Source: Paenirhodobacter populi (lineage in GTDB: Bacteria; Pseudomonadota; Alphaproteobacteria; Rhodobacterales; Rhodobacteraceae). From it: a stretch of 64,000 nucleotides of DNA. The translations under genes were made by a program, and so were the position numbers. This document shows positions 1 to 64,000 of this stretch, in pieces. Within the stretch, counting starts at the first letter, position 1; every line of letters starts with the position of its first letter. The stretch is from NCBI RefSeq assembly GCF_004022215.1, contig NZ_SAUZ01000003.1, positions 248,001 to 312,000 on the forward strand, in the 5' to 3' direction. The notes beneath the pieces are model-generated. The model worked only from the letters and a program-made list of their open reading frames with translations. It had not been told where the DNA came from and did no database searches.

Positions 1-223
1 TGGCGAGCTTCAGACCTTCTGCGATCATGTCCTTGGCCTCGGTCGCGACGACCTCGGCCGAGACGGGGCCGGAAACGACCTCGCAGATTTCCTTGGTCAC
101 TTCGAGAATGTCGCGTCCCGATTTGAGGATCAGCGAGGGGTTGGTGGTCACGCCATCGACCATGCCGAGATCGTTCAGTTCCCGGATCGCGGCGATATCG
201 GCGGTATCGACGAAGAATTTCAT
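1..223 (-). CDS. Fructose-6-phosphate aldolase / transaldolase family protein (N-terminal part, runs off the window)
   Basis: The minus strand from the ATG at 223 encodes 74 residues beginning [13 protein letters not shown] and containing [19 protein letters not shown]. This is the class I aldolase barrel start of the TalC/Fsa transaldolase subfamily; the Asp near residue 6 and the TTNPS strand are family hallmarks. The Schiff-base lysine lies beyond the window edge. A strong AGGAGG box sits about 6 nt upstream of the ATG. Members transfer dihydroxyacetone units in the non-oxidative pentose phosphate pathway or cleave fructose 6-phosphate in the cytosol. Which activity applies cannot be told from this fragment. 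The gene is divergent from priA. Confidence 0.88.
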
Positions 224-310
224 GTCTGTCCTCCTGCAAGGCTGCTGTGCGGGTGATAGCGCAAACCGCGGGGCATTCCTAGGGACGAATGGGGTTTCCC
301 GGCGGCAGCG

Positions 311-417
311 GGCGCAGGGGGCGCTGCCCCCGCCCGTTCCGCATTCGGCGGGGCATCCTTCCACTGGAAGGCTGCCTGATCCGCCTCATGCCGGGATATT
401 CATGGAAAAACGACGGC
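311..417 (+). repeat. Composite intergenic repeat, copy A (degenerate), upstream of priA
   Basis: GGGGGC-GCT-GCCCCC hairpin (317-331), a second hairpin CCTTCC-ACT-GGAAGG (357-371), then the box CCGGGATATTCATGG followed by AAAAACGACGG (391-416). Same order of elements as the other copies but with extra sequence and one change in the box (ATTCATGG for ATTTATGG). It lies 19 nt before the preferred priA start, in the 212-bp divergent gap. Confidence 0.6.
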
Positions 418-435
418 AGGACGCGGGGCGCGCGG

Positions 436-2625
436 ATGGCTGAGCCCGGTTTCTTTCCCGAAGGGGCGCGGCTGGCCGTGCTGACGGCCGAGCCGATCGG
501 GCGGCCGCTGGATTATCTGGCGCCCGAGGGCGGCTGTTTCCCGGGCGCCTTTGTCGAGGTGCCTTTGGGGCCGCGGCGGGTGCCGGGCGTGGTCTGGGGC
601 GCGGGCGACGGGCGGTTCGACGCGGCGAAGCTGCGCCGGGTGGCGCGGGTGCTGGACGTGCCGCCGATGCGGCAGGAGTTGCAGCAGTTCCTGATCCGGA
701 TGGGCAACTACACGATGACGCCGATGTCCGCGATGCTGCGGCTGGCCACCCGCACGCCGGGGCTGTTCGAGGCACCGGGCGCGCGCAAGGTCTATCGCGC
801 CGGCACCGGCACGCCCGACCGGATGACCGAGGCGCGGCAGAAGGTTCTGGCGGTTCTGGCCGATCATCCGGGCGGCGGCTTCTATCTGGGGGAGCTCGCG
901 CAACTGGCCGAGGTCACGCCGAATGTGGTCAAGGGGCTGGTGGCGCAGGGCGCGGTGAGCGAGATCGAGGAACCGCGCGACCTGCCCTATCCGACGCTCG
1001 ACCCGACCCTGCCGGGCAAGGTGCTGTCGGGCGATCAGGCGGCGGCGGCGGCGGCGCTGCGCGGCGCGGCCGGGCGGTTCGGGGTGACGCTGCTGAAGGG
1101 CGTGACGGGATCCGGCAAGACCGAGGTTTACCTTGAGGCCGTGGCGGAATGTCTGCGCCAGGGGCGGCAGGCTTTGGTCCTGCTGCCGGAAATCGCGCTG
1201 ACGACCGAATTTCTGGCGCGGGTCGAGGCGCGCTTCGGCGCGCGGCCCGGCGAATGGCATTCCGGCGTGACGCAGGGCGAGCGGCGGCGGCTGTGGAAGA
1301 TGGTGGCGGAGAACGGTGCGCAGATGGTCGTCGGCGCGCGCTCGGCCCTGTTCCTGCCGTTCCGCGATCTGGGGCTGGTCATCGTGGACGAGGAACACGA
1401 CGGTTCCTACAAGCAGGAAGAGGGCGTGCTGTACAACGCGCGGGACATGGCGGTGCTGCGCGCCTCGATCTGCGGGGCGCAGGTGGTGCTGGCCTCGGCG
1501 ACGCCAAGCCTTGAGACATGGGTGAATGCGGAAAGCGGCAAATATGCGCGGCTCGACCTGCATTCCCGGTTCGGCGTCGCGGAACTGCCCGAGATGCGCG
1601 CGATCGACATGCGCGAGGAACATATCGAATCCGCGCACTGGATTTCGCCCACGCTGGTGCGCGAGGTGGTCGGGCGGCTGAACGCCGGGGAACAGGCGAT
1701 GCTGTTCCTCAACCGCCGCGGCTATGCGCCGGTGACGGTGTGCCGCGCCTGCGGCCATCAGATCGGCTGCGACCATTGCGATGCGCGGATGGTGGAGCAT
1801 CGGTTCCTCAAGCGCCTTGTGTGCCACCAATGCGGCGAGACGAAGCCCATTCCGACCATCTGCCCCGCCTGCGGGGTGGAGGGCAAGCTCGCCCCCGTCG
1901 GCCCCGGTGTCGAGCGGCTGGCGGAGGAGGTGGCGGAACGCTTCCCCACCGCGCGGGTGGCGGTGCTGTCGTCGGACCTGTTCGGCTCGGCCCGCGCGCT
2001 GAAGGAGGCGATCGCCGGGATCGCGAATGGCGGGGCCGACATCATCATCGGCACGCAGATCGTGGCGAAGGGGCACAATTTCCCGCGCCTGACGCTGGTC
2101 GGCGTGATCGACGCCGATCTGGGATTGCAGGGATCGGATCTGCGCGCGGCGGAAAAGACATTCCAGCTGATGCGGCAGGTCGCCGGGCGCGCGGGCCGGG
2201 CCGAACGGCCGGGGCTGGCGCTGTTGCAGACCTTCCAGCCCGAGCATCCGGTGATCCGCGCGATCCTCGGCGGCGACGAGGAAGCCTTCTGGCGCGCCGA
2301 GGCCGCCGCCCGGCAGGCGCAGGGCATGCCGCCCTATGGCCGGATGGCGGGGATCATCCTGTCCGGCCCCGAGGTGCAGCCGCTGTTCGAGCTGGGCAAC
2401 GAACTCGCCCGCCGCGACGCGCCCCTGCGGCGGGTCGGCGCGCAGCTTTTCGGCCCGGCGCCGGCGCCGATCGCGCGGGTGCGCGGGCGCCACCGGGTCA
2501 GGATGCTGATCCGCGCCGACCGGACGGCCCCGCTGCAACCGGCGATCCGCGACTGGCTGCACGGGGTCAGATTGCCGAACGCGGTGCGGCTGGCGATCGA
2601 CATCGATCCGCAAAGTTTCCTGTGA
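436..2625 (+). CDS. priA: Primosomal replication-restart helicase PriA
   Basis: A 729-residue superfamily 2 3'-to-5' DNA helicase that reloads the replisome at stalled forks. Visible: Walker A GVTGSGKTE near residues 222-230, DEEH box at 318-321 (VDEEHDGSYKQEEG), and the PriA zinc-binding segment with paired cysteines from about residue 436 (CRACG, CDHCD, CHQCG, CPACG), then helicase motifs GTQIVAKGHNFP and QVAGRAGRAERPG. The reading frame is open back to 289, but the first 49 residues run through a repeat element and are not PriA-like. The ATG at 436 (MAEPGFFPEG) gives the normal family length and is preferred. It is probably transcribed from within the 224-435 gap. Confidence 0.96.
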   Translation: MAEPGFFPEGARLAVLTAEPIGRPLDYLAPEGGCFPGAFVEVPLGPRRVPGVVWGAGDGRFDAAKLRRVARVLDVPPMRQELQQFLIRMGNYTMTPMSAMLRLATRTPGLFEAPGARKVYRAGTGTPDRMTEARQKVLAVLADHPGGGFYLGELAQLAEVTPNVVKGLVAQGAVSEIEEPRDLPYPTLDPTLPGKVLSGDQAAAAAALRGAAGRFGVTLLKGVTGSGKTEVYLEAVAECLRQGRQALVLLPEIALTTEFLARVEARFGARPGEWHSGVTQGERRRLWKMVAENGAQMVVGARSALFLPFRDLGLVIVDEEHDGSYKQEEGVLYNARDMAVLRASICGAQVVLASATPSLETWVNAESGKYARLDLHSRFGVAELPEMRAIDMREEHIESAHWISPTLVREVVGRLNAGEQAMLFLNRRGYAPVTVCRACGHQIGCDHCDARMVEHRFLKRLVCHQCGETKPIPTICPACGVEGKLAPVGPGVERLAEEVAERFPTARVAVLSSDLFGSARALKEAIAGIANGGADIIIGTQIVAKGHNFPRLTLVGVIDADLGLQGSDLRAAEKTFQLMRQVAGRAGRAERPGLALLQTFQPEHPVIRAILGGDEEAFWRAEAAARQAQGMPPYGRMAGIILSGPEVQPLFELGNELARRDAPLRRVGAQLFGPAPAPIARVRGRHRVRMLIRADRTAPLQPAIRDWLHGVRLPNAVRLAIDIDPQSFL

Positions 2626-2781
2626 TGCCGGGCCGCGCCCGCCGAAAGGTCCCTTGAAATCCGGGGGCGGTGCTTGTATCTCGGCATGTCCCCATTAAAA
2701 TGGGAAAGAACCCCACGGAGCCGCGCGCCCCACCCGCGCGACGATGATGATGCTCCGGATCCCTATGACGAAAGGCTGCCG

Positions 2782-3399
2782 ATGTCCTGGACCGATGAAC
2801 GCGTCGAGCTTCTGAAGAAGATGTGGCAGGAGGGCCAATCCGCAAGCCAGATCGCCAAGGAACTGGGCGGAGTGACCCGCAACGCGGTGATCGGCAAGGT
2901 GCATCGCCTTGGCCTGTCGAACCGTGTCGAAGGCGCGCCCGTGACCGCCGCGGAGCCCGCGCCGAAGCCCGAACCCGTGGCCGAGGCGCCCCGCGCGCCC
3001 GAGCCCGCCCCGGCGCCGCGCCCGGAACCCGTGGCCGCGGCGCGCCCGGCGCCGCAACCGGCCGCCCCCGCGCCCGAGCCGCGCGTCGAGCCCACGCCCG
3101 CCGTCGTGCCGTCGATGCGCAAGCAGATCGTGCCCGCCGGCCAGCCGCTGCCGCCGCAACCCTCGCTGAACGAGATCAGCCCGGAGACGCTTGCCTCGGT
3201 GCGCGAGGTGGAAAAGCGGTCGCGCAAGATTTCGCTGATGGAACTGACCGAACGGACCTGCAAATGGCCGATCGGCGATCCGGCGACGGAGAATTTCTAC
3301 TTCTGCGGTCTGCCGAGCCAGCCCGGCAAACCCTATTGCGAGGCGCATGTCTCGGTCGCGTTCCAGCCGATGAGCGCGCGCCGCGACCGGCGTCGCTGA
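2782..3399 (+). CDS. gcrA: GcrA cell-cycle regulator
   Basis: 205 residues starting MSWTDERVELLKKMW. The N-terminal helix-turn-helix (about 1-45, with GGVTRNAVIGKVHRLGLS) is the DNA-binding domain of the alphaproteobacterial GcrA family, which acts with sigma-70 at promoters carrying CcrM-methylated GANTC sites. Residues about 50-125 are a low-complexity Pro/Ala linker. The C-terminal block containing CKWPIGDP and FYFCG matches the sigma-70-binding domain. The frame is open upstream to 2674, but homology starts at the ATG at 2782. The linker is longer than in Caulobacter GcrA (family knowledge). Followed by repeat copy B. Confidence 0.95.
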   Translation: MSWTDERVELLKKMWQEGQSASQIAKELGGVTRNAVIGKVHRLGLSNRVEGAPVTAAEPAPKPEPVAEAPRAPEPAPAPRPEPVAAARPAPQPAAPAPEPRVEPTPAVVPSMRKQIVPAGQPLPPQPSLNEISPETLASVREVEKRSRKISLMELTERTCKWPIGDPATENFYFCGLPSQPGKPYCEAHVSVAFQPMSARRDRRR

Positions 3400-3402
3400 G
3401 GC

Positions 3403-3459
3403 GGGCGCTGCCCCCCGCCCGTTCCGGGCTCCCCCGGGATATTTATGGAAAAACGAAGG
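3403..3459 (+). repeat. Composite intergenic repeat, copy B, between gcrA and rimO
   Basis: GGGC-GCT-GCCC hairpin (3403-3413), then GCCCG-TTC-CGGGC (3417-3429), then the box CCCCCGGGATATTTATGGAA with AAACGAAGG (3430-3459). It begins 4 nt after the gcrA stop, so the hairpin could also end or stabilise the gcrA transcript. There is no U-run. Confidence 0.8.
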
Positions 3460-3513
3460 CGGGTCGCAGGATCCGCCTTCGTGTATCGAGAGCCAGCCCC
3501 GGAAGCCCGCCCG

Positions 3514-4908
3514 ATGAGCCAGAACCCGCCCAACCTGCGGCCCGATCTCGCGCCGTTCCCGCGTTTCGATGCGGCGCCCCGCCCCGGCCAGCCGACCATC
3601 GGGATGGTCAGCCTTGGCTGTCCCAAGGCGCTGGTCGACAGCGAACGCATCCTGACCCGGCTGCGGGCCGAGGGCTACGCGATCTCGCCCGATTACAAGG
3701 GCGCGGAGGCGGTGATCGTCAACACCTGCGGTTTCCTTGATTCCGCCAAGGCCGAGAGCCTCGAGGCGATCGGCGAGGCTTTGCGCGAAAACGGCAAGGT
3801 GATCGTCACCGGCTGTCTGGGGGCGGAGCCCGATTTCATCACCGGCGCCCATCCGAAGGTGCTGGCCGTCACCGGGCCGCAGCAATACGAACAGGTGCTG
3901 GACGCCGTCCACGGCACCGTGCCGCCGGCGCCGGATCCGTTCATCGACCTGCTGCCCGCGACGGGGGTGCGGCTGACGCCGCGCCATTTCAGCTATCTGA
4001 AGATCTCGGAAGGCTGCAACCACCACTGCAAGTTCTGCATCATCCCCGACATGCGCGGCCGTCTGGCCAGCCGGCCCGCCCATGCGGTGCTGCGCGAGGC
4101 GGAAAAGCTGCTCGACGCCGGGGTGCGGGAACTGTTGGTCATCTCGCAGGATACCTCGGCCTATGGGGTGGACCGCAAGCATGACCTGAGCCCGTGGAAA
4201 GGTGGCGAGGTTCGCGCCCATATCACCGATCTCGCGCGCGAGATGGGGCGGCTGGCGCAGGGGACCGGCGCCTGGGTGCGGCTGCATTACGTCTATCCCT
4301 ATCCGCATGTGCGCGACCTCGTGCCGCTGATGGCGGAGGGGCTGGTGCTGCCCTACCTCGACATCCCGTTCCAGCACGCCCACCCGGACACGCTGAAACG
4401 GATGGCGCGGCCCGCCGCCTCGGCCCGGACGCTGGACGAGATCGCCGCATGGCGCGCCACCTGCCCCGATATCGTGCTGCGCTCCACCTTCATCGTCGGC
4501 TACCCCGGCGAGACGGAGGCCGAGTTCCAGTATCTGCTCGACTGGATGGACGAGGCGCAGCTCGACCGCGTCGGCTGCTTCCAGTATGAAAACGTCGCGG
4601 GCGCGCGCTCGAACGACCTGCCCGACCATCTGCCCGACGAGGTGAAGCAGGACCGCTGGGACCGCTTCATGGCCAAGGCGCAGGAGATTTCGGCCGCGAA
4701 ACTGGCGGCCAAGGTCGGCACCCTGCAACAGGTGATCGTCGACGAAGTGGACGATGAGGGCGCCACCTGCCGCACCCGCGCCGATGCGCCGGAAATCGAC
4801 GGCAACCTGTTCATCGACGCGGATTTCGACACACTCGCCCCCGGCGACATGGTGACCGTCGAGGTCGAGGAAGCGTCGGAATACGATCTCTGGGGCCGGA
4901 TCGTCTGA
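3514..4908 (+). CDS. rimO: Ribosomal protein S12 methylthiotransferase RimO
   Basis: A 464-residue radical-SAM methylthiotransferase that modifies the conserved Asp of ribosomal protein S12. The N-terminal UPF0004 domain carries three cluster cysteines in [17 protein letters not shown] and [10 protein letters not shown]. The radical-SAM CX3CX2C motif is C168-C172-C175 in [11 protein letters not shown]. Late in the protein are [11 protein letters not shown] and a TRAM-type C-terminal domain. The frame extends upstream to 3445 through repeat copy B. The ATG at 3514 ([10 protein letters not shown]) is preferred because homology begins just after it. Confidence 0.96.
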
Positions 4909-4981
4909 TCGCGCCCCTTCCCTCGCGCCCGGGTTTCCCCTATCTAGCGGGAAACCCGGAAATTCCGAGAAAGGTGCCCGA

Positions 4982-6637
4982 ATGGCCTCGTATCAGTATG
5001 TCTATCACATGGATGGGGTGTCGAAGACCTATCCCGGCGGCAAGAAATGCTTTGAAAACATCCGCCTGAACTTCCTGCCCGGCGTGAAGATCGGTGTGGT
5101 GGGGGTCAACGGCGCGGGTAAATCGACGCTGCTGCGCATCATGGCGGGGATCGACAAGGACTTCCAGGGCGAGGCATGGGCCGCGAAGGATGCCAAGGTC
5201 GGCTATCTTTCGCAGGAACCCGAACTGGATCCGCAACTGAACGTGCGCGGCAATGTCATGTGCGGCGTCGCGGAGAAACAGGCCAAGCTCGACCGCTACA
5301 ACGAGCTGGCGATGAACTACTCGGACGAGACCGCCGACGAAATGGCGCGCCTCCAGGACGAGATCGATTCGGAAAACCTGTGGGATCTGGACAATCAGGT
5401 CGACATCGCCATGGAGGCGCTGCGCTGCCCGCCCGACGAGGCCGACGTGACCACGCTTTCGGGCGGTGAACGCCGCCGGGTCGCGCTGTGCAAGCTGCTG
5501 CTCGAAGCGCCGGACATGCTGCTTCTGGACGAACCGACCAACCACCTCGATGCCGAAACGATCGCCTGGCTGCAAAAGCACCTGATCGACTACAAGGGCA
5601 CCATCCTGATCGTCACGCACGACCGCTATTTCCTCGACGACATCACCAGCTGGATCCTCGAACTGGAACGCGGCCGCGGCATTCCCTACGAAGGCAACTA
5701 TTCCGCTTGGCTCGAACAGAAGGCCAAGCGGCTGGAACAGGAAGCCCGCGAGGACAAGGCCAAACAGAAGGTGCTGGCCAAGGAACTCGACTGGATCCGC
5801 GCCGGTGCCAAGGCCCGTCAGGCGAAGTCCAAGGCCCGTATCGCGGCCTATGAAAAGATGGCGGACCAGTCCGAAAAGGAACGGGTCGGCACCGCGCAGA
5901 TCATCATCCCGAACGGGCCGCGCCTTGGCGGCAAGGTGATCGAGGTCGAGGGTCTGTCGAAGCATTTCGGCGACCGCACGCTGATCGAAAACCTGTCCTT
6001 CTCGATCCCGCCGGGGGCCATCGTCGGTGTCATCGGCCCGAACGGCGCCGGCAAATCGACGCTGTTCCGGATGATCACCGGGCAGGAAGAGCCCGATACC
6101 GGATCGGTCACCTTGGGCGATACGGTGAAGCTGTCCTATGTCGACCAGTCGCGCGACGCGCTGGCCGACGGCAAGACGGTGTGGGAGGAAATCTCCGGCG
6201 GCGCCGAACTCATCGAGCTTGGTGACGCGCAGGTGAACTCGCGCGCCTATTGCGGGGCGTTCAACTTCAAGGGCTCCGACCAGCAGAAGAAGGTCGGCCT
6301 GCTTTCGGGCGGTGAACGCAACCGCGTGCATATGGCGAAACTCCTGAAATCCGGCGGCAACGTGCTGCTGCTCGACGAACCGACGAACGACCTCGACGTG
6401 GAAACGCTGCAGGCGCTGGAAGCGGCGATCGAGGATTTCGCCGGCTGCGCGGTCATCATCTCGCACGACCGCTTCTTCCTCGACCGCCTCTGCACGCATA
6501 TCCTCGCCTTCGAGGGCGATGCCCATGTCGAATATTTCGAGGGCAACTTCGAGGATTATGAGGCCGACAAGCTCCGCCGCCTCGGCCCTGACGCGCTGGA
6601 ACCGAAGCGGGTCAAATACAAGAAGTTCTCCCGCTGA
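4982..6637 (+). CDS. ettA: Energy-dependent translational throttle protein EttA (ABC-F)
   Basis: A soluble 551-residue ABC-F protein with two ATPase domains and no membrane segments. Domain 1: Walker A GVNGAGKST at 41-49, signature LSGGERRRVAL, Walker B LLLDEPTNHLD. Domain 2: GPNGAGKST, LSGGERNRVHM and LLLDEPTNDLD. The Lys/Arg-rich linker near residues 240-300 is the P-site tRNA interaction motif region. Length and the start MASYQYVYHMDGVSKTYPGGK match EttA rather than Uup or YheS. In E. coli EttA gates the first elongation cycle according to ADP/ATP ratio (family knowledge). Apparently monocistronic. Confidence 0.94.
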   Translation: MASYQYVYHMDGVSKTYPGGKKCFENIRLNFLPGVKIGVVGVNGAGKSTLLRIMAGIDKDFQGEAWAAKDAKVGYLSQEPELDPQLNVRGNVMCGVAEKQAKLDRYNELAMNYSDETADEMARLQDEIDSENLWDLDNQVDIAMEALRCPPDEADVTTLSGGERRRVALCKLLLEAPDMLLLDEPTNHLDAETIAWLQKHLIDYKGTILIVTHDRYFLDDITSWILELERGRGIPYEGNYSAWLEQKAKRLEQEAREDKAKQKVLAKELDWIRAGAKARQAKSKARIAAYEKMADQSEKERVGTAQIIIPNGPRLGGKVIEVEGLSKHFGDRTLIENLSFSIPPGAIVGVIGPNGAGKSTLFRMITGQEEPDTGSVTLGDTVKLSYVDQSRDALADGKTVWEEISGGAELIELGDAQVNSRAYCGAFNFKGSDQQKKVGLLSGGERNRVHMAKLLKSGGNVLLLDEPTNDLDVETLQALEAAIEDFAGCAVIISHDRFFLDRLCTHILAFEGDAHVEYFEGNFEDYEADKLRRLGPDALEPKRVKYKKFSR

Positions 6638-6702
6638 TCACGGCGGCCCGGCACAAGCCGGGCCTTCCGCTCAGGGGCAGATCCACCGGCCCGGCTATCT
6701 GC

Positions 6703-6770
6703 CTTTCATCTTTCCAAAAATATCCCGGGGGTGAATTTGCCGTAAGGCAAAGAGGGGGCTGGCCCCCCTG
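6703..6770 (-). repeat. Composite intergenic repeat, copy C (minus orientation)
   Basis: Box 6703-6734, with AAAAATATCCCGGGGG in place of the usual TAAATATCCCGGGGG. Then stem TTTGCC-GTAA-GGCAAA (6736-6751) and the GC hairpin AGGGGGC-TG-GCCCCC (6753-6767). The middle stem sequence is unlike the other copies but fully paired. Located between the converging ettA and atpF. Confidence 0.8.
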
Positions 6771-6856
6771 CCCCCCTATCCACCCGGGACCACAGTTCCG
6801 GTCATGCCCCATCGCATCCCCGCGACATGACATCGGGGATATTGACCTCAAACATG

Positions 6857-6885
6857 AAAAACCCGGCCTCGCGGCCGGGTTTTTT
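6857..6885. terminator. Bidirectional intrinsic terminator between ettA and the atp operon
   Basis: AAAAACCCGGCC-TCGC-GGCCGGGTTTTTT: a 12-bp stem with A and T tracts on both flanks, so it can stop transcription from either direction. It lies 24 bp past the atpF stop on the minus strand. Confidence 0.9.
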
Positions 6886-6908
6886 CGTTCACTGTCCATG
6901 AACTTAGC

Positions 6909-7466
6909 TTAGTGCAGCCGGGTCTTGACCTCGGCGATGGCCGCGTCGATTGCACTCGACTTGTCGGCCGCACTCATCTGTTTCGCCAGGATTTCGCCCG
7001 CGGCGGCCACAGCCACCGAAACGGCCTGATCCTTGACCTCGCGGATCGCGCTCGCCTCGGCGGAGGCGATCTGATCCTCGGCCGCTTTCAGGCGGCGGGT
7101 GATCGAAACTTCCAGATCGGCCTTGGCCTGATCCGCGACCATCTGCGCATCCCGCTTGGCCGCCGCGACGATGGCGTCGGCCTGAGCCTGCACTTCGCGC
7201 GCCTTGCGTTCATAGCTGGCAAGGATCGACTGCGCCTCTTCGCGCAGCGCCCGCGCCTCTTCGAGGTCGGACTTGATCCCGGCCGCGCGCTTGTCCAGAA
7301 GCCCCATGATCCGCGAAGGCGCCTTCACCTTCAGGATCAGCGCCACGAACAGGATGAACGCGATCAGCACCACGAAATCGGTGTTGCGCAGCGACAGGAA
7401 CGGACCATCCGCCGCGAAAGCCGGCCCGGCGACCGGAATGAGCAGAAGAGAAAGCCTTTTCATCAT
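6909..7466 (-). CDS. atpF: ATP synthase F0 subunit b
   Basis: 185 residues (or 184 from the next ATG). It has a hydrophobic N-terminal stretch ([19 protein letters not shown], about 29-47) followed by a long charged coiled coil with [29 protein letters not shown], the standard stator-stalk layout. It anchors F1 to the F0 membrane sector. A short signal-like segment ending AFA precedes the TM helix, as often seen in alphaproteobacterial b subunits. It starts 1 nt after the atpF' stop, so it is translationally coupled. Last gene of the F0 operon; the F1 genes are not nearby, as is normal for this group. Confidence 0.95.
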
Positions 7467-7467
7467 C

Positions 7468-8004
7468 TCACCCCTTTACCCGTGCAGCGACAGCAGCGGC
7501 GACCGTATCGGCATCCGCCTTGCCGCCAAGCGCGGCGACGATTTCCGCGGCCGCATCCTGCGCGACGCTCCGCACCGAGGCAAGCGCCCCCGCACGGATC
7601 TCGCCGATCCGGGCCTCGGATTCCGCGGCACGCGCGGCGATCTTTTCGTCGGCGGTGGCGATGGCGGCGTCCAGATCCTTCTTGATCTCGGCCCGGGCCT
7701 CGCCCACGATCTTCTGCGCCTGATTGCGTGCCTCGGCCAGCGCCTTTTCATAGGCGGCCTCGGCTTCCTTCGCCTTCAGCTTGTATTCTTCCGCGGCCGC
7801 GATGTCGCCCGCGATGGAGCCCTGACGTTCGGCAAGGATCGCGGAGATGCGCGGCAGAGCGAGGCGCGACAGCACCAGATAGGTCACGACCAGCGCGACC
7901 ACAAGCCAGAAGATCTGGTTCGGGAAGCTAGAAAAGTCGAGCTGCGGCATACCCGCCGGAACCGATTCCTTGGCGACTTCCGCGGCGAGTTCTTCGTTAT
8001 CCAT
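7468..8004 (-). CDS. atpF': ATP synthase F0 subunit b' (AtpG/AtpF')
   Basis: 178 residues from [14 protein letters not shown], with a TM helix at about 27-47 ([19 protein letters not shown]) and then an amphipathic coiled coil. A second, divergent b-type subunit directly before atpF marks the b/b' heterodimer stator found in photosynthetic and many other alphaproteobacteria. The frame is open upstream to 8064, but the ATG at 8004, preceded by a GGGGG-type purine box, fits the family. Middle of the atpI-B-E-F'-F operon. Confidence 0.94.
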
Positions 8005-8080
8005 GTTATCCCCCAGAGCCCTCAGTAAACCGGGTGGGTCCGCAAAGGGCCCACCCGACCGCAAGGATATGTGTCAGGGA

Positions 8081-8320
8081 TCAGACCGCGAACATCAGCA
8101 GCAGCGCGACCAGGAACGAGAAGATCCCGAGCGCTTCGGCGAAGGCGATGCCGATGAACAGCGTCGCGGTCTGGCCGGCAGCCGCCGAGGGGTTGCGCAG
8201 CGCGCCGGCGAGGAAGTTGCCCGCAACGTTGCCCACGCCGATAGCCGCACCGGCCATGCCGATACAAGCCAGACCGGCACCGATGTATTTGCCCAGAACG
8301 GCGGCAGCGACGATTTCCAT
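8081..8320 (-). CDS. atpE: ATP synthase F0 subunit c
   Basis: 79 residues forming a two-helix hairpin. Helix 1 is rich in small residues (AGAAIGVGN), the polar loop is RNPSAA, and helix 2 carries the proton-binding Glu62 in [10 protein letters not shown]. No Gln/Ser set typical of Na+-type rotors is evident, so proton coupling is inferred. It forms the c-ring in the membrane. Separated from atpB by 57 bp. Confidence 0.97.
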
Positions 8321-8377
8321 AGTGATCTCCTTACGGTTGGAAGATAGGTGTGTTGTTTTTCTGGCCTTGCGTCCGGA

Positions 8378-9154
8378 TCAGTGCGCCGGATGCAGCGCGT
8401 CCTTCAGATAGACGCAGGTCAGGATGGTAAAGACATAGGCCTGGATGAAGGCGACGAGGACTTCGAGCCCGTACATCGCGACGATCGCGACGATCGACAG
8501 CGGCGTGACCAGAACCCCGATCCCCGACATCAGGATCAGCGGCGCGAAGGCGGCGAAGACCTTGATCACCGCGTGACCGGCCATCATGTTGCCGGCAAGA
8601 CGGATGGAATGGCTGACCGGGCGGACGAAGTAGGAAATCACCTCGATCACCGCAAGGATCGGCCGCAGCGCCAGCGGCGCCGACTTGACCCAGAACAGTT
8701 CGAGGAAATGCGTCCCGTTCTTGACGAAACCGATCACCGTCACGGAGACGAAGACGACCAGCGCCAGCAACCCGGTCACCGCGATATGCGAGGTGGGCGT
8801 GAAGGCCATCGGCAGCAGGCCGAGGAAGTTCGCGAAGAGGATGAACAGGAAGACGGTCAGGATGTAGGGGAAATATTTCAGCCCCTCCTTGCCGCAGATA
8901 TCCTCGACCATCTTGTGGATGAAGCCGTAGGTCAGCTCGGCGATGGACTGGGCGCGGCCCGGCACGATCGAGCGGCGCGCCGCCCCCGTGACCATCAGCA
9001 GGATGACCGCGACCACGCCGAGCGCCATCCACAGCGTCACGTTGGTGATCGTGTACCAGTGGACGGGGCCATCGCCGAACAGCGGCTTGACGATGAACTG
9101 ATCCATCGGGTGGAAGGAGAGACCTTCGCCATGTTCTGCGCCAGTTTCTGCCAC
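8378..9154 (-). CDS. atpB: ATP synthase F0 subunit a
   Basis: 258 residues, polytopic, forming the proton half-channels against the c-ring. The essential arginine is in [12 protein letters not shown], and the C-terminal helix with [17 protein letters not shown] is typical. The likely start is a GTG at 9154, 2 nt after the atpI stop, with a GAGGG box about 9 nt upstream. No in-frame ATG occurs before MDQF. Gene order atpI-atpB-atpE supports the call. Confidence 0.96.
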
Positions 9155-9156
9155 GT

Positions 9157-9498
9157 CTATTTTCCCTCTTTGCCGGCCGCTTCCGCAGCCGCTCGCGCCC
9201 TGTTCATCTCGGCGGCGGTCCGCATCATCACGCGGATCCCCGCCACGAGCCCAAGGAGCGTGAACACCAGCATCAGCCAGGGCAGCGTGCCGAAAAGCGC
9301 GTCGAGCCCGTATCCGATGCCGAAGCCGATCCCCAGCCCCGCAACCATCTCGATGACCATCCGCCAGGCCATATCGGCCTGCCGGAACCTGTCGTCCGCC
9401 GCGGGGGCGGTTCCTGCTGCGCCTTTCGTCCGGGCAAGCCGTTCCTCAAGCGCCTTGAGACGCTCCGGATCGGGCCTTTCCGTGGGACGTTCGGGCAT
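9157..9498 (-). CDS. atpI: AtpI/AtpZ family F0 assembly protein
   Basis: 113 residues from [22 protein letters not shown] charged N-terminal helix is followed by two TM helices (about 50-70 and 75-95) with [17 protein letters not shown]. AtpI proteins help c-ring assembly and may move Mg2+ or Ca2+ for the synthase (family knowledge). First gene of the F0 operon; the frame is open back to 9576, but the shorter start fits homologues. The promoter should lie in 9499-9710, shared with the divergent ArsR gene. Confidence 0.9.
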
Positions 9499-9663
9499 GA
9501 GGTCACCCCGCGACAGTTCTGCACCCTGATAGTCGTCACACCGCCGTGAGTCAATTCCGTTAGCGGTGCAAATCACACCGGCAACCCTTTGAAATCACGA
9601 TATTTCCGAAATCATTCCCGCGACGGGACGCCGCAGCGCCGCGATTTGGGCGAAATCGCATAT

Positions 9664-9679
9664 TCAACCGCAAGGTTGA
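9664..9679. promoter_or_regulatory. Probable ArsR-family operator, perfect 6-4-6 palindrome
   Basis: TCAACCGCAAGGTTGA is a perfect inverted repeat (TCAACC/GGTTGA, 4-nt centre) located 31 bp before the ArsR start. ArsR regulators commonly bind such short dyads over their own promoter. It is also about 165 bp upstream of atpI. Confidence 0.65.
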
Positions 9680-9710
9680 CGTTTCCGCCGGGTGCGGGCA
9701 ACACTCGCGC

Positions 9711-10103
9711 ATGACCACGGCCGCGCCCTCCGCCCTCGATGCGATCTTTTCCGCCCTTTCGGACCCGACGCGGCGGGCGATCCTGACCATGCTGCTGGAA
9801 GACGACATGGCCGTGACCGACGTGGCCGAACCGTTCCAGATGTCGCTCGCCGCCATTTCCAAACACCTCGGCGTGCTGGCCGATGCGGGGCTGATCACGC
9901 AGGAAAAGCGCGGCCGGGTGAAATGGTGCAAGCTCGACCCCTATGCGATGGGCGCGGCGGTGACGTGGATCCAGAGCTTCGGGCAGCTCGATCCGCTCGA
10001 CCTCGATGCGTTCGAGCGGTTTCTCGAAGCGGAGCTGCGGGAAACGGAAGGCCCCGCCGAAGCGGGGCCCGAGGTCACAGATCCATCGCCAGACGCGGCG
10101 TGA
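9711..10103 (+). CDS. ArsR-family winged-helix transcriptional regulator (orphan)
   Basis: 130 residues. The compact winged-helix domain covers about 8-95: DAIFSALSDPTRRAILTMLLEDD, recognition helix MSLAAISKHLGVLADAGLI, wing EKRGRVKWCKLDP. The metal-binding CxC of classical ArsR/SmtB helix 3 is absent, so a non-metal signal is likely. Relatives of this type often sit beside an SRPBCC/AHSA1 gene, but here the next gene is a convergent glucan protein and no partner is seen. Its 3' end overlaps the opposite gene by 29 bp. Autoregulation through the dyad at 9664-9679 is inferred. Confidence 0.85.
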   Translation: MTTAAPSALDAIFSALSDPTRRAILTMLLEDDMAVTDVAEPFQMSLAAISKHLGVLADAGLITQEKRGRVKWCKLDPYAMGAAVTWIQSFGQLDPLDLDAFERFLEAELRETEGPAEAGPEVTDPSPDAA

Positions 10104-11664
10104 ACTGATAGATCCAGGTTTCCGTCAGCGGCACCCCGTCGAGCGCCATATACATACGCAGATCGGCGCTTTCGTCGGGCTGCATCTCGATGTCGAAATT
10201 CGCCCGCCAGACATTGCCGTTCGGCACCGGCTCGGAGAAGACCCGGCTGATCGTGCCTGTGGTCGTGGTCACCACCACCTCGGGAAAGACGCCGTAGGGG
10301 ATCCGCTGCATCACCGCCGGGCGGTCGAACTCGACGCCGAAGTGATAGACGTTCTCCGGACGCTGCAACCCCGGCGTGCCGCCCCGCCCGATGCGCGAGG
10401 CCACCGTCTGCGCGATGTTCTCGGCCACGAAGGGCTCGGTGTTCTGCCAGTAGAGCCGGTAGTTCAGCGTGTAGCTGCTGCCGGCGCGGGCCGGTTCCTC
10501 GGGCACCCAGAAGGCGCCGATATTGTCGTGGATCTCGTCGTCCGTCGGGATTTCGAGCAACTGCACCGTGCCGCGGCCGAAGGGCACGATCGGCTCGACC
10601 CACAGGCACGGGCGGCGGTCGTACATCACCCCGTCGAGGAAATGGTCGAAGTTCCGGTCGCGCTGCAACAGCCCGAAGCCGCGCGGGTTTTCATCGACGA
10701 AGGCCGAGATCTGCGTCGAGACCGGATTGTTCAGCGGCCGCCAGATCCGCTCGCCCGCGCCGGTCCACATCGCCAGACCGTCGGAATCATGCACCTCGGG
10801 GCGCCAGTCGGTCAGCCGCTGCCGGCCGTATTCGCCGAACCAGAACATCGAGGTCAGCGGCGTCAGCCCCAGCCGTTCCACATCCTTGCGCAGCCAGAGC
10901 TTCGCCTCGATCTCCATCTGCACGCCGCGCGAACGATCAAGCCCGCGGGTCATGCGGAAACGGTAGGCGCCCGAAACGCTCGGCCCGTCCAGCAGCGCGC
11001 AGACGGTGACGGGGGCGTTCGGATCGGACATTTCCTCGATGTAGAATTCGGTGAAATCGGGGAATTCCTCGGTCCGGTCCGGCACTGCGGCATCCAGCAC
11101 GATCCCCCGCGCCGAGAGGCCATATTGCCCCGCCGCGCCGATCGCGCGGAAATAGGAGGCGCCAAGGAACGCCACCCAGTCCTGCCGCGGCCAGTCCGCC
11201 TCGGTGTTCCATTCCTGCAGGCGGAAGCCCGCGAATCCCGCGTCGGGCGGCAATTGCCGGGCCGGGCTGTCCTCGGGCATTTCAAAGAAATCGGTGCTGT
11301 AGGGCACCTCGGTCGCCTGCCCGTCCACCACCGTGTACATCTGCACGCGCTTGGTGAAATACTGCCCCAGATGGAAGAATTCGAGCGGATAGCCCGCCGG
11401 CAGGCCCGCCCCCGGCTGACCGGCGAACAGCGCCTTTTCGGGGCGGAATTTCAGCTTGCCGTGCTGGGCATAGTCGATCTGCTGCACGACATCGGGCATC
11501 GGCTGATAGGGCGGCACATAGGCCTGACCGGCCAGCGCCTCCGCCCGCGCCGTCAGCGCCTCGAAACTGAAGGGGACGGGTTCGGCCTGCACTCGACGGG
11601 GAAGGAACATCGACGTCCCGGCCAGGGCGGTTGCGCCCTGCAGAAGGGCTCTTCTGCTCAACAT
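10075..11664 (-). CDS. Periplasmic glucan biosynthesis protein (OpgD/MdoD-like)
   Basis: 529 residues. The N-terminus MLSRRALLQGATALAGT has the twin-arginine pattern and ends near VQAEPVPFSFEAL, pointing to Tat export to the periplasm. The body matches the OpgG/OpgD family: FHLGQYF, WFGEYGRQRLTDWRPEVHDSDGL, LLQRDRNFDHFLD and a C-terminal immunoglobulin-like part ending ETWIYQFTP. These proteins shape the backbone of osmoregulated periplasmic glucans. The Tat signal favours OpgD over OpgG (which uses Sec in E. coli), but the two are hard to separate by eye. No opgH lies next to it. Confidence 0.9.
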   Translation of the reverse strand: MLSRRALLQGATALAGTSMFLPRRVQAEPVPFSFEALTARAEALAGQAYVPPYQPMPDVVQQIDYAQHGKLKFRPEKALFAGQPGAGLPAGYPLEFFHLGQYFTKRVQMYTVVDGQATEVPYSTDFFEMPEDSPARQLPPDAGFAGFRLQEWNTEADWPRQDWVAFLGASYFRAIGAAGQYGLSARGIVLDAAVPDRTEEFPDFTEFYIEEMSDPNAPVTVCALLDGPSVSGAYRFRMTRGLDRSRGVQMEIEAKLWLRKDVERLGLTPLTSMFWFGEYGRQRLTDWRPEVHDSDGLAMWTGAGERIWRPLNNPVSTQISAFVDENPRGFGLLQRDRNFDHFLDGVMYDRRPCLWVEPIVPFGRGTVQLLEIPTDDEIHDNIGAFWVPEEPARAGSSYTLNYRLYWQNTEPFVAENIAQTVASRIGRGGTPGLQRPENVYHFGVEFDRPAVMQRIPYGVFPEVVVTTTTGTISRVFSEPVPNGNVWRANFDIEMQPDESADLRMYMALDGVPLTETWIYQFTPRLAMDL

Positions 11665-11792
11665 GCGGATCTCTCCATTGCCGGGACCGCCCCGGCTGCG
11701 ATTCTCATTATGCGTGATTTCGGCGGTTTGGAACGGGCTTGCCGCGGTGCGATGACGGGATTGTCAGAATCCCGCCGCCGATGGCAATCCGG

Positions 11793-12656
11793 TCACAGGC
11801 CGTGGCTGCGGTCATAGCCGTTCACGCGGGCGGGCTGCCATCCCGCGGGCAAAGCCACGGGGCGGAAAATCTCGACCAGAAGCGGATGGCAGGACACCTC
11901 GGGCGAGGTCATCTCGACCGAGCAATCCCCCCAGGGGCAGGCGGACAGCGCGCCGAACAGGTCGATCTCGGCGAAGAACTCCAGATAGTCGCCCGGCCGG
12001 ACCGGGGTGGGCTTGGTGATATATTGCCCGGTATCGCGGCTGAAGCCGGTGCACATGAAGACGTTCAGCACGTCATGCACATGGCGTTCCGCCTCATCCG
12101 CGCCGATCCCTTTCGCCAGCGCGAGCGCGCGGGTCAGGTTGGAATGGCAGCAGTGATGATACTGGCCGCCGTGGCTGAGCAGGTGATGCGTATAGGGATC
12201 GCAGCGCGTGCCGATCACGTCATGGACCGAACAGCCGAAGGCGTCGAACCCATACCAGTCGAGCGTGTCTTCGGTGATCGTCGCCATCGGCCGCAGGGCC
12301 GGGAAGGTCGACCACATCCGGTCCCCCGTCGAGAGGTGCGTGCCATGCAGCGCGCGGGTCTTGCCGGAATAGAACCGCTCCTTCAGATCGGCGGCGTTCC
12401 ACAGGTTCAGATCGCCGACCTGCGCCCCCTCGACCGAGGTGATGCGGAAGAAATGGCCCGCGGGCACCTCAAAACAGCGCGCGTCGCGGGGCGGCACCAT
12501 CACCTCGCCGATCCGGTCCCAGCCTTCGCGCGCGGCGCGCAGGGCGGGCAGATCGACGGAAGGCAACGTTTCGGGGGGATAACAGATGACGGGGGGAATG
12601 GCCCGGCGCGTCCGCGCATCCGGAGGCGCGGCATGTTCGGGAACGGCAGGTTTCAT
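11793..12656 (-). CDS. DUF1989 (urea carboxylase-associated) family protein
   Basis: 287 residues from MKPAVPEHAAP, with an AAGGAGAAG ribosome-binding site upstream. The DUF1989 core is recognisable: GQVxDLNLWNA-like VGDLNLWNA, GDRMWSTFPALRPMATI, the Cys/His-rich HHCCHSNL, and FMCTGFSRDTGQYITKPTP. Relatives accompany urea carboxylase/allophanate hydrolase or nitrogen genes, and some act in guanidine or urea metabolism. None of those partners is adjacent here, so only the family is assigned. The His/Cys cluster probably binds a metal. Confidence 0.85.
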   Translation of the reverse strand: MKPAVPEHAAPPDARTRRAIPPVICYPPETLPSVDLPALRAAREGWDRIGEVMVPPRDARCFEVPAGHFFRITSVEGAQVGDLNLWNAADLKERFYSGKTRALHGTHLSTGDRMWSTFPALRPMATITEDTLDWYGFDAFGCSVHDVIGTRCDPYTHHLLSHGGQYHHCCHSNLTRALALAKGIGADEAERHVHDVLNVFMCTGFSRDTGQYITKPTPVRPGDYLEFFAEIDLFGALSACPWGDCSVEMTSPEVSCHPLLVEIFRPVALPAGWQPARVNGYDRSHGL

Positions 12657-12671
12657 CGGGTCTTCTCCTTC

Positions 12672-12695
12672 GGCGACATATGATGTTACGTCGCC
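12672..12695. promoter_or_regulatory. Inverted repeat in the DUF1989 upstream region
   Basis: Arms GGCGAC (12672-12677) and GTCGCC (12690-12695) flank an AT-rich 12-bp centre, 16 bp before the DUF1989 start. It could be an operator. No second copy was noticed. Confidence 0.35.
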
Positions 12696-12713
12696 AAAAA
12701 AGACAAAGCAAAA

Positions 12714-12738
12714 GCCCCGCGACGGTTCCGTCCGGGGC
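12714..12738 (-). terminator. Terminator of the 59-residue ORF
   Basis: Stem GCCCCG plus GACGG-TT-CCGTC plus CGGGGC with a single bulged C. On the minus strand it is followed by a T-rich stretch (complement of 12693-12713). It lies 33 bp past the stop of the small ORF, supporting that ORF as a separate transcription unit. Confidence 0.75.
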
Positions 12739-12770
12739 CATGCTTCAGGTGCCGAAAGGCGGTGGGCCGC

Positions 12771-12950
12771 TTACGCAGCCGGGTAGTAGGCATACATCTG
12801 CTCGATCGGGGCCTCGACGGCCTCGATGGCGGCGGATGCGGAAACCTCTTCTTCGGCTCCGTAATAGGCATAGGCCTGTTCCAGAACCTTCCGCGCTTCG
12901 ACAGCCTTCAGGCGATCGTCGCTCTGGGTGAAATTGACAACCTTGGACAT
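12771..12950 (-). CDS. Small protein of 59 residues with two YAYY motifs
   Basis: MSKVVNFTQSDDRLKAVEAR begins the product, which ends QMYAYYPAA. The motif (A/M)YAYY occurs at about 27-30 and 53-56, each preceded by an EQ dipeptide or near equivalent, with an acidic Ala/Glu-rich segment between. A strong GGAAGGAGTG ribosome-binding site lies 5-6 nt before the ATG, and a dedicated terminator lies downstream. It has no TM helix, signal peptide or cysteine. I do not recognise the family. It sits upstream of DUF1989 and downstream of sdhB, all on the minus strand. Confidence 0.75.
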   Translation of the reverse strand: MSKVVNFTQSDDRLKAVEARKVLEQAYAYYGAEEEVSASAAIEAVEAPIEQMYAYYPAA

Positions 12951-13031
12951 GGGACACTCCTTCCCGGGCTATCGGCCCCTTCCGGTGGTCAGTCCGCAAG
13001 GGCCTGACGTAAGGATAGCATCCATGCCGCA

Positions 13032-13074
13032 GGTGCGACACCGTCTTTCTGCGATGCAGCGAAAATGTCGCACC
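13032..13074. promoter_or_regulatory. Inverted repeat upstream of the 59-residue ORF
   Basis: Nine-base arms GGTGCGACA (13032-13040) and TGTCGCACC (13066-13074) separated by 25 bp, about 80-125 bp before the small ORF's start. A run of nine C follows (13073-13081). Candidate operator pair or part of a promoter. On the minus strand the arms face each other. Confidence 0.45.
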
Positions 13075-13089
13075 CCCCCCCATGCAAAA

Positions 13090-13109
13090 GGCCCCGGCGT
13101 GCCGGGGCC
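13090..13109 (-). terminator. sdh operon terminator
   Basis: GGCCCCGGC-GT-GCCGGGGCC: a 9-bp stem. On the minus strand it is followed by TTTTGC (complement of 13084-13089), 21 bp beyond the sdhB stop. Confidence 0.85.
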
Positions 13110-13130
13110 CTGATCGCGGTGCGGAGGGCG

Positions 13131-13910
13131 TCAGACCTGCCGTTCGACCATCATCTTCTTGATCGAGGCGATCGCCTTCGCCGGGTTCAGCCCCTTGGGG
13201 CAGGTCCGGGTGCAGTTCATGATCGTATGGCAGCGATACAGCTTGAACGGATCTTCCAGCCCGTCCAGACGCTCGGCCGTCGCCTCGTCGCGGCTGTCGA
13301 TGATCCAGCGATAGGCATGCAGCAGCGCCGCCGGCCCGAGGTATTTGTCCGAGTTCCACCAGTAGCTCGGGCAGGAGGTCGAGCAGGACGCGCACATGAC
13401 GCATTCATACAGCCCGTCGAGCTTCTTGCGGTCCTCGATCGACTGGCGCCATTCCTTTTCGGGCCGGTTCGTCTTGGTTTCCAGCCACGGCATGATCGAG
13501 GCATGCTGCGCATAGAACAGCGTCAGGTCGGGGATCAGGTCCTTGACCACCGGCATGTGCGGCAGCGGGTTGATCTTGACGACCGGGCCCTTGATCTCAT
13601 CGAGGCCGTAGATGCAGGCCAGCGTGTTGATCCCGTCGATGTTCATCGCGCAGGAGCCGCAGATCCCCTCGCGGCAGGACCGGCGGAAGGTCAGCGTCGG
13701 GTCGATCTCGTTCTTGATCTTGATCAGCGCGTCAAGAACCATCGGCCCGCATTTGTCGAGGTCGAGGAAATAGGTATCCACGCGCGGGTTTTCGCCGTCA
13801 TCCGGGCTCCAGCGGTAGATCTGGAACTTGCGGATATTCTTGCCTTCCGGCTTCGGCCAGGTCTTGCCGACGCGGATCTGCGAATTCTTGGGAAGCTTGA
13901 ACTGAACCAT
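13131..13910 (-). CDS. sdhB: Succinate dehydrogenase iron-sulfur subunit
   Basis: 259 residues carrying the three Fe-S clusters of complex II. The [2Fe-2S] site is in [16 protein letters not shown]. The [4Fe-4S] and [3Fe-4S] ligands are in [16 protein letters not shown] and [17 protein letters not shown]. It passes electrons from SdhA flavin to quinone at the membrane. The frame is open far upstream; the ATG at 13910 ([11 protein letters not shown]), with GGAGAGGG 7 nt upstream, gives the usual length. Last gene of sdhCDA-(two lipoproteins)-sdhB, followed by a terminator. Confidence 0.97.
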
Positions 13911-13915
13911 GGTTT

Positions 13916-14239
13916 TCACCCTCTCCAGTCGGTTCTGGCGTAAAGCGGCCGCGTCGGCATGCGGCCGGATCTGTCGTATACGCAGCGATCGAAGGCCGCG
14001 GACGGATCGCCGCCCGTGCCGGCCTTCAGGTCGATCGTCATCTTCGTCACGGAGCGGAGGCCCCGGTCGGACACGCCCATCCCCGCCTCGCCCGAGATCG
14101 GGCGGTCGGAGTGCAGGCGCGCCAGGCATTGCGCCTCGGCCTGTTCGACGGGCACGGGACCGCAGGCCGACAGCGCCGTCAGCGCGAGCCACGGCCAGAG
14201 CCGCGTCCCCCCTGCGTCCTGCCTAAGCCCCTGTCCCAT
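13916..14239 (-). CDS. Small lipoprotein between sdhA and sdhB (second of two)
   Basis: 107 residues from [15 protein letters not shown]. The hydrophobic stretch [13 protein letters not shown] ends in a lipobox (LSAC) with the lipid Cys near residue 24. The mature part has two more cysteines (QCLARLHSD and DRCVYDRS) that could form a disulfide. It lies 8 nt after the preceding lipoprotein gene and 5 nt before sdhB, so it is cotranscribed with complex II. I recognise no domain. An assembly or envelope role is conceivable but unproven. The ATG at 14239 was chosen for its GAGGGCGGG box and signal peptide. Confidence 0.7.
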
Positions 14240-14247
14240 TCCCGCCC

Positions 14248-14568
14248 TCACAGCAGCGAAAGCCCGTTGCGGGTGATGCAGCTCAGCGTGTCGGGACGCT
14301 TCGCGATGGTCATCACCGTGTTCACGGTATCCGCATCCACCCCGACGACCGCCCCGCGCGAGATCGAGTAGATCTCGGACATCGAGGCGTTGTCGATGAT
14401 GCAATCGGTGACGGGGGCGGCATTCACCCCCGGCATCTTCTGCGCGACGACGGAATTGACCACGGATTTCGCCTGACCGCGGGCGATGGCCTCGGGGCTG
14501 AGCCCGGTGCCGCCCATGGTGCAGGCCGAAAGCGCGGCCGCCGCCGTCAGGATTCCAAAGGCGCGCAT
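14248..14568 (-). CDS. Small lipoprotein between sdhA and sdhB (first of two)
   Basis: 106 residues: signal [16 protein letters not shown] with lipobox LSAC (Cys16), then a mature domain with two cysteines (TDCIIDNAS and LSCITRNG) that could pair. Its ATG overlaps the sdhA stop by one base (TGATG), so translation is coupled to sdhA. No known domain is recognised. Position inside sdh suggests membrane or periplasmic support of the complex or simple co-regulation; this is inference only. Confidence 0.8.
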   Translation of the reverse strand: MRAFGILTAAAALSACTMGGTGLSPEAIARGQAKSVVNSVVAQKMPGVNAAPVTDCIIDNASMSEIYSISRGAVVGVDADTVNTVMTIAKRPDTLSCITRNGLSLL

Positions 14569-16376
14569 CAGTAGACGCGGGCCTTCGGCGCGATCTTCTT
14601 CAGGTCGATGCCGCCTTCGTCGAAAGGCGTCAGCGGGTCGATATGCACCGGCCGGTAGCTGAGCTCGACCGTCGTGTCCTGCACCCGCATGATCGAATGC
14701 TTGCGCCAGTTCACGTCGTCGCGGTTCGGATAATCCTCATGCGCATGGGCGCCGCGGGATTCCTTGCGCGCCTCGGCGCCGACGATGGTGGCCAGCGCGC
14801 TCGGCATCAGGTTGGTCAGCTCGAGCGTCTCCATCAGGTCGGAGTTCCAGACGAGCGAGCGGTCCGTGACCTTGATGTCGTTCATCTTGGCCGCCACGGC
14901 GGTCATCTTCTCCACGCCCTCGGCCAGCGTCTTGTCGGTGCGGAAGACGGCGGCGTCGGACTGCATGGTCTTCTGCATTTCCAGCCGCAGTTCCGCCGTC
15001 GGCGTGCCGCCACCGGCATAGCGCAGCCTGTCGAACCGCTCGAACACCTTGTCGATCGCGGCCTTGTTCGGGGTCGGGATCGCCTTTGCCCGGTCGATCA
15101 CCTCGCCCGCGCGGATCGCCGCTGCACGGCCGAACACCACGAGGTCGATCAGCGAGTTCGATCCCAGACGGTTCGCCCCGTGGACCGAGGCGCAGCCCGC
15201 CTCCCCCACCGCCATCAGGCCGGGAACGATGTTGTCCGGGTTGTCGGAGGTCGGGTCGACCACCTCGCCCCAGTAGTTCGTCGGGATGCCGCCCATGTTG
15301 TAGTGGACGGTCGGCAGCACCGGGATCGGTTCCTTGGTCACGTCGACACCGGCAAAGATCCGCGCCGATTCCGAAATGCCCGGCAGGCGTTCATGCAAAG
15401 CCTCGGGCGGCAGGTGGCTGAGGTTCAGGAAGATGTGGTCCTTGTGCTCGCCCACGCCGCGGCCTTCGCGGATCTCGATGGTCATGCAGCGCGACACCAC
15501 GTCGCGCGAGGCCAGATCCTTGTAGTGCGGCGCGTAGCGTTCCATGAACCGCTCGCCTTCCGAGTTGGTCAGATAGCCGCCCTCGCCGCGCGCGCCCTCG
15601 GTGATCAGGCAGCCCGAGCCGTAGATGCCGGTCGGGTGGAACTGCACGAATTCCATGTCCTGCAGCGCAAGGCCCGCCCGCGCCACCATCCCGCCGCCGT
15701 CGCCGGTGCAGGTATGCGCCGAGGTGGCCGAGAAATAGGCGCGGCCATAGCCGCCCGTCGCCAGCACGACCATCTTGGCCGCGAAGACGTGGAAGGTGCC
15801 GTCGTCGAGCTTCCAGCACAGCACGCCTTCGCAGGTCTTGCCGTCCTCGCTCATCAGCAGGTCGATGGCGAAATATTCGATGTAGAATTCCGCGTTGTTC
15901 TTCAGCGACTGGCCATAGAGCGTGTGCAGGATGGCGTGGCCGGTGCGGTCGGCCGCGGCGCAGGTGCGCTGCACGGGCGGGCCTTCGCCGAATTCGGTGG
16001 TGTGGCCGCCGAAGGGACGCTGGTAGATCTTGCCTTCCTCGGTGCGCGAAAACGGCACGCCGTAATGTTCCAGCTCATAGACCGCGGCCGGGGCGTGACG
16101 GACCAGATATTCCATCGCATCGGTATCGCCGAGCCAGTCGGACCCCTTCACGGTGTCGTAAAGGTGCCATTGCCAGTTGTCCGGCCCCATGTTCGACAGC
16201 GAGGCGGCGATGCCGCCCTGCGCCGCCACGGTATGCGAGCGCGTCGGGAAGACCTTGGTCACGCAGGCCGTGCGCAGCCCCTGTTCCGCCATCCCCAGCG
16301 TCGCGCGCAGCCCGGCGCCACCCGCGCCGACCACCACCACGTCGTAATGATGGGTTTCATAAGTATAAGATGCCAT
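14568..16376 (-). CDS. sdhA: Succinate dehydrogenase flavoprotein subunit
   Basis: 602 residues, the catalytic subunit oxidising succinate to fumarate with covalent [18 protein letters not shown] is the dinucleotide fold. The flavinylated His is in [11 protein letters not shown]. Substrate-site segments include [10 protein letters not shown], the HPTG near residue 245 and [11 protein letters not shown]. The C-terminal fumarate-reductase domain ends with KARVY. It lies between sdhD (15-bp gap) and a lipoprotein gene (1-nt overlap). Confidence 0.98.
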
Positions 16377-16391
16377 TTGTTCTGTCCCGTA

Positions 16392-16790
16392 TCAGCCCAT
16401 CGCGCCGAGAATGAGGTCGAGGAAGGCGAATTTCGCCAGCGCGTAGAGCACGCTTGCCATCACCAGATAGGAGATCGCCGTGCCGATGAACACGAGCACC
16501 CCCCGGGCGGTGCCGTGGGCGTAGTCCTCGATGCACATCTGCCAGCCCTTGGCGAAATGGCGCATGCCGACGATGATCGTCAGCGCGGTGACGATCGCCA
16601 CGAAGGGATTGCCGAAGACCGCGATCACCACCTCCTGCGGCGCGCCGAGGGTGCGGCCGAAGATGATGACGAAGACCGGCACCAGAAACGCCAGCGCCAC
16701 CGCCGTGACCGACATGAAGATGTGGTGCCCGGTGCCGCTGTGCGCGGCGCCCTTGCCCACGGCGCGTTGACGGTCGGTTTGGAAATGCAT
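16392..16790 (-). CDS. sdhD: Succinate dehydrogenase membrane anchor subunit D
   Basis: 132 residues with three TM helices (about 25-48, 57-77, 95-120). The RHFAKGWQMCIEDYAHG stretch matches the SdhD region near heme b and quinone binding. An N-terminal VGKGAAHSGTGHHIF precedes helix 1, as in alphaproteobacterial SdhD. It lies 12 bp after sdhC. Confidence 0.93.
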   Translation of the reverse strand: MHFQTDRQRAVGKGAAHSGTGHHIFMSVTAVALAFLVPVFVIIFGRTLGAPQEVVIAVFGNPFVAIVTALTIIVGMRHFAKGWQMCIEDYAHGTARGVLVFIGTAISYLVMASVLYALAKFAFLDLILGAMG

Positions 16791-16802
16791 GGATCAGGCT
16801 CC

Positions 16803-17201
16803 TCAGATCACGGCGACGATGATGATCGTCAGGACCGTCAGCACGGTGGCGCCGATGAAGCAGGCCCAGCCCAGCTTCTCGGCCGTCTCGATTTCAAGGC
16901 CGTGGCCGGCGTCGAAGTAGAGGTGACGCAGACCGGCCAGGAAGTGATACCAGACGGCCCAGGCCGAAAGCGTGTAGAGCAGGTCGCCGAACCACGAGGT
17001 CGCGATCGCGTTGACGAAGTCGAAGTAGCCGGGGCTCGTCGCGGCGGCCAACAGCCACCACGCGGTCAGCAATACCGTGACGATCAGTGCATTCCCCGTG
17101 ATCCGCGTCGTGATCGACGAGATCGAGGTCATCTGCGGACGGTAATACGGGCCGATCATGAAGGGGGAAAGGGGCCGTTCAACCCGTTTCGTTTCAGCCA
17201 T
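16803..17201 (-). CDS. sdhC: Succinate dehydrogenase cytochrome b556 subunit C
   Basis: 132 residues from MAETKRVERPLSPFMIGPYY. The RPLSP start, SITTRITG and the heme-ligand region HFLAGLRHLYFDAGHG are SdhC hallmarks, with three TM helices. It anchors SdhAB and binds heme b with SdhD. The open frame extends to 17465, but the upstream part is AT-rich leader containing paired operators. First gene of the operon. Confidence 0.95.
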   Translation of the reverse strand: MAETKRVERPLSPFMIGPYYRPQMTSISSITTRITGNALIVTVLLTAWWLLAAATSPGYFDFVNAIATSWFGDLLYTLSAWAVWYHFLAGLRHLYFDAGHGLEIETAEKLGWACFIGATVLTVLTIIIVAVI

Positions 17202-17367
17202 TTTGGGTCCCTCTGTCGCTAAGCCCAAGCACGCGCCTGTCAGGGCGCGGCGCGGTCTGGGCTGGCCGGAATATCTGTCCCTCAATAGCGCATATTTCCG
17301 GCAAGTCACGACCACAGTTTGGCGAAACTGACCTTTGCGCGGGCGGAAAAGGCAAAAAACATCATTC

Positions 17368-17396
17368 GTGATCACAAAAAATCTGCCAGTGATCAC
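17368..17396. promoter_or_regulatory. Paired GTGATCAC operators upstream of sdhC
   Basis: Two perfect 8-bp palindromes GTGATCAC at 17368-17375 and 17389-17396, centres 21 bp apart (two helical turns), about 170-195 bp before the sdhC start in a 290-bp intergenic stretch. The same pair with the same spacing precedes sucC. The flanks CGTGATCACAAA and AGTGATCACAT resemble FCD-GntR half-sites. Confidence 0.75.
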
Positions 17397-17491
17397 ATGT
17401 TGGCGCTCACACGAATCACCAAGATTTTTTGTCGGATTTGCGCAGGCAACGCGACCGATCGTCACGAGGGGAATCGCCTTCCGCGCCCGCC

Positions 17492-17698
17492 CTACTGTTC
17501 GCCGAGCTTCATGTCCGGGCTGTATTCCTTGCCCGGAACCTCCTTGGTCACCGCCTGCGCGCAGCGCATCACGCCGCGCGCGCCATCGAAGGCATAGGAC
17601 GGCGATCCGTAGAGATCCCAGCCCTTGGCGATGGCCAGCGAAACCTTGTGGCAGAAGGCCGAGGTGTCATCCTCGGTCAGCAGACGATAGATCTTCAT
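17492..17698 (-). CDS. DUF1737 family small protein
   Basis: 68 residues from MKIYRLLTEDDTSAFCHKV, with KGWDLYGSPSYAFDGARGVMRCAQAV. The LxGxPS core is that of DUF1737, a widespread cytosolic family of unknown function. It starts 4 nt after the nnrU stop, so the two are cotranscribed. A start 19 codons upstream would overlap nnrU and is not supported. Confidence 0.85.
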   Translation of the reverse strand: MKIYRLLTEDDTSAFCHKVSLAIAKGWDLYGSPSYAFDGARGVMRCAQAVTKEVPGKEYSPDMKLGEQ

Positions 17699-17702
17699 CT
17701 TG

Positions 17703-18254
17703 TCACCCGAATACCGGATAGCCGAGCAGCCCATGCACCCCGGCGATCGCTCCATATACGACGACGGTGCCCAGCACCGCCATCCCTTCCATCTTCGGCC
17801 CGGACTTGCGCGGGACGGGCGGCGTCCAGCGCGGTTCGGCCCGGTTGATCAGCACCATTTCCAGAACCGCCCAGAGGCCCAGCCCGCCGAACAGCACGAA
17901 GCTGGGCGTGTCGCCGTTCACCAGCAGATGCGCCACCGCCCAGATCACCACCCCGGTCAGCATCGGATGGCGATACCGCCGCGCGAAGGCGGTTTTCATC
18001 CCCGAGGCGGCAAAGCAATAGACCGCCGCCAGCATCAGCAGGTTGTTGATCCCCGCCAGCGCCGGCGTCCGGCCCCAGTAGAATTCGCCGAACCAGCCGC
18101 GATAGCCGATCACCATCAGCACCACGCCGAGCGTCACGATCACCGCCGTCACCGGCCGCTCGGCGCCCTTCAGCGTTTCGCTGAAGCCGGGGATCAGCCG
18201 GCGCGCCAGATGCCCGAAGGCCCAGAGCAAAAGACCGAGGATCAGAAGTGCCAT
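17703..18254 (-). CDS. NnrU family membrane protein
   Basis: 183 residues with about six hydrophobic helices. RYRHPMLTGVVIWAVAHLLVNGD is the characteristic NnrU/isoprenylcysteine-methyltransferase-like segment, and the start MALLILGLLLWAFGHLARRL is typical. NnrU was first linked to nitrite/NO reduction in Rhodobacter, but many members lie outside denitrification loci, as here between the malyl-CoA enzyme and DUF1737. The function in this context is unknown. Confidence 0.88.
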   Translation of the reverse strand: MALLILGLLLWAFGHLARRLIPGFSETLKGAERPVTAVIVTLGVVLMVIGYRGWFGEFYWGRTPALAGINNLLMLAAVYCFAASGMKTAFARRYRHPMLTGVVIWAVAHLLVNGDTPSFVLFGGLGLWAVLEMVLINRAEPRWTPPVPRKSGPKMEGMAVLGTVVVYGAIAGVHGLLGYPVFG

Positions 18255-18282
18255 GAGGTTGCCTTTCAGCTGCCGGCCCGGT

Positions 18283-19152
18283 TCAGGTCATTTCGGCAAT
18301 CGCCTTCGCCTTGGCGATCAGTTGCCGTGCCGTGACGATATGCAGGTTTTCGACGATTTTACCATCCACCACGGCGACGCCCTGCCCGCGCGCCTTCACC
18401 GCCTCGAAGGCGGCGATCTGGCGTTCGGCCAATTCCAGCTCGGCCGGGGTGGGCGCAAAGGCCGCATTCGCCGCGGCCAGCTGGGCGGGATGGATCAGCG
18501 TCTTGCCGTCAAATCCCATGTCGCGCCCCTGCTCGCATTCGGCGCGCAGCCCCTCTTCATCCGTGAAGGCAGTGTAGACACCATCGAGGATCACCTTGCC
18601 ATAGGCCTTCGCCGCCAGCAGGCACAGCCCCATCCCCGTCAGCAGCGGCAGCCGGTCGGGGCGATGGCGCCCCTGCAACTCCATCGACAGGTCGTTGGTG
18701 CCCATCACCATCCCCTCGAGCCGCGGGTGCGAGGCGATATCCGCCGCGTTCAGCACCCCGATCGCGGTTTCCACCATCGCCCACAGCGGCAGCGCCGAGG
18801 TCAGGTCCACCACCGCGTCCAGATCCTTCTTGAAGGATACCTTCGGCATCAGCAGCGCGTCGATGCGCACGCCGGCATGGACCGCATCCGCAAGCGCCAG
18901 CACATCCTCACGCCCCCACGGCGTGTCTAGCCCGTTGGCCCGCACGATCCGCAGCCGCGCTCCGTAATCGTATTGCGCCAGCGCCGACAGAACGCCCGCC
19001 CGCGCGGAGGCCTTTTCCTCCACCGTCACCGCATCCTCGAGATCGAAGATGATCGCGTCGCAGGGAAGTCCGGCCGCCTTTTCCAGCGCCCGCGGCTTCG
19101 ACCCGGGGATATAGAGCGCCGAACGGCAGGGGCGATCCGCTCCGTGAGCCAT
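18283..19152 (-). CDS. HpcH/HpaI-CitE family lyase or (3S)-malyl-CoA thioesterase
   Basis: 289 residues from MAHGADRPCRSALYIPGSKPRAL. The CitE-fold TIM barrel is shown by RSALYIPGS, the metal-binding DLEDAV, the substrate Arg in LRIVRANGLDTPWG, MPKV, and MVETAIGV. The position between nnrU and mdh matches R. sphaeroides mcl2, a (3S)-malyl-CoA thioesterase of the ethylmalonyl-CoA pathway (as I recall it). It could instead be a malyl- or citramalyl-CoA lyase; eye inspection does not decide. Divergent from mdh across 216 bp. Confidence 0.85.
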   Translation of the reverse strand: MAHGADRPCRSALYIPGSKPRALEKAAGLPCDAIIFDLEDAVTVEEKASARAGVLSALAQYDYGARLRIVRANGLDTPWGREDVLALADAVHAGVRIDALLMPKVSFKKDLDAVVDLTSALPLWAMVETAIGVLNAADIASHPRLEGMVMGTNDLSMELQGRHRPDRLPLLTGMGLCLLAAKAYGKVILDGVYTAFTDEEGLRAECEQGRDMGFDGKTLIHPAQLAAANAAFAPTPAELELAERQIAAFEAVKARGQGVAVVDGKIVENLHIVTARQLIAKAKAIAEMT

Positions 19153-19185
19153 GATTCTCTCCTTGCGACAAAGGTCCCCCTCTAG

Positions 19186-20331
<1,146 letters not shown>

Positions 20332-20337
20332 CCCTTG

Positions 20338-20361
20338 GGGCGCGCCACGGCGCGCCCTTTT
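20338..20361 (+). terminator. mdh terminator
   Basis: GGGCGCGC-CACG-GCGCGCCC followed by TTTTCC, 7 nt after the mdh stop. Confidence 0.85.
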
Positions 20362-20457
20362 CCATGCGCGTGCCCGCCGCCGCGGACCGCCGCGACGCTT
20401 CCCCTGCGTCAACAGACTCGGCGTGAGAGGCCCCGAATCCTCCATTGCTCCGCGTTT

Positions 20458-20486
20458 GTGATCACGGCTGCGAAGGGTGTGATCAC
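20458..20486. promoter_or_regulatory. Paired GTGATCAC operators upstream of sucC
   Basis: GTGATCAC at 20458-20465 and 20479-20486, centres 21 bp apart exactly as before sdhC, with outward flanks TTTGTGATCAC and GTGATCACAAA forming a larger dyad. They lie about 112-140 bp upstream of sucC, after the mdh terminator, in the presumed sucCDAB-lpd promoter. Confidence 0.78.
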
Positions 20487-20597
20487 AAATGTCGGTTTTC
20501 CGCCGATCCTGCGGCATTACACACAATATTCGTTTTATCGTCCGGTCAGACTGTGCCAAACCAGTCGCCGAAATCGTACCAGGAAGGGAAGTCTGGC

Positions 20598-21791
20598 ATG
20601 AACATTCATGAATATCAGGCAAAACAGCTTCTGAAGAGCTACGGCTGCCCGGTGTCGAACGGCCGCGTCGTTCTGAAGGCAGAGGAGGCCAAGACCGCCG
20701 CGGGCGAGCTTGACGGACCGCTGTGGGTGGTGAAGGCACAGATCCACGCCGGCGGCCGCGGCAAAGGCCATTTCAAGGAACCGGAAGCGGGCCCGAAGGG
20801 CGGCGTCCGTCTGGCAAAGTCGGTGGAGGAGGCCGCCGAACTCGCCCGGCAGATGCTTGGACGCACCCTGATCACCCATCAGACCGGACCGGCCGGCAAG
20901 CAGGTCAACCGCGTCTATATCGAGGAAGGCTCGGACATCGCGCGCGAACTCTATCTCGCGCTGCTGATCGACCGCAAAACCTCGCGCGTGAGCTTTGTCG
21001 TCTCGACCGAAGGCGGCATGGACATCGAGGAAGTCGCCGCCCATACCCCGGAAAAGATCCTGTCCTTCTCGGTCGATCCGGCGACGGGGCTGTCGGATTT
21101 CCACGGCCGCCGGGTCGCCTTCGCGCTCGGCCTGCAGGGCGGGCAGGTGAAGCAATGCGTGGCGCTGATCCGCAATCTCTACAAGGCCTTCATCGAGAAG
21201 GACATGGAGATGCTGGAGATCAACCCGCTGATCGTCACCCCGGAAGGCAATATCAAGGTGCTCGACGCCAAGCTGGGCTTCGACAACAACGCGCTCTATC
21301 GCCATCCCGACATTCAGGACCTGCGCGACACCACCGAGGAAGACCCGAAAGAGCTTGAAGCCTCGCGGTTCGACCTGAACTACATCGCCCTCGACGGCGA
21401 GATCGGCTGCATGGTGAACGGCGCCGGGCTGGCCATGGCGACGATGGACATCATCAAGCTCTACGGCTCGAACCCGGCGAACTTCCTTGATGTCGGCGGC
21501 GGCGCCACCCGCGAAAAGGTCACCGAGGCGTTCAAGATCATCACCTCGGACCCGAACGTGAAGGGCATCCTCGTCAACATCTTCGGCGGCATCATGCGCT
21601 GCGACATCATCGCCGAGGGCATCATCGCCGCGGTGAAGGAAGTCGGGCTGAAGGTCCCGCTGGTCGTGCGTCTCGAAGGCACGAACGTCGCGCTTGGCAA
21701 GGAGATCATCGCGAATTCCGGGCTGAACGTGATCGCGGCGGACGATCTGGGCGATGCTGCGCAGAAGATCGTCAAGGCAGTGAAAGGCTGA
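20598..21791 (+). CDS. sucC: Succinyl-CoA synthetase beta subunit (ADP-forming)
   Basis: 397 residues from [16 protein letters not shown]. The ATP-grasp fold contains [18 protein letters not shown], the metal-ligand region LEINPLIV with [15 protein letters not shown], and the C-terminal [15 protein letters not shown] and [10 protein letters not shown]. With SucD it converts succinyl-CoA to succinate with substrate-level phosphorylation. The open frame runs to 20445 through the operator region; MNIHEYQ is the universal SucC start. First gene of sucCD-lipoprotein-sucAB-MAPEG-lpd. Confidence 0.97.
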
Positions 21792-21795
21792 GACC

Positions 21796-22683
21796 ATGGC
21801 TATCCTGATCAACGAAAACACCAAAGTCATCTGCCAGGGCCTGACCGGCTCGCAGGGCACCTTCCACACCGAACAGGCGATCGCCTACGGCACCAAGATG
21901 GTCGGCGGCGTGACCCCCGGCAAAGGCGGGACCGAGCATCTGGGCCTGCCGGTGTTCAACTCGGTCCACGAGGCCGTGGCCAAGACCGGCGCCGATGCGA
22001 CGGTGATCTACGTGCCGCCGCCCTTCGCGGCCGACTCGATCCTCGAGGCGATCGACGCGGAGATCCCGCTGATCGTCGCCATCACCGAGGGCATCCCGGT
22101 GCTCGACATGATGAAGGTGAAGCGCGCGCTGATGGACAGCAAGTCCCGCCTGATCGGGCCGAACTGCCCCGGCGTGATGACCCCCGACGCCTGCAAGATC
22201 GGCATCATGCCCGGCTCGATCTTCAAGCGCGGTTCGGTCGGCGTCGTGTCGCGTTCGGGCACGCTGACCTATGAGGCGGTGAAGCAGACGACGGACATCG
22301 GCCTTGGCCAGTCCTCGGCCGTGGGTATCGGCGGCGACCCGATCAAGGGCACCGAGCATATCGACGTGCTGGACATGTTCCTTGACGATCCGGAAACGGA
22401 ATCGATCATCATGATCGGCGAGATCGGCGGCTCGGCCGAGGAAGACGCGGCCGAATTCCTGATCGAACAGAAGAAGAAGGGCCGCTGGAAGCCGGTCGCG
22501 GGCTTCATCGCGGGCCGCACGGCGCCTCCGGGCCGCCGCATGGGCCATGCGGGCGCCATCGTCTCGGGCGGCAAGGGCGACGCCGGGTCGAAGATCGAGG
22601 CCATGCAGCGCGCCGGGATCGTCGTCGCGGAAAGCCCCGCCTCGCTCGGCGAAGCCGTGCTGAAGGCGATCAAGGGCGAATGA
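21796..22683 (+). CDS. sucD: Succinyl-CoA synthetase alpha subunit
   Basis: 295 residues from [21 protein letters not shown]. The Rossmann CoA-binding domain has [12 protein letters not shown] and [15 protein letters not shown]. The phosphorylated catalytic His251 lies in [28 protein letters not shown] and [15 protein letters not shown] are also diagnostic. It starts 4 nt after sucC. Confidence 0.98.
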
Positions 22684-22691
22684 GAAACAGG

Positions 22692-22714
22692 GGCCGCGGG
22701 CATGACCCGCGGCC
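22692..22714 (+). other. Intra-operon hairpin between sucD and the lipoprotein gene
   Basis: GGCCGCGGG-CATGA-CCCGCGGCC, a perfect 9-bp stem 9 nt after the sucD stop, with no U-run. It may slow decay of the sucCD message or partly terminate, giving different sucCD and sucAB-lpd levels. Confidence 0.6.
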
Positions 22715-22795
22715 TCGCGAAAGCGCCGGGCAGGTTTGCGAACCCGTCCTGCCCTTTCAGGGAAGTCCGGCCATACCGGCCGCGGAGGTTAGGCA

Positions 22796-23167
22796 ATGAA
22801 ACGTGTTATCCCGGTTCTCGCGGTATCCGCCCTGATGCTTGGCGGCTGCGCGATGGAAATGCCGGGCGTCACGGCGGGCGAGGCCGGGGCCCAGCACCCG
22901 CTTGCGCCTCCGGTTCCGCAGAACGTGCGGGCCCATGCGCTGTGGCAGAAGCAGACCGGCATCAACGGCGATTCCATCGCCGCGATCGGCGGAGACACCA
23001 GCCAGGCCTATATCTATTACGACCCGATCGTCGCGAACCAGGCCGCGCTTGCCGCCGCGCCGGCGAAGCTCTGCGCCAGTTACGGCAAGCAGCTGGCCTC
23101 TTCCTACACGACCCTGCCGCAGGATGGCGAACCCGGCGTCAAGGTCATCGCAGTGACCTGTCACTGA
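22796..23167 (+). CDS. Small lipoprotein between sucD and sucA
   Basis: 123 residues. The signal MKRVIPVLAVSALMLGGC has a good lipobox (LGGC, Cys18). The mature part contains KQTGINGDSIAAIGGDTSQAYIYYD and two further cysteines (KLCASYG and VTCH at the C-terminus). No domain recognised. Its place inside the suc operon parallels the two lipoproteins inside sdh. Function unknown. Confidence 0.85.
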   Translation: MKRVIPVLAVSALMLGGCAMEMPGVTAGEAGAQHPLAPPVPQNVRAHALWQKQTGINGDSIAAIGGDTSQAYIYYDPIVANQAALAAAPAKLCASYGKQLASSYTTLPQDGEPGVKVIAVTCH

Positions 23168-23206
23168 ACTCTTTCCCGGCCCCAGCCACTTTCAAGGACG
23201 AACTCC

Positions 23207-26164
23207 ATGAATGACCAATCCCCAAACGAACAGTTCGAAGCGTCCAGCTTCCTGCAGGGCGCGAATGCGGATTACGTCGAGCAGCTTTACGCGAATTACG
23301 CCCGGGACCCGGCCTCGGTCGATGCGAGCTGGCAGGCGTTCTTCGCCTCGCTCGGTGACAGCGGGGCGGATGCAGAACATGCCGCCGAGGGCGCGTCCTG
23401 GGCGCGCAGCGACTGGCCCCCGGTTCCGGGCGGCGAGATCATGGGCGCGCTGACCGGCGAATGGCCCGTCGTTCCCGCCAAGGAAACCAAGGCCGCCGGC
23501 GACAAGATCAAGGCGAAGGCCGCTGAAGCCGGCGTGCAGGTGTCCGAGGAACAGGTGAAACGCGCCGTCCTCGATTCCGTGCGCGCGATCATGATCATCC
23601 GCGCCTACCGGATCCGCGGCCACCTGATCGCCAACCTCGACCCGCTGCGGATGCGCGACGAACGCAACCACCCGGAACTCGACCCGCACAGCTACGGCTT
23701 CACCGAGGCCGACATGGACCGGCCGATCTTCATCGACAACGTGCTGGGCATGACCCACGCCTCGATGCGGCAGATCGTCGACGTGCTGAAGCGCACCTAT
23801 TGCGGCACCTTCGCGCTGCAATACATGCACATCTCGGACCCGGAACAATCCGCCTGGCTGAAGGAACGGATCGAGGGCTACGGCAACGAGATCGCCTTCA
23901 CCCGCGAAGGCCGCCGCGCCATCCTCGACAAGCTGGTCGAGGCGGAAGGGTTCGAGAAATTCCTGCACGTCAAATACATGGGGACGAAGCGTTTCGGCCT
24001 TGATGGCGGGGAATCGCTGATCCCGGCGATGGAACAGATCATCAAGCGCGGCGGTGCGCTTGGCGTGAAGGAAATCGTCATGGGCATGCCGCACCGCGGC
24101 CGCCTGTCGGTGCTGACCAACGTTCTGGGCAAGCCCTACCGCGCGATCTTCAACGAATTCCAGGGCGGTTCCTACAAGCCGGACGAAGTCGAAGGCTCGG
24201 GCGATGTGAAATACCACCTCGGCACCTCTTCGGACCGGACCTTCGACGGCAACACCGTCCACCTGTCGCTGGTGGCGAACCCCTCGCACCTCGAAGCGGT
24301 GGATCCGGTCGTCCTCGGCAAGGCCCGCGCCAAGCAGGACCAGCTCAACGATACCGACCGCACCATGGTCCTGCCGATCCTGATGCACGGCGACGCGGCC
24401 TTTGCGGGTCAGGGGATCGTGGCGGAATGCTTCCAGCTTTCGGGGATCCGCGGCCACCGCACCGGCGGTACGATGCATATCATCGTGAACAACCAGATCG
24501 GCTTCACCACGGCGCCGCACTTCTCGCGCTCCTCGCCCTATCCGACGGATATCGCCCTGATGGTCGAGGCGCCGATCTTCCACGTCAACGGCGATGACCC
24601 GGAAGCCGTGGTCCATGCCGCGCGCGTCGCGGTGGAATTCCGCCAGAAGTTCCACAAGGACGTGGTCATCGACATCTTCTGCTATCGCCGCTTCGGTCAC
24701 AACGAAGGCGACGAGCCGATGTTCACCAACCCGATCATGTACAAGCAGATCAAGGGCCACAAGACGACCCTTCAGCTCTACACCGACCGGCTGGTGAAGG
24801 ATGGCCTGATCCCGGAAGGCGAGATCGAGGACATGAAGGCCGCCTTCCAGGCGAAGCTGAACGAGGAATTCGAGGCCGGCAAGACCTATCGCCCGAACAA
24901 GGCCGACTGGCTCGACGGCAAATGGACCGGCCTGACGCCCGAAGGCGCCGATTACACCGCCGGCGATACCTCGATCAGCCCGGAAACCTTCGCCGAGGTC
25001 GGCCATGCGCTGGTCACCGCGCCGAAGGATTTCGACCTGCACAAGACGGTCGCGCGCAACCTCGAGAACAAGAAGAAGATGTTCGAGAGCGGCAAGGGCT
25101 TCGACTGGGCGACCGGCGAGGCGCTGGCCTTCGGCAGCCTTCTGGCCGAGGGCTTCCCGGTGCGCCTGTCGGGCGAGGATTCGGCGCGCGGCACCTTCTC
25201 CCAACGCCATTCGGCGCTGGTCGACCAGACGACCGAGGATCGCTACTACCCGCTGAACCACATCAAGCCGGGTCAGGCGCGCTATGAGGTCATCGACTCG
25301 GCCCTGTCGGAATATGCGGTCTGCGGGTTCGAATACGGCTATTCGCTGGCCGAACCCAATGCGCTGACCCTGTGGGAAGGCCAGTTCGGCGACTTCGCCA
25401 ACGGCGCGCAGATCATCTTCGACCAGTTCGTGTCCTCGGGTGAATCGAAATGGCTGCGGATGTCGGGGCTCGTGCTGCTGCTGCCGCATGGCTACGAAGG
25501 TCAGGGGCCGGAACATTCCTCGGCGCGGCTGGAACGCTATCTGCAGATGTCCGCGCAGGAAAACTGGATCGTCGCCAACTGCTCGACCCCGGCGAACTAC
25601 TTCCACATCCTGCGCCGGCAGCTCAAGCGGACCTTCCGCAAGCCGCTGGTGCTGATGACGCCGAAATCGCTGCTGCGCCATCCGATGTGCGTGTCCTCGG
25701 CCGAGGAATTCACCACCGGCTCGATCTTCCATCGGGTGATGTGGGACGACGCGCAGCGCGGCACGTCGGAACTGGAGTTGAAGCCGGATGCGGACATCAA
25801 GCGCGTCGTGATCTGCTCGGGCAAGGTCTACTACGATCTGCTGGCCGAACGCGACAAGCGCGGGCTGACCGATGTCTACCTGCTGCGGCTGGAACAGTTC
25901 TACCCGTTCCCGGCGCAGTCGATGACGCAGGAACTGGCGCGCTTCAAGGATGCCGAGATCATCTGGTGTCAGGAAGAGCCCAAGAACATGGGCGCCTGGA
26001 CCTTTGTCGAGCCGAACATCGAATGGGTTCTGGCCCGGATCGAGGCGAAGCATCCCCGCGCCCGCTATGCCGGTCGCTCGGCCTCCGCCTCGCCGGCGAC
26101 GGGTCTGGGCAAGACCCACAAGATGGAACAGGACGCGCTCGTCAACGACGCGCTGGAGGGCTGA
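23207..26164 (+). CDS. sucA: 2-oxoglutarate dehydrogenase E1 component
   Basis: 985 residues of thiamine-diphosphate-dependent decarboxylase, E1 of the 2-oxoglutarate dehydrogenase complex. The N-terminal tail [17 protein letters not shown] contacts E2. [18 protein letters not shown], the ThDP-binding [10 protein letters not shown] and NNQIGFTT, and the transketolase-like C-half ([39 protein letters not shown]) are all present. Length is normal for the family. sucB begins 1 nt after its stop. Confidence 0.98.
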
Positions 26165-26165
26165 G

Positions 26166-27704
26166 ATGACCGACGTTCGTGTGCCCACGCTTGGCGAAAG
26201 CGTGTCCGAAGCCACCGTCGCCACCTGGTTCAAGAAGCCGGGTGACGCGGTCGCGCAGGACGAAATGCTGTGCGAGCTGGAAACCGACAAGGTGACGGTC
26301 GAAGTCCCGGCCCCTGCCGCCGGGACCCTGGCCGAGATCGTCGCGCCCGAAGGCGAGACGGTCGGCGTCAACGCGCTCCTTGCCACGATCACCGAAGCGG
26401 GCGCCGCGGCGCCCGCCCCGCAACCGAAGAAAACCGAAGCCGCGGCCGCGCCCCAGCCGGCCGCGCAAGAGTCCAAAGAGGTCAAGATGACGGACGTGAT
26501 GGTGCCCGCACTGGGCGAAAGCGTGTCGGAAGCCACGGTTTCCACCTGGTTCAAGAAAGTGGGCGACACGGTCGCGCAGGACGAGATGCTGTGCGAACTG
26601 GAAACCGACAAGGTCTCGGTCGAGGTTCCCTCGCCGGTGGCCGGCGTCCTGACCGAAATCGTGGCGCCCGAAGGCGCGACCGTCATGGCCTCGGCGAAGC
26701 TTGCCGTGGTGGCCGAAGGCGCCGCCGGCACCGTCGCGCCGCCCGCGCAGGCACCCGCCGTTTCGCCGGCGGCCGATGTTCCGCCGGTCACCGGCAAGGA
26801 TGTGGAAGACGCCCCCTCGGCGAAGAAGGCGATGGCCGAGGCCGGCCTGTCCGCCGATCAGGTCACCGGCACCGGCCGCGACGGTCGCATCATGAAGGAA
26901 GACGTGGCCGCCGCCGTCGCGAAACCGGCCGCCGCGCCCGTCGCCGCGGCCCCTGCCCCGGCACCCGCCGCCGTGCCGCGCGCCGCAGTCTCCGCCGATG
27001 ATGCCTCGCGCGAGGAACGGGTGAAGATGACCCGCCTGCGCGCCACCATCGCGCGCCGCCTGAAGGATGCTCAGAACACCGCCGCCATGCTGACGACCTA
27101 CAACGAGGTCGACATGTCCGGCATCATGGAGCTGCGCAACACCTACAAGGAGCAGTTCGAGAAGAAGCACGGCGTGAAGCTCGGCTTCATGTCCTTCTTC
27201 GTGAAGGCCTGCTGCCACGCGCTGGTCGAGGTGCCCGAAGTCAACGCCGAGATCGACGGCGGCGACGTCATCTACAAGCATTACGTCCACATGGGCGTCG
27301 CGGTCGGCACGCCGAACGGTCTTGTCGTGCCGGTCGTCCGTGACGCCGACCAGAAGGGCTTCGCCGAGATCGAGAAGGAGATCGCCGCCTACGGCAAGCG
27401 TGCCCGCGACGGCAAGCTGACCATGGCGGACATGCAGGGCGGCTCGTTCACCATCTCGAACGGCGGCGTCTACGGCTCGCTGATGTCCTCGCCGATCCTG
27501 AACCCGCCGCAGTCGGGCATCCTCGGCATGCACAAGATCCAGGAACGTCCGGTCGTCGTGAACGGTCAGATCGTGATCCGCCCGATGATGTATCTGGCGC
27601 TGAGCTACGACCACCGGATCGTCGACGGCAAGGGCGCGGTGACCTTCCTCGTCCGCGTGAAAGAGGCGCTCGAAGATCCGCGCCGCCTGCTGATGGATCT
27701 CTGA
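26166..27704 (+). CDS. sucB: Dihydrolipoyl succinyltransferase E2 with two lipoyl domains
   Basis: 512 residues. Two tandem lipoyl domains: about 1-77 and about 105-180, each with the lipoylated ETDK motif ([13 protein letters not shown] and [13 protein letters not shown]). Ala/Pro-rich linkers follow, then an E1/E3-binding domain ([26 protein letters not shown], about 215-250), then the CoA acyltransferase core with active-site [13 protein letters not shown] near the C-terminus. E. coli SucB has one lipoyl domain, so this is a duplicated arrangement. It starts 1 nt after sucA. Confidence 0.97.
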
Positions 27705-27712
27705 TCCCCGAC

Positions 27713-27732
27713 CCCCGGCGCAAGCCGGGGGC
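27713..27732 (+). other. Hairpin between sucB and the MAPEG gene
   Basis: CCCCCGGC-GCAA-GCCGGGGG followed by CCTTTCTC. A GNRA-type loop with a weak U-tract; a possible partial terminator or stabiliser before the MAPEG and lpd genes. Confidence 0.6.
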
Positions 27733-27750
27733 CTTTCTCTGGAGGACGCC

Positions 27751-28158
27751 ATGACCCCCGAACTGACGGCCCTCGCGATTGCGGCGCTCTGGCAGGTGGT
27801 GATGGTCGGCGCCGCCGGGGCGGTGATGAACCGCGAACTTGGCCCGGCCTTCAACGCCGGCCCGCGCGACCGGATGCCCGAGCCCTCCCCCCTGCTCGGG
27901 CGGTTGCGCCGCGCGGTGAACAACCATGTCGAGAACCTCGGGCTGTTCACCATCGCCGTCGTGGTCGTCACGCTTTCGGGCAAGGCGGGCGGATTCACCG
28001 CCGCCAGTGCCTGGGTGTTCGTCGCGGCACGCGTCCTCTATCTGCCCGCCTATGCCTTCGGCTGGTCGCCCTGGCGTTCGGTGATCTGGATGGTCGGGCT
28101 TCTGGCAACCCTGGCGATGATCTTCGCCGCACTATTCGGGTCCGCAGCGGCGGCCTGA
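27751..28158 (+). CDS. MAPEG family membrane protein
   Basis: 135 residues with four hydrophobic helices (about 5-25, 55-77, 82-100, 105-130). The segment RLRRAVNNHVENLGLF carries the conserved Arg and the ENL/N-H pattern of the MAPEG (eicosanoid/glutathione-linked) superfamily, and RVLYLPAYAFGW matches the last loop. It is embedded between sucB and lpd (12-bp gap). Bacterial MAPEG proteins of this type have no settled function; no link to 2-oxoglutarate dehydrogenase is known to me. Confidence 0.85.
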   Translation: MTPELTALAIAALWQVVMVGAAGAVMNRELGPAFNAGPRDRMPEPSPLLGRLRRAVNNHVENLGLFTIAVVVVTLSGKAGGFTAASAWVFVAARVLYLPAYAFGWSPWRSVIWMVGLLATLAMIFAALFGSAAAA

Positions 28159-28170
28159 CAGGAGAATGAA

Positions 28171-29559
28171 ATGGCTGAATTTGATGTGATCGTGATCGGC
28201 GGCGGCCCGGGCGGCTATGTCTGTGCGATCCACTGCGCCCAGCTGGGCCTGAAGACCGCCTGCGTCGAGGGGCGCGAGGCGCTTGGCGGCACCTGCCTCA
28301 ACGTCGGCTGCATCCCGTCGAAGGCTTTGCTGCACGCGACGCACGAACTGCATGAACTGCATGAGAATTTCGACAAGATGGGGCTGACGCAGGCCTCGGT
28401 GAAGGTCGACTGGAAGAAGATGCAGGCCTACAAGCAGGACGTCATCGGCCAGAACACCAAGGGCATCGAATTCCTGTTCAAGAAGAACAAGATCACCTGG
28501 CTGAAGGGCTGGGGCTCGATCCCCGCGGCGGGTCAGGTCAAGGTCGGCGACGAGGTGCATACCGCGAAGAACATCGTCATCGCCTCGGGCTCCGAACCGT
28601 CGAGCCTGCCGGGGATCGAGATCGACGAGGAAACCGTCGTCACCTCGACCGGCGCGCTGGCGCTGCCGAAGATCCCGAAGTCGATGGTCGTCATCGGCGC
28701 GGGGGTGATCGGGCTGGAAATGGGGTCGGTCTATGCGCGGCTCGGCACGGATGTGACGGTGGTCGAATATCTCGACGCGATCACCCCCGGCATGGACGGC
28801 GAGGTCGCCAAGGCCTTCCAGAAGATCCTGACGAAGCAGGGGCTGAAATTCGTTCTCGGCGCCGCCGTGCAGGGGGTCGAGAAGGGCAAGGGCAAGAACA
28901 CCGTCAAATACAAGCTGCGCAAGGATGAGTCCGAAAACGCGGTCGAGGCGGAAGTCGTGCTCGTCGCCACCGGGCGCAAGCCCTATACGGACGGCCTTGG
29001 GCTTCAGGCGCTTGGGGTCGAGATCCTGCCGCGCGGCCAGATCAAGACCGACGCGCATTGGCAGACCACCGTTCCCGGCATCTATGCGATCGGCGACGCG
29101 ATCGTCGGCCCGATGCTCGCCCACAAGGCCGAGGATGAAGGCATGGCGGTGGCCGAGGTTCTGGCCGGGAAATACGGCCATGTGAACTACGACGTGATCC
29201 CCGGCGTGATCTACACCACGCCCGAAGTGTCCTCGGTCGGCAAGACCGAAGAGGCGCTGAAGCAGGAAGGCCGCGCCTACAAGGTGGGCAAGTTCTCCTT
29301 CATGGGCAACGGCCGCGCCAAGGCCGTGTTCCAGGCCGAGGGCTTCGTCAAGCTGATCGTCGATGCGAACACCGACCGCATTCTTGGCTGCCATATCATC
29401 GGGCCGTCGGCGGGCGAGCTGATCCACGAGATCTGCGTTGGCATGGAATTCGGCGCCTCGGCGCAGGACATCGCGCTGACCTGCCACGCCCATCCGACCT
29501 TCTCGGAAGCGGTGCGGGAGGCGGCGCTGGCCTGCGGGCTGGGCGCGATCCACGCTTGA
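28171..29559 (+). CDS. lpd: Dihydrolipoamide dehydrogenase E3
   Basis: 462 residues. FAD-binding [11 protein letters not shown] at about 10-20; redox-active disulfide C42/C47 in [19 protein letters not shown]-binding [17 protein letters not shown]; interface motif HAHPTFSE with the catalytic His-Glu pair (around 441/446). It reoxidises dihydrolipoamide for the 2-oxoglutarate complex, and may serve other complexes. Last gene of the suc operon, closed by a terminator. Confidence 0.98.
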
Positions 29560-29583
29560 GGGATCGGTCAGGGTTTTTGGGAG

Positions 29584-29612
29584 GGGCGGCTTTCGGGCCG
29601 CCCTTTCGTTTT
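29584..29612 (+). terminator. suc-lpd operon terminator
   Basis: GGGCGGC-TTTCGG-GCCGCCC followed by TTTCGTTTT, 24 nt after the lpd stop. Confidence 0.88.
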
Positions 29613-29635
29613 CGGTGCACCCGCGTCCCGGGCGC

Positions 29636-29704
29636 GGGGGGCTGTCTGCCCCCCGTCGTGGCAAGCCAAGACTCCCCCCGAGGATATTTATGGAAGAATG
29701 AAGG
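29636..29704 (+). repeat. Composite intergenic repeat, copy D
   Basis: GGGGGGC-TGTCT-GCCCCCC (29636-29654), then TGGC-AA-GCCA (29659-29668), then the box with CCCCCCGAGGATATTTATGG (29671-29704). Sits between lpd and the converging thioesterase gene. Confidence 0.8.
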
Positions 29705-29713
29705 AGGCGGGGA

Positions 29714-30214
29714 TCACTTGCCCTCGGCCGCGGCCTTTTCCAACCGCTCGGCGAATTCGCGGCGCAGGCTGCGGCGCACCTCGGCCGCTTTCCAGCGATG
29801 TTTCTGCAATTCGGTCACCGGATCGAGCGGCGGCACCGTCACCGGGCGGCCTTCGTCATCCACCGCGACCATGGTGAAATAGCAGCTGTTGGTATGGCGC
29901 CGGGTGCCGGTGGTGATGTTTTCGGCGTCGACCCGGATGCCGATTTCCATCGAGCTGTGGCCGGTATAGTTGACGGAGGCCGAGAATTTCACCAGCTCGC
30001 CCACATGGATCGGCTGCTTGAACATCACCTGATCGACGCTCAGCGTGACAGCGTAGCAGCGCGAATAGCGCGAGGCGAGCGAGAAGGCCACGCGGTCGAG
30101 CCAGCTCAGCAGCGCGCCCCCATGCACCTTGCCCGAGAAATTCGCCATGTCGGGGGTCATCAGCACCGTCATTTCAAGCTGGCGGCGTTCGTCATCGGTC
30201 AACTGGCTGGTCAT
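29714..30214 (-). CDS. Hotdog-fold acyl-CoA thioesterase
   Basis: 166 residues from MTSQLTDDERRQLEMTVLMTP. The HotDog ACOT-type core has NFSGKVHGGALLSWLDRVAF (catalytic Asp helix), SVDQVMFKQPIHVGELV and RRHTNSCYFTMVAVDDEGRPV. The C-terminal AEVRRSLRREFAERLEKAAAE is helical. Related to YciA-type enzymes that release CoA from acyl-CoAs in the cytosol; the substrate cannot be read from sequence. The frame extends 21 codons upstream without homology. Confidence 0.9.
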   Translation of the reverse strand: MTSQLTDDERRQLEMTVLMTPDMANFSGKVHGGALLSWLDRVAFSLASRYSRCYAVTLSVDQVMFKQPIHVGELVKFSASVNYTGHSSMEIGIRVDAENITTGTRRHTNSCYFTMVAVDDEGRPVTVPPLDPVTELQKHRWKAAEVRRSLRREFAERLEKAAAEGK

Positions 30215-30286
30215 GGGGTCCTTCGGGCCTGTCCCTTGCTTATGGACGCAGATTGCGCACGGGGCGGGGCAGGTCAAGAAGGATGT

Positions 30287-30934
30287 CTATTGGGCGAGAT
30301 GTCGCAGCCCCTGTGTCACATCTATGCGCACGGCGAGGCGCAATCCGGGTTCATCGCCCGCGCGGAGGGCAGCGAGGATAAGCCGGTGATGGCGCGGCGG
30401 TTCGTTGCGGCGCAGCTTGCCATAGAGCGCGCGCATCGTCGGGCCGAGTTGCAGCCACACCGTTTCGGTCACCGCCAGCATCGCCGGGGCCTGCGCCCGC
30501 AGGTAGAGCGTGCGGTGGAATTCCAGATTGGTGCGGATATAGGCGACGGCATCCTGTTTCGCCACCGCCTCGGCATTGGCGGTGTTGATGGCGCTCAGCC
30601 GGTCGATCAGCGCCAGATGCGCCCGCGGCAGCGCGCGGGAGGCGAGTTCGGGCTCGATCAGCGCGCGGAGCGCCGCCAGTTCCTCGATCCGTTCGTTGGT
30701 CAGCTCGGGCGTCGTCACCCGGCCGGAGGAGGAGAGCATCAGCGCCCCCTCGGCGATCAGGCGGCGAAGCGCCTCGCGCACCGGGGTCATGGACAGGTCG
30801 TATTGCCTGGCGAGCGCGCGCAGCGTCAGCGCCTGACCGGGGGGAATCTCTCCGTGCATGATCTGCAGGCGCAGGCTGCGGTAGAGCCGGTCATGGGCGG
30901 CGGTCTCGATCGGGCGGGCGGTGATGGTGGTCAT
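30287..30934 (-). CDS. GntR-family regulator with FCD domain; candidate TCA regulon regulator
   Basis: 215 residues. The N-terminal winged helix at about 10-75 contains LRLQIMHGEIPPGQALTLRALARQ and MTPVREALRRLIAEGAL. The all-alpha FCD ligand domain spans about 85-210, with LRALIEPELASRAL, LEFHRTLY and a late histidine pair (RHHRLILAAL). It lies 72 bp from the thioesterase gene. A GTGATCAC palindrome, the motif paired before sdhC and sucC, lies 8 bp upstream of its ATG. I infer autoregulation and control of those operons. FCD domains usually sense organic acids. R. sphaeroides regulators CceR and AkgR act on similar genes; whether this is a counterpart is not decided here. Confidence 0.88.
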   Translation of the reverse strand: MTTITARPIETAAHDRLYRSLRLQIMHGEIPPGQALTLRALARQYDLSMTPVREALRRLIAEGALMLSSSGRVTTPELTNERIEELAALRALIEPELASRALPRAHLALIDRLSAINTANAEAVAKQDAVAYIRTNLEFHRTLYLRAQAPAMLAVTETVWLQLGPTMRALYGKLRRNEPPRHHRLILAALRAGDEPGLRLAVRIDVTQGLRHLAQ

Positions 30935-30942
30935 GCACCTAT

Positions 30943-30950
30943 GTGATCAC
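30943..30950. promoter_or_regulatory. Single GTGATCAC operator before the gntR gene
   Basis: Perfect GTGATCAC within ATGTGATCACAAC, positioned 9-16 nt upstream of the GntR start, where bound protein would cover the ribosome-binding or start region. A TTGACG hexamer (complement of 30963-30968) lies just upstream as a possible -35. No second copy at 21 bp. Confidence 0.7.
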
Positions 30951-30964
30951 AACCGCCGGGCGCG

Positions 30965-31663
30965 TCAATCGTCGAAGCGGATCGCCTGCAACCCGGCCCC
31001 TTCGGTTTTCAGCCAGGCGCGGTCGGCGGCGTAATCGGGGCGCAGCCGCGCCACCACCGCCCAGAAAGCCGGCGAATGGTTCATCTGCGCCAGATGCGCC
31101 ACCTCATGCGCGGCGACATAATCCAGCACCGAAGGCGGCGCCATGATCAGCCGCCATGAATAGCTCAGCGATCCGTCCTGCGCGCAGGACCCCCAGCGGG
31201 AGCGGGTATCGCGCAGGGTGATCTTGCGGAACCCGCGGCCAAGCGTGGCCGCATGCCGTTCCGTCGCCGCCTGCAGCCGCACCCGCGCGCAATGTTTCAG
31301 GAAGGCGCGCAAAAGCGGACGCAGGCGCGCCTCGTCCCCCGGCAGGATCAGCCGGTCATCCTGCACCTTTGGCGCGCGCACCGCGCCGGGGGTCAGGGTC
31401 AGGGCCTGCCCCTCGAACGGGATCGCCGCGCCGAAGCCGAGCGGCGCCACCTGCGGCACCCGGTCGAGCGCGCGTCTCAGCCAGTCGCTCTGGCTGCGGG
31501 CGAAGGCCAGCGCCTCGTCCAGCGGCGCGCGCAGCGGCAGGGTCAGGATCACCGCCCCGTCGTGACGCGACACCCGCAGGCTGAACCGCCGCGCCCGGGC
31601 GGAGCGGCGCAGCGTCAGCGCCACCTCGGGCAGGTCGGGCAGGATATGGGGGCTGGCGGGCAT
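30965..31663 (-). CDS. YgjP-like (DUF45) zinc metalloprotease
   Basis: 232 residues from MPASPHILPDLPEVAL. LRRSARARRFSLRVSRHDGAVILTLP is the N-terminal strand region; ITLRDTRSRWGSCA is diagnostic; the zinc motif is HEVAHLAQMNHSPAFW with the third ligand after the NHS stretch. YgjP/SprT-related proteins are cytosolic M48-like hydrolases with unsettled substrates. The gntR gene follows 30 bp downstream on the same strand. The very long open frame upstream (to 32236) is opposite TIGR02300 and not coding. Confidence 0.9.
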   Translation of the reverse strand: MPASPHILPDLPEVALTLRRSARARRFSLRVSRHDGAVILTLPLRAPLDEALAFARSQSDWLRRALDRVPQVAPLGFGAAIPFEGQALTLTPGAVRAPKVQDDRLILPGDEARLRPLLRAFLKHCARVRLQAATERHAATLGRGFRKITLRDTRSRWGSCAQDGSLSYSWRLIMAPPSVLDYVAAHEVAHLAQMNHSPAFWAVVARLRPDYAADRAWLKTEGAGLQAIRFDD

Positions 31664-31792
31664 CGGGGTTCCGGACTTGTGAAAGGGGCCGGCGCCTTTC
31701 CCCGGGAAATTTTCGGAAAAGGCTTTGACACCCTGCGGGCATTGTGGCAGTTGGCTGCGACTCTGTGCGATAGAGCTTGCCAGGAGAATTCC

Positions 31793-32122
31793 ATGCCGAA
31801 AGAGGAATGGGGCGTCAAGCGCCTCTGCCCGCATTGCGCGAGCCGCTTTTACGATCTGATGAACGACCCGATGACCTGCCCGGTCTGCGGCAACAGCTTC
31901 ACGCTGGAAAGCCTGACGGCGGCCGGTCGCGGCCGCGTTCTGGTGGCGGACAAGGTGGCCCCGCGCGAACGGGATCTCAGCGTCGATGATCTGCCGGATG
32001 ACGATCTGGACGAAGATGCGGCCGATGCCGATCTGGATGATGATCTGCTTGAGGATGACGACGACGACAACGTCTCGCTCGACGACATCGCCGATGTCGG
32101 CGGCGGCGAGGACGAACACTGA
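31793..32122 (+). CDS. TIGR02300 family (FYDLN acid) protein
   Basis: 109 residues from MPKEEWGVKRLCPHCASRF, with an AGGAG site upstream. A zinc-ribbon-like pair (CPHC and CPVC) flanks the FYDLM/FYDLN motif. From about residue 55 it is a strongly acidic tail of Asp/Glu runs. This conserved alphaproteobacterial family has no known function. Divergent from ygjP and followed by its own terminator. Confidence 0.92.
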   Translation: MPKEEWGVKRLCPHCASRFYDLMNDPMTCPVCGNSFTLESLTAAGRGRVLVADKVAPRERDLSVDDLPDDDLDEDAADADLDDDLLEDDDDDNVSLDDIADVGGGEDEH

Positions 32123-32147
32123 TTCGTCCCCGCTGACGGATCGCCAA

Positions 32148-32173
32148 GGCGCGGGTCCCGGCCCGCGCCTTTT
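32148..32173 (+). terminator. Terminator of the TIGR02300 gene
   Basis: GGCGCGGG-TCCCGG-CCCGCGCC followed by TTTTGCG, 25 nt after the stop. Confidence 0.85.
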
Positions 32174-32267
32174 GCGTTGTGCGCGGCGGTCACAGTTGCG
32201 TGGCCGTGCCAAGGCGCCTTTTCCGCGCGGCCTCACGCCCCTATGATCCCCGCGACAGGAGGCCCCG

Positions 32268-34226
32268 ATGTTTGCAGAGCTTGGTCATTTCGCGCTGATC
32301 CTGGCCTTTTGCGTGGCCCTGATCCAGATGGTGATCCCGCTGATCGGCGCGCAGAAGGGCTGGGCCGGATGGATGGCGGTGGCCGAGCCCGCGGCAACGG
32401 CGCAGTTCGCGCTGATCGCGGTGGCGTTCGCGGCGCTGGTCCATGCCTTCGTGACCTCGGATTTCTCGCTGCTGCTGGTCTATGAGAATTCCCATACCGC
32501 GAAGCCGATGCTTTACAAGGTCACCGGCGTCTGGGGGAACCACGAAGGCTCGATGCTGCTGTGGGTGCTGATCCTGTCGCTGTTCGGGGCGCTGGCGGCA
32601 TGGTTCGGCGGCGCGCTGCCCGCCGGGCTGCGGGCGCGGGTGCTGGCGGTTCAGGCCTCGATCGGGCTGGCCTTTCTGGGCTTCATCCTGCTGACCTCGA
32701 ACCCGTTCACGCGGCTCGCCGATCCGCCGTTCAACGGGCGCGACATGAACCCGCTGTTGCAGGACCCGGGGCTGGCCTTCCATCCGCCGTTCCTCTACCT
32801 CGGCTATGTCGGGCTGAGCATGGCCTTTTCCTTCGCCGTCGCCGCGCTGATCGAGGGGCGGGTGGACGCCGCATGGGCGCGGTGGGTGCGGCCCTGGACG
32901 CTGGCCTCGTGGATCCTGCTGACCATCGGCATCGCGATGGGATCGTGGTGGGCCTATTACGAGCTTGGCTGGGGCGGGTTCTGGTTCTGGGATCCGGTCG
33001 AGAATGCCTCTTTCATGCCGTGGCTGCTGGCGGCGGCGCTGCTGCATTCCGCGATCGTCGTGGAAAAGCGCGAGGCGCTGAAAAGCTGGACGATCCTGCT
33101 CGCGATCCTCGCCTTCGGCTTTTCGCTGATCGGCACCTTCATCGTGCGGTCGGGGGTGATCACCTCGGTCCATTCCTTCGCCTCGGACCCCGGTCGCGGC
33201 GTGTTCATTCTGGCGATCCTCGCGGTTTTCCTCGGCGGGGCGCTGACATTGTTCGCGGCGCGGGCCGGGGCGATGCAGGCGCGCGGGGTGTTTTCGCTGG
33301 TCTCGCGCGAAGGCGCGCTGGTGCTGAACAACATCCTGCTGGCGGTGGCGGCACTGGTGGTCTTCGTCGGAACGCTCTGGCCGCTGGTGGCCGAGATGCT
33401 CTGGGGGCGTAAGCTGTCGGTCGGGGCGCCGTTCTTCGACACCGCCTTCACGCCCTTCATGGTGATCCTTGCGCTGGTGCTGCCGGCGGGGGCGATGATG
33501 CCGTGGAAGCGCGCGGTGCCGGCACGGGTGGTGCGCCCGCTCTGGCCCGCCGCGGTGCTGGCGCTGGCGGTGGCAGGCTGCGCGTGGAGCGTGACCAGCG
33601 GGCGGCCGATGCTGGCGCTGGCCTCGGCAGGGCTGGGGTCGTGGCTGGTCTTCGGCGCGGCGACCGATCTGTGGCAGCGGGCGGGGCGCACGCCCGCGCG
33701 GCTGACCCGCCTGCCCCGCGCCGACTGGGGCAAGGCCATCGCCCATGCGGGCCTTGGCGTGGTCTTCGCGGCGGTGGGCCTGCTGACCGCTTGGCAGCGG
33801 GAGGACATCCGCATCCTCCACACGGGCGAAGGGTTCGACATGGCGGGCTATCACATCAGCCTCGACGCGGTGCAGGAACGCCCCGGCCCGAACTACACCG
33901 CCACAACGGCAACGATGACCGTCCGCCGCGGCGACCGGCTGGTGGCCGTGATGCACCCGGAAAAGCGCTTCTACCCCGTGCAGGGCACGCCGACGACCGA
34001 GGCCGCGATCCGCAACGGCCTGCGCGAGGACATCTACCTCGTCCTCGGCGATCCGCAGGCCAATGGCGGATGGGCGGTGCGCAGCTATATCAAGCCTTTC
34101 GCAAGCTGGCTCTGGGCCGGGGCGGGGCTGATGGCCCTTGGCGGGGCGCTGAGCCTGTCCGACCGGCGCTACCGCGTCGCGGCGGGCGCACGGCGGCCCC
34201 GCGCCGCGCCGCAACCGGCGGAATGA
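32268..34226 (+). CDS. ccmF: Cytochrome c-type biogenesis heme lyase CcmF
   Basis: 652 residues, about 15 TM helices. The WWD heme-handling motif is in ELGWGGFWFWDPVENASFMPWL, and conserved histidines are in KVTGVWGNHEGSMLLWV and HSAIVVEKR. CcmF/CcmH ligate heme to apocytochrome c on the periplasmic side (System I). ccmH follows with a 4-nt overlap; no ccmI or dsbE is adjacent. Confidence 0.96.
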   Translation: MFAELGHFALILAFCVALIQMVIPLIGAQKGWAGWMAVAEPAATAQFALIAVAFAALVHAFVTSDFSLLLVYENSHTAKPMLYKVTGVWGNHEGSMLLWVLILSLFGALAAWFGGALPAGLRARVLAVQASIGLAFLGFILLTSNPFTRLADPPFNGRDMNPLLQDPGLAFHPPFLYLGYVGLSMAFSFAVAALIEGRVDAAWARWVRPWTLASWILLTIGIAMGSWWAYYELGWGGFWFWDPVENASFMPWLLAAALLHSAIVVEKREALKSWTILLAILAFGFSLIGTFIVRSGVITSVHSFASDPGRGVFILAILAVFLGGALTLFAARAGAMQARGVFSLVSREGALVLNNILLAVAALVVFVGTLWPLVAEMLWGRKLSVGAPFFDTAFTPFMVILALVLPAGAMMPWKRAVPARVVRPLWPAAVLALAVAGCAWSVTSGRPMLALASAGLGSWLVFGAATDLWQRAGRTPARLTRLPRADWGKAIAHAGLGVVFAAVGLLTAWQREDIRILHTGEGFDMAGYHISLDAVQERPGPNYTATTATMTVRRGDRLVAVMHPEKRFYPVQGTPTTEAAIRNGLREDIYLVLGDPQANGGWAVRSYIKPFASWLWAGAGLMALGGALSLSDRRYRVAAGARRPRAAPQPAE

Positions 34227-34723
34227 CCATGCTGCGCCGCCTCGCCCCCCTGTTGCTTTTGCTGGCGACCGCCCTGCCCCTGCCCGCCGTGCAGCCGGAT
34301 GAGGTTCTGGCCGATCCCGCGCTGGAATCCCGTGCCCGCGACCTGAGCCGGGAGCTGCGCTGCCCCGTCTGTCAGGGCGAGAATATCGACGATTCCGGTG
34401 CCGCCGTCGCGCGCGACCTGCGGCTTCTGGTGCGCGAAAGGCTGATGGCCGGGGATACGGACAGTCAGGTGCTGGACTATATCGCCGCCCGTTACGGGGA
34501 ATATGTGCTGTTCTCGCCGCGCGGGCGCGGGGCCAACCTGATCCTTTACGCGACGGGGCCGGTGGTCCTGCTGATCGCGCTTGGCGGGGTGCTGATCTGG
34601 TTCCGGCGGCGGACCGCGGCGCAGCCCACCCCCCTGAGCGCCGAAGAGGAAGCCCGCCTGCGCCGGATCATGGCCGAACCGGACCCGATCACCCCGTCCG
34701 GCGCCCCCCGATCGCCCCGGTGA
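34223..34723 (+). CDS. ccmH: Cytochrome c-type biogenesis protein CcmH (Ccl2)
   Basis: 166 residues. Signal peptide MTMLRRLAPLLLLLATALPLPA, the apocytochrome-reducing LRCPVCQGENIDDSGAAVARDLR (CxxC), and a C-terminal TM anchor (ILYATGPVVLLIALGGVLIWF). ATGA overlap with the ccmF stop; the second ATG at 34229 is an equally possible start. Its 3' end overlaps the convergent EamA gene by 35 bp. Confidence 0.94.
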   Translation: MTMLRRLAPLLLLLATALPLPAVQPDEVLADPALESRARDLSRELRCPVCQGENIDDSGAAVARDLRLLVRERLMAGDTDSQVLDYIAARYGEYVLFSPRGRGANLILYATGPVVLLIALGGVLIWFRRRTAAQPTPLSAEEEARLRRIMAEPDPITPSGAPRSPR

Positions 34724-35621
34724 CCAGCCCCACCCCCAGCACAATCCCCAGACAGGCGACCAACTGCACCGGCGTCGGAATCTCCCCCATGACCGGGATA
34801 CCGGCCAGCGTCGCCGTAACCGGCGTCAGCCCGGTAATTGCCGCCGTCTTCGATGGCCCGAGCCAGCGCACCGCCGTCGCGAAGGTCAGCAGCGCCACGA
34901 AGCCCGCCAGCGCCCCCTGAATCAGGATCTGCACCAGCCACAAAGACAAGGGCGCCTGCGCCGCCCGGGCCAGATCCTCGCGCAGTCCCGGCGCCATCAC
35001 CGGCAGCGCCAGCACCAGCGACCAGAAGGCGACATAGGCCGTCGCCTCGAACCCGTTCAGCCCGCTCGCCCGCAGGCTGATCGTGTAGATCGCCCAGGAC
35101 AAAGCGCCGCCCAGGATCAGCAGGTGGCCCAGCAGCAGCTTGTCCTCCATCCCCGGCAGGGGCGCGGGGCCGATTGCCACGATCGCCACCACCCCCGCCG
35201 CGATCAGCCCAAGCCCGAACCGCCGCGCCAACGTGAACCTTTCGCCAAAAATCAGCGCCGAAAGCCCCGCCACCATCAGCGGCACCGTGCCCGGCAGCAG
35301 CGGCCCGACATCGGCGATCGGCGCGTATTTCAGCCCCGCCCCCACCAGAAAGATGTAGGGAGAGCCCGAAAACAGCAGCCCCACCAGCGCCGGCCACTTC
35401 ACCCCCTTCGGGATCAGCCCCATCCGCCACAGCACCGGCGTCAGCAACACCGCCGTGAAGCCAAAGCGGATCAGCACCAGCACCGAGGGCGAGAAATATC
35501 CCTCGCCGCTGACGGCGGCGCGGGTGCCGACGATCCAACTCGTCCAGATCGCCAGCGTCACCAATGCGGCGGCCACGCCAAAGAGTGTCCGCCCCTCGGG
35601 GGCGGGGATGCCTTGCGCCAT
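34689..35621 (-). CDS. EamA/RhaT-type DMT transporter
   Basis: 310 residues, ten predicted TM helices in two EamA repeats of five. Recognisable are LVTLAIWTSWIVGTRAAV, LKYAPIADVGPLLPGTVPLMVAGLSALIFGERF and the second repeat ending RWLGPSKTAAITGLTPVTATLAGIPVMGE. Drug/metabolite exporters of this family move amino acids or related compounds; the substrate is unknown. The ATG at 35621 (MAQGIPAPE) is preferred to one 23 codons upstream. Confidence 0.9.
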   Translation of the reverse strand: MAQGIPAPEGRTLFGVAAALVTLAIWTSWIVGTRAAVSGEGYFSPSVLVLIRFGFTAVLLTPVLWRMGLIPKGVKWPALVGLLFSGSPYIFLVGAGLKYAPIADVGPLLPGTVPLMVAGLSALIFGERFTLARRFGLGLIAAGVVAIVAIGPAPLPGMEDKLLLGHLLILGGALSWAIYTISLRASGLNGFEATAYVAFWSLVLALPVMAPGLREDLARAAQAPLSLWLVQILIQGALAGFVALLTFATAVRWLGPSKTAAITGLTPVTATLAGIPVMGEIPTPVQLVACLGIVLGVGLVTGAIGGRRTG

Positions 35622-35737
35622 CGGTGTCTGTCCTTGTGCCACGCGGTCACCCGCTTCTAGCGCCGCGCGGGCCGCCTGCACAGAGGGCATGAACAGCGGC
35701 TCCAGTCACTCGTCAGAATCACCGATGGGAATGTCTG

Positions 35738-35800
35738 CCTTTCGTGTTTCCATAAATATCCCGGGGGTGAGCGCGGCACGCGCGAGGGGGCTGGCCCCCT
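35738..35800 (-). repeat. Composite intergenic repeat, copy E (minus orientation)
   Basis: Box 35738-35770 (TTTCCATAAATATCCCGGGG), stem GCGCG-GCA-CGCGC (35771-35783), hairpin AGGGGGC-TG-GCCCCCT (35785-35800). The middle stem is the same type as copy H. Confidence 0.88.
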
Positions 35801-35858
35801 CTCAACGCATCCGCTCGCGTCCCGATTCCGGTGTTTCATGACATTCCTGAACCGGAAC

Positions 35859-36509
35859 TCAAACCATCCCCGAAACCGCCCGTGCCAGCCGGGCCGAAGC
35901 CGCCACACCATCCACCAGCACCATCCCGGTGCGCAGGGCCAGATCCGACCGCAGCATCGCCATACCCGCACAGCCCAGAACGGCGATCCCGACGCCATCT
36001 TCCTCCCGCGCGCGAAGGATTTCCTCGGCAAGACGGGCGCGGGCGGGCTCTCCCCCTTCCTCGACGGTCAGGACCGGAAGACCGCTTGCGCGCACCGCGG
36101 CGCAGGCATGGGCATAGCCGAGCCGGGCGATATTCCCCTCGATCACCGGGACGGAAACGGCCAGCGTCGTGACGACAGAAAACCTCTCCCCCAGCAGCCC
36201 CGCCATCACATAGGCCGACTGGCCGATGCCCAGCACCGGGCAATGGGCGGCGTCGCGCATCCGGGCAAGGCCGGTATCGTCGAAACAGGCGATGACGATC
36301 GCATCGGCACGGGTCTCGCGCGCGCCGGGCAGCATCGCCATCAGGCCGGGCACGGCGGCGGCGCCGTCTTCGGGCCCCTGGATCGCGGGCGGGCCTTCGT
36401 GATTGGTCCAGCCGATCACCTCGGCCTCGGGCACGGCCGCCTGCGCGACCGCGACGACCGAGCGCGTCATCGCCTCGGTCGAGTTCGGATTCAGATACAG
36501 AAGCCTCAT
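35859..36509 (-). CDS. Aspartate/glutamate (hydantoin-type) racemase family protein
   Basis: 216 residues from MRLLYLNPNSTEAMTRSVV. The two catalytic-cysteine regions are IACFDDTGL (about 70) and LGCAGMAM (about 170), with IGQSAYVMAGLLG between. The family interconverts D/L forms of Asp, Glu or 5-substituted hydantoins. It overlaps the upstream permease gene by 4 nt (ATGA), so it belongs to the ABC operon, hinting that the imported compound is an amino-acid or hydantoin-like substrate (inference). Confidence 0.87.
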   Translation of the reverse strand: MRLLYLNPNSTEAMTRSVVAVAQAAVPEAEVIGWTNHEGPPAIQGPEDGAAAVPGLMAMLPGARETRADAIVIACFDDTGLARMRDAAHCPVLGIGQSAYVMAGLLGERFSVVTTLAVSVPVIEGNIARLGYAHACAAVRASGLPVLTVEEGGEPARARLAEEILRAREEDGVGIAVLGCAGMAMLRSDLALRTGMVLVDGVAASARLARAVSGMV

Positions 36510-37333
36510 CCCTTGCGCGCCGCCCTGCCCTTGCGATGCCGCTCCAGCAGCCAGACCCCGGCCAGAAACAGCCCGATCATGGCGAAGGAGAACACCGTCG
36601 TCAGCGTGCCGAGCGCGTAGATCACCGGCTTCGTCACATTCGTCGTCATGCCGAAGATTTCCAGCGGCAGGGTGTTGTAGCTGCCCGCCGTCAGGAGCGT
36701 CCGGGCGAATTCGTCGTAGCTGAGCGAAAAGCCGAACAGCGCCACCCCGATGACCGAAGGCAGGATGATCGGCAGAACGACATGGGCGAAGGTCTGCCAC
36801 GGCGTCGCGCCCTGATCGCGGGCGGCTTCCTCATAGCTCGCGTCGAAGCGGTTGAAGACGGCGAACATCACCAGAAGGCCGAAGGGCAGCGTCCATGTCA
36901 GCTGCGCGCCGAAGCCCGAGGTCATCCAGTGGATCTTCAGCCCGAAGCGGTCGAACACCAGCCCCACGCCGAGCGAGACGAGGATCGACGGAATCACCAG
37001 CGAGGCGATGGCAAGGTAGAACACCGCCCCCGAGCCGAGGAACCTCTTGCGGAACGCAAGCCCGCCCATCACCGCGATCACCACCGTCGCCGCCATCACC
37101 ATCAGGCCAAGCACGAAGGAGCGCCGGAAAGATCCCCAGATGTCGCCCACGGCCTGCTGCTCGAACAGGTTGTGGAACCAGTGGGTGGACACGCCCCGCA
37201 TCGGGAAGGTCAGACCGCCCTCCGGTCCCTGAAAGCTGAGGATGCCGATGGTCAGCGTCGGTCCGTAAAGAAAGATCAGGAACACCACGAAGAAGGCGGT
37301 GAGCCACCAGAAGCTGCGCGGACGCGGTTCCAT
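36506..37333 (-). CDS. ABC transporter permease (PotC-like)
   Basis: 275 residues with six TM helices (first about 10-28 FWWLTAFFVVFLIFLYGPTL). The EAA loop is EEAARDQGATPWQTFAHVVLPIILPSV, the site that docks on the ATPase. Typical of the second permease of spermidine/putrescine-type importers. 12 bp after the first permease gene. Confidence 0.92.
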   Translation of the reverse strand: MEPRPRSFWWLTAFFVVFLIFLYGPTLTIGILSFQGPEGGLTFPMRGVSTHWFHNLFEQQAVGDIWGSFRRSFVLGLMVMAATVVIAVMGGLAFRKRFLGSGAVFYLAIASLVIPSILVSLGVGLVFDRFGLKIHWMTSGFGAQLTWTLPFGLLVMFAVFNRFDASYEEAARDQGATPWQTFAHVVLPIILPSVIGVALFGFSLSYDEFARTLLTAGSYNTLPLEIFGMTTNVTKPVIYALGTLTTVFSFAMIGLFLAGVWLLERHRKGRAARKG

Positions 37334-37345
37334 ATCAAAGCTCTC

Positions 37346-38200
37346 CTAAAGTTCTTTGCGGATGTTCACGAAGCGCATCAGCGCCCCGATGATCATGAGA
37401 ACGGTGACCAGCAGCACCATCGAGGTCGCCGAGGCCGAGGGATATTGCAACAGCGCGATATCGTTCGAGATCAGCCGCCCGACGTTGGCCGATTGCGACC
37501 CGGACATGAACCGGACGGTGATGAAATCGCCCATCACCAGCGTCAGCACGAAGATCGTGCCGATCATGATCCCGGGTTTCGTCAGCGGAATGATGACGTT
37601 CCACAGGATCTGCCAGTCGGAGGCGCCATTGTCGCGCGCCGCCTCGATCAGCGAGCGATCGATGCGCATCATCGAATTGAAGATCGGCGTGATCATGAAC
37701 AGCGTGTTCAGATGCACGAAGGCGAGGATGACGGCGAAATCGGAATAGAGCAGCCATTCCAGCGGCTGGTCGATCAGGCCGAGTTCCATCAGCGTCTGGT
37801 TGGCGATGCCGTTGCGGCCAAGGAACGGAATCCAGGAAATCATCCGGATGATGTTCGAGGTCAGGAACGGAATGGTGCACAGCAGGAACAGCACCATCCG
37901 CGTGTTGTTCGACCGGATATGGAAGGCGAGGTAATAGGCGACGATGAAGCCGATCAGCAGCGTCGCCGCCCAGCAGATCGCCGCATATTGGAACGTCGCC
38001 CAGAACACCTTGTAGGTGACGGGCGAGGTCAGCAGGAATTCGTAATTCTCCAGCGTGAAGGCCGGAATGATCGAGAATTCCGTGGCCTGCCAAAAGCTGA
38101 CCACGAAGATCGTGCCGATCGGCACGACGAGGAATGCCAGAAGCACCAGCACAAGGGGCGAGGCCAGAAGCCAGCCGATCACGTCACTGCGCCTGAGCAT
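37346..38200 (-). CDS. ABC transporter permease (PotB-like)
   Basis: 284 residues, six TM helices starting VIGWLLASPLVLVLLAFLVVPIG. The EAA loop is EAARDNGASDWQILWNVIIPLTKPG. The long first periplasmic loop is typical of PotB/PotH. It forms the channel with the downstream permease. A repeat copy lies between it and the binding-protein gene. Confidence 0.92.
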   Translation of the reverse strand: MLRRSDVIGWLLASPLVLVLLAFLVVPIGTIFVVSFWQATEFSIIPAFTLENYEFLLTSPVTYKVFWATFQYAAICWAATLLIGFIVAYYLAFHIRSNNTRMVLFLLCTIPFLTSNIIRMISWIPFLGRNGIANQTLMELGLIDQPLEWLLYSDFAVILAFVHLNTLFMITPIFNSMMRIDRSLIEAARDNGASDWQILWNVIIPLTKPGIMIGTIFVLTLVMGDFITVRFMSGSQSANVGRLISNDIALLQYPSASATSMVLLVTVLMIIGALMRFVNIRKEL

Positions 38201-38284
38201 GGCGCCTCCTTCCTGTCGTCAGGACCATCCGAAGTCTGCCCCGGCGCATATGCCTGCGCCGGAGGCCCATTCATGGCCGGGGCA

Positions 38285-38354
38285 AGGGGGCCAGCCCCCT
38301 CTTTGCGCATACGCGCAAATTCACCCCCGGGATATTTATGGAAGAATGATGGGA
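38285..38354 (+). repeat. Composite intergenic repeat, copy F
   Basis: Hairpin AGGGGGC-CA-GCCCCCT (38285-38300), stem TTTGCGC-ATAC-GCGCAAA (38302-38319, 7 bp), box CACCCCCGGGATATTTATGG plus AAGAATGATGGG (38321-38354). Lies inside the ABC operon between two minus-strand genes, in the opposite orientation to them. Confidence 0.88.
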
Positions 38355-38385
38355 AAGGCGGCGGGCCGCCTTTGCCCCGGGACCA

Positions 38386-39651
38386 TCAGGCCGCGATGAA
38401 TTCATTCCATTTGCGGACCATATACTGGTTCTCGTCCATGACCGAGTTCCAGCAGGCAACATGGCCCATGCGTTCGTAGAAGGAACCACCGTCGCGGGTT
38501 TCGCCGGCCTTGGCCATGACCTGACCGAAGGGATTGGCGATGTCTTCTTCGGCGGGTTTGCCCTCGAACCAGTAGCCCCATTCGTTGGGCGTCATGAATT
38601 CCTTCGAGGTTTCCGGCACCGCCGAATAATAGCCCTGACGCATCAGGAAGGCGCCGACCCAGCCCGAGAGATACCAGTTGATATACTCGTAGGCGGCGTC
38701 GAGTTTCGCCCCCGTCAGCGATTTCGACAGGCCGAGACCGCCGCCCCAGGCGCGGTAGCCTTCCTTCAGCGGCTGGAACACGCAGGGGATGCCGCGGGTC
38801 TTCACCGCCGTGACGGCGGGCGACCACATCGACTGGATCACCACCTCGCCCGAGGCCATCAGGTTCACCGATTCATCGAAGCTCTTCCAGAAGGCGCGGA
38901 ACTGGCCGGCGCGCTTCGCCTCGGTGAAGATGGCGATGGTCTGGTCGATCTCGTCGCGGGTCATGTTGCCCTTGTCGCCGTATTTGATCTTGCCCGTCGC
39001 CTCGCAGACCATGGCCATGTCCATGATCCCGATCGAGGAAATGTCGAGGATCGAGGCCTTGCCCTTGAATTCCGGGTTCAAGAGTTCCGCCCAGCTTTCG
39101 ATCGGACGGCCGATCAGGTCGGGCCGGATGCCGAGCGTGTCGGCGTTGTAGATCGTCGGCACCAGCGTCATCCACTGGGTCTGTTCCTTGGCGAAGGAGG
39201 TGGAACCCGGCCCCTCGACAAAGCCGACGGTATGCGGCGCGGTGCCCTGCGCGATCACGCTTTCGGGCGTCAGCTTGCCGTCGCGGAAGATGCCGACGAT
39301 CTTGTCGTAATTGGTGAGCTTCGTCGTATCCATCGCCTGCAGGTTGCCGGTCGGCCAGACCTTCTTGCAGATCCAGTATTCGATGTCGGCGATGTCGAAG
39401 CTGTCGGGCTGGGTCGCGGCGCGCTGCGTCACGCTGTCGGAATCGAGCGCGGTCATTTCCAGCGTGAAGCCCAGGTCTTCCTTCACCTTCTGCGCGACCT
39501 CGTTGAGGTTCGACACGCCGGTGCCGAACTGGCGCAGGGTGATGTTCTTGATCTCCTGCGCCCAGATCATCGGCGCGGGCAGCGCCGAGGCGGCGGCCGC
39601 GGCCGCGCCGGTCTTCAGCAGCGAACGCCGCGAGTAACGCATCTTCGACAT
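38386..39651 (-). CDS. ABC transporter solute-binding protein (PotD-like, Tat-exported)
   Basis: 421 residues from MSKMRYSRRSLLKTGAAAAAAS, a twin-arginine signal cleaved near IWAQ. Family 1 binding-protein features: GTGVSNLNEVAQKVKEDLGF, RPDLIGRPIESWAELLNPEFKGKASILD and VIQSMWSPAVTAV. A folded precursor exported by Tat is consistent with use of a cofactor or fast folding. The substrate is not evident; PotD-type polyamine or an organic amine/amino acid is possible. The longer open frame upstream overlaps the ATPase gene. Confidence 0.92.
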   Translation of the reverse strand: MSKMRYSRRSLLKTGAAAAAASALPAPMIWAQEIKNITLRQFGTGVSNLNEVAQKVKEDLGFTLEMTALDSDSVTQRAATQPDSFDIADIEYWICKKVWPTGNLQAMDTTKLTNYDKIVGIFRDGKLTPESVIAQGTAPHTVGFVEGPGSTSFAKEQTQWMTLVPTIYNADTLGIRPDLIGRPIESWAELLNPEFKGKASILDISSIGIMDMAMVCEATGKIKYGDKGNMTRDEIDQTIAIFTEAKRAGQFRAFWKSFDESVNLMASGEVVIQSMWSPAVTAVKTRGIPCVFQPLKEGYRAWGGGLGLSKSLTGAKLDAAYEYINWYLSGWVGAFLMRQGYYSAVPETSKEFMTPNEWGYWFEGKPAEEDIANPFGQVMAKAGETRDGGSFYERMGHVACWNSVMDENQYMVRKWNEFIAA

Positions 39652-39677
39652 TTCAGTCCCCTCTCTGTCGGTTGTTG

Positions 39678-40658
39678 TCAGGCTTCGAGGCGGTGCATCC
39701 GCCCCTGATCCCATCCCAGATGGACGGTTTCGCCGGGATTGATCGGTGCGGCGAAGAAACGGTCCTCGGGCACCAGCGAAACGATTTCCTCGCCCGCTTC
39801 GGTCTTGGTGGTCACGGCGACGCGGTCGCCCTGATATTCGACGCCGGTGACGGCGGCGGGCAGGCCGATGGCGGCGATCGCCACCTCGTCGGCGCGGATG
39901 GCGTAGCGCGCGCCGTCCCAGCCGATGACATTGTGCCCGCCCATGAACCGCGCGACGAATTCGGTGCGCGGCTTCGACCAGACGTCGCGCGGCGGCCCCG
40001 CCTGCTCGATCACCGCGTTGTTCATCACCACGCATTCATCGGCGAGCGCCAGCGCCTCGTCCTGCCCATGCGTGACGTGGACGAAGGTGATGCCCAGCTC
40101 GCGTTGCAGGCGCTTCAGTTCCGCCCGCATGCGGATGCGCAGGAACGGGTCGAGCGCCGAAAGCGGTTCGTCCAGCAGCAGCACCCGCGGTTCCGTCACC
40201 AGCGCGCGGGCCAGCGCGACGCGCTGTTGCTGTCCACCCGAAAGCTGCGCCGGAAGCCGGTCGGCCAGATGGTCCATCGCCACCAGATCCAGCAGCTTCA
40301 TCGCCCGGGCGTGCCGCGTTTCCTTGTCCACGCCCTTCATCTTCAGCGAAAAGGCCACGTTGTCCTTGACCGACAGATGCGGGAAGAGCGCGTAGCTTTG
40401 GAACATCATCGCGGTGCCGCGTCTGGCCGGCGGCAGATGCGAGATATCGGCCCCGTCCAGCAGGATCGCCCCGTCGCTGACCGTTTCATGCCCGGCGATC
40501 ATCCGCAGGGTCGAGGATTTTCCGCAGCCCGAGGGCCCGAGCAGACAGATATAGCTGGCCGGCGGAAAGATGTGACTGACGTCATTCACCGCCACGGTCT
40601 GGCCGTAACGCTTGGTCAGATGGACAAGCTCAAGATCGTTGCTGGTGCGCGTCGCCAT
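39678..40658 (-). CDS. ABC transporter ATP-binding protein (PotA-like)
   Basis: 326 residues from MATRTSNDLELVHLTKRYG. Walker A GPSGCGKSS near 40-48, signature LSGGQQQRVALARAL, Walker B VLLLDEPLSALD, H-loop VTHGQDEA. The C-terminal TOBE-type domain (about 250-326) contains NVIGWDGARYAIRADEV. First gene of the five-gene operon, with the promoter in the 241-bp gap shared with the divergent GntR gene. Confidence 0.94.
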   Translation of the reverse strand: MATRTSNDLELVHLTKRYGQTVAVNDVSHIFPPASYICLLGPSGCGKSSTLRMIAGHETVSDGAILLDGADISHLPPARRGTAMMFQSYALFPHLSVKDNVAFSLKMKGVDKETRHARAMKLLDLVAMDHLADRLPAQLSGGQQQRVALARALVTEPRVLLLDEPLSALDPFLRIRMRAELKRLQRELGITFVHVTHGQDEALALADECVVMNNAVIEQAGPPRDVWSKPRTEFVARFMGGHNVIGWDGARYAIRADEVAIAAIGLPAAVTGVEYQGDRVAVTTKTEAGEEIVSLVPEDRFFAAPINPGETVHLGWDQGRMHRLEA

Positions 40659-40819
40659 TCCGTCCCTGTTCCCCACATTGCTTCCGGCGGTGCCTTTGGG
40701 TCACCGTGGGGCAGGCTCCGGCGATTCCCGAGGATTTTATCGCGTCACCGGGGGTCGAGACATGGTCTGCCTGAATTTTGACCGAAAGCGCCGTGGCCGA
40801 GCACAATATTGCGGACAAA

Positions 40820-40831
40820 ATCGTATACAAT
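40820..40831. promoter_or_regulatory. Candidate GntR operator between potA-like and gntR genes
   Basis: ATCGTATACAAT, centred on the palindrome GTATAC, fits the TNGT-N-ACNA pattern of FCD/FadR-type GntR proteins. It lies 69 bp before the GntR start and in the divergent promoter of the ABC operon. Confidence 0.5.
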
Positions 40832-40899
40832 AATGGCGACACGCTCGGCCGCTTGCCTTCCCCCGGTCCGGCGCGCCAGAATCAAGGTACGGAGGTCGC

Positions 40900-41583
40900 A
40901 TGGACGCAATCGCACAGGAAAAGACGGCAGAAAGCATCGCAACGGATCTGGCGCTGGCGATCCATGAACATCGCCTGTCGCCCGGGGCGAAGCTGTCGGA
41001 AGATGAGGTGGGGGAGATTTTCGGCGTGTCCCGCACGGTGGTGCGGGCGGCGCTCCAGCGTCTGGCGCATGACCGGCTGGTGGAGCTGAAGCGCAATCGC
41101 GGGGCCTTCGTCGCCAAGCCGACGGTGAAGGAGGCGCGCGAGGTGTTCGAGGCGCGTGCCCTGCTGGAACCGCGCACCGCGCGTTCCGCCGCCGAACGGA
41201 CGACCGAGGCGGACATGATCCGCCTGCGCAGCCATATCGCCGAAGAGCACGCGGCCCTGCATGCCGGAAATCCCGGTCGGGCACTGTTCCTGTCAGGCCT
41301 GTTCCATACGGAAATCGCCCGCATCGCCAATCAGGCGACGGTCGAGGCATTCATCGTGCAGCTTGTCGCGCGATCATCGCTGATCATCGCGTTGTATTGG
41401 CAGCGGCGGAATGCCCTGTGCGAAAGTCATGCGCATCACGCATTGCTCGATGCGCTGAAACATCACGATGGCGATCGGGCGGAGGAGCTGATGAAGCATC
41501 ATCTGCTGGACCTGCTGTCCTCGCTCGACCTGCGCAATTCGGAATCCGCCCCCCGCTCGCTGCGCGAGGCGTTGCGGCATTGA
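40900..41583 (+). CDS. GntR-family regulator with FCD domain
   Basis: 227 residues. Winged helix at about 10-75: LAIHEHRLSPGAKLSEDEVGEIFGVSRTVVRAALQRLAHDRLVEL. FCD domain: FEARALLEPRTARSAAER, LFHTEIARIAN and HAHHALLDALKHHDGDRAEELMKHH with metal-type histidines. Divergent from the ABC/racemase operon and probably its local repressor, sensing the substrate or a product. The C-terminus ends in SLREALRH. Confidence 0.9.
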   Translation: MDAIAQEKTAESIATDLALAIHEHRLSPGAKLSEDEVGEIFGVSRTVVRAALQRLAHDRLVELKRNRGAFVAKPTVKEAREVFEARALLEPRTARSAAERTTEADMIRLRSHIAEEHAALHAGNPGRALFLSGLFHTEIARIANQATVEAFIVQLVARSSLIIALYWQRRNALCESHAHHALLDALKHHDGDRAEELMKHHLLDLLSSLDLRNSESAPRSLREALRH

Positions 41584-41585
41584 CG

Positions 41586-41614
41586 TTCCGGGCCGCGACA
41601 GGCGCGGCCCGGAA
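41586..41614. terminator. Hairpin between gntR and the hns-type gene
   Basis: TTCCGGGCCGCG-ACAGG-CGCGGCCCGGAA: a 12-bp perfect stem in the 36-bp convergent gap. U-tracts are poor, but its placement suits a bidirectional terminator. Confidence 0.7.
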
Positions 41615-41619
41615 ACGGA

Positions 41620-41934
41620 TCAGATCTCGAAATCTTCGATGGGTTTTCCCTGCGCCAGAGCCTCGGCGATCCAGCCGGGCTTGCGGCCGCGGCCGGTCCA
41701 GGTCTGTTCCGGATCGGCGGGATTGCGGTATTTCGGCACGGACACACGCTTGCGCGCGGCCGGCCCTTCCAGCAGATCCGAAAGCGAAAAGCCAAGCTCT
41801 TTCGCCCGCGATTCCAGTTCCGCCTTGGCCTCGGCCCGACGTCTGGTTTCATAGGTGCCAATGGCTTTGTCGACATCTTTCTGCAACTGCTTCAACTCGG
41901 AAAAGGACAGGGCATTCAGGTCAAGGTCGGGCAT
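41620..41934 (-). CDS. H-NS family nucleoid protein (HvrA/Spb type)
   Basis: 104 residues from MPDLDLNALSFSELKQLQKDVDKAI. The N-terminal coiled coil (about 10-55) mediates oligomerisation. The C-terminal DNA-binding motif is YRNPADPEQTWTGRGRKPGWI, with the TWTGRGRxP core of H-NS. In Rhodobacter such proteins tune photosynthesis and nitrogen genes and AT-rich DNA. The second of two adjacent ATGs is preferred because its GGAGTG box is 6 nt away. The 645 bp upstream is gene-free. Confidence 0.92.
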   Translation of the reverse strand: MPDLDLNALSFSELKQLQKDVDKAIGTYETRRRAEAKAELESRAKELGFSLSDLLEGPAARKRVSVPKYRNPADPEQTWTGRGRKPGWIAEALAQGKPIEDFEI

Positions 41935-42579
41935 CATTTCACTCCGGGTCAAACTGTTTGCGGTATGGGTTGCGAAATACGCCCCGACTGTTCAATTTTG
42001 GAAACATTTCAGCACGATATTGGCTGAGAGTTTCGGGTGATGAACCAATCTGGACGTCTAACTCGAAACGGGGATCTATCTTCGATTTCCGGGAATGGAA
42101 ACCGCTTTCAGGTGGACATGCGCAACATTCCGCCATCATGCTGGAATGGTATTCGGCTCAGAGTTTATCGCAGTGGTCGGAATGGGTGAGTGTTGCGAAT
42201 ATAACTTCTCCGGCCCTGAATTCAAGAACCCCGGAACCGGACGGGCTTTTAGACAGGGGTCGTCTTTTCTGGCAGAGTTCCTGACCCAAATAAATGCGTT
42301 TTCCCGAAAACCGCCAATCCATGGCCCTGTCGCGCACGATCGTCCGAAATTCAATTCCGCCCACGGGTATTGCGCGCTTTATCCGGTCAGAATCGCATCG
42401 GCCGGAGCTGTGTCAAAACCCGGTTCCGGCAAGGCACCAAAGAAGGCTGTTCTCCACAATGGCCCCCATGTCCACATCGGCGCGTGCCGATAGCCCCATG
42501 AGGGAATTTCTTTCTGCGCCGCTGCCATAAAGGCGTATTTTGACACAGTCTCGGCCCCCGACAATAGCCGGCGATTTCT
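41935..42579. other. 645-bp gene-poor region of lower GC upstream of the H-NS gene
   Basis: The only long stretch here with many A/T runs. Short open frames occur on both strands (for example minus 42158-42364) but have no ribosome-binding site, domain or codon pattern like the neighbours. It should contain the promoter of the H-NS gene, probably within the first 200 bp, and an inverted-repeat pair at 42408/42548. It may be the decayed remains of transferred DNA; no gene could be recognised. Confidence 0.6.
42408..42548. repeat. Inverted-repeat pair resembling small IS/MITE ends
   Basis: CTGTGTCAAAA (42408-42418) and its exact complement TTTTGACACAG (42538-42548) enclose about 119 bp with no ORF. 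GAG lies outside the left end and GAGA outside the right end (reverse strand). CTGTGTCAAAA-type termini occur in several IS families. No clear target-site duplication was found. Confidence 0.45.
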
Positions 42580-43488
42580 TCAGTCGACCGGCGCCAGAAA
42601 ATCCCGCAGGCGGGGCGTCATGAAATCCAGAAAGGCGCGGACGCGATGGGGAATGTTCTCGCCCCCCAGAAACAGGGCGTGGATATCCTCGGTATCGCCC
42701 GCGACGGCATCGGCCAGCACCTCGACCAGCCGCCCGGCGCGCAGATCCTCGCGCACATGGAATTCGCCGATCCTTGCAAGGCCGACCCCGGCCAGGGCCA
42801 TGCGCCGCACCGTCTCGCCGTTGTTGGCGATCATCGGTCCGGTCACGCTGCGGTCGACGATCCGCCCGCTGTCCCGCAGGGGCCAGACCGGGGCGACGCG
42901 GCGGAAGTTGAAGCCGAGGCAGCTGTGATCCGCCAGATCGGCGATTTCGGCCGGGGCGCCGCGACGGGCAAGATAGCCGGGTGCCGCCACGATCTTGCGC
43001 TGCGCCACGCCCAGCTTGCGCGCCGTCATGCCGGAATCGGACAAAGGCCCCACCCGGAACGCCACATCCGTCCGGTCGAGATACAGGTCCACGATCTCGT
43101 CCGACAGCGACAGATCCACGGTGATGTTCGGATAGGCATGCCAGAAGGCAGGCAGCAGCGGCTCCACCCCAAAGATCCCGAACCCCACCGAGGCACTGAC
43201 CCGCACCGTGCCGCCGGTGCTGGCCGCGCCATGCGACAGCTCGCGTTCGATATCCTCAAGCCCGGCCAGCAGCACCCGGCTGCGTTCGTAATAGACCTGC
43301 CCCTCGGCGGTGAGCGACAGATGCCGGGTCGAGCGTTCCAGAAGCCGCACCCCCAGCCGCGCCTCGATCCGCGAGATCAGCTTGCTGACGGTCGAGGGCG
43401 TCATCCGCAACAGCCGCGCCGCTTCGGAAAAGCTGCCGGTTTCCACTACCCGCTGGAAGACCTGCATCTCTCCCGCTCTGTTGTCCAT
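42580..43488 (-). CDS. LysR-family transcriptional regulator
   Basis: 302 residues from MDNRAGEMQVFQRVVETGSFSEA. The N-terminal HTH contains AARLLRMTPSTVSKLISRIEARLGVRLLERSTRHLSLT. The substrate-binding domain from about 90 has GTVRVSASVGFGIFGVEPLLPAFW. It resembles the PA14-type/DsdC-like LysR group that controls a divergent oxidoreductase. A GTG 2 codons upstream is an alternative start. The 137-bp gap to the aldo-keto reductase presumably holds its operator. Confidence 0.92.
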   Translation of the reverse strand: MDNRAGEMQVFQRVVETGSFSEAARLLRMTPSTVSKLISRIEARLGVRLLERSTRHLSLTAEGQVYYERSRVLLAGLEDIERELSHGAASTGGTVRVSASVGFGIFGVEPLLPAFWHAYPNITVDLSLSDEIVDLYLDRTDVAFRVGPLSDSGMTARKLGVAQRKIVAAPGYLARRGAPAEIADLADHSCLGFNFRRVAPVWPLRDSGRIVDRSVTGPMIANNGETVRRMALAGVGLARIGEFHVREDLRAGRLVEVLADAVAGDTEDIHALFLGGENIPHRVRAFLDFMTPRLRDFLAPVD

Positions 43489-43625
43489 GCGCACCGCCTG
43501 TGAAATCCTTTCACAGATAATGTGGAGATCCGGGCGGTTATCAAGCCCGATCCCGCGCCGTATCTGTGAACGACAGGCGCGGGCACCGCGTCCCTCCTCC
43601 CACCCGCATCCCCAAGGATTGTTTC

Positions 43626-44450
43626 ATGGACTATGTCATCGCGCATGGCGCGAAAATCCCCGCCCTCGGCTTCGGCGTCTTCCGCATGTCGGAGGCGGAG
43701 GTCGAGACCATCATCCCCGCCGCGCTGGAAACCGGCTTTCGCCATTTCGACACGGCGCAGATCTACGGCAACGAGGCGGCGCTCGGCCGCGCGCTTCAGG
43801 CGTCCGGCGCGGCGCGCGAGGATCTGTTCCTGACCACCAAGGTCTGGGTCGACAAATACGAACCGGCGCGCTTTGCCGCCTCGGTCGACGAAAGCCTTGA
43901 AAAGCTGCGCGTCGATCAGGTCGATCTGCTGCTCCTGCACTGGCCGGGGCATGAGGTGCCGGTGGCCGACCAGATCGCCATGCTCGACGCCGCGCAGGCG
44001 GCGGGCAAGACCCGCTTTGTCGGCGTCAGCAACCAGAACGTCCCGCAGCTGCGCGAATCGGTGGCGACCAGTACCGCCCCGATCGTCACCAACCAGATCG
44101 AGATGCACCCCTATCTGGACCAGAGCGCGATGGTCGCCGCAGCCAAGGCCACCGGCACCGCGCTGACCGCTTATTACGGCATGGCCGATGGCGCCGTGCC
44201 GCGCGATCCGCTGTTGCAGAAGATCGGCGCGCAATATGGCAAGACGGCGGCGCAGGTCGGCCTGCGCTGGCTGCTGCAACAGGGCCATATCGCGCTGTCG
44301 AAAACCGCGCATGCCGGGCGTCTGGCCGAAAACTTCGCCGTCTTCGACTTCACCCTGAGCGATCAGGACATGGCTCAGATCGCGACGCTCGCCCGTCCGG
44401 ACGGCCGCATCGTCGATCCCGAGGGCCTCGCCCCCGACTGGACCGCATAA
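43626..44450 (+). CDS. Aldo-keto reductase (2,5-diketo-D-gluconate reductase-like)
   Basis: 274 residues, a cytosolic NADPH-dependent TIM-barrel reductase. Catalytic tetrad: D42 and Y47 in FDTAQIYGNE, K72 in LTTKVWVDKY, H105 in LLLLHWPG. The C-terminal phosphate-binding region has ALSKTAHAGRLAENF. Length and motifs fit DkgB-like reductases; the natural carbonyl substrate is unknown. Divergent from the LysR gene and 10 bp from the MFS gene, so regulator, enzyme and efflux pump look like one unit. Confidence 0.92.
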   Translation: MDYVIAHGAKIPALGFGVFRMSEAEVETIIPAALETGFRHFDTAQIYGNEAALGRALQASGAAREDLFLTTKVWVDKYEPARFAASVDESLEKLRVDQVDLLLLHWPGHEVPVADQIAMLDAAQAAGKTRFVGVSNQNVPQLRESVATSTAPIVTNQIEMHPYLDQSAMVAAAKATGTALTAYYGMADGAVPRDPLLQKIGAQYGKTAAQVGLRWLLQQGHIALSKTAHAGRLAENFAVFDFTLSDQDMAQIATLARPDGRIVDPEGLAPDWTA

Positions 44451-44460
44451 GGAAGACGGC

Positions 44461-45639
44461 ATGAAAACCGCAGATACCGCCGCCGGCGCCGAGGTGCGCG
44501 GCGGCCCGAACTGGCCGCTGCTGGCGCTGGCCATGGGGGCCTTCGGCATCGGCACGACCGAGTTTTCGCCCATGGGCCTTCTGCCGGTGATCGCCGAGGG
44601 GGTGAACGTCTCGATCCCCTCGGCCGGGCTGCTGGTCAGCGCCTATGCCGCGGGGGTGATGCTCGGCGCCCCGGTGATGACGCTGCTGTTCAGCCGCTTC
44701 GGCAAGCGGACGGCGCTGATGACGCTGATGGGGATCTTCACCATCGGCAACATCATGTCGGCACTGGCGCCCGACTACTGGACGCTGCTGATCGCGCGGC
44801 TGGTCACCAGCCTGAACCATGGCGCGTTCTTCGGCCTCGGCGCGGTGGTCGCGGCGAGCGTGGTGCCCAGGGACCGGCGGGCCAGCGCCGTCGCCACCAT
44901 GTTCATGGGCCTGACGATTGCCAATATCGGCGGCGTTCCGGCGGCGACATGGCTGGGCCAGCAGATCGGCTGGCGCGCGGCCTTTGCCGGCACGGCGGTG
45001 CTTGGGCTGGTGGCCATCGCCGCGCTGTGGTTCGCGCTGCCGCAGGGCGAACCCGGCCGCCGCCCCGAGGTGCGGCGCGAGCTGCGCGTCCTCATCCGGC
45101 CGCAGGTGCTGATCGCGCTGCTGACGACCGTGATGGGGTCGGCGGCGATGTTCACGCTCTACACCTATATCGCACCGACGCTGGAAACCCTGACCGGCGC
45201 GTCTCAGGGGTTCGTGACGCTGGTGCTGGTGCTGACCGGGATCGGCTTCACCATCGGCAACGGGCTCGGCGGGCGTCTGGCGGACTGGTCGCTGAACGGG
45301 GCGACGGCGATCTTCATGGGGGCGCTGGCGGTCACCATGCTGGCGATCCCCTTCCTGATCGGCAGCCAGACCGGCGCGGCCATCACCCTGACGATCTGGG
45401 GCGCGGCGGCCTTTGCCCTTGTCCCGCCGGTGCAGATGCGCGTCATGCAGGCCGCGCATGAGGCACCGGGGCTGGCCTCCTCGATCAACATCGGGGCGTT
45501 CAACTTTGGCAATGCGATCGGCGCGGCGGTGGGCGGCGCGGTCATCGGACTGAACCTCGGCTATGCGGCGGTGCCGGTGGCGGGCGGCGTGCTGGCGCTG
45601 GCGGGGCTGGGGCTCGTCTGGCTCGGTCGGCGCGGCTGA
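44461..45639 (+). CDS. MFS transporter (AraJ/YdhP-like)
   Basis: 392 residues, 12 TM helices. Start region NWPLLALAMGAFGIGTTEFSPMGLLPVIAEG is the DHA1 AraJ-type signature, and motif A is FSRFGKRTALM. Proteins of this group export sugars, arabinose-like compounds or drugs. Cotranscribed with the aldo-keto reductase and followed by a terminator. Confidence 0.9.
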   Translation: MKTADTAAGAEVRGGPNWPLLALAMGAFGIGTTEFSPMGLLPVIAEGVNVSIPSAGLLVSAYAAGVMLGAPVMTLLFSRFGKRTALMTLMGIFTIGNIMSALAPDYWTLLIARLVTSLNHGAFFGLGAVVAASVVPRDRRASAVATMFMGLTIANIGGVPAATWLGQQIGWRAAFAGTAVLGLVAIAALWFALPQGEPGRRPEVRRELRVLIRPQVLIALLTTVMGSAAMFTLYTYIAPTLETLTGASQGFVTLVLVLTGIGFTIGNGLGGRLADWSLNGATAIFMGALAVTMLAIPFLIGSQTGAAITLTIWGAAAFALVPPVQMRVMQAAHEAPGLASSINIGAFNFGNAIGAAVGGAVIGLNLGYAAVPVAGGVLALAGLGLVWLGRRG

Positions 45640-45642
45640 AGC

Positions 45643-45668
45643 GGGCGGGCTCCAGCCCGCCCCTTTCC
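45643..45668 (+). terminator. Terminator after the MFS gene
   Basis: GGGCGGGCT-CC-AGCCCGCCC followed by CTTTCC, just after the stop. Confidence 0.8.
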
Positions 45669-45755
45669 CTTCCCGCACACGGAAGTTTCACTGGCCCGAT
45701 CCTCCCGCCTGCGGGACAGTAAATTACCGAGGACATCACAAATGGGAGAGACAGG

Positions 45756-46643
45756 ATGACCAGACTGACCGCAAAGGACTTCCCCCAGGAACTGCTGGAG
45801 CTTTACGACTTCTACGCCCACGGCCGGATCACCAAGCGCGAGTTCCTCGACAAGGCGGGCAAGTTCGCCGTGGGGGGCATGACGGCGGCGGCGATCCTTG
45901 CGTCGATGAGCCCGGATTACGCGCTGGCGCAGCAGGTCTCCTTCACCGATCCGGACATCGAGGCGGAATACATCACCTATCCCTCGCCCAACGGCCACGG
46001 CGAGGTGCGCGGCTATCTGGTGCGCCCGGCCGGGGCCACCGGCCCGCTGCCGGGCGTGGTGGTGGTCCACGAAAACCGTGGCCTCAACCCCTATATCGAG
46101 GATGTGGCCCGCCGTCTTGGCAAGGCCGGATATGTGGCACTGGCGCCCGACGGGCTGACCTCGGTCGGCGGCTATCCCGGCAATGACGAAAAGGGGCGCG
46201 AGTTGCAGCGGCAGGTCGATCCGACGAAGCTGATGAACGATTTCTTCGCCGCGATCGAATATCTGATGGCCAGCGACCAGACCACCGACAAGGTCGGCAT
46301 CACCGGCTTTTGCTACGGCGGCGGGGTGTCGAACGCGGCCGCCGTCGCCTACCCGGAACTTGCGGCAGCGGTGCCCTTTTACGGAAGGCAGGCCCCGGTC
46401 GCGGATGTGCCCCAGCTCAACGCGCCCCTCCTGCTGCAATTCGCCGAGCATGACGACAACGTCAACGCCGGCTGGCCCGCCTATGAGGCGGCGCTCAAGG
46501 AAAACGGCAAGGTCTACGAGGCCCACATCTATCCGGGCACCAACCACGGCTTCCACAACGATTCGACCCCGCGCTATGACGAGGCGGCGGCGAAGCTCGC
46601 ATGGGATCGCACGCTCGAATGGTTCGGACGCTATCTGTCCTGA
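45756..46643 (+). CDS. YghX-type dienelactone hydrolase family protein
   Basis: 295 residues. The N-terminal extension HGRITKREFLDKAGKFAVGGMTAAAIL is a twin-arginine-like (KR) export signal placed about 27 residues in, as in YghX. The alpha/beta-hydrolase core has nucleophile Cys186 in TGFCYGGG (Cys as in dienelactone hydrolase), acid EHDDN and base NHGFHND. It probably hydrolyses an ester or lactone outside the cytosol. Monocistronic, preceded by a short leader and followed by repeat copies G and H. Confidence 0.9.
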   Translation: MTRLTAKDFPQELLELYDFYAHGRITKREFLDKAGKFAVGGMTAAAILASMSPDYALAQQVSFTDPDIEAEYITYPSPNGHGEVRGYLVRPAGATGPLPGVVVVHENRGLNPYIEDVARRLGKAGYVALAPDGLTSVGGYPGNDEKGRELQRQVDPTKLMNDFFAAIEYLMASDQTTDKVGITGFCYGGGVSNAAAVAYPELAAAVPFYGRQAPVADVPQLNAPLLLQFAEHDDNVNAGWPAYEAALKENGKVYEAHIYPGTNHGFHNDSTPRYDEAAAKLAWDRTLEWFGRYLS

Positions 46644-46700
46644 CCGGCGCGCGCGCCGAAGGGAGAAGACCGTTTCGGAACCACCCGAAGCGGTCTGCTG

Positions 46701-46760
46701 CTTTCGTGTTTCCATAAATATCCCGGGGGTGAGGCCGAAGGCCGAGGGGGCTGGCCCCCT
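46701..46760 (-). repeat. Composite intergenic repeat, copy G (minus orientation)
   Basis: Box 46701-46732, stem GGCC-GAA-GGCC (46733-46743), hairpin AGGGGGC-TG-GCCCCCT (46745-46760). Faces copy H head to head across 84 bp. Confidence 0.88.
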
Positions 46761-46844
46761 TGCCGCCCCATCAACCTGCAATCGGGATTGCGGTTCTAGC
46801 GCACATTCCAAAACGGGAGCCGGAGCACATTTTGGTGAAGTCGC

Positions 46845-46907
46845 AGGGGGCCAGCCCCCTCGCGCGTGCCGCGCTCACCCCCGGGATATTTATGGAAACA
46901 CGAAAGG
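46845..46907 (+). repeat. Composite intergenic repeat, copy H
   Basis: Hairpin AGGGGGC-CA-GCCCCCT (46845-46860), stem GCGCG-TGC-CGCGC (46862-46874), box CACCCCCGGGATATTTATGG plus AAACACGAAAGG (46876-46907). Forms with copy G an inverted pair filling the 296-bp gap between yghX and the PepSY-like gene. Confidence 0.88.
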
Positions 46908-46939
46908 CAGACGGGGCGTTCCGGATGTTTGAAGGGGGC

Positions 46940-47377
46940 TCAGTCGTCGGTATCGAAGTCGATCAGCCGCCCGTCCCGGGCGAATTCCGCATCGAACTCG
47001 CGGCCATCGGCAAGGCGGCCCTCGATCTCGATCCGGTCGTGATGGTCGAAGTCGAGCTTTTCCAGCACCGCATCGGCGGGCCAGGAGGGGTTGGCGCGCA
47101 CCGCCTCGGGGATCAGGGGCGCAACGGCGGAGACGGGGAAGCGGTCGCCACGACGGCCCTCGATTTCCTCGACGCGACCCTCGCGGTCCAACTCGACCGC
47201 GATCCGTGCCCCGCCCGGCAGGGTGCCGAGGATGACGCGGCCATAGTCAGAATGCTTCTTGTCCCGCACCTGCACGTCGCTCAGCCCGAGCGGGTCGAGC
47301 ACGGCGGGCACCTGTTGCGCCGCGACCGGCAGGGCCAGCGCGATCAGAAGGGCCGCCGTCAGGATTGCCTGTTTCAT
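46940..47377 (-). CDS. Periplasmic PepSY-like protein
   Basis: 145 residues from MKQAILTAALLIALALPVAAQQ, a clear Sec signal cut after AAA/AAQ. The mature part is small and charged, with repeated beta-hairpin-like stretches (LDFDHHDRIEIEGRLADGREFDAEF and VELDREGRVEEIEG) of PepSY type. An ATG 3 codons earlier sits only 1 nt from the AGGAG, so the later ATG is preferred. It lies just downstream of the methyltransferase on the same strand. Function unknown. Confidence 0.75.
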   Translation of the reverse strand: MKQAILTAALLIALALPVAAQQVPAVLDPLGLSDVQVRDKKHSDYGRVILGTLPGGARIAVELDREGRVEEIEGRRGDRFPVSAVAPLIPEAVRANPSWPADAVLEKLDFDHHDRIEIEGRLADGREFDAEFARDGRLIDFDTDD

Positions 47378-47430
47378 GGTCTTCATTCTCCTCATGCGAA
47401 ACCTTCTTTCAATCGAACGGCGGGGCGGGG

Positions 47431-48096
47431 TCATTCCGTCGGCAGGCGGCTGATCTCCAGCCCCGTCCCGACCGGCAAGAGCACGCTGCCGATCCCCGGC
47501 ACCGCCCGCACCGCGCGGGCGTATTCCGCTATCCCGGGCTCGACCGGGCGCATCATGTTGTCCGCGACGATCACCGCCCCGGGCGCGAGCTTCGGCAGGA
47601 AGGCCGCAAGGCAGGGCGCGTAAAGATCCTTCCAGCAGTCCAGAAAGACGAGGCCCGGCCGGTCCTCCATCGCGCCGATCAGGTCGATCGCATCGCCCAC
47701 GCGGAAATCGACGTGATCCGCAAGCCCGGCGCGTTCCGACATCTCCCTTGCATAAGCGGATTTGTAGCCATGCAGTTCCATCGTCACCAGCCGGCCGCCG
47801 GTGGCGCGCGCCGCCTCGGCCAGCCAGATGCCGGAATAGCCGAAAGACGTGCCGATCTCGAGGATCACAGGCGCCCCGATCCCCCGCGCCAGCGTGTTGA
47901 GAAACCGCCCCGTATCCGGCCCGATGGCCCGCATCCGCTGATCTTGCCCGCCGTCGCGGCCGCCCGGCGCCTCGCGCGGCTGGCCGCGTTCGGCGATCAT
48001 CCGCGCGTGATAGAGGTCGAGCACCGCCAGCACCCTGTCGTCGAGCGGATGTTCCCCCGTCGCGGCCCCGGCACGTTCGGCGATCTGATCGGACAT
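47431..48096 (-). CDS. Class I SAM-dependent (caffeoyl-CoA type) O-methyltransferase
   Basis: 221 residues from MSDQIAERAGAATGEHPLDDRVL. The SAM-binding fold shows PVILEIGTSFGYSGIWLAEAAR (motif I), RLVTMELHGYKSAYAREM (acidic end of strand 2), HVDFRVGDAIDLI and LVFLDCWKDLYAPCLAAFLPKLAPGAVIVADN. Related to metal-dependent catechol or caffeoyl-CoA methyltransferases; the acceptor is unknown. The long ORF upstream overlaps the next gene antisense and is not used. Confidence 0.88.
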   Translation of the reverse strand: MSDQIAERAGAATGEHPLDDRVLAVLDLYHARMIAERGQPREAPGGRDGGQDQRMRAIGPDTGRFLNTLARGIGAPVILEIGTSFGYSGIWLAEAARATGGRLVTMELHGYKSAYAREMSERAGLADHVDFRVGDAIDLIGAMEDRPGLVFLDCWKDLYAPCLAAFLPKLAPGAVIVADNMMRPVEPGIAEYARAVRAVPGIGSVLLPVGTGLEISRLPTE

Positions 48097-48237
48097 TTCC
48101 TGCTCCCCATGTTCCGGACCAAAGGTAAGTGCCGCCACCCTGCCGTCAAGCGCCGCACGGACCGGATGCCCCCCACGCCGGATCGTGCTAACAGGGGGCG
48201 CAGGCCGCCGGGATGGGCGGCGGGAAATGGGGGTCCG

Positions 48238-48921
48238 ATGCGCTCTTTCGATTTCAGTTCGTGGCAGGGGGTCCTGACCACCCTTCTGGGGCTGGCGGTC
48301 TTCACCCTGATCGGTGTCGGCATCCGGGTGCTGATGATGCTGACCATCCAGCAGCGCCAGCAGCGGATGAACCGGCAGATCAACGAACGGGTCCGCACGC
48401 TGATCGCGGCCTACAAGACGCTTGGCGGGTCGTTCACCGGCGAGCTGGTGGTGGATCCCTCGCATCTGCGGGATCTGAAACTGCGCGCGCAGGAAGAGGG
48501 CGCCGAGGCCGGGACGAGCGGATCGGACCGCGCGCGCCGCATCCGCGATGCGGTCGAGGCGGCGCTGTCCGACATCATCCTTCTGGGGACCGAGGAACAG
48601 GTGCGCCTTGCCGGTCAGGCGGCGCATGACATGGCGACGGGACAGCCTATCCGCACCGCGGAACTGGTCGTCTCGCTGCGCGACTACATCCGCAAGGCGC
48701 TGGATCTGGGGCCGATCCCGGCGGATGTGGTCATCCCGGTGCAAGGCCCCGCGCGCCAGCAGGCGGGTTCCGGCCGGGGCGGCAACAAGGGCGAGGGCGG
48801 CGGTTCCGGCGGCGGCGGCGGAGGTGGCGGCGGTGGCGGCGGCGGCATGGGCGGAGGCGGCGGCATGGGCATGGGGATGGGGATGGGCCTCGGCATGGGG
48901 CGCCGGTCCGAGGAAGGCTGA
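48238..48921 (+). CDS. Membrane-anchored protein with a Gly/Met-rich C-terminal tail
   Basis: 227 residues from MRSFDFSSWQGVLTTLLGLAVF. One TM helix at about 10-34, then a helical cytosolic domain with QQRMNRQINERVRTLIAAYKTLGGSF and RRIRDAVEAALSDIILLGTEEQVRLA (about 40-160). The tail from about 178 is an almost pure Gly run followed by alternating Gly-Met. I do not recognise the tail's role; Met/Gly repeats can bind copper or act as flexible spacers. Opens the run of glycine-rich genes to 52.3 kb. Confidence 0.8.
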   Translation: MRSFDFSSWQGVLTTLLGLAVFTLIGVGIRVLMMLTIQQRQQRMNRQINERVRTLIAAYKTLGGSFTGELVVDPSHLRDLKLRAQEEGAEAGTSGSDRARRIRDAVEAALSDIILLGTEEQVRLAGQAAHDMATGQPIRTAELVVSLRDYIRKALDLGPIPADVVIPVQGPARQQAGSGRGGNKGEGGGSGGGGGGGGGGGGGMGGGGGMGMGMGMGLGMGRRSEEG

Positions 48922-49036
48922 ACCGGGCGGCGGATTCCAGCCGCAGCACACCATCACCCGGCCCGCGCCCGCGACGGGATGGGCCGCCTCGTCCGTTCAG
49001 GGATCATGCAAACCGCGACTGCGGAAGGAATGGATC

Positions 49037-50308
49037 ATGGGACATGGACAATCTGGCACGCGGCGCCGCGCGCTTTTCGCCTCGGCGCTGTCGCTGACGC
49101 TGGCGGGGGTGCTGCCCGGAGTAGCGGCGGCACAGCAGACCACGGAGGTGGCGGAGCAGACGATGCCGGAAACCAGAACGCAGGCGATCGTCGCGGCGGC
49201 GAATGCCTTCCTTGACACGCTGGACGCGGCGCAGCGGGAAAAGGTCTCCTTCCCCTTCGATCCGGCGGACAGGCCCGTCGCCGCGCAATTCGCGCAGCAG
49301 GGCGGCCCGGGTGGTCCCGGCGCATCGGGCAACCGACCGCCGCGCGGCGAACGCCCCGCGGGGGCCGAAGGCGGCCGCAGGGGCGGCGGCCCGGCCGGAG
49401 GACCGCCGGAGGGCCGTCCGAACGGCGGCGCCCTGCCCGGCTTCGTCGGCGAACAATACGGCGCGGCGGTCTGGTCGAACTACCCGGCCAGCGACGTGCC
49501 CCGGCCCGGCCTGCCTCTGGGCGAGATGACCGAGGATCAGCGCGCCGCCGCGCTGCATCTGCTGGAAACCGTGCTCAGCCCCGAGGGCCTCGCCAAGGTG
49601 CAGCAGATCATGGGCTCGGATCAGGTGCTGCATGAGGGCGGCACCAATTACGCCTCGGGGACGGATCACTATACGCTCGGCCTGTTCGGCACGCCGGGCA
49701 CGGAGGATCCGTGGATGCTGCAGTTCGGCGCGCATCACCTTGGGCTGAACGTGGTCATCAAGGGCGCGCAGGGCGTGGCGACGCCGACGCTGACCGGCGC
49801 GCAGCCCGCCGTCTACACCGCCCCCTCGGGCGAGGAGGTGCGGGTTCTGGCGGGCGAGAACGACAAGGCCTTCGCGCTGCTCGACGCGCTTGATGATACG
49901 CAGCGCGGCAAGGCGATCCTTGACTATACCGTGGGCGATCTGGTCTTCGGCCCCGGCCACAGCGGTGAAACCATCGTGCCCGAGGGCCTGCCCGCGTCGG
50001 AGATGACAGCGGAACAGCGGGCGCTGCTGCTTGACGTGATCCGCGAATGGGCGGGGATCCTCAACGCCGATTACGCCGCCCCGCGGATGGCCGAGATCGA
50101 GGCGGGTCTTGACGACACATGGTTCGCCTGGAGCGGGCCGGTCACGCATGAGCCCGGTCGGAACGGGTCCTCCTACTACCGCATTCAAGGGCCACGGCTC
50201 ATCATCGAATTCTCGCCGCAGGGCGTGGGGGGAGATCCGACGATGCATGTGCATACCGTCTACCGCGACCCGACGAACGATTACGGTCAGGGGTTCACCG
50301 CGCCATGA
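49037..50308 (+). CDS. Secreted DUF3500 protein with a Gly/Pro/Arg-rich insert
   Basis: 423 residues from MGHGQSGTRRRALFASALSLTL. The signal has RRR then a hydrophobic core ending AAAQQ, possibly Tat. DUF3500 hallmarks: ANAFLDTLDAAQREKVSFPFD, GTDHYTLGLFGTPGTEDPWMLQFGAHHLGLN (HH pair) and a late HVHTVYRDPTNDYG. A disordered insert at about 95-140 (GGPGGPGASG, GGRRGGGPAGGPP) interrupts the domain between the FPFD and WSNYP segments. DUF3500 has no established activity. It overlaps the next gene by 4 nt. Confidence 0.85.
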   Translation: MGHGQSGTRRRALFASALSLTLAGVLPGVAAAQQTTEVAEQTMPETRTQAIVAAANAFLDTLDAAQREKVSFPFDPADRPVAAQFAQQGGPGGPGASGNRPPRGERPAGAEGGRRGGGPAGGPPEGRPNGGALPGFVGEQYGAAVWSNYPASDVPRPGLPLGEMTEDQRAAALHLLETVLSPEGLAKVQQIMGSDQVLHEGGTNYASGTDHYTLGLFGTPGTEDPWMLQFGAHHLGLNVVIKGAQGVATPTLTGAQPAVYTAPSGEEVRVLAGENDKAFALLDALDDTQRGKAILDYTVGDLVFGPGHSGETIVPEGLPASEMTAEQRALLLDVIREWAGILNADYAAPRMAEIEAGLDDTWFAWSGPVTHEPGRNGSSYYRIQGPRLIIEFSPQGVGGDPTMHVHTVYRDPTNDYGQGFTAP

Positions 50309-50862
50309 TGGGACGGGCGATGACGGGGCGGGGATTCCTGCTGGCGGCGCTGCTTCTGGCCGCCCCGGCTCAGGCGCACCGGCTGGACGAATATCTTCAG
50401 GCCGCGACCATCGCCGTGGCGCCGGGCGGGGTGGAGTTGCACCTGCGCCTGACGCCCGGGGCCGAGGTCGCCGATACGGTCATCGCCGGGATCGACCGCG
50501 ACGGCGACGGGGCCTTGTCGCGGGCGGAATGGGCGGAGTATGCGACGCAGGTGCAGCGCGACCTGTCGCTGGCGGCCGACGGCCAGCCCCTGCCGCTGCG
50601 CCTGACCGCCGCGCGGTTCGCCGAGGTCGGTGCGGTGAAGGCAGGCGAAGCGGTGATCGAACTCGATTTCACCACCGACCTGCCGCCCGCGAATGGCCCC
50701 CGCATCCTGACCTTCGAGAACCGGCACCGCGACGGCATCGCCGTCTACATGGTCAATGCGCTGATACCGCGCGATCCCTCGGTGCACATCCTCGGCCAGC
50801 ATCGCAGCCCGGATCAATCCTCGTGGCGGCTCGATTTCACCACCGAAGCGCCCGGAAACTGA
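50305..50862 (+). CDS. Exported EF-hand protein with HRLDEYLQ motif
   Basis: 185 residues (or 180 from the second ATG at 50320, which gives a better signal: MTGRGFLLAALLLAAPAQA). The mature protein starts HRLDEYLQAATIAV, a motif found in the periplasmic N-terminal part of HupE/UreJ-like proteins. A canonical EF-hand loop lies at 64-75 (D64, D66, D68, E75), so calcium binding is likely. It has no membrane helix after the signal. ATGA overlap with DUF3500 and 53 bp before the esterase gene. Confidence 0.78.
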   Translation: MMGRAMTGRGFLLAALLLAAPAQAHRLDEYLQAATIAVAPGGVELHLRLTPGAEVADTVIAGIDRDGDGALSRAEWAEYATQVQRDLSLAADGQPLPLRLTAARFAEVGAVKAGEAVIELDFTTDLPPANGPRILTFENRHRDGIAVYMVNALIPRDPSVHILGQHRSPDQSSWRLDFTTEAPGN

Positions 50863-50915
50863 ACAGACGCGCGGCGGGCGTGGCCTGCCGGCGCAAGACC
50901 ACCAAGGAGGCTCAC

Positions 50916-52289
50916 ATGCCCACACGTCGCGATTTCCTGATCCTCAGCGCCGGGGCCGGCGCGGTCCTGACCGTCGCCGCCCCCGCCTTCGCCCATGACG
51001 CGCACGGCCATGCGAAATCCGTCACCGCCATCACCGAGGTCTTCGGCGACGGCGTGCGGCTGACCGCCGTGGCGATCGAATACAACGGCACCGTGAAGGG
51101 CGAGGCCCTGACCGCGGGCAGCTTTGCCGTCGAAAGCCGCACCGTCACCGGGGCCTTCACCAGCACCTCGGCCGATCCGGCGGACCGCGCGGCGGAAGGC
51201 CCCTTCGTCATCGTCACCCTGTCGCCGGAGGATGTGAACGCACCGCTGGCGGTGAAGACCGGCGGGCCGCAGGGTAATGGCGGTCCGGGCAACGGCGGGA
51301 ATGGTGGCCCCGGCGGTCCGGGCGGCAAGGGCGGCCCCGGTCAGGCGGGCGACATCCCCACCTATGACACGACCTACCCGCCCGCCAGCGCGACCGTGCT
51401 GCAATCCGGCCCCGTCGCGCTGGTCAGCGGTCATGTGATGGAGGGCAGCACCACCCCCTTCGAGACGACGAAGGTGGAAAACCTGATCGTCGACGATTTC
51501 CGCCAGCTCGAATTCAACGACCCGGAGACGGGCAAGTTGCTGCGCTACAACCTCTTCGTGCCAAAGGATTACGACCCGGCGCGGCGCTATCCGCTGGTGC
51601 TGTTCATGCACGACGCGGGCGCAACCAGCGACGTGACCCGCACCACGCTGTTTCAGGGCCTCGGCGCGATCTGCTGGGCGAGCCCGGCGGATCAGGCGGC
51701 GCGGCCGGCCTTCGTCCTCGCCCCGCAATTCGCCGAGATCATCGCCGACGACGATTCCCATACCTCGGACGCGCTCGACGCAACGATCAACCTGATCAGG
51801 GCGCTGGCGGGCGAATACAGCATCGACACCGACCGGCTTTATACCACAGGCCAGTCGGGCGGCTGCATGATGTCCATCGCGATGAACATCAAATACCCGG
51901 AGTTCTTCGCGGCCTCCTTCCTCGTCGCCGGGCAATGGGACCCGGAACTGGTGCGGCCGATGGCGAAGGCGAAGCTGTGGATCCTCGTCTCGCAGGACGA
52001 CAGCAAGGCCTTCCCCGGTCAGAACGCCATCACCGAAGTGCTGGAGGCGGAAGGCGCCCAGATCAGCCGCGCCACATGGGACGCGCGCTGGACGGCCGGG
52101 GAATTCCGCACCGCCTTCGATGCGATCGACGCCGAGGCGAGCCCGATCAACTACGTGACCTTCGCCCCCGGCACCGTCATCCCCGAAGGCGAGACCGGCG
52201 CGGGCGCCAGCGGCCACCGCAACACCTGGCGCGTCGCCTATACGATCGAGCCGATCCGCGAATGGATCTTCCGCCAGTCGAAGGCCTGA
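50916..52289 (+). CDS. Tat-exported alpha/beta-hydrolase (COG4099-like esterase)
   Basis: 457 residues. Twin-arginine signal MPTRRDFLILSAGAGAV. The N-terminal immunoglobulin-like domain (about 30-110) contains TAVAIEYNGTVKGEAL. A Gly/Pro/Asn-rich spacer follows at about 111-145 (GGPQGNGGPGNGG). The hydrolase domain has YPLVLFMHDAGATS, nucleophile motif TTGQSGGCMMS, ILVSQDDS and a late ASGHRNTW. Resembles predicted peptidases/PHB-depolymerase-like esterases; the substrate is unknown. Last gene of the DUF3500-EF-hand-esterase operon, followed by a hairpin. Confidence 0.85.
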   Translation: MPTRRDFLILSAGAGAVLTVAAPAFAHDAHGHAKSVTAITEVFGDGVRLTAVAIEYNGTVKGEALTAGSFAVESRTVTGAFTSTSADPADRAAEGPFVIVTLSPEDVNAPLAVKTGGPQGNGGPGNGGNGGPGGPGGKGGPGQAGDIPTYDTTYPPASATVLQSGPVALVSGHVMEGSTTPFETTKVENLIVDDFRQLEFNDPETGKLLRYNLFVPKDYDPARRYPLVLFMHDAGATSDVTRTTLFQGLGAICWASPADQAARPAFVLAPQFAEIIADDDSHTSDALDATINLIRALAGEYSIDTDRLYTTGQSGGCMMSIAMNIKYPEFFAASFLVAGQWDPELVRPMAKAKLWILVSQDDSKAFPGQNAITEVLEAEGAQISRATWDARWTAGEFRTAFDAIDAEASPINYVTFAPGTVIPEGETGAGASGHRNTWRVAYTIEPIREWIFRQSKA

Positions 52290-52295
52290 TGCGCG

Positions 52296-52318
52296 CCCGG
52301 GCGGGCCATCCGCCCGGG
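52296..52318 (+). terminator. Hairpin after the esterase gene
   Basis: CCCGGGCGG-GCCAT-CCGCCCGGG, a 9-bp stem 6 nt after the stop, with a weak U-tract. Confidence 0.65.
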
Positions 52319-52399
52319 ACTTGAATCCCTGCCGCCATCCTGCCAGAACCCGGACAGGGGCTGAAATTCCGCCCCTTCCCTGACCAACCGGCGGAGCCG

Positions 52400-53359
52400 A
52401 TGACGCGCGAGTTTCTGGAACGCAATCAGGTCTGGGTCTATCTGGCGGCGATCCTTGCCGGGCTGGGGATCGGCAGTATCGCCCCCGGTCTTGCCCCTGT
52501 CTTCGAATGGCTGCTCTGGCCGGGGCTGGCGCTGCTCATGTATGCGACCTTCACGCAGGTCCGGCTGAGCCAGCTACCGGCCGCGTTCCGGGACCGGGCC
52601 TTCATGTCGGCGGCGCTGAGCGGCAATTTCATCGTGGTGCCGGTTCTGGTCTGGGGCGTGCTGCATCTGGTGCCCGACGATCCGGCGGTCCGGCTTGGCC
52701 TGCTGCTGGTGCTGCTGGTGCCCTGCACGGACTGGTTCATCACCTTCGCGCATCAGGCGGGGGGCGATCTGCGCCGGGCCATCGCCATCACGCCGGTGCA
52801 GCTCATTGCGCAGATGATCCTGCTGCCGGTCTATCTGCGGCTGTTCATGGGGGCGGATTTCATCCAGATCGTCTCGGCCGGGCGAATGGTCACGGTTTTC
52901 GCGGTGATCATCGCGCTGCCGCTGCTGCTGGCCGCGCTGACCGAAAGATGGGCGGGCGAAAGCCCCCGGCGCGGCGCGGTGGTCGACCGACTCGGCTGGT
53001 TCCCGGTGCCGCTGCTGGCGGTGGTGCTGATGTTCGTCGCCGCCTCGCAGGTCGAGACGGTGCGTAGCTCCCTGCCTGTTCTGGGCGAGATCTTCACCGC
53101 CTGCCTCGCCTTCCTGATCGGCGGAGTGGTTTGCGGGCTGGCGCTGGCGCGGGTGTTCCGCCTGCCCGTCCCGCAGGCGCGGACGCTGCTGTTCACGCTG
53201 ACCACGCGCAATTCCTTTGTCGTTCTGCCCTTCGCGCTGGCGCTGCCGGGCGGCTGGAACATCGCGGCGATCGTCATCGTGTTCCAGTCGATGATCGAGC
53301 TGTTCGGAATGCTTGCGCTGTTGTGGCTGGTGCCGCGCAAGCTGCTAGTCGCGCGGTAG
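52400..53359 (+). CDS. ACR3-like arsenite/bile-acid-symporter family transporter
   Basis: 319 residues, about ten TM helices. The BASS/ACR3 fold is shown by WLLWPGLALLMYATFTQVRLSQL, LVPCTDWFITFAHQAGGD (Cys109, matching the arsenite-binding Cys of ACR3) and TLTTRNSFVVLPFALALPG. ACR3 exports arsenite; this divergent subgroup without neighbouring arsR/arsC may move other substrates. Its end overlaps the convergent GNAT gene by 15 bp. Confidence 0.85.
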   Translation: MTREFLERNQVWVYLAAILAGLGIGSIAPGLAPVFEWLLWPGLALLMYATFTQVRLSQLPAAFRDRAFMSAALSGNFIVVPVLVWGVLHLVPDDPAVRLGLLLVLLVPCTDWFITFAHQAGGDLRRAIAITPVQLIAQMILLPVYLRLFMGADFIQIVSAGRMVTVFAVIIALPLLLAALTERWAGESPRRGAVVDRLGWFPVPLLAVVLMFVAASQVETVRSSLPVLGEIFTACLAFLIGGVVCGLALARVFRLPVPQARTLLFTLTTRNSFVVLPFALALPGGWNIAAIVIVFQSMIELFGMLALLWLVPRKLLVAR

Positions 53360-53881
53360 GGTGCCGTCACCCGCGCCAAGCGGGCGCTGCATCAGCACCG
53401 AATCCACCCACCGGCCGTGTTTGAAGCCCACCGAGCGCAGCGTGCCCACCGGCTGGAACCCCAGCCGGGAATGCAGCGCGATCGAGCCGCGGTTGCCGCT
53501 GTCGCCGATCACGGCGATCATCTGCCGCCACGGCCCCGCCTCGCACCGCGCGATCAGCGCCCCGAGCAGCGCCGAGCCGATCCCCCGCCCCGCCAGTCCA
53601 TCCGCGACATAGACCGAATCCTCGACCGTATGCCGATAGGCCGCCCGTGGCCGGTAGGCCGAGGCGTAGCAATAGCCAACCACGCGGCCATCCGCCTGCG
53701 CCACCAGATAGGGCAGGCCCGCGGCGACGACATGCGCCCGCCGCGCGTCGAGTTCGCGCGCATCGGGGGGCGTTTCCTCGAACGAGGCGCACCCGCCCAG
53801 CACGTGATGCGCGTAGATCGCCTGCACCGCCTCCATATCGCCGGCCTCGGCGTCGCGGATGCGTATCTCTGCGGAATTCAT
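53345..53881 (-). CDS. GNAT acetyltransferase (phosphinothricin acetyltransferase-like)
   Basis: 178 residues from MNSAEIRIRDAEAGDMEAVQ. DAEAGDMEAVQAIYAHHVLGGCASFEETPP, YCYASAYRPRAAYRHTVEDSVYVADGLAGRGIGSAL and SIALHSRLGFQPVGTLRSVGFKHGRWVDSVLMQR follow the Pat/MddA N-acetyltransferase pattern (acetyl-CoA site R/QGxGxG-like GRGIGS). Such enzymes acetylate methionine sulfoximine/sulfone or phosphinothricin-like amines. Cytosolic, monocistronic. Confidence 0.92.
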   Translation of the reverse strand: MNSAEIRIRDAEAGDMEAVQAIYAHHVLGGCASFEETPPDARELDARRAHVVAAGLPYLVAQADGRVVGYCYASAYRPRAAYRHTVEDSVYVADGLAGRGIGSALLGALIARCEAGPWRQMIAVIGDSGNRGSIALHSRLGFQPVGTLRSVGFKHGRWVDSVLMQRPLGAGDGTLPRD

Positions 53882-54219
53882 GTTGCCCCCGTTCACAGCC
53901 CGATCCGGGTATAGGGGATGCCGTTCCCGTGCAGAAGATCCGTCGCGCCCCGGAGCCCCCGCTGCGCGGCACGCCGCCCCAAAACGTCGCGCAATTCGGC
54001 AGTTCGATACCGAATCCCGCAATGCGGCCCGAATAACGCCCGCCAGCGCCGTTTTTTTCAGCTTTCCTTTGGGCCTGCCCGAAAAGGCGCTATGCTGGAA
54101 ACGGGAACGCCGCAACAGGATCGCCCGCCGATCCGAAAACAGCAGTCCATGAACCGCGCCGGCGTTCCGATCCGGATTTTCGCCCGCGCGCCCCCGCGAC
54201 CCGACAGCATCGAGGCCCC
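53882..54219. other. 338-bp intergenic region between the GNAT and transglutaminase genes
   Basis: Holds the divergent promoters. A hairpin TTCGG/CCGAA lies around 53994-54013. No small ORF with a ribosome-binding site, repeat copy or tRNA was found. Confidence 0.6.
54069..54096 (+). promoter_or_regulatory. Possible sigma-70 promoter for the transglutaminase-like gene
   Basis: TTGGGC, 16-bp spacer, TATGCT; would give a leader of about 115 nt. Sequence match only. Confidence 0.35.
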
Positions 54220-55029
54220 ATGCTCATCCGTTACGGCTACCAGATCGACATTACCTGCCCGCAGCCCACCCCGCTGGTCTGCATGCTGCTTGCCGAAACC
54301 GCGCGCCTGCCCGACCTTGTCGGCCCCGAGGATTTCAGCACCAATCCGCCCGGCGTGCCCGTGTCCACCTATACCGACATCTACGGCAACCGCTGCATGC
54401 GGATGACCGCGCCCTACGGCGATTTCTCGATCCGGGGCGATGCGACCATCACCGACAGCGGCCTGACCGATCCCGTATACCCCTATGCACGCGAGGTGCC
54501 CGTCGCCGATCTGCCCGATGAATGCCTGCTCTACCTGATGGGCAGCCGCTATTGCGAAACCGACCGGCTGAGCCAGATCGCATGGGACCTGTTCGGCAAT
54601 CTGGCGCCGGGATGGGGCCGCGTGCAGGCGATCTCGGATTACGTCAACGGGCATATCCGCTTCGACTATCAGCAGGCCAGCGCCACCCGCACCGCCTATG
54701 AGGTCTGGCAGGGCCGCGTCGGCGTGTGCCGCGACTTCGCGCATCTGTTCGTCGCCTTCTGCCGCTGCCTCAACATCCCCACCCGCTACGTCAACGGCCA
54801 TCTGGGCGACATCGGCGTGCCGGTGGCCGGACCGATGGATTTCAGCGCCTGGACCGAGGTCTGGCTCGAGGGCGGATGGCACACCTTCGATCCGCGCAAC
54901 AACGCCCGGCGCATCGGCCGGATCGTGATCGCGCGCGGACGCGACGCCGCCGATGTTCCGATGATCAACTCCTTCGGCCCGCATATGCTGAAATCCTTCG
55001 AGGTCTGGACCTATCCGGTCGACGCCTGA
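54220..55029 (+). CDS. Transglutaminase-like cysteine protease family protein
   Basis: 269 residues. N-terminal beta region with YGYQIDITCPQPTPLVCML and DIYGNRCMRMTAP; core transglutaminase domain at about 140-230 with nucleophile Cys170 in GRVGVCRDFAHLFVAFCRCL, then GPMDFSAWTEVWLEGGWHTFDPRNN (Asp224). The residue at the usual catalytic-His position (DFxAW) is Ser209, so activity may differ or the family uses another base. COG1305-type proteins often sit with glutamate-cysteine-ligase-like genes; none is adjacent here. Confidence 0.85.
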   Translation: MLIRYGYQIDITCPQPTPLVCMLLAETARLPDLVGPEDFSTNPPGVPVSTYTDIYGNRCMRMTAPYGDFSIRGDATITDSGLTDPVYPYAREVPVADLPDECLLYLMGSRYCETDRLSQIAWDLFGNLAPGWGRVQAISDYVNGHIRFDYQQASATRTAYEVWQGRVGVCRDFAHLFVAFCRCLNIPTRYVNGHLGDIGVPVAGPMDFSAWTEVWLEGGWHTFDPRNNARRIGRIVIARGRDAADVPMINSFGPHMLKSFEVWTYPVDA

Positions 55030-55046
55030 CCCGGCAGGGCCGGGGG

Positions 55047-55057
55047 GAGAAATTCTC
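55047..55057. promoter_or_regulatory. GAGAAATTCTC dyad upstream of the ssuD operon
   Basis: Perfect 5-1-5 palindrome (GAGAA/TTCTC) within GGGAGAAATTCTC, 145 bp before ssuD. A near copy precedes metQ at 58387-58398. Candidate sulfur-limitation operator. Confidence 0.55.
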
Positions 55058-55202
55058 TGCCGTGCCGGCCCCGGCGGTGGGTTCCTTCTCTTTGACCGGA
55101 AACCTTTGGAATGGCCCCGGGCGGAAGCGCGGGGCTATCAAGGGGCAGGATCCGCGCCGGCCGCCTTCGCGGCGGCGCTTTCGATCATGACGGAGCATCG
55201 CG

Positions 55203-56348
55203 ATGACGCGCACCCTGACGCCGGACATCTTCTGGTTCCTGCCCACCTCGGGCGATACGCGCTATCTGGGCAAATCCGATTTCGGGCGCGAACCGACGAA
55301 CGCCTATATGCGCGACATCGCGGTCACGGCCGAACGGCTTGGCTATGACGGGCTGCTGATCCCCACGGGCGCAAGCTGTCAGGACCCCTGGGTCACGGCG
55401 GCGAGCCTGATTTCCCAGACCAGCCGGATCAAGCTGCTGGTCGCGTTGCGCACCTCGATCATGGGGCCGACGGCTTCGGCGCGGCAGGCGGCGACGCTGG
55501 ATCAGGCGCTCGGCGGGCGGCTGTTGCTGAATGTCGTGCCGGGGGGCGATGCGACGGAACTGGCGGCGGACGGGGTATTCCTGAGCCATGACGAACGCTA
55601 TGAGGCCGCGGATGAATTCCTGACCGTCTGGCGCGCCATCCTGTCTTCGGACCAGCCCTACAGCTTCGCCGGCAAGCATCTGAAGGTGGAAAACGCGCGC
55701 AACTTCTTCCCCCCGGTGCAGCGGCCCTATCCGCCGCTGTATTTCGGCGGATCGTCCCCCGCGGCCCATGCGCTGGCGGCGAAACATGTGGACGCCTATC
55801 TGACATGGGGCGAACCGCCCGAGGCGGTGGCCGAAAAGATCGCCGATGTCCGTGCCCGTGCGGCGGAACAGGGCCGCACCGTGCGCTTCGGCGTGCGCCT
55901 GCACGTCATCGCGCGCGAGACCGAGGCTGAGGCATGGGCAGAGGCCGACCGGCTGATTTCCCACCTGACGGACGCGGATATCGCCGCGGCGCAGGCGAAC
56001 TACGCGCGCATGGATTCCGTTGGTCAGGCGCGGATGGCCGCGCTGCACGGCGGGCAACGCGATAAACTGGTCGTCGGGCCGAACCTCTGGGCGGGGGTCG
56101 GGCTGGTGCGCGGCGGCGCAGGAACGGCGCTGGTGGGCAACCCCGAGCAGATCGCCGAACGGCTGCGCGAATATCAGGCGCTTGGCGTCGATACCTTCGT
56201 GCTGTCGGGCTATCCGCATCTGGAGGAATCGATCCGCTTCGCCGAACTCGTCTTTCCGCTCTTGGGCAAGCGGCCGGTCACGCAGACCTCGGCCCAGACC
56301 GGCGGCGCCTTTGACATCCGCGTCACCCGGCAGGCCGCCGCGAGCTGA
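55203..56348 (+). CDS. ssuD: FMNH2-dependent alkanesulfonate monooxygenase
   Basis: 381 residues from [23 protein letters not shown]. The bacterial luciferase-like barrel shows the SsuD signature: HxG-type [35 protein letters not shown]-like [35 protein letters not shown] and [21 protein letters not shown]. It frees sulfite from alkanesulfonates using reduced flavin from the next gene's product. Length fits SsuD (about 380). Cytosolic; likely induced under sulfate starvation. Confidence 0.95.
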
Positions 56349-56379
56349 CCGAACCGGAACACGACCCAGGGACATCATC

Positions 56380-56940
56380 ATGACACAGCTTTCCATCGTC
56401 GGCCTGTCCGGCAACATCACCGGCCCGTCGAAGACCCGCGCGCTGGTCGAAACCACGCTCGGGCTTGTCGCCGAACGGCTCGACGCCCGGACCGACCTGT
56501 TCGAGATCGCCGATTTCGGCGCGGATCTGGGGCGGGCGCGGCGGTTCGACGATCTGTCCGAGGATGCCCGCGCGAAGGTCGAGGCGCTGGTCAACGCGGA
56601 TGCGCTGGTCGTCGCGACGCCGATCTACAAGGGCTCCTACCCCGGCCTCTTCAAGCATCTGATCGACCTGATCGACCCCTTCGCCTTCGTCCACAAGCCG
56701 GTGCTGATCGCGGCGACGGGCGGCGGCGACCGGCACGCGCTGGCGGTCGAGCATCAACTGCGCCCCCTCTTCGCGTTTTTCGAGGCGCGCGTTCTGGCGA
56801 CGGCGGTGCATCTGTCGGACCGCGATTTCCTTGACGGCAAGCCCGCGGCGCCGGCGGCCCTTGCCCGCCTGTCGCGCGCGGTGGAGGAATTCGAGCTGCT
56901 CTTCCCCGCCGCGCACCGCCGGAGCGTCGCGGCCGAATGA
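56380..56940 (+). CDS. NAD(P)H-dependent FMN reductase (SsuE/MsuE type)
   Basis: 186 residues from MTQLSIVGLSGNITGPSKTRALV. Flavodoxin-like fold with the phosphate loop SGNITGPSKT, TPIYKGSYPGLFKHLIDLIDP and IAATGGGDRHALAVEHQLRPLF, all SsuE/MsuE hallmarks. Supplies FMNH2 to SsuD. It starts 31 bp after ssuD and overlaps the next gene by 4 nt. Confidence 0.94.
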   Translation: MTQLSIVGLSGNITGPSKTRALVETTLGLVAERLDARTDLFEIADFGADLGRARRFDDLSEDARAKVEALVNADALVVATPIYKGSYPGLFKHLIDLIDPFAFVHKPVLIAATGGGDRHALAVEHQLRPLFAFFEARVLATAVHLSDRDFLDGKPAAPAALARLSRAVEEFELLFPAAHRRSVAAE

Positions 56941-58376
56941 CCGGGACCAAGGCGCAGATCGGGGATCGTCCCACCGTCGCCATCATCGGCGGCGGCCTGT
57001 CGGGCGCGGCGGTCGCATGGCATCTGGCGCGGCTCACCCCGGCCCCGCGGATCGTGGTGATCGAGCCGCGCGCCGAGCTTGGGCAGGGGCTGGCCTACGG
57101 CACCCCGGATCCGGCCCACAAGCTGAACGTCCCGGCGCAGAGGATGACGCTCGACACCTCGGACCCGCTGCATTTCCAACGCTGGCTGTCCTCGTCCGAT
57201 GGGCCGTTCCTGCCCGCCGGATCGGCGACGCTGGCGGGTGACATCTTCGCCCCCCGGCAGGTCTTTGGCCGCTATGTCGCGCATCACCTGCGCCCGTTCC
57301 TCGATGCCGGGCGGATCGAGCATCTGCGCACCCATGCGCAGGCCGCCCACCGCGACGGGGAACAGTATCGCATCACGCTGGCAACGGGCGAGGAGCTGCG
57401 CGCCGACCGGCTGGTGCTGGCCGTCTCGCACCCCGAGCCATCGGTGCCCAGTGGCCTGCGCACCCTGACGGCGGAAACCGGCCTGATCCGCGATCCCTAT
57501 GCGCCCGATGCGCTGGCCGGGATCGCGCCGGACGAGAATGTGCTGATCGTCGGCACCGGGCTGACCGGGGCGGATATCGTCGCCTCGCTGCAAGAGCGGG
57601 GGCACAGGGGCAGGATCCACCTGCTGTCGCGCCACGGCCGGTTTTCCCAGCCGCACGGCCCGGCGCAGGACGAAACAGGCGCGGATTTCACCGTGGCGCC
57701 GGAACGCACCGCGCTTGGCCTTTTGCGCCGGGTGCGGCGGGCGCTGGCCACGGATGCCGAAGGCGGGCTGACATGGCACGCGGTCTTCGACCGACTGCGG
57801 ACGCAGGCCCCCACGATCTGGGCCGCGCTGCCGCAGGGCGAACGCCGCCGCCTGCTGCGCCATCTGCGCGGCCTGTGGGACATTCACCGCTTTCGCATCG
57901 CGCCGCAGACGCATGACACGCTGCTGCGCGCCATCGCGGCCCGGCGGGTCGAGCCCATCGCCGGCGCGATCACCGATGCAACCGTCGCACCCGAGGGCAT
58001 CGCGCTCGACCTCCACCTGCGCGGCGGGGGCGAGCGTCGGCTGACCGTCGATCGGGTGGTGCTGGCGACCGGCCCGGCGCATGCCGCGGCCTTCGAGGTG
58101 ACGCCGGTTCTGGCATCGCTGGAGGCAGGGGGAACGATCCGCCGCGATCCGCTGGGGCTCGGCATCCTCACAACGACCGAGGGCAACGCGATCGACGCCA
58201 CCGGCGCGGCGCAGGAAACCCTGCTGATCGCTGGCCCGCTGGCCCGCGGCGCGGTGGGGGAACTGATGGGCGTGCCCGAGATCACCGCCCGGGCCGAGGG
58301 AATCGCCCGCAAGCTCGCCCGATCCCTGCCCGATGCCGAGGCCCCCCTTGTCGCGCCGGACCGCGCAACGGCCTGA
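56937..58376 (+). CDS. FAD/NAD(P)-binding protein (COG4529-like)
   Basis: 479 residues. N-terminal dinucleotide fold TVAIIGGGLSGAAVAWHL, FAD motif RAELGQGLAYGTPDPAHKLNVPAQRM, and a second nucleotide motif LIVGTGLTGADIVASL near residue 200. COG4529 members are soluble oxidoreductase-like proteins of unclear role, repeatedly found in sulfonate or siderophore loci. Translationally coupled to the FMN reductase, so it probably serves flavin or sulfonate oxidation (inference). Confidence 0.85.
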   Translation: MTGTKAQIGDRPTVAIIGGGLSGAAVAWHLARLTPAPRIVVIEPRAELGQGLAYGTPDPAHKLNVPAQRMTLDTSDPLHFQRWLSSSDGPFLPAGSATLAGDIFAPRQVFGRYVAHHLRPFLDAGRIEHLRTHAQAAHRDGEQYRITLATGEELRADRLVLAVSHPEPSVPSGLRTLTAETGLIRDPYAPDALAGIAPDENVLIVGTGLTGADIVASLQERGHRGRIHLLSRHGRFSQPHGPAQDETGADFTVAPERTALGLLRRVRRALATDAEGGLTWHAVFDRLRTQAPTIWAALPQGERRRLLRHLRGLWDIHRFRIAPQTHDTLLRAIAARRVEPIAGAITDATVAPEGIALDLHLRGGGERRLTVDRVVLATGPAHAAAFEVTPVLASLEAGGTIRRDPLGLGILTTTEGNAIDATGAAQETLLIAGPLARGAVGELMGVPEITARAEGIARKLARSLPDAEAPLVAPDRATA

Positions 58377-58386
58377 TTGCGGGCGC

Positions 58387-58430
58387 GGGAGAAATTCCTT
58401 CCCGCCCCGCCTGCCCGGCGAGAATATTCC
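58387..58430. promoter_or_regulatory. Two GAGAA-TTCC elements upstream of metQ
   Basis: GGGAGAAATTCC (58387-58398) and GCGAGAATATTCC (58418-58430), starts 31 bp apart, resembling the dyad before ssuD. They lie 170-215 bp before the first metQ. A perfect AACGGAG-TGG-CTCCGTT hairpin (58450-58466) and a dyad ACGAC/GTCGT (58490-58506) follow. Confidence 0.5.
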
Positions 58431-58601
58431 TAACGCCCCGCCCCCCGAAAACGGAGTGGCTCCGTTCTCCGTTCCGGCCTAGATTAAACACGACGATTAC
58501 GGTCGTTTTTAATTCCGCCGAATGGCCACCCAAAAGACAGAAAACGGGCAAGCGCCCGGCAGCCTGACGCCGCCCGCGTCAGGCGACGCAGGAGATTTGG
58601 A

Positions 58602-59399
58602 ATGAGACTGCCCCTTTTGACCGGACTCGGCCTTGCGATCCTGACCGCGTTTCCGGCGACCGCCCTGACCATCGGCGTCACCCCCGGCGTGCTGGCGGAT
58701 TCCGTTGAGACCGCCGCGACCGAGGCCCGTGCGCAGGGGCTCGATGTCAAGGTCGTGGAGTTCAGCGACTGGACGACGCCCAATCTGGCGCTGGACAATG
58801 GCGACCTCGATGCGAACTATTTCCAGCATCAGGCCTTCCTCGACAATGCGGTCAAGGAAACCGGCTACAAACTGGTGCCGGTGGGGCTGGGTGTGCTGCC
58901 CAACATCGGGCTCTATTCCGAGAAATATGCCGCGCTCGACCAGCTTCCCGAAGGCGCGCGCATCGCCGTGGCCAGCGATCCGGTCAACGGCGGGCGCGGG
59001 CTGGCGCTGTTGCAGACCGCCGGGCTCATCACCCTGCGCGAGGGCGTCGGCGTGAAGGGCACCCCCGACGACATAATCGCCAATCCGAAGAACTTCCAGA
59101 TCATCGAGATCGAAGGCCCGCAGCTTGTCCGCGCCCTGTCGGATGTCGATCTGGCGCAGGGCTATCCGGCGCATTTCGTCAATGCCGGGCGGGCCGATAT
59201 CGCCGGGAAGGCGCTGCTCTATTCCGGCGTCGACGATACCTATTTCGCGATCCGGTTCGTCGCGCGCGAAGACAACAAGGACGACCCCGACCTCGCCCGC
59301 TTCATCCGGATCTACCAGACCTCCCCCGCCGTGCGGGAACAGATCCATACCTCCTATGCCAATGACCCGGCGCTTTACACGCTGCCGTGGATCGAATGA
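58602..59399 (+). CDS. MetQ/NlpA-family periplasmic binding protein (first of two)
   Basis: 265 residues from MRLPLLTGLGLAILTAFPATALT, a Sec signal without a lipobox Cys. The NlpA fold begins TIGVTPGVLADSV, with [40 protein letters not shown] and [24 protein letters not shown]. Homologues bind methionine or related compounds and are usually lipoproteins; this one should be soluble in the periplasm. Tandem with a paralogue and followed by metN-metI. Confidence 0.92.
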   Translation: MRLPLLTGLGLAILTAFPATALTIGVTPGVLADSVETAATEARAQGLDVKVVEFSDWTTPNLALDNGDLDANYFQHQAFLDNAVKETGYKLVPVGLGVLPNIGLYSEKYAALDQLPEGARIAVASDPVNGGRGLALLQTAGLITLREGVGVKGTPDDIIANPKNFQIIEIEGPQLVRALSDVDLAQGYPAHFVNAGRADIAGKALLYSGVDDTYFAIRFVAREDNKDDPDLARFIRIYQTSPAVREQIHTSYANDPALYTLPWIE

Positions 59400-59410
59400 T
59401 CGAGGACATC

Positions 59411-60214
59411 ATGAAACTGAAATCCCTTGCCCTTGCCGCGCTTCTGTCCATCGGCGCCGTCGCCGCGCAGGCCGCGCCGCTGAAAGTCGGCGTGGTGCCC
59501 GGCGCCTATGGCGATGCCGCGAATGTCGCCGCCGAGGAGGCGAAGACGCAGGGCCTCGACGTCGAGGTGATCGAGTTTTCCGACTGGACGACGCCCAATG
59601 TGGCGCTGGCCTCGGGCGATATCGACCTGAACTTCTTCCAGCACGTTCCGTTCATGGAAAATGCCGAAAAGCAGACCGGCTACAAATTCGCCGCCGTTTC
59701 GCCGGGGATCCTTGCCAATCTTGGGCTCTATTCGCTGAAGCACAAGAGCTTCGACGAAATCCCCGATGGCGGATCGGTGGCCATCGCCAACGACCCGGTG
59801 AACCAGGGCCGCGGGCTCTTGCTGCTGCAAAAGGCCGGGCTGATCAAGCTGAAGGATGACGTGGGCTTTCTCGGTTCCGTCGATGACATCACCGAAAACC
59901 CGAAGCACCTGAAATTCACCGAGGTCGAAGGCCCGCAGCTGGTCCGCATCACCGGGGACGTGGACCTCGCACAGGGCTATCCGCATTTCATCGTCGCGGC
60001 CGGGACCTTCGATCCGACCAGCGGGCTGCTCTATTCCGGCATCGAGGACAAGCAGTTCGCCGTCAACTTCGTCTCGCGCGATGACAACAAGGACGATCCG
60101 CGCATCGCGCAGTTCATCCAGATCTTCCAGAATTCGCAGGCGGTGAAGGACCAGATCGACTCCTCCTTCGCGCATAGCGACAAGCTCTACATCCTCGCGT
60201 GGGAGGCGAAATGA
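59411..60214 (+). CDS. MetQ/NlpA-family periplasmic binding protein (second of two)
   Basis: 267 residues from [21 protein letters not shown], again with no lipobox Cys. Close to the first copy: [83 protein letters not shown]. Differences lie mainly in the loops around the binding cleft, suggesting different ligands sharing one MetNI. It starts 11 bp after the first copy and overlaps metN by 4 nt. Confidence 0.93.
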
Positions 60215-61308
60215 CCGGCGCCCCCGCAATCGCCGGCAGCCCCGCGCGCGCCGCCGCGACCAGCGAGGCGCGCCGCAAGGGGGGCACGGTTTCCTTCGAG
60301 GGGCTGGGCAAGGTCTACCGCTCCTCGGCGGGCGAGGTGACGGCGCTCAGCGACATCAGCCTCGACATCCGGGCGGGCGAGATCTTCGGGATCATCGGCC
60401 GTTCGGGCGCGGGGAAATCGAGCCTGCTGCGCACGATCAACCGGCTGGAACAGCCCACCTCGGGCCGGGTGCGCATCGACGGCGAGGATATCGCCGGGCT
60501 CGACGAATCCGGCCTTGTCGGGCTGCGCCGCCGGATCGGCATGATCTTCCAGCATTTCAACCTGCTGTCCGCCAAGACGGTGCGGGAAAACGTCGCCCTG
60601 CCGCTGCGCGTGGCCGGCGTCGCGCGCGACGAAATCGCGCAGCGGGTCGATCAGACGCTGGCGCTTGTCGGGCTGGAGGGCAAGGGCGACACCTATCCCT
60701 CGCGGCTGTCGGGCGGGCAGAAGCAGCGGGTGGGCATCGCCCGGGCGCTGGTCAGCCGCCCGGAAATCCTGCTCTGCGACGAGGCGACCTCGGCGCTCGA
60801 CCCGGAAACCACCGTCTCGATCCTGACGCTGCTGAAGGACATCAACCGCCGCCTCGGCCTGACGATCGTGCTGATCACCCACGAGATGAGCGTGATCCGC
60901 GAGATCTGCGACCGCGTGGTGGTGATCGAGAAGGGCGAGATCGTCGAGGAAGGCCCCGTCTGGCAGGTTTTCGGCACGCCGTGCCATGCGGCGACGCAGG
61001 CGCTGCTGCAACCGCTGGAAAACGGCCTGCCCGAGGATCTGGCGCACAGGTTGCGCGACACGGCGCGGCCGGGCGACGAAACGGTGGTCGAACTGCGCTT
61101 CGCCGGGCATCGCACGCCGGACCTGACGGGGCTTGCCGCCGCTGCGGGCGGGACGGTGCGGCTCCTGTCTTCGCAGGTGGAACGGATTCAGGGACATGCG
61201 ATCGGCCAGATTCTGGTCGGGCTCGGCGCGGGCGCACGGCCCGAGGCGCTCGGGCAGATCGCGGATAGCGCAAGGGTGATCGGATATGTTGACGCCACAG
61301 ATGATTGA
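60211..61308 (+). CDS. metN: MetN-type ABC transporter ATP-binding protein with NIL domain
   Basis: 365 residues. Walker [10 protein letters not shown] near residue 65, signature [15 protein letters not shown], Walker [16 protein letters not shown]-loop ITHEMSVI. The C-terminal NIL regulatory domain (about 285-360) contains [19 protein letters not shown]; in E. coli it binds methionine and inhibits transport. The N-terminus is about 30 residues longer than typical MetN ([17 protein letters not shown]). Coupled to metQ by ATGA. Confidence 0.93.
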
Positions 61309-61942
61309 CCGCCTCTGGCAGGCACTTCAGGACACGCTGCTGATGGTCGGCGTCTCGGCCGGGATCGCGGTTCTGGCGGGGATTCCGCTGGCGGTGTTCC
61401 TGGTGACCTCGGACCGCAACGGGATCTTCCCGGCGCCGCGGCTGAACCGGATCGCGGGGGCGCTGGTCAACGGCTTCCGCGCGGTGCCGTTCATCGTGCT
61501 CCTCGTGGCGCTGATCCCGTTCACCCGGCTCGTCGCCGGCACGACGATCGGGGTCTGGGCGGCGATCGTGCCGCTCGCCGTCTCCGCCACGCCCTTCTTC
61601 GCCCGCATCGCCGAGGTCAGCCTGCGCGAGGTCGACCCCGGCCTGATCGAGGCGGCGCAATCCATCGGCTGCCGCCGCTGGCACATCGTGCGCCATGTCC
61701 TGCTGCCCGAGGCACTGCCCGGCATCATCGGCGGCTTCACCATCACCGTCGTGACGATGATCGGCGCCTCGGCGATGGCGGGGGCGGTGGGCGCGGGCGG
61801 CCTTGGCGACGTGGCGATCCGCTATGGCTACCAGCGCTTCGACACCACGGTGATGATGGCCGTCATCGCGATCCTGATCGTGCTGGTCTGCGCGGTGCAA
61901 TTCGCCGGCGACACGGCGGTCCGCCGCCTCCGCGCCCGCTGA
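61286..61942 (+). CDS. metI: MetI-type ABC transporter permease
   Basis: 218 residues, five TM helices. [49 protein letters not shown] loop [25 protein letters not shown], and the C-terminal [17 protein letters not shown] are MetI hallmarks. It overlaps metN by 23 nt. An ATG 5 codons later (MIDRLWQ) is another possible start. Confidence 0.95.
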
Positions 61943-61980
61943 GCAAAAGAGGCGCGCCCCGCAAGGCGCGCCTCTTTTGC
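61943..61980. terminator. Strong bidirectional terminator after metI
   Basis: GCAAAAGAGGCGCGCC-CCGCAA-GGCGCGCCTCTTTTGC: a 16-bp perfect stem whose ends include AAAA and TTTT tracts, separating converging metI and the monooxygenase gene. Confidence 0.92.
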
Positions 61981-62019
61981 TGCAACCGGGTTCCGGTTCT
62001 CCGAAGAACCCGCTTCAGC

Positions 62020-62081
62020 CTTTCGTGTTTCCATAAATATCCCGGGGGTGAGCCCGGAACGGGCGAGGGGGCTGGCCCCCT
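62020..62081 (-). repeat. Composite intergenic repeat, copy I (minus orientation)
   Basis: Box 62020-62051, stem GCCCG-GAA-CGGGC (62052-62064), hairpin AGGGGGC-TG-GCCCCCT (62066-62081). Its hairpin overlaps the stop codon of the monooxygenase gene by 2 nt and follows it in the sense direction. Confidence 0.88.
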
Positions 62082-63456
62082 ATTCGGCGGCCAGCCGGTT
62101 CGGACGGAAGGCCTCCGCCGCATGGCGTGCGGGCAGCCGGTCCCCCGCCCCGAAGACCTTGTGACGCAAGGTCCCCGCCGCATATTCCGTCTTGTAGACG
62201 CCGCGGTCCTGCAGTTCCGGCACCACCAGATCGGCGAAATCCTCATAGCTTTCCGGGGTGACGATGCGGGTCAGGTTGAAGCCGTCGATCTCGCCCACGC
62301 GCACCCAGCGTTCCAGTTCGTCCGCCACCTCGGCCGGCGTGCCGACGAGCGCCGGATAGCGCCCGCCAAGCGCGTGCTTCGCCAGCAGGTCGCGCTTCGT
62401 CCATTTCTGCGTCTGCGCAAGCTTCGTCGCCGACTGGATCGAGTTCGTCTCGCCGTAGGGGATCGGATCATCGAGCCCGTAGCGCGCGAAGTCGATGCCG
62501 GTGGAGGCGGCGAAATGCGCCAGCCCCGCCTCGGGGCTGGTATAGGCCAGATAGTCTTGCAGCTTCTCCCGCGCGGCGGCGGAGCTGCGGTCGGTGACGA
62601 CATTGATGCCGACGAAGATCTTCACATCCTCCGGCTGCCGTCCCGCCGCGACGACCGCGGCGCGGATATCGCGCGAGGTCTTTTGCGCGGCTTCGGGCGT
62701 CAGCGCACCGATGAAGACGCATTCGGCATGGCGCGCGGCGAACCTCTGCCCCCGCCCCGACGCGCCCGCCTGATACAGAAGCGGCGTCCGCTGCGGCGAG
62801 GGTTCGGAGAGGTGATACCCCTCTACATCATAAAAACGCCCGTGGTGGATGACCTTGCGCACCTTGGCCGGGTCGGCGAAGACCCGCGCCGCCTTGTCGC
62901 GGCGCACGGCATCCTCGTCCCACGACCCTTCCCAGAGCTTGTAGAGCACGTCCAGATATTCGTCCGCCTGATCGTAGCGCAGGTCATGCCCGGTCTGCGC
63001 ATCGCGCCCGACGGCGCGGGCGGCGCTGTCCAGATAGCCCGTGACGATGTTCCAGCCGATCCGCCCCCCGGTCAGATGGTCGAGCGTCGACATGCGGCGC
63101 GCGAATGTATAGGGCGGCTCCTGATTGACGTTGACCGTGACGCCGAAGCCCAGATGCTCCGTCACCGCCGCCATCGCGGACACCAGCAGGATCGGATCGT
63201 TGACCGGCAACTGGATCGATTCGCGCAGCGTCAGATCGACATTGCCGCCATAGATGTCATAGGTACCAAGGATGTCGGCCAGAAACAGCCCGTCGAACAG
63301 CCCACGTTCCAGCGTTTTCGCCAGCGAGGTCCAGTAGTCGAGCTTGCGATAATCCGTCGAGGTATCGCGCGGATGGGTCCATGTGCCGTGATTGATATGG
63401 CCGACGCTGTTCATGTTGAACGCATTGACCAGAATCTGCTTGCCGGGGAGTGCCAT
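62080..63456 (-). CDS. NtaA/SnaA/DszA-family FMNH2-dependent monooxygenase
   Basis: 458 residues from MALPGKQILVNAFNMNSVGHINHG. Luciferase-like barrel with the DszA-subfamily features GLFLADILGTYDIYGGN, PINDPILLV-like PVNDPILLVSAMAAVTEHLGFG, TGGRIGWNIVTGYLDSAARAVG, LYQAGASGRGQRFAARHAECVF and a C-terminal FNLTRIVTPESYEDFADLVVPEL. Such enzymes oxidise organosulfur or aminocarboxylate substrates with reduced flavin. The SfnB-like partner is directly upstream (1-nt overlap, TGATG). An exact substrate is not assignable. Confidence 0.9.
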   Translation of the reverse strand: MALPGKQILVNAFNMNSVGHINHGTWTHPRDTSTDYRKLDYWTSLAKTLERGLFDGLFLADILGTYDIYGGNVDLTLRESIQLPVNDPILLVSAMAAVTEHLGFGVTVNVNQEPPYTFARRMSTLDHLTGGRIGWNIVTGYLDSAARAVGRDAQTGHDLRYDQADEYLDVLYKLWEGSWDEDAVRRDKAARVFADPAKVRKVIHHGRFYDVEGYHLSEPSPQRTPLLYQAGASGRGQRFAARHAECVFIGALTPEAAQKTSRDIRAAVVAAGRQPEDVKIFVGINVVTDRSSAAAREKLQDYLAYTSPEAGLAHFAASTGIDFARYGLDDPIPYGETNSIQSATKLAQTQKWTKRDLLAKHALGGRYPALVGTPAEVADELERWVRVGEIDGFNLTRIVTPESYEDFADLVVPELQDRGVYKTEYAAGTLRHKVFGAGDRLPARHAAEAFRPNRLAAE

Positions 63457-64000
63457 CAGATCGCTCCGTGCCGCGGGGGGTTGACCCCGTTCAGGGTATG
63501 ATTGCCGACCGCATGGTATTTCCAGCGCACCGGATCGTGCAACGTATGGGTGCGGACATTGCGCCAGTAGCGGTCGCGGCCCTCGTCGCCCAGGGTGGCC
63601 GAGGTGCCGGTCAGCTCGAACAGCTTGCTGGCGGCCAGAAGCCCTGCCTCGGTGGTCAGCGCGCGGGCCGCCGCGACGGCGATCGAGGCATCGGCCACGG
63701 TCTCCTCCGTCGCCTCGCGGATCGCGGCGTCGAGCACGCGGCCCGAACGGTGCAAGAGCGCCTCGGCCGCGCGCAGGCGCACCGCGACCTCCCCCACGCC
63801 CTGAAGGGTCAGCGGATCGTCCTGCGCCCGCTCCACCCCGGCATCGAGCCACGGTCGCGCCCGGTCGCGGATGAAGGACAGCATTTCCGCGAATGCGCCC
63901 TGCCCGATGCCAAGGTCGATCGCCGCATGCATGATCTGAGCATGCGGGCCGATGGGCGTCGGGCGCTCGAAGCTTGCCTGAAACGGCACGATCCAGTCCG
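63456..64000 (-). CDS. SfnB/DszC-like acyl-CoA dehydrogenase-fold oxidoreductase (C-terminal part, runs off the window)
   Basis: About 181 residues visible, beginning DWIVPFQASFERPTPIGPHAQIMHAAIDLG. The C-terminal helical domain includes LLAASKLFELTGTSATLGDEGRDRYWRNVRTHTLHDPVRWKYHAVGNHTLNG, the signature of the SfnB/DszC group of flavin-dependent sulfur-compound oxidoreductases. The N-terminus lies beyond 64000. Translationally coupled to the DszA-like gene, forming a two-component organosulfur oxidation unit. Confidence 0.88.
   Translation of the reverse strand, partial: DWIVPFQASFERPTPIGPHAQIMHAAIDLGIGQGAFAEMLSFIRDRARPWLDAGVERAQDDPLTLQGVGEVAVRLRAAEALLHRSGRVLDAAIREATEETVADASIAVAAARALTTEAGLLAASKLFELTGTSATLGDEGRDRYWRNVRTHTLHDPVRWKYHAVGNHTLNGVNPPRHGAI

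Follow-up and report, generated by a model that had tools for sequence, protein, structure and literature searches.

Two blocks of TCA cycle genes of Paenirhodobacter populi, sdh and suc-lpd, are preceded by pairs of the same 8-base motif, GTGATCAC, and one more copy precedes a nearby gene (gntR) encoding an FCD-GntR protein. This raises the question of whether this protein controls complex II and the 2-oxoglutarate segment of the cycle, as proposed by a sequence-only reading of the locus, and whether such a regulon is new. The window, i.e., the whole stretch of 64,000 nucleotides that was analysed, carries six copies of GTGATCAC (Table 1), compared to a mean of 0.82 in shuffled sequences and to at least six in none of 100 shuffles. 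Only two pairs separated by a gap of 8-20 bases were found in the window, both spaced by 21 bp, with none expected. The coordinates and the identical spacing given by the sequence-only reading all hold, as do its placing of one copy 8 bp upstream of the GntR start (the site ends 8 bp before the ATG) and of the remaining exact copy inside ccmF (33156 falls in a CcmF/NrfE gene, 32268-34226). Upstream of the ATG of sdhC (17201, minus strand), the sites begin at distances of 195 and 174 bp, and upstream of that of sucC (20598), the first gene of a co-directional suc-lpd block, at 140 and 119 bp.

Table 1. Coordinates of the operator sites, promoter-like elements and genes in the window.
Feature	Position	Strand	Remarks
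sdhA	14568..16376	-	TIGR01816
sdhC, cytochrome b556 subunit	16803..17201	-	TIGR02970; first gene of sdh block
GTGACT, conserved -35-like element of sdhC	17304..17309	-	58 bp past the pair; putative -35
Paired operator of sdhC	17368..17396	-	two GTGATCAC, centres 21 bp apart
Paired operator of sucC	20458..20486	+	two GTGATCAC, centres 21 bp apart
Conserved promoter-like element of sucC (C-GTTT, ~18 bases, TGTG)	20528..20555	+	41 bp past the pair; putative function
sucC	20598..21791	+	NF001913; first gene of suc-lpd block
sucA, 2-oxoglutarate dehydrogenase E1	23207..26164	+	NF006914
lpd	28171..29559	+	TIGR01350
FCD-GntR regulator (gntR), AkgR orthologue	30287..30934	-	PF00392 + PF07729; 83% identity to C. 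sphaeroides 2.4.1 protein
Single operator of gntR	30943..30950	-	GTGATCAC, ends 8 bp before ATG
TTGACG, likely -35 of gntR	30963..30968	-	operator starts 12 bases after, over the expected -10; putative role
GTGATCAC copies	17368, 17389, 20458, 20479, 30943, 33156

At the scale of the genome (4,777,466 bases), the bare GTGATCAC 8-mer is present in 90 copies; a single copy therefore means little and the bare motif was dropped as a genome-wide marker. The signal is carried by the 21-bp pair and by the flanked form TTGTGATCAC. The genome-wide scan proposed with the sequence-only reading found only two exact close pairs (gap 8-20) in the 4.78 Mb, both inside the window, and TTGTGATCAC is found four times: once at sdhC (the proximal site), twice at sucC (both sites) and once at gntR, and nowhere else. 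Three copies are present in Cereibacter (Rhodobacter) sphaeroides and three in one genome of the same genus, all at sucC and sdhC. When up to three mismatches are allowed, 21-bp pairs occur at 83 places in the P. populi genome, the best after the two exact ones being, among the matches listed, three pairs with two mismatches. Alignment of the outer flanks gave TTGT-GATC-ACAA, with four middle bases, which fits TNGT-Nx-ACNA, the consensus operator form of FCD-type GntR regulators.

The neighbouring protein belongs to the FCD-type GntR regulators, since it combines an N-terminal GntR winged helix (PF00392, 1.8e-14) and a C-terminal FCD domain (PF07729, 1.1e-17), each match scoring above the gathering cut-off. 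McbR/YncC, PdhR and LldR have the same domain pair but differ from it in their targets, and the operators of PdhR and LldR are of the TGGT-N3-ACCA kind. All eight matches to NCBIfam GntR equivalogs (PdhR/CsiR and others) lie far below the curated cut-offs, the best match among solved structures is McbR (4p9f, 6.9e-20), and the structure model is too weak for use (pTM 0.44). In C. sphaeroides 2.4.1, scoring of 25 of the 47 candidates gave one match at E 1e-20, with 83% identity, FCD-GntR paralogues being about 40% identical among the matches listed. This match adjoins sdhCDA, the position expected for RSP_0981, and is probably RSP_0981 judging from that position. Identity, single match and location beside sdhCDA make the window protein an orthologue of RSP_0981, which we take to be AkgR.

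For this orthologue, the activator role, the motif and the predicted target list come from the literature. The available part of PMC6365646 calls AkgR an activator and names GTGATCAC as one of its binding sites, and the available part of PMC4344238 gives RSP_0967-6, RSP_0974-6 and RSP_0965-62 as predicted RSP_0981 targets, with sdh, sucCD and 2-oxoglutarate dehydrogenase among the predicted target operons. The window has the same predicted target operons and the same GTGATCAC motif as predicted site, with paired sites before sdhC and sucC. It differs from C. sphaeroides in two respects: (i) the regulator gene lies beyond lpd, whereas that of C. sphaeroides lies beyond sdh, and (ii) it has a self-site, which is missing in C. 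sphaeroides. Overall, the regulator-site link appears real but mostly known, the AkgR regulon having already been described in Rhodobacter sphaeroides; the sequence-only reading was right in substance but what it proposed is not new, and it had missed both that the system corresponds, by orthology, to the AkgR (RSP_0981) regulon and the activator role.

According to the available part of PMC6365646, the GntR-like PS417_07240 of Pseudomonas simiae was also proposed to use GTGATCAC, upstream of its own deoxyribonate cluster; this protein is given as 32% identical to AkgR, its cluster is catabolic and unrelated to the TCA cycle, and one motif copy is mentioned. Nothing on sites was found in PMC3849096, in the available part of PMC12352068 (one GntR row), or in PMC11323563, PMC7471390, PMC4419725, PMC5507952 and PMC8557541, in which AkgR occurs in the reference list only. 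PMC5343134, whose text does not name AkgR, SdhR or succinate dehydrogenase, reports on different sdh regulators, those of Shewanellaceae. The fixed 21-bp pair, helical phasing and a self-site over the -10 are not stated in the portions of the AkgR literature covered, outside of which lies the original AkgR paper.

The comparison of orthologous promoters also proposed with the sequence-only reading was done on relatives picked by their regulator and not by the motif. The 21-bp pair precedes sucC in all 34 readable loci (six of 40 loci with less than 260 bp upstream, and those with the sucC start cut off, were dropped). It also precedes sdhC in 20 of 21 loci, with one mismatch in the remaining locus; many of the 141 loci contain neither gene. 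The spacing is 21 in 57 of 57 pairs within the 18-24 range, while the distance from pair to start varies from 97 to 130 for sucC and from 120 to 193 for sdhC. In C. sphaeroides (L039), sdhC and sucC are preceded by the same 21-bp pairs as in the window. In R. capsulatus, no sdhC pair could be placed and the second pair, spaced by 27, has none of the searched genes close to it. Loci L228-L247 and L271-L290, most of which were chosen for holding pairs, lie outside the sucC and sdhC pair counts; L228-L247, among which L246 carries a single GTGATCAC copy before sdhC, are included in the outer-flank alignment and in the counts of promoter elements.

In a sample of 295 genomes of the family (294 genera), 267 carry close pairs, compared to one for a reversed control. 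Pair and regulator are both present in 260 genomes and both absent in 23, i.e., they agree in 283, with the pair alone in seven and the regulator alone in five (Fisher p 1.7e-23, uncorrected for kinship; regulator E-value cut of 1e-70 chosen after data inspection, with at most 10 candidates scored per genome). A tree test provided just three supported comparisons (p 0.25; L208 from G372, whose best match is below the required length, is outside the tree). Among the seven pair-only genomes (G138, G150, G203, G221, G343, G350 and G358), five are at most 91% complete, and in G221 (100% complete) and G343 (93%) sucC is preceded by an exact pair. Counted by hand, 48 of the 267 genomes have one exact pair only. 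Twenty-two of the 28 genomes without pairs have a readable sucC, the other six having only a paralogue or partial gene (G140, G250 and G267) or none (G227, G256 and G271). In the two of these 22 that encode the regulator, a 21-bp pair is present with one mismatch, and 16 of the 20 that lack it have nothing closer than three mismatches at sucC. Outside the family, pairs were found in nine of 285 genomes of the class, with spacings of 18-27, so that the pair is not a feature common to the class at large.

Both pairs lie well upstream of conserved promoter-like elements, as do activator sites. These elements are known from conservation and not from mapped start sites; at sucC, the first motif search returned only the flank of the operator itself, and the element was found with 16 bases masked directly behind the pair and 22 directly ahead of the start. 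Helical phasing of the pair to the element draws on six of 35 sdhC loci and 12 of 54 sucC loci, a set that omits five sucC loci (offsets 19, 25, 44, 54 and 56), most of them out of phase. A second set of 20 genomes, picked for having two close pairs, adds one sucC case and no sdhC case. In this set, the sdhC element lies at 57-60 in 15 of 20 (one at 15, four without element) and the sucC element at 40-42 in 13 of 19 (two of them scoring below 4), with one at 31 and five elsewhere with scores of at most 4.6. Since the second set repeats the modal distance, the phased exceptions, and hence a helical phase held between pair and promoter element, remain suggestive. In front of gntR, an exact self-site is present within the last 60 bp in 91 of 141 loci and missing in 50, including Cereibacter, and the consensus of the 87 distinct sites in the alignment includes TTGAC.

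The paired sites are very probably docking sites for the nearby GntR regulator, their likely partner judging from the co-occurrence in 295 genomes and from the shared site before gntR. Complex II and suc-lpd as its targets, put forward earlier, are likewise supported. With good confidence, the best explanation of the whole is that the window holds an AkgR regulon. The FCD-GntR protein would bind, as a dimer, GTGATCAC, the full form being about TTTGTGATCACAAA. Upstream of sdhC and of sucC, two dimers would sit exactly two helical turns apart, on the same DNA face (the nearly invariant spacing agrees with the one-face binding suggested earlier) and at a fixed rotational position relative to the promoter, and would act as activators of both the complex II genes and sucCD-sucAB-lpd. 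A single dimer over the expected -10 of gntR would repress this gene, generating negative feedback; the autorepression first proposed fits this geometry. We infer dimer occupancy, cooperativity, the sign at each promoter and autorepression; the inducing signal may be a TCA intermediate, which is a guess.

Since AkgR is described as an activator, the sign at sdh and suc is likely activation. A repressor at both operons, released by a TCA acid, would match the usual habit of the FCD-GntR family and a self-site located where a repressor would block, but this reading is unlikely: the orthologue is called an activator in the available part of PMC6365646, and in the window the end of the pair is separated from the promoter-like element by 41 bp at sucC and by 58 bp at sdhC, away from the position where RNA polymerase would be blocked.

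That the sites belong to another regulator with the same core, such as an FCD-GntR paralogue, the neighbouring gene being a bystander, could account for the seven genomes with a pair and no orthologue found, for a distant GntR-like gene of another family (L178) with its own upstream 21-bp GTGATCAC pair, and for the core proposed, in the part of PMC6365646 available, for a protein sharing 32% identity with AkgR. However, pair and orthologue agree in 283 of 295 genomes, and in this genome the promoter of the regulator gene shares the flanked operator, which makes this reading highly improbable. Chance palindromes, or another use such as coding bias, would be compatible with the 90 bare copies but hardly with a spacing fixed in 57 of 57 pairs, with sites absent together with the regulator and with the rarity of pairs in the class outside the family (nine of 285), so that this origin is practically negligible.

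There is about an even chance that, in most of the family, whether a single regulator activates or represses through the same 8-base core depends on number and place, two dimers, two turns apart and at a fixed rotational phase to the promoter, activating complex II and the 2-oxoglutarate/succinyl-CoA segment and one over the -10 repressing its own gene, in a closed regulon (three promoters in 4.8 Mb in this genome) present or absent as a unit across the family. The 295-genome comparison speaks for AkgR being, in this family, the regulator dedicated to both complex II and the 2-oxoglutarate/succinyl-CoA block, and provides an exact operator rule by which it can be found. Some 20 genomes devoid of both regulator and sites offer material for the unregulated state, and the strictly kept geometry allows activation by an FCD-GntR protein to be put directly to the test.

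The link that the sequence-only reading proposed between the GTGATCAC sites, the TCA genes and the FCD-GntR protein is right, as indicated by the conservation of the paired sites, by their co-occurrence with the regulator and by orthology. Re-scanning the window returned the same six copies of this palindrome, at the same coordinates and with the same two 21-bp pairs. In the whole genome (4,777,466 bases, 91 contigs), only these two pairs have a gap of 8-20. Bare GTGATCAC occurs 90 times in the genome, and therefore a lone copy is weak evidence. The form with two flanking T, TTGTGATCAC, has four copies genome-wide: the two sites of sucC, that of gntR and the proximal one of sdhC. Three copies are found in C. 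sphaeroides and three in a genome of the same genus (G115), all on the sucC and sdhC pairs, and seven in another genome of the family, G088, where sucC and gntR have one each, a third is 6.6 kb away from sucC and the remaining four are on other contigs.

Positions of the GTGATCAC copies and of the regulator gene in the window
Feature	Position	Gene	Gene strand	Placement
Pair	17368/17389	sdhC	-	precedes the gene
Pair	20458/20479	sucC	+	precedes the gene
Single copy	30943	gntR	-	end of the copy 8 bp ahead of the gene
FCD-GntR gene	30287..30934	gntR	-	
Sixth copy	33156	CcmF/NrfE gene		within the gene

Of 121 genomes of the order, 120 have a match to the regulator at E 1e-20 or better (with only 46% identity in G110). 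Conservation was assessed on loci selected through the regulator, irrespective of the motif: 80 named loci from the genome scan and, for 60 of these 120 genomes, stretches of at most 19.9 kb next to the regulator gene. A gene was counted if the stretch contained it together with at least 260 bp upstream. The operators described as shared by sdh and suc are conserved at the orthologous promoters: the pair precedes sucC in 34/34 loci and sdhC in 20/21, the remaining one (L127) having a one-mismatch pair. All 57 pairs within the 18-24 range in these loci are spaced by 21 bp, and their distance to the start codon is variable (97 to 130 for sucC, 120 to 193 for sdhC). Exceptions, with a spacing of 20, are found in G002, G238 and G369; in the last (L246), a single copy lies ahead of sdhC. 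In R. capsulatus, the sucC pair is the only one placed. Some sucC promoters carry three sites at 21-bp intervals instead of two (L041, L124 and L136), and a further copy lies 26 bp upstream of the sucC array in L136 and L143. At sdhC, an extra exact copy, possibly a remote third site, is located 86-139 bp farther upstream than the pair in L068, L085, L091, L111 and L130.

Among 295 genomes of the family (294 genera), 267 carry a close pair, compared to one for the reversed pattern; 48 of the 267 have a single pair only (hand count). When matches to the window protein are counted as orthologues below E 1e-70 (a threshold chosen after the data were seen), with at most 10 first-look candidates scored per genome, 260 genomes have both pair and regulator, 23 neither, seven the pair only and five the regulator only (Fisher p 1.7e-23, kinship ignored). 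A cut at 1e-50 would reclassify G150, G227 and G365, giving 261, 21, six and seven, respectively. The close pairs for which no orthologue was found (G138, G150, G203, G221, G343, G350 and G358) could reflect an assembly gap or another protein; an exact pair precedes sucC in G343 and G221, which count against co-occurrence.

Of the 28 genomes with no pair, 22 have a usable region upstream of sucC, in which 320 bp were searched. Two of them possess the regulator (G157 and G372) and carry at sucC a 21-bp pair with one mismatch. In the 20 devoid of regulator, nothing closer than 3 mismatches in 16 was detected at sucC in these 320 bp, and the best pair has 5 to 7 mismatches in 18 of them. One of these 20, G258 (locus L213), which has no orthologue by the 1e-70 cut, harbors at the usual location, 138 bp ahead of sucC, a decayed pair with a spacing of 21 and with 1 and 3 mismatches, likely a relic of loss. 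Some absences may be primary and not the result of loss, since several genomes lacking the system fall outside the others in the SucC tree (midpoint rooting). This tree (76 rows) requires at least 7 changes of state for the regulator and 6 for the pair; both change in the same direction in 2.9 of three well-supported comparisons on average (p 0.25, too few for significance). Beyond the family, a close pair was found in 9/285 genomes of the class. In G520, from another family, a 21-bp pair (L178:992-1020) immediately precedes a different GntR-like gene, assigned by eye; therefore, the operator geometry may predate the TCA role.

The window regulator carries GntR and FCD domains and has no match at cut-off in NCBIfam; its nearest named relative in the genome scan, from which near copies of its own genome may be omitted, is from Sinirhodobacter hankyongi (92%). 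By orthology it is the previously described AkgR, which corresponds to RSP_0981. C. sphaeroides 2.4.1 (G094, a contig stretch of which matches at 100% C. sphaeroides plasmids including NZ_CP030274 of this strain) has a single protein that matches the window one at E 1e-20, with 83% identity. Its gene lies just past sdh, the gene order being lpd-sucA-sucD-sucC-mdh-sdhC-sdhD-sdhA-(further frames)-gntR, a position in accord with the numbering from RSP_0962 to RSP_0981. RSP_0981 was predicted to regulate succinyl-CoA synthetase, succinate dehydrogenase and 2-oxoglutarate dehydrogenase (PMC4344238). In PMC6365646, which cites Imam 2015 (10.1128/mBio.02461-14), AkgR of R. sphaeroides is described as an activator, with this palindrome among its binding sites. 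The regulon is therefore already known. The 21-bp pair was not found stated in the portions of the literature covered on AkgR (also with tandem operators), RSP_0981, the motif with GntR or the regulation of TCA genes by GntR proteins in Rhodobacterales; the primary AkgR paper lies outside this search, and we do not claim that the pair is unreported.

At sdhC, the distance from the pair to the start of a 28-base motif that carries CGTGAC close to its front is 54-57 bp in 29/35 loci, 44-45 in four and 75-76 in two. At sucC, a first motif search returned only operator flank; with ends masked and no position prior, a C-GTTT element was found 40-42 past the pair in 37/54 loci, 30-31 in 11, 62 in one and 44 in one, and at 19, 25, 54 and 56 in one locus each. 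Five stray sucC loci being left out, the minority distances are shorter by one turn or longer by two, with residuals under 1.5 bp at 10.5 bp/turn. The probability of such phasing by chance in the six sdhC minority loci is about 6e-4, for a uniform shift and a tolerance chosen by the analyst; these sets include loci fetched for having pairs, but phase played no part in the choice. In a second set of 20 genomes, the main distance class recurred and only one minority case was added. Such distances are suggestive of activator sites kept on one DNA face.

Self-repression through a single site, also proposed from the sequence, is likely in the window but not general. The 60 bp ahead of the gntR start contain an exact site in 91/141 loci, and the consensus of 87 distinct sites shows TTGAC, then about 12 bases, then the operator, which would thus overlie the expected -10. 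The site is missing in the other 50 loci, including those of Cereibacter, Pseudotabrizicola and Gemmobacter. In loci of these genera without self-operator (L039, L114, L116, L124, L129, L134 and L136), the pairs of sdhC or sucC are retained where observed. Autoregulation seems separable from the rest of the system, and the regulator most likely acts at sdh and suc by activation.
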